Shown piece by piece: positions 1 through 28,523 of a stretch of 28,523 nt of DNA. Below the pieces are notes generated by a model that was not told the origin of the DNA, did not search any database, and worked only from the letters and a program-made list of their open reading frames with translations. The stretch spans positions 1 to 28,523 of the IMG/VR virus record IMGVR_UViG_3300032213_000586, one strand, 5' to 3'. A program made the position numbers and the translations under genes. This stretch comes from a virus. Position 1 is the first letter of the stretch, and every line of letters starts with the position of its first letter.

Positions 1-2
1 CG

Positions 3-119
3 CTTGCATTTCTCGCAATGGCATTCTTGACAGGGTGCGAGACACTTGGAATTTCCCTACAGACAGACTACGGAAGTTTTACTTATGAACTGCCCGAACC
101 AAAAGGAACAAAGAAATGA
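3..119 (+). CDS. Small lipoprotein of the lysis cassette, 5'-truncated (possible o-spanin)
   Basis: The reading frame is open from the window edge to TGA at 117-119, so the true start may lie upstream; an in-frame ATG is at 18. The visible product starts with a hydrophobic stretch (LAFLAMAFLTGC) ending in a lipobox-like L-T-G-C, which predicts signal peptidase II cleavage and lipidation of the Cys. The mature part is only about 27 residues, ending in a short Pro/Lys tail (LPEPKGTKK). Its stop overlaps the start of the holin-like gene (ATGA, 116-119), with a probable endolysin next. Small outer-membrane lipoproteins in lysis cassettes are often Rz1-type spanin subunits; that role is inferred from position and lipobox only. 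No partner i-spanin is visible in the window. Confidence 0.6.
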   Translation, partial: LAFLAMAFLTGCETLGISLQTDYGSFTYELPEPKGTKK

Positions 120-286
120 AAATCGTAAATATACTACTTCAACGACTATCGGAGAATAGCACATGGCGCGGATTGATTCTGATTGCTACGGCAGTCGGCG
201 TGAAGATCGAACCAGAACTCCAAGAAGCAATTCTTGTCGCGGGACTCGGACTTGTTGGACTCATCAATGTTGTGCGTAAAGGCTAA
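116..286 (+). CDS. Small holin-like membrane protein (56 aa)
   Basis: This short gene begins with the ATGA overlap on the lipoprotein stop and ends in TAATG, which provides the start of the next gene. The 56-residue product has a short polar N-terminus (QRLSENSTWRG), a first hydrophobic stretch at about residues 19-29 (GLILIATAVGV), an acidic linker, a second hydrophobic stretch at about 39-52 (AILVAGLGLVGLIN) and a basic end (VVRKG). Size, two short membrane-associated helices and a basic C-terminus are typical of small phage holins, which permeabilise the inner membrane to release or activate the endolysin. The STWRG...GLxGLIN pattern resembles holins I know from podoviruses. The call rests on this pattern and the tight coupling to lysis neighbours. 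Confidence 0.7.
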   Translation: MKIVNILLQRLSENSTWRGLILIATAVGVKIEPELQEAILVAGLGLVGLINVVRKG

Positions 287-831
287 TGGTTCCTAACTCC
301 AGACCGCAGCAGGCGAAAGAAAAAACTCTCGGCATGGTTATTCGTGCAGGGATTGAAGATCGCGTTGCGCTGGTAGGAATAAGGGGATACTATGCAGACT
401 CGATGGGGGTCAAAGGAAAGAATGATCGGGGCATCTATGACGATGCGATTATATTATTATCTCCTTCTGTTCATGCTACTTTCAACGCCAATACTGATCC
501 TTCTGTTTTTAAGAAAGGTATTGCGGTTCTTAAAACGGGTGTTCACAGGTATCGTAAAGGCAATCATGGTATCTCTAAACCCGGAGGCGGCTATCCAGCG
601 TTGCGACCTGCTAACTCCAAAGAGGAATTGCCTGTTACGCGAGACGGCACTGGAGACGATATGGGCATCGCTATCAACATTCACAAGGGTAGTTACAAAT
701 CAACTTCCTCGGAAGGATGTCAGACGATCTATCCTTCACAATGGGATGGATTCATAAACCTCGTCTATTCAGAGATGAACCGATACAACCAAAAAACGAT
801 TCCATATCTTTTAGTGGAACAAACATCTTGA
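286..831 (+). CDS. L,D-transpeptidase (YkuD)-like protein, probable endolysin
   Basis: The start ATG at 286 overlaps the TAA of the holin-like gene (TAATG). The 181-residue product has no evident signal peptide. Near the C-terminus it carries His133 in INIHKG and then S-S-E-G-C at 141-145, an H-x(n)-S-x-G-C arrangement like the YkuD L,D-transpeptidase catalytic motif, with Cys145 as candidate nucleophile. The N-terminal part contains GIRGYYADSM and NDRGIYDDAI, which I associate with an uncharacterised podovirus family in the same position. Beside a holin and a lipoprotein, a peptidoglycan-cleaving role (endolysin) is the simplest reading. Spacing between His and Cys is shorter than in the textbook motif, so the fold should be treated as probable. 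A cell-wall cross-linking role is less likely in this context. Confidence 0.55.
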   Translation: MVPNSRPQQAKEKTLGMVIRAGIEDRVALVGIRGYYADSMGVKGKNDRGIYDDAIILLSPSVHATFNANTDPSVFKKGIAVLKTGVHRYRKGNHGISKPGGGYPALRPANSKEELPVTRDGTGDDMGIAINIHKGSYKSTSSEGCQTIYPSQWDGFINLVYSEMNRYNQKTIPYLLVEQTS

Positions 832-843
832 CTTAACCTAAAC

Positions 844-857
844 TATCGTTAACGATA
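844..857. promoter_or_regulatory. 14-bp palindrome TATCGTTAACGATA, copy 1, just before a fibre gene
   Basis: This is a perfect palindrome in the 32-bp gap between the endolysin-like gene and the first fibre gene, ending 6 nt before ATG 864. It is followed by AAAATT exactly as at copy 2 (4615). The wider AAACTATCGT context is shared with copies 2 and 3. A bound protein would cover the translation or transcription start of the fibre gene. Confidence 0.75.
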
Positions 858-863
858 AAAATT

Positions 864-2138
864 ATGCCAATCACTTTTCCTATACCTACATTTATTGGTG
901 AAACATATTCTGCTGGAGGTAAAACATGGCAATGGAATGGTTTTGCTTGGGATTCTATAGCAAATACCGCTGCAATTGGAGCCACGGGTGCTACTGGAGC
1001 AGCAGGAGCAACAGGAGTTGCAGGATCAACTGGTTCGACTGGTATTGCTGGCTCAAGTGGGGCTACTGGCAGCGCGGGTGCTACAGGAGTCCAAGGAGCA
1101 ACGGGCGCAACAGGAATTGGTGATACTGGGGCTACGGGACTTACTGGTGCTACAGGCATAAATGGTGCGACAGGCGCAACAGGAGCTACTGGCGTTCAAG
1201 GCTCTACAGGAATCCAAGGCGCGACAGGCGATTTCGGTGCTACAGGGGCCACAGGCCCACAGGGGGCGACTGGTTTGCAGGGAGACACAGGAGCGACAGG
1301 CGTTGCTGGTTCAAGTGGCGCGACTGGTTCTACAGGCATCCAAGGAGATCAAGGGGCAACTGGTGCAACAGGCGTTGGAGCAACGGGTGCAACTGGACTT
1401 ACAGGTGCGACTGGCCCTGCTGGTTCTGGTGGAGGAACAGCAAATATTCAAACTTTTCTTTTATCTAACACTTGGACAAAACCAACTGGTGCAAAAGTTG
1501 TAAACATACAACTTTGGGGTGGAGGAGGCGGCGGGAATGGCGGAACAACAGCAGGTCAAGGTAACGGCGGTGGCGGTGGTGGATTTTTAACATTAACAAT
1601 AGACGCAAGTGTTCTTCCTTCATCTGTTCTTGTTACGATTGGTTCTGGGGGAACTGGTGGGCTTCCAAACTCAACCGCAATTGTTGGAGGATCAACAATT
1701 TTTTCTAATTTTAGAGCATCTTCCGCATTTGTTAATTCTAATTTAAATAGTATTGGCTTTGGAGGTGCGCCACTTGGTGGTAATGCAGTCACAGGCTCAA
1801 TTCAAATTGGAAATAGTTTCACTTGTGGAGGACATGGAGCAAGTTTCACAAGCGCTGCAAACGCTGGTGGAACTTCATTTATTTCAAACCTACTTGGAGG
1901 TTCTGGTGGAGCAGACGGAGGTGGGAATGGAGGGGATGGGCAAAGTGTAGTTGCTGGATTTTACGGATCAGGTTCTGGCGGCGGTAGTGGTGGAAGAAAT
2001 ACATCTGGCGTTGGCGGCAATGGTGGTAATGGCGGCTTCCCTTCTGGTGGTGGCGGTGGCGGCGGTTATGGAACTTCGGGTGGAGGGTCTGGGGGAAATG
2101 GTGCTGCTGGAATGGCAATAATCACTACATATTTTTAA
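864..2138 (+). CDS. Collagen-like tail fibre with glycine-rich C-terminal domain
   Basis: The product has 424 residues in three parts. Residues 1-37 form a short N-terminal domain with an aromatic motif ([18 protein letters not shown]) common at the start of phage fibre proteins. Residues about 38-192 are G-x-y triplets dominated by GAT, GIQ and GPQ, expected to form a collagen-like triple helix. Residues about 193-424 start with a beta-type segment ([13 protein letters not shown]) and continue in glycine runs ending in GMAIITTYF, as in glycine-rich receptor-binding tips of phage fibres. There is no S74 chaperone domain, unlike the next two fibres. Its start is preceded by a palindrome and an A-rich leader without a Shine-Dalgarno. 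Role inferred: trimeric receptor-binding fibre or adhesin. The collagen stretch is low-complexity and recombination-prone. Confidence 0.8.
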
Positions 2139-2139
2139 A

Positions 2140-2316
2140 ATGAATAATTACGCAATACTTGACAAAGATGGAGGATGGTTAGTTAATGTAGTTGTTTGGG
2201 ATGGTGACACAAGCAAATGGAATCCTCCAGATGGAACGATAGCTATTCTTGCTAACGAAGTTAATTTTTCAGAACTACCAGTAAATGAGAGTCAATGGAA
2301 AGAAATAACTGAATAA
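2140..2316 (+). CDS. Small tail-associated protein (58 aa), unknown function
   Basis: This short gene starts one base after the upstream stop codon (TAA at 2136-2138) and ends 5 bp before the next fibre gene, so it fills an otherwise empty gap between two fibre genes in the same operon. The 58-residue product starts [20 protein letters not shown], continues with [16 protein letters not shown], and ends SQWKEITE. The pattern (Y-A-I-L-D-x-x-G then N-V-V-V-W-D-G, later W-x-P-P-x-G) recalls short proteins found beside phage tail-fibre genes, sometimes suggested to be fibre-tip or assembly factors. Codon use and the A-rich leader (TTTTTAAAATG) match the neighbours. I do not recognise a characterised function. 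Confidence 0.7.
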
Positions 2317-2321
2317 AAATT

Positions 2322-4622
2322 ATGAGTTGCAATCCATGTAATCCTTGTAGGGATAATAATACCGAATCACGCAGGGCGGCAAGCTATGCCAACTCCGCAC
2401 AAACGAGCGCAGAACTCGCTGCTCAATACGCTGCTGAAGCGGAAGCTGCTATCGGAGCGTCTGGGGCCACTGGCCCTGCTGGAGCCACTGGCCCAATTGG
2501 AAATACAGGAGCTACTGGAATTCAAGGCCCACCGGGGCCAGCTTCAACAATTGGAGCAACGGGTGCAACGGGTGCAGGCACACAAGGCAGCACAGGGGCT
2601 ACTGGCGCACAAGGAGCAACAGGATCAGGAACACAAGGTAGCACTGGCGCGACAGGTGTAGCTGGAGCAACTGGCCCTGCTGGTTCTGGGGCAACAGGAG
2701 CTACTGGTGTGGGATCACAAGGTAGCACTGGAGCCACGGGATTACAAGGTGCAACTGGGTTGCAAGGCGCACCCGGCCCTGCATCAACGATTGGAGCTAC
2801 AGGTTCAACGGGAGCCACGGGATTGACCGGAGCCACGGGTGCAGGCTCAACTGGAGCAACTGGGTTAACAGGTAGTCAAGGCGCAACTGGCCTTACCGGA
2901 GCTACGGGATCGGGAGCTACGGGCGCGAGCGGAACTACTGGCGTTGCAGGCCCGACTGGAGCCACTGGCCCTCAAGGATTGCAAGGCCCAGCAGGAATTG
3001 GTTCCACAGGAGCTACTGGTGTTGCAGGTGCAACTGGTCTTACTGGCGCAACTGGTCTTACCGGAGCCACAGGATCGGGTGGTCAATGGGTAACGAACGG
3101 AACTGCAATTTACTACAATACTGGTAATGTTGGTATTGGAGTAACAAATCCAGCACAAAAACTTGTTGTTGAAGGAAACATTGTAACTGGAGCAAGTGGC
3201 ATAATCCAAGCTGGAGCGCAATTAATTTCTCTTGATTCAATAGTTGCATTTGGGCAAATTACAAGTGGAACCAATATCGGAGCAACAGGATTTATTGCTG
3301 CTGGAACCAATGTTTCATCTGTTGCAGATTCTGAATTTAATGGAGTTGACATTGGAAAAGGTGGATCAAATGTAGCATCGAATGTAAGAATTGGCCCAGA
3401 CGCATTGCGTGACAATACAACTGGATCACAAAATCTTGCTGTAGGATTGTTGTCGCTTGCTAAAAATACAACTGGAGGGCAAAACACATCAATTGGTCAT
3501 GCTGCAATGTCTGAAAACCTAACTGGAACAGCAAACATTGCAATTGGATTTGAAGCAATGGGATCGGCAACCAATGCAAGTCAGAATATTGCTATTGGAG
3601 CGCAAACATTAAGTGTTGCATCTACTGGAAGTAAAAACACAGCACTTGGAGTTCAAGCATTAAACGCTACAACTGCTGGAGCAGATAATACCGCTATTGG
3701 ACATAGTTCATTAAAGTTAAATCAAACTGGAAGTTTCAATGTTGCTATTGGCATTGAAGCATTGCGTGATAATACGGCATCCTATAACACAGGAATTGGA
3801 CAAATAACACTTGGTAAAAATACTACTGGAACAAGAAATTCTGCATTAGGAGCGCAAGCATTACCTAATAATACAACTGGAACAAGTTGCGTTGGATTTG
3901 GTGTATTGGCTGGTAACGGAAATACAACTGGAAGTTTTAATACTTATGTTGGAGATTCAGCAGGAGCAGCAAACCAAACACTATCAAATAATACTGCAAT
4001 TGGATTTGAAGCATTAAACAGCAATAATGCTGGAGCAAATAACTCTGCATTAGGATATAGAGCTGGCGCACTTATTACAAATGGATCAAATGTAACATAT
4101 GTTGGGGCTAATACAACATCAACTGTAAGTAACTCTGTAAGACTTGGAGACTCAAATGTTACTACTGTTGTATCTCAAGTAGGGTCTTGGTCTGATGCAA
4201 GGGATAAAGCAGATATTAGAGATACAATTCTTGGACTTGATTTTATAAATAAAATTCGTCCAGTTGACTATAAGTGGGATTATCGTGAGGATTACAAGCC
4301 AGAACCACCAAATAGAAATGATTTTGAAACTCAAGAATTGTTTGACGAAGCTATTAAAAAATACATCGAAGACAACAAACTTTCAAAAATCGTAAAAGAT
4401 GGCAGTAAAAAAAGAGTTCGTTATCATCATGGCGTGCTTGCTCAAGAAGTTCAACAAATAATTCAACAAACAGGAATTGATTTTGGTGGATTTCAAGATC
4501 ACTCAATCAAAGGATGGGAAGAAGCGATGACTGTTGGTTATATTGAATTTATTGGGCCAATGATTAAAGCTATTCAAGAGCTATCAAATAAAGTAACCGA
4601 ATTAGAAAACAAACTATCGTAA
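2322..4622 (+). CDS. Collagen-like/YadA-like tail fibre with S74 self-cleaving chaperone domain
   Basis: The 766-residue product is modular. The N-terminus ([13 protein letters not shown]) is cysteine-rich, followed by an Ala-rich helix (about 14-43). Collagen-like GAT/GLT/GPA triplets span about 44-252. A beta segment [18 protein letters not shown] follows, then many YadA-head-like repeats of the type N-T-A-I-G-x-x-A-L...N-T-T-G (about 330-610). The C-terminal S74 peptidase (intramolecular chaperone) begins at S624-D-A-R-D-K629, matching the Ser-(x4)-Lys dyad of the endosialidase chaperone family, and includes [18 protein letters not shown] and a terminal coiled coil. The chaperone trimerises the fibre and then cleaves itself off before Ser624. 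The gene's last codons and stop lie inside palindrome copy 2. It is a paralogue of the next gene. Confidence 0.88.
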
Positions 4623-4628
4623 ACGATA
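4615..4628. promoter_or_regulatory. 14-bp palindrome TATCGTAAACGATA, copy 2, across a fibre stop codon
   Basis: The arms are TATCGT/ACGATA with an AA centre. The TAA stop of the upstream fibre gene (4620-4622) lies in the centre of the palindrome, which ends 6 nt before ATG 4635. The flanks AAAC and AAAATTATG are the same as at copy 1, so the two fibre-gene leaders share about 20 bp. Confidence 0.75.
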
Positions 4629-4634
4629 AAAATT

Positions 4635-6491
4635 ATGAGCTGCAATACCAACCAATGTGATCCATGCTTGCCGGGGGCAGAAAATGGATTTTGCCAAGAT
4701 ATAACCGCGCAAGTCAGATTCGGATATTCAAATGCACAAAGCGCATATCAAAGCGCACTATCAGCTAAACAATCTGCTGAAGAGGCGGCAGGAAGCGTAG
4801 GAACATCTGTTCAAAAAGCAGGTGATACAATGACAGGGCCATTGAATATTCAAACATCGAATAGCAATCCCGCCCTAAAGATTGTTCAAACTGGTTCTGG
4901 TGCAGGGTTACTTGTGGAGGACTCAACAAGTCCAGACTCAACTCCATTTATCATAACATCCACGGGTGATGTTGGAATTGGTTTGGCTACGCCAAGTCAA
5001 AAACTTGATGTTGTTGGCAAAATCAAATCAACACTTGATTCGACTTTCAACGAAGTAAGGGTTGGCAAAGGTGGCGGGAATCTTGCAAGAAATGTTACTG
5101 CTGGAGTATTGCCTTTGGAGTTCAATTCTACAGGGAATGACAATACTGCTATTGGATATGGCGCAATGAATGTAAATCAAAGTGGAAGCAATAATGTTGC
5201 TGTTGGATCATCCGCATTACTTTCCAATACTATTGGAGCATTAAATACAGCAGTAGGATATGGTTCATTAAATAGAAACATTTCTGGAAACAATAATACT
5301 GCTGTAGGAACAGAAGCATTAGTAACAAATAATACAGGTTACGAAAATACAGCAGTTGGAAGAGGTGCATTAGCTACAAACAGCACTGGGTATGCCAACA
5401 CAGCACTTGGAGTTTATGCACTAAACGCATCTACTGTTGCATTTGGAAATGTTGCAGTGGGTCATTTTACTTCTGCCCAAAACATAACTGGAAACAATAA
5501 TGTTTCCATTGGAACAAGCGCATTGAACGCAAATCAAAGTGGGGGAGAAAATGTTGCTGTTGGTGTTTTTGCTCAACAAATCAATTCTGTAAATCAAGTT
5601 ACTGCAATAGGTGCTGGCGCATTACAGGCAAATCAAGCAAACCAAAATGTAGCTGTAGGATATGTTTCATTAAACAAAAACACAACCGGATCAAGTAATA
5701 CCTCAACTGGTGTAGGATCTCTTACTAATTGCACAACTGGATCGAACAATACGTCTGTAGGAGCTAATAGTTTGTTTAACTGCACAACCCAATCTGGCAA
5801 TACAGCAGTAGGAACTGGAGCATTAAACAATTTCAACTCTGGAGTAAATAACACTGCCGTTGGATTTCAAGCTGCTGCATTTTTTACTAACCCAACAAAT
5901 ACAACAAGTCTTGGATATAATGCTACGCCTACAGGAAATAACCAAGTTCAACTTGGGGATTTAACAACAACTGTATATGTAACAGGGACTGTTCAAACAC
6001 GCTCAGATATTAGAGACAAAACGGAAATTAGAGATACAGTTCTTGGACTTGATTTTATCAAAGCAATTCGTCCTGTTGATTACAAATGGGATTATAGGCA
6101 AGATTATATTCCAGAATTTTCTAAAACAGAACCAATTGCACCACTTTCAGATGCTTCTGAAGAAGAAAAGAATAAATACAAACAAGAAAAAGAACAGTAT
6201 GATAAAGAATTGAAAGAATATCTTGATAAAAGAAATCTTTCAAACATCGTCAAAGATGGTTCTAAAGTAAGAACACGATACCATCACGGAGTTATCGCGC
6301 AAGAAATCAAAGCAATTCTGGATCAAAAAGGAATTGACTTCGGCGGTTATCAAGATCATAAAATCAAAGGCGGGGCAGATGTGTTGACAGTCGGATACAC
6401 AGAATTCATCGGCCCGATTATTAAAGCTATCCAAGAACAGCAAGTAATAATTGATGATCTTAAACAACAAATTGCAGAACTGAAAAAGTAA
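4635..6491 (+). CDS. YadA-like tail fibre with S74 self-cleaving chaperone domain (second paralogue)
   Basis: The 618-residue product has a Cys-rich N-terminus (MSCNTNQCDPCLPG), a helical Ala/Ser segment (about 30-55), a beta region with AGDTMTGPLNIQTSNS and STGDVGIGLATPSQKL, a long block of YadA-like N-T-A-V-G-x-x-A-L repeats (about 150-430), and an S74 chaperone starting S457-D-I-R-D-K462. It lacks the collagen stretch of its upstream neighbour, but the S74 cores are closely alike (LGLDF-I-[NK][12 protein letters not shown]). An inserted acidic/Lys-rich helix (SEEEKNKYKQEKEQYDKE) enlarges the S74 region. The end is a coiled coil (QQVIIDDLKQQIAELKK). Two S74 fibres in tandem suggest duplication followed by shaft divergence, giving two receptor specificities or a branched fibre. 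Confidence 0.87.
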   Translation: MSCNTNQCDPCLPGAENGFCQDITAQVRFGYSNAQSAYQSALSAKQSAEEAAGSVGTSVQKAGDTMTGPLNIQTSNSNPALKIVQTGSGAGLLVEDSTSPDSTPFIITSTGDVGIGLATPSQKLDVVGKIKSTLDSTFNEVRVGKGGGNLARNVTAGVLPLEFNSTGNDNTAIGYGAMNVNQSGSNNVAVGSSALLSNTIGALNTAVGYGSLNRNISGNNNTAVGTEALVTNNTGYENTAVGRGALATNSTGYANTALGVYALNASTVAFGNVAVGHFTSAQNITGNNNVSIGTSALNANQSGGENVAVGVFAQQINSVNQVTAIGAGALQANQANQNVAVGYVSLNKNTTGSSNTSTGVGSLTNCTTGSNNTSVGANSLFNCTTQSGNTAVGTGALNNFNSGVNNTAVGFQAAAFFTNPTNTTSLGYNATPTGNNQVQLGDLTTTVYVTGTVQTRSDIRDKTEIRDTVLGLDFIKAIRPVDYKWDYRQDYIPEFSKTEPIAPLSDASEEEKNKYKQEKEQYDKELKEYLDKRNLSNIVKDGSKVRTRYHHGVIAQEIKAILDQKGIDFGGYQDHKIKGGADVLTVGYTEFIGPIIKAIQEQQVIIDDLKQQIAELKK

Positions 6492-6492
6492 T

Positions 6493-7794
6493 ATGAATTA
6501 CCAACCATGTCCTCCATGCGAGCCAGCGTTCCCGATATTCTGTGATCCGCTGCCAACAACAAACGAGGGAAAACGAATTGTTGTAGAAGACTCGGCATCT
6601 TGCCAAAAAACAATTCAAACTCCAACGGCTCAATCCTTGTTTGGGGTCAAATCAACATCTAACATTGGATGGATTGAATCTAAAAATGATTCACTGGTTT
6701 GCGCTGATAGCACAGGAAGCATTGAGTTTCGTGATGGTTCACTTACAAGCCCGATCAAGTTAAGCAACATAGCATCTGATACCGCTTATACTGCGCCTGC
6801 GATTATCGTAATGCTCACTGATGGCAGTATCCAGAAATGGAAACCAAACTCGACTACTGACAATTTCATAGCATATTGGGACGGCACAGAAAAGCAATGG
6901 AAAACAAATAGCCTTAACAATCTGCTTCCATCTGGACAAGGCGTTCTGATCCGAAATACATCTGGTTCTCTTGCGGTTGTTTCTAATGGAGTATCTGGTT
7001 CTACGCTTCAGATGGTTGGAACAAGTATCCAGTTTGTCTCATCTGGATTGAGCCAACTCCCTGCTGGTCACATTTACGGACTGGTATTGTCAAATGATTC
7101 CACACTTCCAAACGATGATATTAACATTACCACGGGGCAATGTAGGTCAGCAGACAACACGGCAGATATTGTTTTGACATCATCTCTTACAAAGAAAACA
7201 ACATCTGTGTGGGCGCAAGGAACAAATCAAGGCGGAATGGATACTGGCGTTAAACCAGCAAATGGAACGCTCCATGTGTATGCTATCTCTAACGGAGCGA
7301 CAAATGATGTCATTTTTTCTCAAGACCCATCTGCCCCTCAACTGCCGGGTGGCTATACAAAGTATCGTCGAATTGGTTCTGTTACCACTGACGGGGCATC
7401 TGCTGTTCGACAATTCAAGCAATACAATGACAGGTTTCTTTACACAGGAAAACCAATTGCTGATGCAACCAATGCAGCAGTAAATACTGGAGGAAGTCAG
7501 TTTACGCTCACTGTTCCTAATGGAATTAAAGTATTCCCAATGTTCAACTGCTATGGGCCTAACCTTCAGCTTGCATACGATCTTGACTCAACATGGGCTG
7601 GATCAAATATTCCAGCAGCTACGAATGGTGCTGGGAATGTTCTATTCCAATCAAATAATGGTGGGTCTTCTTATGTTGGAATGTTTGGGATTGCCACAAA
7701 TACTGCACGGCAAATTGGAATTGATGTCAGTGTAAATACTACTGTCTACATTGACACATATGGATGGTTTGATAATCGCGGCAGGCATCAATAA
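6493..7794 (+). CDS. Probable tail fibre/adhesin with Cys-rich N-terminus
   Basis: The ATG is one base after the previous stop codon. The 433-residue product begins MNYQPCPPCEPAFPIFCDPL, a Cys/Pro-rich start like those of the two preceding fibres, suggesting a shared attachment module. The middle (about 190-310) has beta-rich, Ser/Thr/Asn-rich text including LPAGHIYGLVLSNDSTLPND and KYRRIGSVTTDG, a pattern seen in phage tail and baseplate adhesins. The C-terminal 110 residues (FTLTVPNGIKVFPMFNCYG to DTYGWFDNRGRHQ) look like a compact beta domain. No S74 domain, collagen repeat or enzymatic motif is visible. Position directly after the S74 fibres and before the probable nozzle supports a structural tail role; the precise role is unknown. 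Confidence 0.65.
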   Translation: MNYQPCPPCEPAFPIFCDPLPTTNEGKRIVVEDSASCQKTIQTPTAQSLFGVKSTSNIGWIESKNDSLVCADSTGSIEFRDGSLTSPIKLSNIASDTAYTAPAIIVMLTDGSIQKWKPNSTTDNFIAYWDGTEKQWKTNSLNNLLPSGQGVLIRNTSGSLAVVSNGVSGSTLQMVGTSIQFVSSGLSQLPAGHIYGLVLSNDSTLPNDDINITTGQCRSADNTADIVLTSSLTKKTTSVWAQGTNQGGMDTGVKPANGTLHVYAISNGATNDVIFSQDPSAPQLPGGYTKYRRIGSVTTDGASAVRQFKQYNDRFLYTGKPIADATNAAVNTGGSQFTLTVPNGIKVFPMFNCYGPNLQLAYDLDSTWAGSNIPAATNGAGNVLFQSNNGGSSYVGMFGIATNTARQIGIDVSVNTTVYIDTYGWFDNRGRHQ

Positions 7795-7796
7795 AT

Positions 7797-9818
7797 ATGC
7801 CATCTGAAGGATCAGTCTTTGACGGATTCACAAGTATCATAGCGCAGGACGCAGATACCCATCCATCATATTTGCCAGAGTCTGTAGTTGCAGAATCTGT
7901 AAACAGAACATTCCGAGGTGGGATTAACCGAACAAGGCCGAGTATTCGGAATGTCAAACTTGTAGCTGGAAATGGACAGAGCGAAACTATCGTTAACGAT
8001 ATTCAGACTGGAAACTTCCAAGGGGCGCATCCGTATAGGTCGGTAACATATGATTCAGTAGATGGGCTACTCATATCGGTATCTGGAATTATTTACTTTT
8101 TGAGGATAGTAAATGGAATTGCATACGCATATATCCTCAAAAGAGACAACAAAACATTTACTGAGTGGAATGATGCAAGCCTAATGCACACATGGTTTGT
8201 GCAGGCTGAAGATAGAGTTTACATTCAGAACGGATACCAAAACCCTATTGCATGGGATGGCAAGTTAACAAGCGAAGCATATAGACTTAATCCATACGAA
8301 AAGAAGATGCCGATAGGCACTATTATGGAGTATGCTTTTGGCAGGGTATTTGTATCTGACAAGTTCAACAATATATATGCGTCTGATATTATCTATGGCA
8401 ACGGATTTACAGATACAAAGAACACAGAGAACTTTACTGAAATAGGATATTGGGCAGAAGGCGGGGCATTCACAACTCCAGCCATGATGGGTAACATCAC
8501 GGGGATGAAAGTAATGCCATACATTGGATCAAACCTTCGCGGCCAAGGCGAACTTGTAGTCCTTACTGGTAACGGAGCTTTCTCAATGGATGTAAGCATT
8601 CCAAGATCATTATGGAATACATCTAACATTCAAAGAATCTCATTGCTTGGTCGAGGATGCACAAGCCCGTATGTTACGCTTGTGAACTCTGAATTGTGGT
8701 TTAGATCACACGATGGTTGGGCATTCTACTCCAATAGCCAATCGCAATTCGCACAATACTTCTCACTTCGTAAGCTATCAAAAGAAGTAAACAAATGGGT
8801 AGAGATTGATACTGATTGGTTGAAGCAATTTGCCAGCACTATTTATTTCAACAACTATCTAATCAGCACAGTAAGTCCACAGACCAAGAAGAATGATGCT
8901 AAAGGACTTCATAGGTATCATAGGGGAATGGTTGTTCTTGATTTGGATCAATCGGCAACTCCCGCGCCAGACGCACAACTATCTTTTAGGTGGAATGGAT
9001 TGTGGACTGGCATAAGACCAACTCAACTTATTACCGCTTTGATAGCGGGTCAGAAAAGAGGGTTCGCGTTTTCGTTTGATGAAGACAACAAAAATAGGTT
9101 GTATGAGCTAACAGATAAATACGGAGATGATTACTCCGAGGTAGGAAACTCCTCTATCGAATCATTTTTTATTACTGGCAAGTATGACTTCAATAGAAGT
9201 GGAGCTACTAACAAATTCATCAGAAAAAAATTAACTGGTGGAGAAATGTGGTTGTCGGAGATCAAAAGTGAAATCATAAGTTCTGTTGATTATAGGTCTG
9301 ACTCAAACCCATGCTGGAACGAACTTAAAGTTCCAACGGCATTTGGTTGTCCCCCATGCATTCCAGTAACTACCAGATCATGCACTCCAGTAACAACTGG
9401 TTCGATTTACAAAAGGTATAAATTCAATACACCAGATATAAATGTCTGTAATGCTATTACTGAGATACCTTCAGCAGAAGGAAGTGAGTTTCAGATAAAA
9501 GTAAACCTTGTTGGTAGTGTAACTGTTGACCGAGTAAGGTTGATGGCAAACATCAAAACAAACGATGATTCGCCAGTTGGTGATTGTCCAGAAAACCAAT
9601 ACGAGTGCATACCTTCGCAGTGCTGTCCAGAAAGATATTGGGATTACAAAATATTCAAGGCTCAAGAAGTTGGATTTAACTACGATCCAGAAAGCGCACC
9701 AATCCCAATTGAAAGGCCGCAACCTCCAGTGCCGCCTGATCCCGGCCCAGAGCCTCCAGAGCCTCCAGAACCACCACCAGATTCAGATTTGAAAGTATTA
9801 TTTGCTACTTGGGTATGA
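7797..9818 (+). CDS. Large tail structural protein, possible tail nozzle (T7 gp12-like role)
   Basis: The 673-residue product begins with MPSEGSVFDGFTSIIAQDAD and SVNRTFRGGINRTRPSIRNV, a start I associate with uncharacterised beta-rich tail proteins of podoviruses in which a short leader is followed by an N-x-x-F-R-G-G-x-x-x-R-P motif. The middle is rich in aromatic/beta segments, compatible with a propeller-like fold. Near the C-terminus are several Cys pairs (CPPCIP, RSCTPV, GDCPENQYECIPSQCCPE) and a Pro-rich tail (PPVPPDPGPEPPEPPEPPP). Size and position between fibres and adaptor genes fit a nozzle or tail-tube protein, but this is inference. The Cys and Pro features are unusual for a nozzle and may be an attachment point for the Cys-rich fibres. 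Palindrome copy 3 lies inside, encoding ETIVND. Confidence 0.55.
   Translation: MPSEGSVFDGFTSIIAQDADTHPSYLPESVVAESVNRTFRGGINRTRPSIRNVKLVAGNGQSETIVNDIQTGNFQGAHPYRSVTYDSVDGLLISVSGIIYFLRIVNGIAYAYILKRDNKTFTEWNDASLMHTWFVQAEDRVYIQNGYQNPIAWDGKLTSEAYRLNPYEKKMPIGTIMEYAFGRVFVSDKFNNIYASDIIYGNGFTDTKNTENFTEIGYWAEGGAFTTPAMMGNITGMKVMPYIGSNLRGQGELVVLTGNGAFSMDVSIPRSLWNTSNIQRISLLGRGCTSPYVTLVNSELWFRSHDGWAFYSNSQSQFAQYFSLRKLSKEVNKWVEIDTDWLKQFASTIYFNNYLISTVSPQTKKNDAKGLHRYHRGMVVLDLDQSATPAPDAQLSFRWNGLWTGIRPTQLITALIAGQKRGFAFSFDEDNKNRLYELTDKYGDDYSEVGNSSIESFFITGKYDFNRSGATNKFIRKKLTGGEMWLSEIKSEIISSVDYRSDSNPCWNELKVPTAFGCPPCIPVTTRSCTPVTTGSIYKRYKFNTPDINVCNAITEIPSAEGSEFQIKVNLVGSVTVDRVRLMANIKTNDDSPVGDCPENQYECIPSQCCPERYWDYKIFKAQEVGFNYDPESAPIPIERPQPPVPPDPGPEPPEPPEPPPDSDLKVLFATWV
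7988..8001. promoter_or_regulatory. 14-bp palindrome TATCGTTAACGATA, copy 3, intragenic
   Basis: This copy has the same sequence as copy 1, with the same AAAC upstream flank, but lies inside the nozzle-like gene (codons for T-I-V-N-D). No start codon or promoter is nearby, so its role cannot be simple control of an adjacent gene start. Confidence 0.7.
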
Positions 9819-11086
9819 AACTAAATACCACATTAAAAGAAAGAATTTCCAATCTTTACCATACAACTTCAGACAACATCATTAGTGTTGGACTTGGGAG
9901 GAAAACCAAGAATGGAGTTGAAACAGGAGAGATTGGAATAGTGTTTGGTGTCTTGAAAAAGATACCAATGAATGATCTTCCGAAAGATGAAATTCTTCCA
10001 AGAAGCATTTTTGTAAACGGGCAGGAATATCAAACGGATGTAGAGGAAACTGAAATTCCTAAAATGTGCGTCTGCTATTCAAGTGGTGATCCAGAAATAG
10101 CAAGGTTACAGAATTTGGCTACAGCACCATCTCCATTAAAGGGAGGCCAAGAAATTACGATGTATCCTAATAACTTTACTCCAACAGGTAGAAGTGTTGG
10201 AACATTAGGTTTTATCGGAACCGATAATATAGATGGAAAAATTGTTGCTGTAACAAATGCACACGTTGCTTGCTATAAAAAGTTAATTGCATCACAAAGG
10301 GATTTTATCGAGGAAGAATCATTGCCATATAACACAGCAGAAAGGTATCCATTATATGATAATACTTTGAAATTTCCCAGTGGAGCTATGAAAAACAATG
10401 CTTCATTTGTATTCCCATTCCCAAGAATTAAAAGATATGTTCCTCACTATAAACAAGGAGAGGGAATAAACTATGTTGATGTAGCAATCTACACAGTCCT
10501 TGAAGAATATATTAACAATGATTCTTATCAAGTATGGCAACCAACAACAGTTACTACCTATCCATCTTCATTGCCATTTGCATCAACAGCAGAGTTAGAC
10601 AATCTACTTACAACAAATCCTTTGGTGTATAGCACTGGTAGAACAACTGGCCCTAAAGGATTTGGTTCATCGCCTTCATGCCGTTTGAGAATTACTGGCA
10701 TAGGAATAACAACTGATGTTTCAGATGGCGGTGAAGGATTTGTTGGAACATGGAGCGATACGGGCAGGATTCAATTTCAAGATAATAGTCCATCTCCAAT
10801 TCTTGGAGGCGATTCTGGTTCATCTGTTCTTGCTGATATTGGTGGGCAAAGAAAAATAATAGGATTAGCGTTTGCGGGTGGAGGAAACCTTGGCGTATTT
10901 TGTCGGATAGATAGGATCGTAGAAGCTCTAAATATCAGTGCGTTCTCTACACCAACCAATACACAGCAATCAGAACCATCATTATTTACTGGTAGTATAG
11001 CCCAATATTCCAACACAGTAAAGTTGACGAGAAACGGAAAAACATACTATCAAGTTGGCTTGACACGCAACACATATAATGGCTAA
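9815..11086 (+). CDS. Trypsin-like serine protease in the tail gene cluster
   Basis: I chose ATG 9815 because it overlaps the preceding stop (ATGA); an in-frame TTG at 9809 is the alternative. The 423-residue product has the three signatures of a chymotrypsin/trypsin-fold peptidase in order: VTNAHVA with His150, YVDVAIYTV with Asp222, and LGGDSGSSV with Ser334. The N-terminal ~110 residues (ISVGLGRKTKNG...) form an extra domain similar in layout to the N-terminus of other long trypsin-like proteins that do not have a signal peptide. A complete H/D/S set suggests activity. Placement between nozzle-like and small structural genes suggests virion maturation, fibre processing or degradation of a host surface protein. 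It could also be a cytoplasmic counter-defence protease. No transmembrane or secretion signal is seen. Confidence 0.75.
   Translation: MKLNTTLKERISNLYHTTSDNIISVGLGRKTKNGVETGEIGIVFGVLKKIPMNDLPKDEILPRSIFVNGQEYQTDVEETEIPKMCVCYSSGDPEIARLQNLATAPSPLKGGQEITMYPNNFTPTGRSVGTLGFIGTDNIDGKIVAVTNAHVACYKKLIASQRDFIEEESLPYNTAERYPLYDNTLKFPSGAMKNNASFVFPFPRIKRYVPHYKQGEGINYVDVAIYTVLEEYINNDSYQVWQPTTVTTYPSSLPFASTAELDNLLTTNPLVYSTGRTTGPKGFGSSPSCRLRITGIGITTDVSDGGEGFVGTWSDTGRIQFQDNSPSPILGGDSGSSVLADIGGQRKIIGLAFAGGGNLGVFCRIDRIVEALNISAFSTPTNTQQSEPSLFTGSIAQYSNTVKLTRNGKTYYQVGLTRNTYNG
10213..10226. promoter_or_regulatory. 14-bp palindrome TATCGGAACCGATA, copy 4, intragenic
   Basis: This perfect palindrome with a GGAACC-type centre lies inside the serine protease gene, encoding I-G-T-D, in the segment just before the catalytic-His motif. 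The reading phase is the same as in copies 3 and 11 (ATC-Gnn-nnC-GAT). Confidence 0.7.
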
Positions 11087-11095
11087 ATGTAAATT

Positions 11096-11587
11096 ATGGA
11101 CAACCAAGATTCCAGTCCTCAGTTAATTTTTCCAAATGTTCCAGACGATTTCTGTCCAACTGGAACATGGACTGATGTTCTACAATCATTCATAGATCAG
11201 GTTCTTGCAAATGGAACGATCAATGTGCCGGGGTTGGGAGATGTGACTCCACAACAAATTCAAGACCTTCAAGCCAAGGATCAGGATTTACAGAATCAAA
11301 TAACGGCAACGAATAAAAGAATTGATGACCTCCCTACAATTCAAAAGATATTCCGTGGAGAAACTGGCGTAGGAGCATCTGATGCCACATATACGATTGC
11401 ACTGCCAGAAACTCTTGCATCGAATAATTACTCTATAATTTTAACTCCAATTGCTACAGAAGCAGGAACTGCTACAGCAAGGGTGTATGAGGTGACATCA
11501 AGCAGGACGACATCTCAATTCAAATTTATCGTTAGAGCAGCGGAAAATGTTACTACGTTGGTAGCATGGACTGTTATCTATACATAA
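11096..11587 (+). CDS. Small probable structural protein (163 aa)
   Basis: The product begins MDNQDSSPQLIFPNVPDDFC and has a short helical middle with heptad-like spacing (QQIQDLQAKDQDLQNQITATNKRIDDL, residues about 58-84), probably a trimeric coiled coil. A compact beta domain follows (about 90-163: YTIALPETLASNNYSIILTP...VAWTVIYT). This head-stalk arrangement is common in small phage fibre-tip, spike or decoration proteins. It lies between the protease and a very small gene in the structural block. There is no catalytic motif. I do not recognise a named family, so the structural role is inferred from architecture and neighbours. Confidence 0.6.
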   Translation: MDNQDSSPQLIFPNVPDDFCPTGTWTDVLQSFIDQVLANGTINVPGLGDVTPQQIQDLQAKDQDLQNQITATNKRIDDLPTIQKIFRGETGVGASDATYTIALPETLASNNYSIILTPIATEAGTATARVYEVTSSRTTSQFKFIVRAAENVTTLVAWTVIYT

Positions 11588-11612
11588 AGCAAAAACTAAA
11601 CAAATAAAATAT

Positions 11613-11771
11613 ATGACTACACTAAAAGGAACAGACCCTAAACTCGTTAGCGGCGGCTCACCAACTCGCGGCATGATCCGTGAAGGTATGGGCAATATGC
11701 CTAACTTGGGCAAGAAAAAGCCAAGCATCTATACGACTGCTGGCACTCCAAAACAAGGCTACCAAAAGTAA
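11613..11771 (+). CDS. Very small protein (52 aa), unknown; basic, Gly-rich
   Basis: The reading frame runs ATG 11613 to TAA 11769-11771 and fills the gap between the 163-aa protein and the adaptor-like gene. The 52-residue product is basic and rich in Gly/Thr/Pro: MTTLKGTDPKLVSGGSPTRG, then MIREGMGNMPNLGKKKPSIY and TTAGTPKQGYQK. It has no hydrophobic segment. The leader (AAACAAATAAAATATATG) is A-rich like those of other genes here. Small basic Gly-rich proteins of this kind occur beside adaptor genes in many podoviruses and may be minor virion or assembly proteins, but I cannot name a function. Palindrome copy 5 starts one base after its stop codon. Confidence 0.65.
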   Translation: MTTLKGTDPKLVSGGSPTRGMIREGMGNMPNLGKKKPSIYTTAGTPKQGYQK

Positions 11772-11772
11772 T

Positions 11773-11786
11773 TATCGTTTACGATA
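11773..11786. promoter_or_regulatory. 14-bp palindrome TATCGTTTACGATA, copy 5, abutting a start codon
   Basis: The palindrome fills the whole 15-bp gap between two genes and its last base is immediately followed by ATG 11787 (CGATAATGG). The same CGATAATGG junction recurs at copy 7. A bound protein would occlude the start codon in DNA, or the palindrome could hairpin in mRNA (TATCG/CGATA arms, 4-nt loop). Confidence 0.75.
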
Positions 11787-12752
11787 ATGGGTGACACTCT
11801 AAAAGAAATGATAGAGAGCGTCCGCAATTTTGTGGGCGACTCTGGAACTTGTTCAGATGATCGAGTTATCAAAGCTATCAATGATGCTCGTCGCCTTTTA
11901 TGGAATAAACGAGATTGGACTGTAAATTCAGAATATGTCTGCATATCATGTGCAGATGGTGGATTTACTTTGCCTAATAGATATGAACAGCAAAAACTTG
12001 CTTGGATAGATGGAGTTCCAGCTACGCTTGCTGATGAATGGTTCAACGCAACTCCGATTGCGCGAGGCTACACAAAAGAAAGAAGTTGTCATAGGGCAAT
12101 TGTAGAAGTAGGTGGAAGACACGTTCTTTTCCAAGACTATACAGTTAGCCCTTACTTTCTTTCTATTGTGATAGAAGATTACAGGGACATTGGAACAGAA
12201 CTATCATTTGATGTTATTGATGAGTATCAAAGCAATCGACATATTACCATTGTTGCTGGCGCACCTGCGACTCAGGTATCAAATGATGTAAGAATTGTTG
12301 GTGTTAGGTCTGCCAGTAAACCAATGACTGCTGGTAGGGTTAGGGTTTATGCACAGAACCCTAACATAAATCAAAGGTTATTGCTGGCAATATATCATCC
12401 CGATGATGTTAATCCATCTTACAGAAGGTTTCGATTACCTAGAAACTCAAGCAACATTGTAATATACGCAGCAAGAAAATACTACGATTTGATTTATGAT
12501 TCTCAGTTAGTAGAGTTTTCTGTTGATGCAATGATATTTGCAGTAACTGCGCTTAACTCGCGTGAAAATCGTAAATTGCAGGAATTTATGAGCAACTTGG
12601 GTCTTGCCGTTCAAGAGCAAGAAAAAGAATTGGAAAGCGAAGAAATACCAACGGCAGCACCAATCCGAGTTGCTAATTATAGCAGGGCAGACAACCTAAT
12701 TGGGTCTGATTTACTTTCTCCTTCACCCAACGATTATTTCCTCTACCGATGA
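11787..12752 (+). CDS. Probable head-tail adaptor / tail tubular protein (T7 gp11-like role)
   Basis: The 321-residue product starts with a helical domain, MGDTLKEMIESVRNFVGDSG followed by DDRVIKAINDARRLLWNKRDW. This layout (short helix, then a helix with an I-N-x-A-R-x-x-L motif and aromatic residues) is widespread in podovirus tail tubular A/adaptor proteins that sit under the portal. The middle is beta-rich, and the C-terminus returns to helix (ELVEF-like VDAMIFAVTALNSREN, then LAVQEQEKELESEEI). Length is larger than T7 gp11 (about 200 aa) but within the range for other podovirus adaptors. Context with nozzle-like and internal-virion-like genes supports it. The start abuts palindrome copy 5, and the stop overlaps the next gene by ATGA. 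Confidence 0.6.
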   Translation: MGDTLKEMIESVRNFVGDSGTCSDDRVIKAINDARRLLWNKRDWTVNSEYVCISCADGGFTLPNRYEQQKLAWIDGVPATLADEWFNATPIARGYTKERSCHRAIVEVGGRHVLFQDYTVSPYFLSIVIEDYRDIGTELSFDVIDEYQSNRHITIVAGAPATQVSNDVRIVGVRSASKPMTAGRVRVYAQNPNINQRLLLAIYHPDDVNPSYRRFRLPRNSSNIVIYAARKYYDLIYDSQLVEFSVDAMIFAVTALNSRENRKLQEFMSNLGLAVQEQEKELESEEIPTAAPIRVANYSRADNLIGSDLLSPSPNDYFLYR

Positions 12753-13237
12753 CGCTGACAATTCCAGACAAGATTGATGCAAGGAGCGTAGTTGGATATG
12801 GTGATCCAGACTACGAGCTAAACTTGATGGATTTGGAGATTCTGAAACTACCTCCACGGGAATGTCCGCTGGTGCATAGGTTCACTCCGGGAATGTATAT
12901 TCGGGAAATCTATATGCCGAAAGATACAATTCTCACAAGTTTGCTTCATCTGACTACGCATCCCTTCTTCGTAATGAAAGGTGATGTGACTGTCTGGTAT
13001 CATGGCATCCCTGCCCACCGCTACAAAACAGGCTATAGCGGCATCACAGAAGCAGGAACAAGGCGTTTGCTGGCTACTCATAAAGACACAATCTGGACTA
13101 CCTGCCATGTCACAGACTTAACTGATCCAGACGAAATTATTGACAGCATCACTTCAAGAGACTTTAATCCTCACATCGCCAAGGAAGACCCAAGGGTGCA
13201 GAAGTGGCGGCATAATCGAACCGACTTAATCAAATGA
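12749..13237 (+). CDS. Cupin-like phage protein (162 aa)
   Basis: The gene is translationally coupled on both sides through ATGA overlaps (12749-12752 and 13234-13237). The 162-residue product has a beta-rich core with LTSLLHLTTHPFFVMKGDVTVW, YHGIPAHRYKTGYSGITEAGTRRLLATH and DTIWTTCHVTD. The order (H-x3-H then G-x-x-x-V at the turn, G-T-R-R-x5-H later) is that of a small cupin/jelly-roll domain with candidate metal-binding histidines. The C-terminus has an acidic/basic helical tail (PHIAKEDPRVQKWRHNRTDL). Small cupin-like proteins of this type occur in podovirus structural operons with unknown role. A virion or assembly role is inferred from its coupling; an enzymatic role cannot be excluded. 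Confidence 0.55.
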   Translation: MTLTIPDKIDARSVVGYGDPDYELNLMDLEILKLPPRECPLVHRFTPGMYIREIYMPKDTILTSLLHLTTHPFFVMKGDVTVWYHGIPAHRYKTGYSGITEAGTRRLLATHKDTIWTTCHVTDLTDPDEIIDSITSRDFNPHIAKEDPRVQKWRHNRTDLIK

Positions 13238-14319
13238 GATTCCTTCAGCATCCAGAAGATTTACTTTTTAACAAACATCCAATGATGTTTCACTCCAGCG
13301 GATTCGCTATTGCTGCTGGTGTGGTTGCTGTAGGTGCGGCGGCAGGGTCAGCGGCTATCTCAATGTCAGCGGCAGATAGGGCAAAGAGGGGTCAAGGTGC
13401 GGCAGCGGGAGCATTTAAAAAACAACAAAGAGAAGCTGTTTCTAAATTTGAAAAAGGCCAGAAAAAAGTTGGTAAGATGATTAAAGCGGTGGAAGCTCCA
13501 GAGTATAACCTTGGAGCGATGATCGGTGATGCTGGTCAAATTTCAAATTACTATCGTCAACAACTTGAAACATTCCAACCCGGAGCAGCACAGCAACGGC
13601 AACAAGCTCAGACTCAAATTGGGCAAGCGATGGATGTTATCTCGCAATATCTTAAAGGAGATATTCCTCAAGATGTCAAAGACCAAATCACACGCAATGT
13701 CGCAGAGAGTGCAGGAGCAGGATTTAACCCAGCAACGGCAGGCCGCGCTGGTGGATTTCAAGCAGCACAAGGACAGATGGCGCGTAACCTTGGGCTAACT
13801 TCACTTGATATTCAAGGACGAGGATTGGCCGCAATGCCAGCAGTTCAAAACACAGCAATGAACTGGCAGAATTTAGCGCGAGCATTCAGAGCAGAACCAC
13901 TCGATGTAGGAAGACTACAACTTGGCTACCAAACAGCAGGAGCAGAAGTCGGCTTGCAGAAAGCTAAGATGACATCTGATATGTTCACCAACATCTACAA
14001 TGCTCAGTCTGGTCTTGCCTCACAAATCTACGGAGCGAATAAAGAAAACATCGCCGCAAGCTACGCTGCACAACAAGCAGTCGGCCAAGGTGTATCTGAC
14101 ATTGGCAAGGCTACTTCTGGCGCACTGATGGGGGTGAGTGGTGCTTATGGTCAAATGGGAGCGGCTGGAGCAGGCGGAACAACTTATGGCTCATACGCAG
14201 CAGCTCAACAAGCGGCTCCATACGCTGGAAGTATTAGTCAAGTTCAAGGAATGGGATTTGTCCCAAGAGCGCAAGCAACAGGAAGAACCTACGACCCAGC
14301 ATCACAAATTTATAGGTAA
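13234..14319 (+). CDS. Internal virion protein-like, with N-terminal membrane segment (gp14-like role)
   Basis: The 361-residue product contains one long hydrophobic Ala/Gly segment near the N-terminus (GFAIAAGVVAVGAAAGSAAI, about residues 23-42), then a Lys/Gln-rich helical region and long Ala/Gln/Gly-rich helices with few Cys or Trp (MARNLGLTSLDIQGRGLAAM, YAAQQAVGQGVSDIGKA). A single membrane-prone segment followed by Ala/Gln-rich helices matches the smallest internal core protein of T7-like phages (gp14), which is ejected to form an outer-membrane channel for DNA. The next two genes also look like core proteins, in the gp14-gp15-gp16 order. No sequence identity to T7 gp14 is claimed; the assignment is by architecture and synteny. 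Confidence 0.6.
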   Translation: MRFLQHPEDLLFNKHPMMFHSSGFAIAAGVVAVGAAAGSAAISMSAADRAKRGQGAAAGAFKKQQREAVSKFEKGQKKVGKMIKAVEAPEYNLGAMIGDAGQISNYYRQQLETFQPGAAQQRQQAQTQIGQAMDVISQYLKGDIPQDVKDQITRNVAESAGAGFNPATAGRAGGFQAAQGQMARNLGLTSLDIQGRGLAAMPAVQNTAMNWQNLARAFRAEPLDVGRLQLGYQTAGAEVGLQKAKMTSDMFTNIYNAQSGLASQIYGANKENIAASYAAQQAVGQGVSDIGKATSGALMGVSGAYGQMGAAGAGGTTYGSYAAAQQAAPYAGSISQVQGMGFVPRAQATGRTYDPASQIYR

Positions 14320-14325
14320 AACACT

Positions 14326-15858
14326 ATGTCTATCGCAGAACTCATAATGACAGGAACGGAGAGAGCATCCAAATCAACGGATTGGGTTGGAGATTCTTTG
14401 GCTAAACTTGGTCAGAATGTAGGACAAGCGTTGGCTCAACGTGAGCAACAGAAGCAAGCGCAGGAGATGCTACCATTCTTGCAGCAGAGTATGCAGGAGT
14501 CGATGACACTTGCACAGACTGGTGATACTGCTGCCGCTTATTCTAACATGATGGGTGTATTGGCATCCAACCCTAATTTGATGCAGAATAAAGCGGCACT
14601 TCCATTCATTGAAATTGCCCTTAAAGGACTCGATGACTCTGCTGCTGTTTACAAGCAAACCCAAGATTACAACCTAAAGAAAGCATACTACGATAAGGTT
14701 ACTGCTGGTAAAACTGGCGATGAAGATAGGAGTATTTACACTCCAGAAGAAAGAGCGAGAATGACATTGTTAGGGCAAGCACCTGCTGGCGTGACATACG
14801 AAGATCAGAATTTAATTTCTGATACAACAGCAGTATCGCAACCAGCATCACAAAGACAAACTGGAATGCCTGCAAATCAAGTAAGTTCACCGACAATTGT
14901 AGAGGCTCCACTTCCAGAAGCAGTCCCAACAAAACCAATGCAAGAAGAGGGTGGTGCTACTGAAATGACATATAAGGGGCCACAAATAAAAGCAGTTGAA
15001 AGCATGGCTGCATCTATTCAATCGCCGCAATACAAAAAAGCTCTTTTAAATTCTATCAAGAATCCAGCACCTCCAGAACAAGTTGCTTCATTTAAACAAT
15101 TTTCAAATCAATACAATTCACTTCCAGAAGATGGAAAGATGGCAGTGATGCAAGATTTGTCTATTGTTTTTGATTCAGATAAAAACTTTGAAAAAAACAA
15201 ACCACAATTAGGAAAGAATTTTTACCCGCTTAAACCAGAGCAAAGTGCTGTAATTGGAAATAATATTACTGGAATAGTTCTTGAACCTACAACTGAAGCA
15301 AAGTCAATGACGGCTGGCGCGAAATCCGACTCAGTAACTTTTGGAACAAACAAAAATGATATTGATGCCTATCAAACCCTATTTACTTCTGCCGCTACTG
15401 AATTGAGCCAAGGAAAACTTGGAAAGTTCTTGAAAGAAAATGGTGGTGTATTCAATACAACATATACAGAAACGCCAGCAGAAGTAACTGCAACGATGGG
15501 AACTCCGTCTGGTAAAACAACAATACCGGGTAAGGCTGTCTTGTATCAAAAGAATCTTGATCCTAATGACAAGAAAACTCCAGTCATAGAACTTACTGAT
15601 GGACAACTTTCTGCATTCAAAACAATTCAAAATTCTCCAAGCAGGTTGCAGCAATTGAGGGCAGGAAATAGTAACTCTTCATTTGTTCGTATCGCGCCAA
15701 CTGGCCCAACAAAAGGAGCAGCTAAACCAATGTCACAAATAGCAACGCCAGCATCAGAGTATAAATCAGCAGACGATGTGAGGTCTGCCGTTAAGTCTGG
15801 AGCATTGACAAGAGAACAAGCGATGGGTATTCTAAAATCTCAATTTGGATACCAATGA
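14326..15858 (+). CDS. Internal virion protein-like, helical (gp15-like role)
   Basis: The 510-residue product starts MSIAELIMTGTERASKSTDW and has a Gln/Met-rich helical N-terminal third (AQREQQKQAQEMLPFLQQSM, then SNMMGVLASNPNLMQNKAAL) of the type seen in phage core and ejection proteins. A low-complexity Pro/Ser/Gln linker spans about 165-215. The rest is mixed, ending in a small helical module (EYKSADDVRSAVKSGALTRE, QAMGILKSQFG) resembling short peptide repeats at the ends of ejection proteins. No membrane segment or enzymatic motif is visible. The gene lies between the gp14-like gene and the giant protein, and its stop overlaps the giant gene by ATGA, so the two are probably co-translated and co-packaged. 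Confidence 0.55.
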   Translation: MSIAELIMTGTERASKSTDWVGDSLAKLGQNVGQALAQREQQKQAQEMLPFLQQSMQESMTLAQTGDTAAAYSNMMGVLASNPNLMQNKAALPFIEIALKGLDDSAAVYKQTQDYNLKKAYYDKVTAGKTGDEDRSIYTPEERARMTLLGQAPAGVTYEDQNLISDTTAVSQPASQRQTGMPANQVSSPTIVEAPLPEAVPTKPMQEEGGATEMTYKGPQIKAVESMAASIQSPQYKKALLNSIKNPAPPEQVASFKQFSNQYNSLPEDGKMAVMQDLSIVFDSDKNFEKNKPQLGKNFYPLKPEQSAVIGNNITGIVLEPTTEAKSMTAGAKSDSVTFGTNKNDIDAYQTLFTSAATELSQGKLGKFLKENGGVFNTTYTETPAEVTATMGTPSGKTTIPGKAVLYQKNLDPNDKKTPVIELTDGQLSAFKTIQNSPSRLQQLRAGNSNSSFVRIAPTGPTKGAAKPMSQIATPASEYKSADDVRSAVKSGALTREQAMGILKSQFGYQ

Positions 15859-18800
15859 CAGCAGAAGAATTTCTAAACCAATCGGATTCTCCTACGGGAA
15901 AACAATTAAGTGCAGCAGCTTTTCTTGATGAAGAACCAGTAGGCACTTCTATTGGTGATACGCTTCAAACAGCAGCAGCAGAATTAGAGGCTGGAGTTGG
16001 CAGGGCTGGTAGTGCATTTGCGAAATCAGCAGTTGGATCGGTAAGAATGTTTACTGATTTATTTGGCGCAAATAATAAGGTGTCTAAAGAGATTGCTGGA
16101 GTAGAAGATTACATTGACCAGTTTACTACGGCTCAAGCCAAGCAAGACAAAGAAGAAATTTCTCGCTTGTTCCAAGAAGCAGAAGGAAAAGGTTTGGGCA
16201 ATAAAGTTATGGCTGGTCTTAAAGCTGTAGCTGTATCTCCAGAGACAACGGTAGCCGAGACTGCTGGATTTATGTTGCCATCATTGGCTACTGGTGTATT
16301 GGCTACAATAGCTGCCGCTCCAACAACAGTTGCGATTGGAGCGCAAGCAATAGTTGGAGGTTATCAGGCAGCAGGGATGTTAAAAGGAGATATTTACAAA
16401 TCTGTTTTAGAGTATTCCCGCGAGCAGGGATTGGATGAGGTAGAAGCTGATCGCGCTGCAACGGAAGCTCAAGCATATGGAGGTAAAAATTCTGATTTAA
16501 TTCTACTGAACGCCGGACTTGGAGCATTGGCTGCCTCTACTGGAGCAGAAAAGATTGCTGCTCGAATACTTACTGGTAGGGGGAAAGAGGTCACAAAGAA
16601 ATCCATCAGCGAGTTCTTGAAACAAGGAGCTATGGCTGGAGGTGTAGAGGCTTTGACAGAAGGAACTCAAGAAGCAGCAGAACAAATCTCACAGAACATC
16701 GCCCTACAAAGAGAGGGTAAGGATGTTCCTACCTTCCAGAATGTCCCGCAAGTAGCTACGATGGGCGCGGTGGCAGGGGGTGTGATTGGTGGTGGGTTGA
16801 AGGGAATTGAGTTTCTTTCAGCGGAAGAGAAAGCTGAACAAGACATCAATCGTTCAGCAGATAGAGAGGCCAGATCACTTTCCGCTACTGACTCTACAAC
16901 CAAAAAGGTTATCAACGATCTTAACCAATCCGAGAATGCGATTGATTCTTTAAGGCAAGAATTAGACACATTGGAGCCTACTGATCCAAAAGCGCAGCAA
17001 TTGCGGATGCGAATCTCCGAGGAGCAAAAGAAAGCTACAGGACTAAAGCAATCCCTTGGAGAAGAATTTTTATCGGAACCGATAACCGAAGCAGAGAAGC
17101 AACAGCTTGAATTGGCGAAAGCTATTACCACTCCCGCGAAGCCGAGACCACTGCCGACTGATGTATTGCCTACCGAGACACCGGGCGCAACCTATGGCAG
17201 AGAAGAACAGGTCTATGATGTATTCGGAGGCATAACGCGCAAGCCAGTATCTATACCTAAACCTGCTGAATTGCCTGCCGCGCCTACGATTGAAGAACAA
17301 ACCGCAGAGGGAACCTATGGAGGACAGACTGGAGTGTTTGATGTATTTGCTGGAGCAAGAAGGAAGCCAGTAATCACCGAAGAACCGCCTGTATCTATGG
17401 TAGGCAAGGAAGTGATACCGGGCGTTACGCCTACGCCAGTGGTTTCTACACAACCTAAAGCAACCAAAGAAGCCATAGCATCCGCAACGAATGTAGCTAA
17501 TCAAATTGAGGAAGAGAATAAGGTTCTTGAACAACAGAAAAAGTTTAGCCCACCAACCGCGCCAACCTTGCAGGATGCGCGCAGTCTTCCAGATGCAATT
17601 GCAAAGAAAGGCAAAACGCTTTCAATTTCTGGAGGCAAGCAAGAAAGGAATATCCTTGATCCAAAGGAATCAAAGAAAAGATTTGATGAGATAGGATACG
17701 AGCGGCAAGCGTTAGAACTTCCAGAGGACATGAATGATCGTGTGTCTGGTAGATATGGGAATGCTATCGCCAACATTAAATCCTTGTATTCACTTCAATG
17801 GTTAGGCGCACATTTTCATGGTGGGGTGGCTGTAAATCCAGAAGTAAAAGGAACGCAAAGAGGGCGAATCGTAGCACACGAACTTGGTCACGCATCGCAC
17901 TCGCTTCTTGGTGATAAGATCAACAAAGATCAAAATGTTCTTAATGAACTTCAAGCGATAGAAGAACTATTGTATCCCGGCCTGCGAGCCAAGGTATCAG
18001 CGGCAAGTAATCCAGATGCAAGTTTCTTCAACTATCTTCTTTCACCAAATGAATTGATAGCCGAGTTCAATGTTGAGCGAGTTTCAAATCCAGAACGCGC
18101 AGCGCAAGTAGCTCCAGCATTATCTGCATTACTTGAATCTGCCGAGAAGATGAAAGGTCTTGTTGCTGATAGAAAAACATTCCCAACATTCATGGGGGTT
18201 ATTTCAGAAAGCAAAGAAAGACTTAAAGTAAAAGACCTTGAATCAAGAAAGATTAAAGAAACAACTGGAGATGTATTAAGAGGTAAAAGAAATCAATGGT
18301 CTGATCGGGCGCGAGTAATAAAAAGTTTCGCGGCGAAAAATGATTTAACTTGGGCTAAACTTGCCATGGGACTTTTAAAAAATACAGACAATGCTCCCAA
18401 ATCGTTCGCCAAACGAACTGCCGAATTAACTGAAAATCAAGAGTTGATTGATTATGTAGAAGAACTTTATCCAGTAGAACCCGCACCAGTCACCGAGCAA
18501 GCTGCACCAGCAGAAGCTCCCGCGCCAGAGGTTGCGAAACCAACTGGCGGTGTTGATTATTACAAGCAACTTGGTGAACAAGATGCGTTAGACACTAATC
18601 GCAAAAAGAAACGTTCAGTTCCGCAGAACTTTAAGTTGGCATATGAAGTAGGGTGGTCTGACGCAAGAAAAAAACTTAGAGCAGAACCCACCCCCGCAGT
18701 ATCGGAAACGATAATGGAGCCAGCAGAACCCACTCCAAAAGTGGAGCAAGAGATTGAGGTAGGTGATGAAGCATCTGTTAATCTCGCTGGAAGAAATGAA

Positions 18801-21800
18801 ACTGTAACCATTGCTCGTATAGAAGACATCAATGGTGTCCCAACCGCATACTTTGATTATTTCGGATACAAATCTCGACCATTAGCTGAAATGCAATTGG
18901 TTAAAAAATCAAAACAAAACATAGCAAAAGCTGAAAAAAAAGCAAAAGAGGCAAAGGCATCTCAAATAGAAATTACTCCACCTAAACCAGAAGACTTTTT
19001 TTCAAATGAAGAAATAACAAGTCTTGCATCCGGCAAGGCTCCCGATGCATGGAAGTCTGATGCTGCTACTCGTGATGATTTTTTTCTAACAGATACAAAA
19101 GGCAAACGATGGAGCTTTGAACCGCAAAGAACAAATGGCGAGATTACATCAATACTGATGCGCTCATCTAATAGGGTAGATAGCGTCACAATTGAAGTTA
19201 AGAAACAAAAGGCAGCAACAAAACCAAAACTCGGAGAAAAAGGCGACGTTCTAATCCCTACCAAAGAAGACTTCATCCAAGCAGGACAGAATATATACGA
19301 GGCTGGCATGGAGTTTGGTGCTTGGGCTAAACAGATGATCCAGAGATTCGGTGATGCTGTCAGAGAGTTCCTTGGGGAAGTATGGCAAGCAGTGAGTGGT
19401 GCGCCAGCGAAGTTGAATGAACTGATGGGCTATCTTCCTAAGAAGGGTGAAGCTGGTGCATTATCCATCGGAAAGACTGGTAAGTTAGATCGCTATACAG
19501 ACAGAGGAACGATTGTAAAACTTGCCATTACGCAAGAGAAGGATACTCCAAAAGGTATATTATCGGAAACGATAAAGATCATTAAGCAAAGAGTATTTGA
19601 TGGTGACTCTACTCCGTCCGAGTCTGCTACTAAGAAAGCATGGGGATTGATTGAGCGTCTTCAAGTAACTAATCAAGACTCCGCAGGCAACGCTGAAGCT
19701 ATCAACCAACTTACCCGCGAAACAATGCAGGAGGTGGGTGTTGCAGAAGATGCGACTGAGGCAGAACGCAACGCATTTGAGACTATCAAACAAACTGTTG
19801 GAGCGACTAAGCTCAACAACGAGTTGTTCAAGTATGCCATCAAGTTAGCAGGACAAGGTGATAATTCCATGTTGAATTATCTTCTCAACAATGAACTGAA
19901 TGTAGTCGGGACAAGCGTTAAATCCAGAGGAGATGTAGGAAGAACTCTCGGCGCGCTTGAAGGACTTAAAAGTTATATCGTCCAAGCCAACGAAGCGGAG
20001 CAGGCAGGATTCATTCAACTGGCAGCACAGAGGTTCTTCAACACAACAACACCAACTGAAGATCAGATTGCCAAAATTAAAACAATTCTTACTGCCGTAA
20101 ACGAAACAAAGGTAAACGAGGAAGAAGCGATCCTTGATGAACTCACTCAAGTTGGAGAGAAGGTAGGGACTGAGCTTGTAGAGAACATCAATACTCAAAT
20201 TGATAAAGCATCCAAACCAGAGGTCAAAGACCCAATGGTTGCCGCTATCACTGCGATGCTGAGACTTGGTGGAACCTTTGTTTATAGGAAGACCAAGAAC
20301 AAAATCAAAGCGGCGGTAGAGAAAACAATTAAAGGCGGCATCACAAACTACAGAAACAAACTTGTAGAAGGCGCGGCTAATGGGTTGGAGACTGGATTCT
20401 GGAAAACGCTTTCATCTCAAGAAAACAAACCCGGCCCACTTGGAGAACTTGACTCTGCACAGAACCGAGAGCTTGGCAACATAGTCAAAAGCACATTGGT
20501 TTCGATGAAGCTACAAGGAACGCCACCTAATACCAAGATGTCTATCTACGAACAAGTAGCCAGCATCCTTGGTGAGAAGCCACTTTCTAAAGATAAGACT
20601 GAACTTGCTGACAAGAAGATTAGGGAAGAGATTAATCGTAAGCGCGAAAGCGAACTCAATGAAACTGAGGATCAAGAAGCTCAAGATGCGATCAATCTCA
20701 AATACGATCAGATTGAGAAGGCTTGGGATATGGCAATGTCGCGGCAGTTGGATATGCCCGTGGGTGATGCGATGCTTCGCCGCCTTATCTTTAATGAACT
20801 CAAGGAAGCTAAGACGAGCATCAATGAGCTTGCAACTTTGATGAATGAAGACCCTACGATTGGAACAAGTAGGCAGGATAGAATCGTGTCGGCTATCATA
20901 AACAAGATTGCTGGTGTTACATTTGAAGGGCAGAACCCCGCTGATTATACGGCATTCAAGGAGTATCTGAGCAATGAATTAGAATCATTGGTTCAAGGGG
21001 AGCAAACTAAGAAGAAGGTTGTTAAGACCAAAGAGAAGGTCAAAGCCAACCAAGCGTTGAGAGAACTTGATAAGCTGGCAAAGATTCAATCTGATACGCC
21101 TAACTTTCCTACCTCCGAGAAGATTGCCAATCCAGTTAGGGATGCAGTAAGGAATGCCCTTAAACTGAATTTGAATGTAATGTTTGACCCGAAAGCGGCA
21201 GCAGACATCATGCGGAATTGGAAGAAGGAATTTGCCGCTGAACTCCAGCAACTCGGAGTTGATGAGGCTACCGCACTGACGCTGACAGATGTTGTTGGCA
21301 GGCAGATTGAGTTGGATTCTGTTAGCAGGAATCTTGATTCAATCGACAATGCTATCAACAAAGGTGCGCTTACCGGAGTAATCAACGCTATCAAGAATAC
21401 TCCATTAGCTGACCAACAGAAGCCTAACTGGAGATACGAAGTCATGCGTGACTACCTCCGTAACGCTGGACTATCTGCAACGCAGGCAGAACGGATAGCA
21501 AAGCTGATGGACATCTCGCTTCAGAAGAGATTTGCCAAGGCTCAAGAAGAAGCGGCGGCATCTATTGCAAAGAAACTCTTGAAAGGTATCAAGCCAGAAT
21601 CAAACCGAGGATTCACAGCATTAATCCAAGCAATACGCGCACAAGTTTTAAACCCCGGCAGCAATGTGGCTATGGAATTTGGCCGAGCAATGGGATGGAA
21701 GGGATTCACAGCAGAGCAACTAAAGGCTCTGAATGAATTTGATTCTAAGATCAACGATGAAACCATTACCGAGGCAGAGCGAGCAGTAGCACTTGAGGGT

Positions 21801-23840
21801 ATCAAGAAGATCATTGATAAAGTTGCTTTACCTACAAGGGTTAGAGATTCCCTTTCCGCTTTTTACATTGGACAAGCACTTGGAAGATTGCCAGTAGCTA
21901 CAGTTCAAGTTGTTGATCCTGCAATATTCGCTGGTTGGGATGCGGCGGTTGCTGGGTTAAAGAATATAACGAGTCCAGAATTAACCATGCAAATATGGGG
22001 GAATTATATTTCATCTCTAATAAACGCTGGAAGAGAATTTGCTTTTTCATTCAAGAACGATGTGACCAGAAGCGGTAGGTTGGTTGATTACCTTGAGACT
22101 CAAGATAGAAAACTAAAACGACTTCGTAACGATGCTGATAACTTGTGGAAGAATGGTCAGTATAAACAAGCTATTAAGAAATACTTATTTAGTTATCCAG
22201 AAATAACTTCAAGAGTATTGAAGGCACTTGATGACGCTTCATTCTCTCTTCTCCAGCAAAATGCGCTGAATCAATACATGATTTCAGCAATGAACATGGC
22301 AAAGATTCCAAAGAAAGATCAGCTTGGAGCCTTGAGGATGATTGCTCAAGCAAGGCAGATGGACATTGCTAACATGATGGCAGACGGGATTAGCAAGAAT
22401 GATGCTATCATATACGCTAACGAGCGGATGAAGGCTGAAATTTCAAGAGTGATGTCTGGATTGAACCTTAACTCTACTGAGATCATAGATGCAGCTATCA
22501 ACGATTCCTTGGCTCGTATTGGTAAAAATAGATACAAAGAACAATTTAGTGGAGAAACTGAAATAAAAGATGAAGGCACATTATCATATCCATTCCTTAA
22601 AATGTATGAGGGAACATCACGATTAGTATCTGATGTAAAAGGTGTAAGAGGAGAAATAATGCGTATCTTCCAAAGAATGTTATTTGGGTTCCCGTTGATT
22701 GTAGCAAAAGTTGGAAATGTTGCTTATGGTTATACTCCGCTTACTCTTTATCGTCATATCTTAAAAGGTAGTTATCCCCTTACATACGGCACAGCAATTC
22801 AAAGAAGAAAGCGTTTGGCAGAGCAATTAACTGGATTTGCTGTCCTCGCTCCACTTTTATTCTTACGGTCAATGTCATTTGATGATGATGAAGATAAAAA
22901 GCCAATCAGCATTGTCTTCACAGGATTCGGCCCAGTTAGATCGAAAGACCCAGAGGCATATAACCAATGGCATAAAAAGCACAATCCGGGTTCGCTTGAA
23001 CTTTTTATCGGCGGCAAGCGGTATGCCCTTGATTCAAAGTCAGCAGGGCCATTGAAGCCAATGATTGAAATCTTGGGTGCTATTGATGATTGGCAGATCA
23101 GAAAGTTCCAAGACGGAGCGAAGATGACCAAGGAAGAAATGAAGAAAGCTCAAGAGAATGCTGGACTGATTGGAACTATTGGAGAGATAGCTGGATCACT
23201 TTTCTTGACTGCTGCAAGGCGTGGCCCTGCTACTGGATTGATGCAAGGGTTGATTGATTTCCGCAGATACCCAGATGATCCTCTCGCAGCCATAGCGCAA
23301 GAAGCGTCATTCTCTTTTACTCCATTGATTCCAGTGGTTGGATTTGGTGCTACCAAAAATATCTCTGACGCATTATCGGAACCGATAGACACCAGAACTA
23401 AAGAGGGCGCGATTCTGAATAACCTTCCAATCATCGGGCCTATGTTTGGCAAGCCAGCTATCAATGCGTTTGGTCAACCGATAGGTGATGTCCAGATTTC
23501 CGAAAAGATTAAGAAGGTTACTGGCATCCCAATTACTCTCGTTCCGGTTAGTTCTGGTGATGACCAGAAGCTCGCCAAGATCACTCTCAAGAATGCGAAT
23601 GGGCCAGAGCCACTACAAAGAAATTGGTTTGATAAGAAGTTTGAAACTCCATTGTCAGATCAAGAATGGAGGACAGTGAACGAGGATTACGCGAGATCAA
23701 ATCGTAAGTTGGTTTTAGAAAATTATGAAGAGTTGAATGGGTTCGATCCCGAAGTTTACAAGACTGCAATATCGAATGTTGGAACCCAATCAAAGTATCT
23801 CGCGCTCGACAATCTTGACAAGTCTCGCAAAAAGCCTTGA
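15855..23840 (+). CDS. Giant virion/ejection protein (2,661 aa) with zinc-peptidase motif (gp16-like role)
   Basis: This one frame fills 28% of the window. The N-terminal region has a membrane-prone stretch from about residue 139 (FMLPSLATGVLATIAAA...). A zincin motif, AHELGHASH, places His675-E676 and His679 as candidate zinc/catalytic residues, preceded by VNPEVKGTQRGRIV. A low-complexity Pro/Glu/Ala linker follows (about 880-960), then a small SH3-like barrel (about 970-1015: GDEASVNLAGRNETVTIARI). The central ~1,000 residues are long charged helices. A hydrophobic segment is near 2325-2340 (LTGFAVLAPLLFLRSM), with a conserved-looking C-terminal domain to the end. Size, position and mosaicism match the largest ejection proteins and 'polyvalent' phage proteins injected with DNA. 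The peptidase may act on host proteins or in maturation. T7 gp16 instead carries a transglycosylase, which I do not see. Four palindrome copies lie inside. Confidence 0.7.
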   Translation: MTAEEFLNQSDSPTGKQLSAAAFLDEEPVGTSIGDTLQTAAAELEAGVGRAGSAFAKSAVGSVRMFTDLFGANNKVSKEIAGVEDYIDQFTTAQAKQDKEEISRLFQEAEGKGLGNKVMAGLKAVAVSPETTVAETAGFMLPSLATGVLATIAAAPTTVAIGAQAIVGGYQAAGMLKGDIYKSVLEYSREQGLDEVEADRAATEAQAYGGKNSDLILLNAGLGALAASTGAEKIAARILTGRGKEVTKKSISEFLKQGAMAGGVEALTEGTQEAAEQISQNIALQREGKDVPTFQNVPQVATMGAVAGGVIGGGLKGIEFLSAEEKAEQDINRSADREARSLSATDSTTKKVINDLNQSENAIDSLRQELDTLEPTDPKAQQLRMRISEEQKKATGLKQSLGEEFLSEPITEAEKQQLELAKAITTPAKPRPLPTDVLPTETPGATYGREEQVYDVFGGITRKPVSIPKPAELPAAPTIEEQTAEGTYGGQTGVFDVFAGARRKPVITEEPPVSMVGKEVIPGVTPTPVVSTQPKATKEAIASATNVANQIEEENKVLEQQKKFSPPTAPTLQDARSLPDAIAKKGKTLSISGGKQERNILDPKESKKRFDEIGYERQALELPEDMNDRVSGRYGNAIANIKSLYSLQWLGAHFHGGVAVNPEVKGTQRGRIVAHELGHASHSLLGDKINKDQNVLNELQAIEELLYPGLRAKVSAASNPDASFFNYLLSPNELIAEFNVERVSNPERAAQVAPALSALLESAEKMKGLVADRKTFPTFMGVISESKERLKVKDLESRKIKETTGDVLRGKRNQWSDRARVIKSFAAKNDLTWAKLAMGLLKNTDNAPKSFAKRTAELTENQELIDYVEELYPVEPAPVTEQAAPAEAPAPEVAKPTGGVDYYKQLGEQDALDTNRKKKRSVPQNFKLAYEVGWSDARKKLRAEPTPAVSETIMEPAEPTPKVEQEIEVGDEASVNLAGRNETVTIARIEDINGVPTAYFDYFGYKSRPLAEMQLVKKSKQNIAKAEKKAKEAKASQIEITPPKPEDFFSNEEITSLASGKAPDAWKSDAATRDDFFLTDTKGKRWSFEPQRTNGEITSILMRSSNRVDSVTIEVKKQKAATKPKLGEKGDVLIPTKEDFIQAGQNIYEAGMEFGAWAKQMIQRFGDAVREFLGEVWQAVSGAPAKLNELMGYLPKKGEAGALSIGKTGKLDRYTDRGTIVKLAITQEKDTPKGILSETIKIIKQRVFDGDSTPSESATKKAWGLIERLQVTNQDSAGNAEAINQLTRETMQEVGVAEDATEAERNAFETIKQTVGATKLNNELFKYAIKLAGQGDNSMLNYLLNNELNVVGTSVKSRGDVGRTLGALEGLKSYIVQANEAEQAGFIQLAAQRFFNTTTPTEDQIAKIKTILTAVNETKVNEEEAILDELTQVGEKVGTELVENINTQIDKASKPEVKDPMVAAITAMLRLGGTFVYRKTKNKIKAAVEKTIKGGITNYRNKLVEGAANGLETGFWKTLSSQENKPGPLGELDSAQNRELGNIVKSTLVSMKLQGTPPNTKMSIYEQVASILGEKPLSKDKTELADKKIREEINRKRESELNETEDQEAQDAINLKYDQIEKAWDMAMSRQLDMPVGDAMLRRLIFNELKEAKTSINELATLMNEDPTIGTSRQDRIVSAIINKIAGVTFEGQNPADYTAFKEYLSNELESLVQGEQTKKKVVKTKEKVKANQALRELDKLAKIQSDTPNFPTSEKIANPVRDAVRNALKLNLNVMFDPKAAADIMRNWKKEFAAELQQLGVDEATALTLTDVVGRQIELDSVSRNLDSIDNAINKGALTGVINAIKNTPLADQQKPNWRYEVMRDYLRNAGLSATQAERIAKLMDISLQKRFAKAQEEAAASIAKKLLKGIKPESNRGFTALIQAIRAQVLNPGSNVAMEFGRAMGWKGFTAEQLKALNEFDSKINDETITEAERAVALEGIKKIIDKVALPTRVRDSLSAFYIGQALGRLPVATVQVVDPAIFAGWDAAVAGLKNITSPELTMQIWGNYISSLINAGREFAFSFKNDVTRSGRLVDYLETQDRKLKRLRNDADNLWKNGQYKQAIKKYLFSYPEITSRVLKALDDASFSLLQQNALNQYMISAMNMAKIPKKDQLGALRMIAQARQMDIANMMADGISKNDAIIYANERMKAEISRVMSGLNLNSTEIIDAAINDSLARIGKNRYKEQFSGETEIKDEGTLSYPFLKMYEGTSRLVSDVKGVRGEIMRIFQRMLFGFPLIVAKVGNVAYGYTPLTLYRHILKGSYPLTYGTAIQRRKRLAEQLTGFAVLAPLLFLRSMSFDDDEDKKPISIVFTGFGPVRSKDPEAYNQWHKKHNPGSLELFIGGKRYALDSKSAGPLKPMIEILGAIDDWQIRKFQDGAKMTKEEMKKAQENAGLIGTIGEIAGSLFLTAARRGPATGLMQGLIDFRRYPDDPLAAIAQEASFSFTPLIPVVGFGATKNISDALSEPIDTRTKEGAILNNLPIIGPMFGKPAINAFGQPIGDVQISEKIKKVTGIPITLVPVSSGDDQKLAKITLKNANGPEPLQRNWFDKKFETPLSDQEWRTVNEDYARSNRKLVLENYEELNGFDPEVYKTAISNVGTQSKYLALDNLDKSRKKP
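17071..17084. promoter_or_regulatory. 14-bp palindrome TATCGGAACCGATA, copy 6, inside the giant gene
   Basis: This perfect palindrome encodes L-S-E-P-I in the giant frame. It has the same core sequence as copies 4, 9 and 10. Confidence 0.7.
18700..18713. promoter_or_regulatory. 14-bp palindrome TATCGGAAACGATA, copy 7, before an internal in-frame ATG
   Basis: It encodes V-S-E-T-I in a Pro/Glu-rich linker of the giant protein and is immediately followed by an in-frame ATG (18714, Met954), reproducing the CGATAATGG junction of copy 5. An internal start here would give a ~1,708-residue C-terminal product; there is no Shine-Dalgarno to support it. Confidence 0.65.
19561..19574. promoter_or_regulatory. 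14-bp palindrome TATCGGAAACGATA, copy 8, inside the giant gene
   Basis: Identical to copy 7 and only 861 bp away, in the same reading phase (L-S-E-T-I). Confidence 0.65.
23374..23387. promoter_or_regulatory. 14-bp palindrome TATCGGAACCGATA, copy 9, near the 3' end of the giant gene
   Basis: Encodes L-S-E-P-I in the giant frame, like copy 6. It lies 573 bp upstream of the intergenic copy 10, which has the same 14 bases. Confidence 0.65.
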
Positions 23841-23864
23841 CACCCGCAGAAGCTGATGTAGATT
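23837..23864 (+). promoter_or_regulatory. Promoter-like TTGACA-N16-TAGATT overlapping the end of the giant gene
   Basis: The -35 hexamer TTGACA (23837-23842) overlaps the stop codon of the giant gene. The -10 candidate TAGATT (23859-23864) follows a 16-bp spacer. Both hexamers and the spacer length are repeated exactly at 23992-24019. A start near 23871 would produce an RNA that meets the terminator at 23912-23943. Confidence 0.5.
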
Positions 23865-23870
23865 GGTTGC

Positions 23871-23943
23871 GCAGCATTTGGGATGTTGTATTCATGTTAT
23901 TCATCAGGTTGACGCACCTCGGAGAAATTCGGGGTGCGTTTTC
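23871..23943 (+). ncRNA. Putative small RNA (~73 nt) between a promoter and a terminator
   Basis: The span runs from the start predicted by the upstream promoter to the T-run of the terminator. It holds a 5' hairpin CAGCAT-TTGGG-ATGTTG (23872-23888; six pairs including one G-U) and the 3' terminator hairpin, joined by an AU-rich linker. No convincing ORF explains the segment: a TTG-initiated 45-codon frame (23837-23974) crosses it and its terminator. Alternative reading: an ordinary 3' end of the late transcript with a chance promoter match. Confidence 0.4.
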
Positions 23944-23944
23944 T
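23912..23944 (+). terminator. Rho-independent terminator after the late region
   Basis: The hairpin ACGCACCTCG / CGGGGTGCGT pairs over 10 bp (23912-23921 with 23930-23939, one G-U), with an 8-nt loop GAGAAATT and a short T-tract (TTTTCT). The G-U pair supports + strand RNA. It would end the structural operon transcript, and any small RNA started at ~23871, before the next promoter. Confidence 0.75.
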
Positions 23945-23946
23945 GT

Positions 23947-23960
23947 TATCGGAACCGATA
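23947..23960. promoter_or_regulatory. 14-bp palindrome TATCGGAACCGATA, copy 10, upstream of the early-operon promoter
   Basis: Located just after the terminator and 31 bp upstream of TTGACA at 23992. It is followed by AAAAATATT and, further down, AAAAAGTATT, similar to the AAAAAGTATT between copy 12 and the promoter at 28177. This suggests a shared operator-promoter module. Confidence 0.75.
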
Positions 23961-23991
23961 AAAATATTTTCTAAAAAGTATTAAAAAAATG

Positions 23992-24019
23992 TTGACACGA
24001 TAATCGTAGTCTGTAGATT
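23992..24019 (+). promoter_or_regulatory. Promoter of the early/recombination operon
   Basis: TTGACA (23992-23997), a 16-bp spacer and TAGATT (24014-24019) in an AT-rich intergenic region after a terminator, just upstream of the operon. The spacer contains an 11-bp palindrome ACGATAATCGT (23997-24007) built from the same CGATA/ATCG half-sites as the large palindrome family but in the reversed arrangement. The predicted start is near 24026, leaving a ~33-nt leader before ATG 24059. Confidence 0.65.
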
Positions 24020-24058
24020 TGCCTTGTGAACGGCACAACCTCCGTCCATAAAAACCTA

Positions 24059-24271
24059 ATGAAAGACACACCAACAGTAAAAAAAGAAGTAACAGAAAAA
24101 CCCGTAGTGAACTCCGAACTCCAGCGTGAAATCTATCTCCGCTTGGTATCGGCAGCAGCATCAGATGGCAAATTTGAATTGGGTAAATTGCCCAACGCAC
24201 AAGCTGTAGTTAAGCAAGGCGACCACCTCAAAGGTGTGGCTGAACTCCTCGCTAATTGTTTCGAGAAATGA
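24059..24271 (+). CDS. Small unknown protein (70 aa), first gene of the early operon
   Basis: I chose ATG 24059 rather than the in-frame GTG 24026, because 24026 coincides with the predicted transcription start and the ATG has the A-rich leader (CATAAAAACCTAATG) typical of this phage. The 70-residue product has a Lys/Glu/Val-rich, probably disordered N-terminus (MKDTPTVKKEVTEKPVV) and an amphipathic helical second half (ELQREIYLRLVSAAASDGKF, then LKGVAELLANCFEK). There is no signal peptide, zinc finger or enzymatic motif. First-gene position after a promoter suggests an early takeover or regulatory protein, but no family is recognised. It is coupled to the next gene by ATGA. Confidence 0.6.
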   Translation: MKDTPTVKKEVTEKPVVNSELQREIYLRLVSAAASDGKFELGKLPNAQAVVKQGDHLKGVAELLANCFEK

Positions 24272-24411
24272 GAGACGAAGACGATTACGATCTTTCTTCC
24301 GAAATAGAGGAAGGCAGACGCGAATCATACATTCATAAATGTGCGATGCGCGACATGGATCAAGGCATCCGACCTACCTATTGGGACGAACCAAATGACG
24401 ATAACGAATAA
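24268..24411 (+). CDS. Very small acidic protein (47 aa), unknown
   Basis: The gene starts with an ATGA overlap on the previous stop (24268-24271) and ends 17 bp inside the nuclease gene, typical of translationally coupled phage genes. The 47-residue product is strongly acidic: MRDEDDYDLSSEIEEGRRES, YIHKCAMRDMDQGIRPTYWD, EPNDDNE. It has one Cys and no hydrophobic segment. Acidic phage miniproteins can mimic DNA or inhibit host enzymes, but nothing here demonstrates that. The overlaps on both ends are the main evidence that it is real. Confidence 0.5.
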   Translation: MRDEDDYDLSSEIEEGRRESYIHKCAMRDMDQGIRPTYWDEPNDDNE

Positions 24412-25261
24412 CTACGATCTACCAGCTCCCATGTATCGGGCGTTGGCACACGATGGTTATATGGCGGGTCAAAGGAAAGCTGACATATCAGTAACTACCT
24501 TGATCGGCCCACCGAAGATTAACCAACTCAAGAAACGCTACTCTGACCAGATCGTAGAAGACGCATCTGACAGGGTGTGGGCATTACTCGGACAGTCAGT
24601 GCATAAAGTTCTTGAGTTGGCAGGCGGCGAGGATGAGATGACTGAGAAGCGTCTATACAAAGAAATCAATGGATGGACGCTGACTGGTCAGACTGACTTG
24701 TATGAAGTTGAGAAGGGAATCCTTTCTGACTTCAAAGTAACTTCAGTCTTCTCCTTTCTTCTTGGACAAAAATCTGAATGGGTAGCCCAACTCAACTGCA
24801 ACGCCCTACTTTGGAGAGAGTATGGCTACTCCCCAAAGAAACTTCAGATCGTCGCCATCCTTCGTGACTGGCAGGCAAGCAAAGCAGAGTTTGACAAAGA
24901 GTATCCTCAGTGTGCAGTTCACATTGTTGACATACCGCTTTGGGATAACGAAGAGTGCATAGCCTACGCTACGGAGAGGGTTAAACTTCACCAAGCGGCG
25001 GCAGCAATGCCAGACGATACCATCCCTGCTTGTGATCCAAAAGAGCGGTGGGCCAAGTCAGATACATTTGCCATAAAAAAAGATGGTAACAAACGAGCAG
25101 CAAAAGTGTGCGAGACATTGGAGGAAGCACAAAACTTACTTCCTACCTATGGCGCGAAACACTCAATCGAAACACGGGCGGGAGGCAACATCCGCTGCGA
25201 GCGTTATTGCTCAGTAGCTCCCTTCTGCCACTACTACAAAACAACCTATACAAATGAATAG
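24395..25261 (+). CDS. PD-(D/E)XK nuclease, RecB/Cas4-like, with C-terminal Cys cluster
   Basis: I chose ATG 24395 (288 aa); an upstream in-frame ATG at 24341 would overlap most of the preceding small gene. The core reads in order: His70 in LLGQSVHKVLE; Asp101 in LTGQTDLYEV; Asp112-Phe-Lys114 in GILSDFKVTS; and Gln132 in EWVAQLNCNALL. This H...D...DxK...Q order is the RecB/Cas4/lambda-exonuclease-like PD-(D/E)XK signature. The C-terminus has Cys268, Cys272 and Cys278 (IRCERYCSVAPFC), with earlier Cys213/Cys239 as possible fourth ligand, suggesting a Cas4/AddB-type 4Fe-4S cluster. It sits two genes upstream of an ssDNA-binding protein. Likely role: end-processing exonuclease in phage replication or recombination. 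It is not next to any CRISPR array. Confidence 0.78.
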   Translation: MTITNNYDLPAPMYRALAHDGYMAGQRKADISVTTLIGPPKINQLKKRYSDQIVEDASDRVWALLGQSVHKVLELAGGEDEMTEKRLYKEINGWTLTGQTDLYEVEKGILSDFKVTSVFSFLLGQKSEWVAQLNCNALLWREYGYSPKKLQIVAILRDWQASKAEFDKEYPQCAVHIVDIPLWDNEECIAYATERVKLHQAAAAMPDDTIPACDPKERWAKSDTFAIKKDGNKRAAKVCETLEEAQNLLPTYGAKHSIETRAGGNIRCERYCSVAPFCHYYKTTYTNE

Positions 25262-25490
25262 TAAGCTACTACCACATATCGAAAGACTGGCGATGCTGCC
25301 AGAAGAGAATAGGCAAGAGGCATTAGACTGGATGGCAAACCAACCATCAGCAAGCATAGATGAAACTGTTGATCCAATGAGTCGATGGGAAGTTCACATT
25401 TCTCTTAGTGGGGTATTTGACTTCTATTACATCTACGATAGATCAACCAAAGAAAAGAAAATGTTAGAATCAAACGAAGACAACTGGTAA
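25254..25490 (+). CDS. Small unknown protein (78 aa) between nuclease and SSB-like genes
   Basis: The gene begins inside the last codons of the nuclease gene (ATGAATAG, 25254-25261) and ends 7 bp before the ssDNA-binding gene. The product has a helical N-terminus (LLPHIERLAMLPEENRQEAL) and a C-terminal beta-type half with aromatic residues (RWEVHISLSGVFDFYYIYDR), ending STKEKKMLESNEDNW. No family is recognised. Its place between a nuclease and an SSB-like protein suggests an accessory of the recombination module, but that is positional inference only. Confidence 0.6.
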   Translation: MNSKLLPHIERLAMLPEENRQEALDWMANQPSASIDETVDPMSRWEVHISLSGVFDFYYIYDRSTKEKKMLESNEDNW

Positions 25491-25497
25491 ATAAATT

Positions 25498-26313
25498 ATG
25501 AGTAACCAATTAGACGGAATCGAACAGAAAGACATCATCAAACGGGTGACTGGTAAGGTCACTAAATTGTGGGAAGCCAAGACATTCAACGGCCCGAAGG
25601 GTGAGTTTGTCATCCAAGGTGGAGACATTGAGATCGACGGGCAGACCTACGGACTCAAGTTCTTCAACAATACCCAAGAGCAAAGCATCAAAGGCAATGT
25701 AGTTACCCTGTCATCAGTCCGTGGAAAGCATGGTCTGACTGGAGTATCCTTGGAGCATGAGTCTTACGAAGGCAAGAACGGCAAGGTAGATCGTGACATC
25801 ATCAAAGTCACAGCTACTGGTAAGGTTGAGTTTGACCGACCAAGTGAAGAGCCTGCCCGTGTCACCTCAACAGCCAAGGTTATCGTAACCGATAATCCAG
25901 AGAAGGCATTGGATGAGATCGTTGAGATGCACCAATACATCGACTCCTTGGTTCGCATGGCATACCTTGGAAAGATTACTGACGAAGAAACCCTTCGCTC
26001 GTATGTCTCCTCGGTCTTCATCGAAGCTAACCGCAAAGGCATCCACTATTCTTCAAAGGTCGAAGCACCTAAGAAGGAAGAACTCAAAGCTGAAGAACTT
26101 GATCCTGCTGACTGGGCATCTGCTATCGTTCCAAGTGGTTCACACAAGGGCGAGAAACTTGCAGAGATTGGCAAGAAAGACCTCACCAAACTCTATCAAT
26201 TCTACTTGGAGAAAGGGTTCACAACTCCATTCTCTAAGTGTGTAGAGCAAGCCGCGATAGACTTTAACCTCGATGCTCCTGTTGAAGAGGACGCAGACGA
26301 CATTCCATATTGA
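25498..26313 (+). CDS. OB-fold ssDNA-binding protein with SSB-like acidic C-terminal tail
   Basis: The 271-residue product opens with an OB-fold-like beta region (about 10-115): IIKRVTGKVTKLWEAKTFNG, GEFVIQGGDIEIDGQTYGLK, KGNVVTLSSVRGKHGLTG. A helical linker follows (about 130-195). A small domain then contains WASAIVPSGSHKGEKLAEIG and LTKLYQFYLEKGFTTPF, reminiscent of the G-x-H-K-G-x-x-L-x-x-I module found beside phage recombination and exonuclease genes. The protein ends EEDADDIPY. Bacterial SSBs end in an acidic D-D-x-I-P-F tip that recruits replication and repair partners, so the terminus is a good match. Proposed role: phage ssDNA-binding/annealing-associated protein acting with the Cas4-like nuclease. 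Palindrome copy 11 lies inside (V-I-V-T-D-N). Confidence 0.7.
   Translation: MSNQLDGIEQKDIIKRVTGKVTKLWEAKTFNGPKGEFVIQGGDIEIDGQTYGLKFFNNTQEQSIKGNVVTLSSVRGKHGLTGVSLEHESYEGKNGKVDRDIIKVTATGKVEFDRPSEEPARVTSTAKVIVTDNPEKALDEIVEMHQYIDSLVRMAYLGKITDEETLRSYVSSVFIEANRKGIHYSSKVEAPKKEELKAEELDPADWASAIVPSGSHKGEKLAEIGKKDLTKLYQFYLEKGFTTPFSKCVEQAAIDFNLDAPVEEDADDIPY
25881..25894. promoter_or_regulatory. 14-bp palindrome TATCGTAACCGATA, copy 11, inside the SSB-like gene
   Basis: Near-perfect palindrome (the sixth base T faces C), the same 14 bases as copy 12. It lies in the linker region of the gene, with no nearby start codon. Confidence 0.65.
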
Positions 26314-26317
26314 TTCT

Positions 26318-26331
26318 GTTCTCCCCAGAAC
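26318..26331 (+). other. Short intergenic hairpin GTTCT-CCCC-AGAAC
   Basis: A 5-bp perfect inverted repeat with a 4-nt loop lies 5 bp after the SSB-like stop codon, in the 42-bp gap before the next gene. There is no T-tract, so it is not a classical terminator. It may be an mRNA stability or processing element, or chance. Confidence 0.3.
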
Positions 26332-26355
26332 ACCTAACCTAAACACAAACACAAC

Positions 26356-27336
26356 ATGAAAAAGAAACCAGAATTAGAATTGTTCAGCCCAACTCAAGAG
26401 GGAATCATTGTTCCTCTTTCCAAATACCTAACCCAAATGGCCGAGTATGTTAAGACAGAATGGCCGGGTATCAACATCACAGAAACCCACATCAAGAAGG
26501 CATGGGCAAAGGTAATCAAGAACGAATACCTTGAAGATGATGCACCAGATGAGATGCTGGAGATGTTTGAGAAGATGTCCGCAGACTTGGACATGGCCGA
26601 GGAAATGGCAGAAGAACGCTTGGCTAATCCAGTAGTGGAAGCAGAAGAAGTTGAAGTGGAACTGACCGAAGATGAACCCAAGAACGAATCCCTCGCCCTT
26701 GTGGAGAGTGTAAAGGATGGTCTGGAACTCAGTTCATTCACTCAGAAGTTCGACATCGGATCGGGAATGACTCAGTGCGTTCCCAAAGGTAAGGTGGAGA
26801 TGAAAGACTGGGTAGCAGCATTCGCTTTCGGTTTGACTCTGGAGTCCGGCGCACAATGGATCATCGGTGATTCGGTGGTAGCCTTGGAGAACGCAGGGCA
26901 TGAGGATGTAGTCAACCAACTCTGCTCCAACTTCAAGAAGTCCTATCCAACTGTCTCCGGTTACGCCCGTGCTTGCCGCGCCTTCCCTGCCGACAAGCGT
27001 GATGCTACGCTACCATTCACAGTCTATCGTGAAATCGGCAACGCAAACTTCGGAGATGAAAGCACCAAGAAACAGAATGAACTTCTTGAAGCAGCGAAGA
27101 ACGAGAAGCTATCCTCGACTGAAGTAAGGAACCGAGTGCGTAGTGAGCAAGGTAAGGACGATAAACCATCCGGTCATCGCTTCCTCCTCCTCAATGTCGG
27201 CAACTTCTCCAACTCAGAAGTTCTCCGCTCAATGCCCGAAGAAGTCCAAGAACACCAACTCTTGATCGACCTTGGAGACAAGTCATGGTTTGATCCAGCA
27301 GAAGGTGAATGGTTGAAATTCGGAAAAGAACAATGA
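26356..27336 (+). CDS. Putative DNA-binding protein with ParB/KorB-like helical domain
   Basis: The 326-residue product has a short N-terminal region with a winged-helix-like look (about 13-55: IVPLSKYLTQMAEYVKTEWP...THIKKAWAKVI), a very acidic linker (about 56-112), and a helical domain (about 150-260). The latter contains FAFGLTLESGAQWIIGDSVV, LCSNFKKSYPTVSGYARACR, AFPADKRDATLPFTVYREIG and a final EVRNRVRSEQG. The sequence W-x-x-G-D...Y-x-T-x-x-x-Y-A-x-x-x-R-x-F-P-x-x-x-R...L-x-F-x-x-x-x-E-I resembles HTH domains of ParB/KorB-like and actinobacterial phage-type DNA-binding proteins. This makes it the best visible candidate in the window to bind DNA sequence-specifically, possibly the scattered palindromes; that link is untested. 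It is coupled to the next gene by ATGA. Confidence 0.5.
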   Translation: MKKKPELELFSPTQEGIIVPLSKYLTQMAEYVKTEWPGINITETHIKKAWAKVIKNEYLEDDAPDEMLEMFEKMSADLDMAEEMAEERLANPVVEAEEVEVELTEDEPKNESLALVESVKDGLELSSFTQKFDIGSGMTQCVPKGKVEMKDWVAAFAFGLTLESGAQWIIGDSVVALENAGHEDVVNQLCSNFKKSYPTVSGYARACRAFPADKRDATLPFTVYREIGNANFGDESTKKQNELLEAAKNEKLSSTEVRNRVRSEQGKDDKPSGHRFLLLNVGNFSNSEVLRSMPEEVQEHQLLIDLGDKSWFDPAEGEWLKFGKEQ

Positions 27337-27620
27337 AAGACGAGCAAATCAATTCCATTATAGCCAAAGCTCAAAATATCCAATTCGATAGGTATTACAA
27401 AACGCCAGATGGGTTTGTAGTGGACTGCCCAGATTATGTTAATGATCTAAATGCTGTTCACTTGGCAGAAGAAAACCTACTAACAGACCCATTTGATAGG
27501 AGAGAATACTATCAAACATTGGATGAGATGACGGGCGACCAATGGAATACAATTGTAGCATCGGCTCGCGCAAGATCAGTTGCACTCTTAAAAACACTTA
27601 AGAAATGGGAGGAACAATGA
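27333..27620 (+). CDS. Phage ABA-sandwich-like small protein (95 aa)
   Basis: I chose ATG 27333 because it overlaps the preceding stop (ATGA); an in-frame ATG at 27309 would add eight residues inside the upstream gene. The 95-residue product begins MKDEQINSIIAKAQNIQFDR, then has VDCPDYVNDLNAVHLAEENL and ends with NTIVASARARSVALLKTLKK and WEEQ. The order P-x-Y-x-x-D-L-N-A-x-x-x-A-E-x-x-L ... A-x-A-R-x-x-x-A-L-L-x-x-L-x-x-W matches the small 'phage ABA sandwich' proteins common in early phage operons, whose function is unknown. There is no enzymatic motif. It is coupled downstream by another ATGA. Confidence 0.55.
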   Translation: MKDEQINSIIAKAQNIQFDRYYKTPDGFVVDCPDYVNDLNAVHLAEENLLTDPFDRREYYQTLDEMTGDQWNTIVASARARSVALLKTLKKWEEQ

Positions 27621-27868
27621 TTCAAAAAATCTTAACCAAGCTATGTTTTTACTCATCTGAACAACTCATAGGCATTGCTAACAAAGCGTTGAATGATAGG
27701 CAGGAAATCTTAGAGAGATCAGAGAAAGAAAAAGCGAGACTCCAAACTATCAACTCACGCTTGCTGGTAAGGCTGGCTATGACAGAGAGAGCGCGAAACG
27801 AAGCTGAAGCAGAAGTGCAAAGGCTAACCAACTTAGAAATAGCAAGACAACAAAACAAAGAACAATAA
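27617..27868 (+). CDS. Small coiled-coil protein (83 aa), unknown
   Basis: ATG 27617 overlaps the preceding stop codon (ATGA). It is one of the few starts here with a clear Shine-Dalgarno, GGGAGG a few bases upstream (27607-27612), located in the end of the upstream gene. An in-frame ATG at 27605 is the alternative. The 83-residue product has a short N-terminal helix (MIQKILTKLCFYSSEQLIGI) and then a long charged heptad-like helix (ILERSEKEKARLQTINSRLL, AMTERARNEAEAEVQRLTNL) to a Gln/Lys-rich end. It is probably an oligomeric coiled coil. No family or function is recognised. Confidence 0.6.
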   Translation: MIQKILTKLCFYSSEQLIGIANKALNDRQEILERSEKEKARLQTINSRLLVRLAMTERARNEAEAEVQRLTNLEIARQQNKEQ

Positions 27869-27871
27869 TTT

Positions 27872-28153
27872 ATGTCAGAACAAACACCACAAAACGAAAC
27901 CTCGAAATCAATTCTGGAAGCTTTTAGTTTCCACAAATGCGATGACGAGACACTAAATGAACGAGTCCATGCAATGGCAAGCCTATTGCATACAGCAAGC
28001 ATGATGGTTATCAAATCAGAATCCCGTAAGGGTGAAGGGTTTGAAGCCATTAAGCACATGGAATTGGCGTTTTTTTATTACCGCGAGTCCCAATTCCGCA
28101 AGCGATTCGATAAGGAAGAGGAGAAAGAAGAAGCTCCACGAATCATTACATAA
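27872..28153 (+). CDS. Acb2-like protein, candidate cyclic-nucleotide sponge (anti-CBASS)
   Basis: The 93-residue product has a disordered N-terminus, then ILEAFSFHKCDDETLNERVH (14-33), a long helix AMASLLHTASMMVIKSESRK (34-53), a turn with GEGFEAIKHMELAFFYYRES (54-73), and a Lys/Glu tail. The pattern I-x-x-A-F-x-F-H-x ... helix ... x-x-x-A-I-x-x-M-E-x-A-x-x-x-x-R resembles the Acb2 family (F-x-Y-H-x-P...helix...A-L-x-x-L-E-x-A-M-x-W-x-N-x-A-I-A-R), including the short length and two-helix hairpin. Acb2 proteins of phages bind cyclic di- and trinucleotides and so block CBASS (and some Thoeris) signalling. The usual W-x-N near the second helix is replaced by F-Y-Y-R, so nucleotide binding is not assured. 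It is the last gene before the RNA-rich right edge. Confidence 0.5.
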   Translation: MSEQTPQNETSKSILEAFSFHKCDDETLNERVHAMASLLHTASMMVIKSESRKGEGFEAIKHMELAFFYYRESQFRKRFDKEEEKEEAPRIIT

Positions 28154-28154
28154 G

Positions 28155-28168
28155 TATCGTAACCGATA
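28155..28168. promoter_or_regulatory. 14-bp palindrome TATCGTAACCGATA, copy 12, upstream of the small-RNA promoter
   Basis: It begins two bases after the Acb2-like stop codon and ends 8 bp before TTGACA at 28177, with AAAAGTAT between. A protein bound here would touch or abut RNA polymerase at the -35 box. Confidence 0.75.
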
Positions 28169-28176
28169 AAAAGTAT

Positions 28177-28204
28177 TTGACATTGGTTTGAGTAGTGTTA
28201 GTCT
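28177..28204 (+). promoter_or_regulatory. Promoter of the kissing-loop small RNA
   Basis: TTGACA (28177-28182), 16-bp spacer and TAGTCT (28199-28204). The -35 hexamer is perfect and the architecture matches the two promoter-like sites at 23837 and 23992. The predicted start is near 28211. Confidence 0.55.
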
Positions 28205-28210
28205 GCCTGT

Positions 28211-28303
28211 ATCCAATACAAGTGGACGAGACTTGTAGAACCAGTTTCAAATTGAAAAATGGGTCTGTTAGAATCTCGTCCATTCTGACAGGCCCAATTT
28301 TTT
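28211..28303 (+). ncRNA. Putative ~93-nt small RNA with complementary hairpin loops (kissing-loop RNA)
   Basis: The element lies between a promoter and a terminator and has no plausible ORF. Hairpin 1 is ACAAGT-GGACGAG-ACTTGT (28218-28236): 6 bp, 7-nt loop. Hairpin 2 is TTTCA-AAT-TGAAA (28245-28257). Hairpin 3 (28261-28295) is a 14-bp stem with two G-U pairs and a 7-nt loop CTCGTCC (28275-28281), followed by T6. The whole loop of hairpin 1 is the exact reverse complement of the whole loop of hairpin 3, so a 7-bp (5 G-C) kissing interaction can form within one molecule or between molecules. Possible roles: antisense or sponge RNA, packaging RNA analogous to the interlocking loops of phi29 pRNA, or a structural decoy. 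No family is recognised. Confidence 0.65.
28261..28303 (+). terminator. Rho-independent terminator of the small RNA
   Basis: GGGTCTGTTAGAAT (28261-28274) pairs with ATTCTGACAGGCCC (28282-28295) over 14 bp with no mismatch, using two G-U wobbles that would be A-C mismatches on the other strand. AA and TTTTTT (28298-28303) follow. It is therefore a + strand terminator. Confidence 0.8.
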
Positions 28304-28523
28304 GCCACCATTGGATCGTGTAGCCAGCGGGGATGCGTGTAGGACGCACCGAGAGTAGTCTGCTAAATACTGGTGAAGGAGTGGAGTTGGAATGGCTGCT
28401 GAGACTGTTATCCTGCCAACTTAATGCTGTCCTTCGGGACGACTTGCAATTAGTCAACGAGATTAGACTAGCCTAGGTAAAGGAAGACCGCTGGGCGTGG
28501 ATTGTTAAGCGAAAGGTGACAAC
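28304..28523 (+). ncRNA. Structured noncoding right edge, probable RNA continuing past the window
   Basis: The last 220 nt contain no credible gene but many inverted repeats: an enclosing long-range helix CCAGCGG (28324-28330) with CCGCTGG (28487-28493); a hairpin GG-A-TGCGT / ACGCA-CC around loop GTAGG (28331-28350); AGTTGG (28385-28390) with CCAACT (28416-28421); a UUCG-tetraloop hairpin GTCC-TTCG-GGAC (28429-28440); and TAGTC (28451-28455) with GACTA (28466-28470). A GAAA tetraloop-like segment is near the end. This is more structure than expected by chance and fits a multi-helix RNA. I tried to match tmRNA, RNase P, SRP RNA, tRNA and group I/II introns by eye and none fits well. The right end is cut by the window. 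Confidence 0.45.

Follow-up and report, generated by a model that had tools for sequence, protein, structure and literature searches.

The palindrome TATCGNNNNCGATA recurs throughout the genomes of a group of related phages, and comparison of these sequences indicates that its copies are, on balance, operators of a dimeric phage protein, most likely the product of the gene at 26356-27336, that would act genome-wide as well as at promoters. The window, which is the whole 28,523-bp IMG/VR virus record analysed here, contains 12 perfect copies, all with a spacer of 4, and a scan of the window for perfect copies with any other spacer length from 0 to 8 found none. By direct reading, 5 of the 12 copies lie between genes and 7 are intragenic (Table 1). 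Relatives were gathered using the 326-aa ORF at 26356-27336, which gave 50 viral loci and more distant ones, down to ~51% identity. The commonest 5+4+5 palindrome in nearly all of them is the same motif, the exceptions being short or truncated loci (L051, L120). Each of the 27 related contigs of 35-60 kb carries 11 to 32 copies, with 0 for a reversed control pattern, and the range across all phages, including the distant phage G028, is 9 to 32 per genome.

Six relatives together contain 140 perfect copies against ~0.3 expected (~400-fold over chance), while one-mismatch copies are only about four-fold over chance and two-mismatch copies are near the chance level. The small number of one-mismatch forms favours sequence-specific recognition. 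The extended consensus is ATTATCG-KWWM-CGATAAT. In a matrix built from 360 sites (16 long relatives and the window), TTATCG-K-W-W-M-CGATAA is preceded by A, not C, and followed by T, not G, and K/M are found at positions 6/9 in 357 of the 360 sites. The motif does not vary among phages whose G+C content ranges from 43 to 54%; in relatives at the richer end the two bases at its centre drift (TATCGTCGCCGATA) but the arms and K/M are kept.

Table 1. Palindrome copies and associated features. Positions are those of the window unless another genome is named.
Feature	Position	Strand	Comment
Copy 1	844..857	.	intercistronic, just 5' of ATG at 864
Copy 2	4615..4628	.	intercistronic, just 5' of ATG at 4635
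Copy 3	7988..8001	.	intragenic, tail-protein gene 7797-9818, codon 64
Copy 4	10213..10226	.	intragenic
Copy 5	11773..11786	.	spans whole stop-to-ATG gap, ATG at 11787
Copy 6	17071..17084	.	within 2661-aa ORF
Copy 7	18700..18713	.	within 2661-aa ORF
Copy 8	19561..19574	.	within 2661-aa ORF
Copy 9	23374..23387	.	within 2661-aa ORF
Terminator-like hairpin	23911..23944	+	between upstream gene and copy 10; conserved in relatives
Copy 10, TATCGGAACCGATA	23947..23960	.	31 bp upstream of early-operon -35
A+T-rich, UP-element-like stretch	23961..23991	+	between palindrome and -35; UP likeness by eye
Early-operon promoter TTGACA-N16-TAGATT	23992..24019	+	predicted; -35 TTGACA 23992-23997, -10 TAGATT 24014-24019
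Exonuclease-like gene (phrog_2139)	24398..25261	+	early operon; E 4e-53
SSB-like protein gene	25498..26313	+	early operon; assigned by eye, without family match; holds copy 11
Copy 11	25881..25894	.	within SSB-like gene, codon 128
326-aa protein gene, LmbU-like Noc/ParB-fold core	26356..27336	+	early operon; proposed palindrome-binding protein; core at residues 115-326
Copy 12, TATCGTAACCGATA	28155..28168	.	8 bp upstream of ncRNA-promoter -35
ncRNA promoter TTGACA-N16-TAGTCT	28177..28204	+	predicted; -35 TTGACA 28177-28182, -10 TAGTCT 28199-28204
5' part of conserved structured ncRNA	28211..28523	+	runs off window; ~500 nt in relatives
XRE/Cro-type regulator gene, 112 aa	G005 3776-4114		HTH_3-type

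Intragenic copies recur at fixed positions. The palindrome is found at codon 64 of the tail-protein gene in 16 of 17 genomes, near the C-terminus of the terminase in 16 of 16, at the same place in the DnaB-type helicase in 15 of 16, and at the same position in the SSB-like protein in 15 of 17. These sites are read in two different frames, and wobble bases within the arms are invariant whereas only 3-40% of neighbouring wobble positions are fully conserved; the sites compared were chosen by the motif, yet nearly all orthologues have it. As far as such comparisons show, selection on the palindromes is acting at the level of the DNA. A role in RNA, in which a hairpin UUAUCG-NNNN-CGAUAA would serve mRNA processing or translation control, is very improbable. 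Intercistronic copies do lie a few nt 5' of start codons, many of them between a stop and a start, and the spacer met most often in the locus set is GAAA. However, the spacers also include TTTC, TTAC and TTAA, copies upstream of a promoter fall outside the transcript of that promoter, and the hairpin reading was rejected because the arms are invariant, with no compensatory or G-U variants.

Across the 360 sites, ~60% are intragenic and many of the others are in short intercistronic gaps; the intergenic share is ~40% (145/360) in genomes with ~11% intergenic DNA, a split that comes from a rough gene caller which over-called the window. Many intergenic copies fill the 13-25 nt gap from a stop to the next start. 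Copy 5 abuts the ATG (11773-11787) in a gap without room for a Shine-Dalgarno sequence; the orthologous gap carries the palindrome in most genomes and is arranged alike. The 2661-aa ORF (15855-23840), possibly an internal virion protein, is highly variable among relatives and its clusters split, and each relative has several palindromes in it despite this variability.

The early-operon promoter and the promoter of the small RNA each have a copy upstream. The earlier note had placed copies 12 and 10 before TTGACA-N16-TAGnnT, with 8 bp to the -35 box at one site and 31 bp at the other, and had claimed that CGATAAAAA and AAAAGTATT are present in both upstream contexts. The coordinates bear out the TAGTCT and TAGATT promoters and both gaps, and the two sequences are indeed found at both sites. 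Across relatives, the palindrome at the early promoter is intact in 44 of 45 and has one mismatch in L049; AAAAGTATT is not generally conserved. The spacer bases of this palindrome and the A+T-rich stretch that follows vary among relatives, and its distance to the early -35 ranges from 18 to 31 bp. At this promoter, AAAAGTATT goes with the clades that have the 31-bp gap; other clades have gaps of 18-23 bp and lack it. A 9-bp palindrome, CGATWATCG, occupies part of the spacer of the early promoter (23998-24006). It is present in most close relatives and absent from the clade of L033, and could be the operator of another regulator.

At copy 12 the arrangement is more variable. The -35 and -10 of the ncRNA promoter are conserved in relatives, with TAGATT as the -10 in several, and the promoter spacer varies. 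The ncRNA itself, which is complete in L004 (~11720-12240), is conserved in at least 13 relatives, several predicted pairs being changed on both sides; an Rfam search gave no match. Its 3' end is a terminator facing a convergent helicase gene, and some relatives have a terminator in place of the ncRNA. The promoter and RNA are kept without the palindrome in 4 relatives (L033, L036, L037, L040), and in 10 others (L006, L013, L014, L019, L020, L024, L030, L031, L032, L043) the palindrome comes after a stop codon and neither promoter nor RNA follows. Palindrome and ncRNA promoter are thus separable at this site, and the palindrome does not form a fixed module with the small RNA. The term module is only partly right, because the parts at copy 12 are separable and because most copies are not at promoters.

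These two were described as the only intergenic promoters with clear operons or RNAs behind them, which is correct within the 28.5-kb fragment but not in longer genomes, where the palindrome is found at further promoters, notably that of the replication operon. This operon (O-like and DnaB-like genes, outside the window) has the promoter TTGACATCGAACACAACCTATAGTAGTTT, which the palindrome precedes by 9-11 or 30 bp. In L151, L152, L193, L129 and others, a ~20-bp hairpin-like insertion (e.g. ACCATTTTCCTGCCGTCAGGAAAAAGGT) between the palindrome and the replication -35 shifts the gap from 10 to 30 bp. Further promoter-like sequences have the palindrome 12-13, 18-24 or 48 bp upstream, and for conserved TTGAC-N(15-18)-TANNNT promoters the distances upstream of the -35 are stereotyped (8-11, 18-24 and 29-31 bp). 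Of the 360 sites, 35 have a promoter-like sequence no more than 45 bp away, among them 21 of the 145 intergenic ones, versus 114 of 4927 random intergenic positions (2.3%). The conserved site at the early promoter, the stereotyped distances and the enrichment over random positions together make a role of the palindrome in transcription likely. The tie to transcription drawn in the earlier note is partly supported. Promoters are a minority location, and since most sites are away from them, acting on promoters cannot account for everything the sites do. Helical phasing was considered as proof of activation and rejected: the Rayleigh R is 0.46 (p ~0.03) with distance classes chosen post hoc, and the phasing is weak, equally strong at periods of 9-12.5 and not specific to 10.5 bp.

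The candidate binder is the 326-aa product of the early-operon gene at 26356-27336. The central domain of the protein is its most conserved part. A Pfam search of the protein gave no match. The NCBIfam model LmbU_fam_TF (NF038070) matched all 7 homologues tested from this phage group with E-values of 1e-6 to 7e-11, at scores of 28.6-42.4 bits that are below the curated cut-off of 125 bits. The AlphaFold (AF2) model of the core has a pLDDT of 85, and Foldseek against the PDB matched it to Noc (7nfu, prob 1.00) and to the Noc DBD in complex with its DNA site (6y93, prob 0.98, target TM 0.66); ParB (prob 0.91-0.96) and SopB were also matched, with E-values that are modest, 0.025 at best. The modelled core thus has a predicted ParB/Noc-type helical HTH DNA-binding fold. 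Profile proof of ParB homology was sought by hhalign against three ParB sequences and was not significant.

The main argument for preferring this protein as the binder is that its core tracks the motif into G028. This 48.8-kb phage, found by a pattern scan for the motif, is distant (terminase ~25% identical) but has 9 sites, with the motif as its commonest palindrome, and it encodes a 226-aa homologue of the core (E 1.7e-21) that keeps the helix motif SYxTVSxxxR; the LmbU model did not match this homologue. Contigs in which the motif occurs just once (e.g. L324, L345, L367) were counted as chance matches on that ground and for lack of a binder homologue, and a homologue of the XRE regulator is absent from them too. 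We infer that the 26356-27336 protein would bind the motif, dimerise and change transcription. The pairing in G028 does not close the argument, because G028 encodes a different small HTH protein as well.

The other phage-encoded candidate is the small XRE/Cro-type regulator, which would bind the sites as in a classical phage repressor-operator pair. XRE repressors use 12-17 bp palindromes, and the gene for this HTH_3-type protein is conserved in all 16 long genomes. However, it has a palindrome of its own: TTGACYTGTCAA lies over its -35 as the only copy in the genome in 16 of 16 genomes (at L056:3745-3756, upstream of the XRE gene at 3776-4114, and likewise in 15 others), and is likely, from this placement, to be the autoregulatory operator of the gene. 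The TATCG palindrome is upstream of the XRE gene in only 1 of the 16 genomes; as the XRE promoter is without it in the other 15, the palindrome does not belong to promoters in general. G028 has 9 TATCG sites but no XRE homologue. The XRE regulator was rejected as the binder on the strength of its own single operator and its absence from G028, and we regard this explanation as improbable. Recognition by a host DNA-binding protein, with the phages exploiting host regulation or nucleoid organisation, is likewise unlikely. The invariance of the motif across the 43-54% G+C range could reflect a fixed host protein, but the motif is accompanied, in G028 as well, by a phage HTH protein that has a suitable fold and a conserved helix, and the very different genome of that phage makes a common host uncertain.

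A further question is whether the sites are mainly architectural, serving compaction, positioning or self-marking by a Noc-like protein, with the promoter-proximal copies incidental. This is rather doubtful, though several observations fit it: the Noc/ParB-type fold of the candidate binder, the preponderance of sites within genes or in intercistronic gaps, their fixed positions in structural and replication genes, and a spacing whose evenness exceeds random expectation (P<0.05) in 13 of the 16 genomes, where the genomes are related and the tests not independent. The intergenic enrichment and the repeated placement upstream of major promoters point to transcription too, and the partition-type domains are missing. 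ParB_N CTPase domains (PF02195) over the cut-off and ParA-type ATPases (PF13614) were each found in 0 of 17 genomes, with positive controls, and ParABS partition was rejected on this basis. Integrase families PF00589 and PF00239 were also absent from the 17 long records, which may be incomplete. The lack of ParA, ParB_N and integrase argues against both partition and a classical lysogeny repressor, with the same reservation about the records.

Under the preferred reading, in which the palindromes are operators, TATCGKNNMCGATA would be the target of a dimer of the 26356-27336 protein, with the half-site (A)TTATCGK and two central bases nearly free. The binder would be made early, from a promoter with its own site, giving autoregulation, and, placed 8-31 bp ahead of the -35, it could modulate the promoters of the early and replication operons and, in some phages, that of the ncRNA. 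The effect might be repression, as for KorB, or activation, as for LmbU. The sites within genes and between cistrons point to a further role across the whole genome: at an occupancy of about one site per 1.5-3.5 kb, the protein could form transcription roadblocks like the L5 stoperators or organise phage DNA like Noc.

The system is best read as one laid out like the KorB-OB, phiC31 or L5 sites, without a CTPase domain, ParA or integrase. The Noc NBS and ParB parS sites are 14-16 bp palindromes dispersed over the genome. Noc and ParB give the best structural matches of the core, and the palindromes here are similarly dispersed, but the phage protein has no CTPase domain, no ParA partner and no significant sequence similarity to them, and here there are sites at promoters. 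KorB of RK2, a member of the ParB family, represses from repeated OB operators on one genome, which are located either 4-10 bp or 45 to >1000 bp ahead of the promoters it controls; KorB is a sliding clamp that depends on CTP, and it acts together with KorA (PMC11790492). The repeated sites, some just upstream of promoters (8-31 bp here) and others distal, resemble this system. The differences are another motif, no ParB_N over the cut-off in 17 genomes, no integrase detected and sites that are mostly intragenic.

LmbU, known from actinomycetes, binds a palindrome, has an HTH that was modelled on Spo0J, represses its own gene and has also been described as an activator, with a CGCCGGCG site reported at the lmbA and lmbW promoters (PMC6510168). 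The likeness lies in profile matches that, though weak, are found consistently over the core of the 26356-27336 homologues; the phage proteins differ in scoring below the family cut-off and in having extra N- and C-terminal regions. In phage phiC31 and mycobacteriophage L5, 18-30 sites for the repressor are scattered through the genome (PMC4557955; PMC5712189), comparable with the 11-32 dispersed candidate sites per record here. The L5 stoperators act as roadblocks (PMC4557955); they are asymmetric, follow the direction of transcription and lie mostly between genes, whereas the present sites are palindromic and ~60% intragenic. In contrast to those temperate phages, no integrase was found in the 17 genomes, whose records may be incomplete.

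Searches with the tail protein, portal-like protein, terminase and binder candidate found no relatives in INPHARED, none were found among 50,697 phage records, and two scans of GTDB genomes for a host also found no relative. Dispersed operators are a known kind of system. The motif, its placement within genes, the group of phages and the candidate binder had no precedent in the collections searched, and a non-exhaustive search of the open-access literature found no paper describing them.

A tentative and less probable extension is that the evenly spaced sites and a Noc-like protein without a CTPase domain form a genome-wide nucleoprotein structure, coupling DNA organisation with the timing of the early and replication promoters in a phage without detected integrase or partition genes. 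If true, this would be a phage counterpart of the bacterial chromosome-organising systems. A few temperate phages are known to have dispersed operator systems. The one proposed here is conserved across a large uncultured group, is largely intragenic under apparent DNA-level selection, and has one testable candidate binder, with a fold like that of bacterial chromosome organisers. It would make genome-wide protein occupancy testable in a phage without known lysogeny genes.
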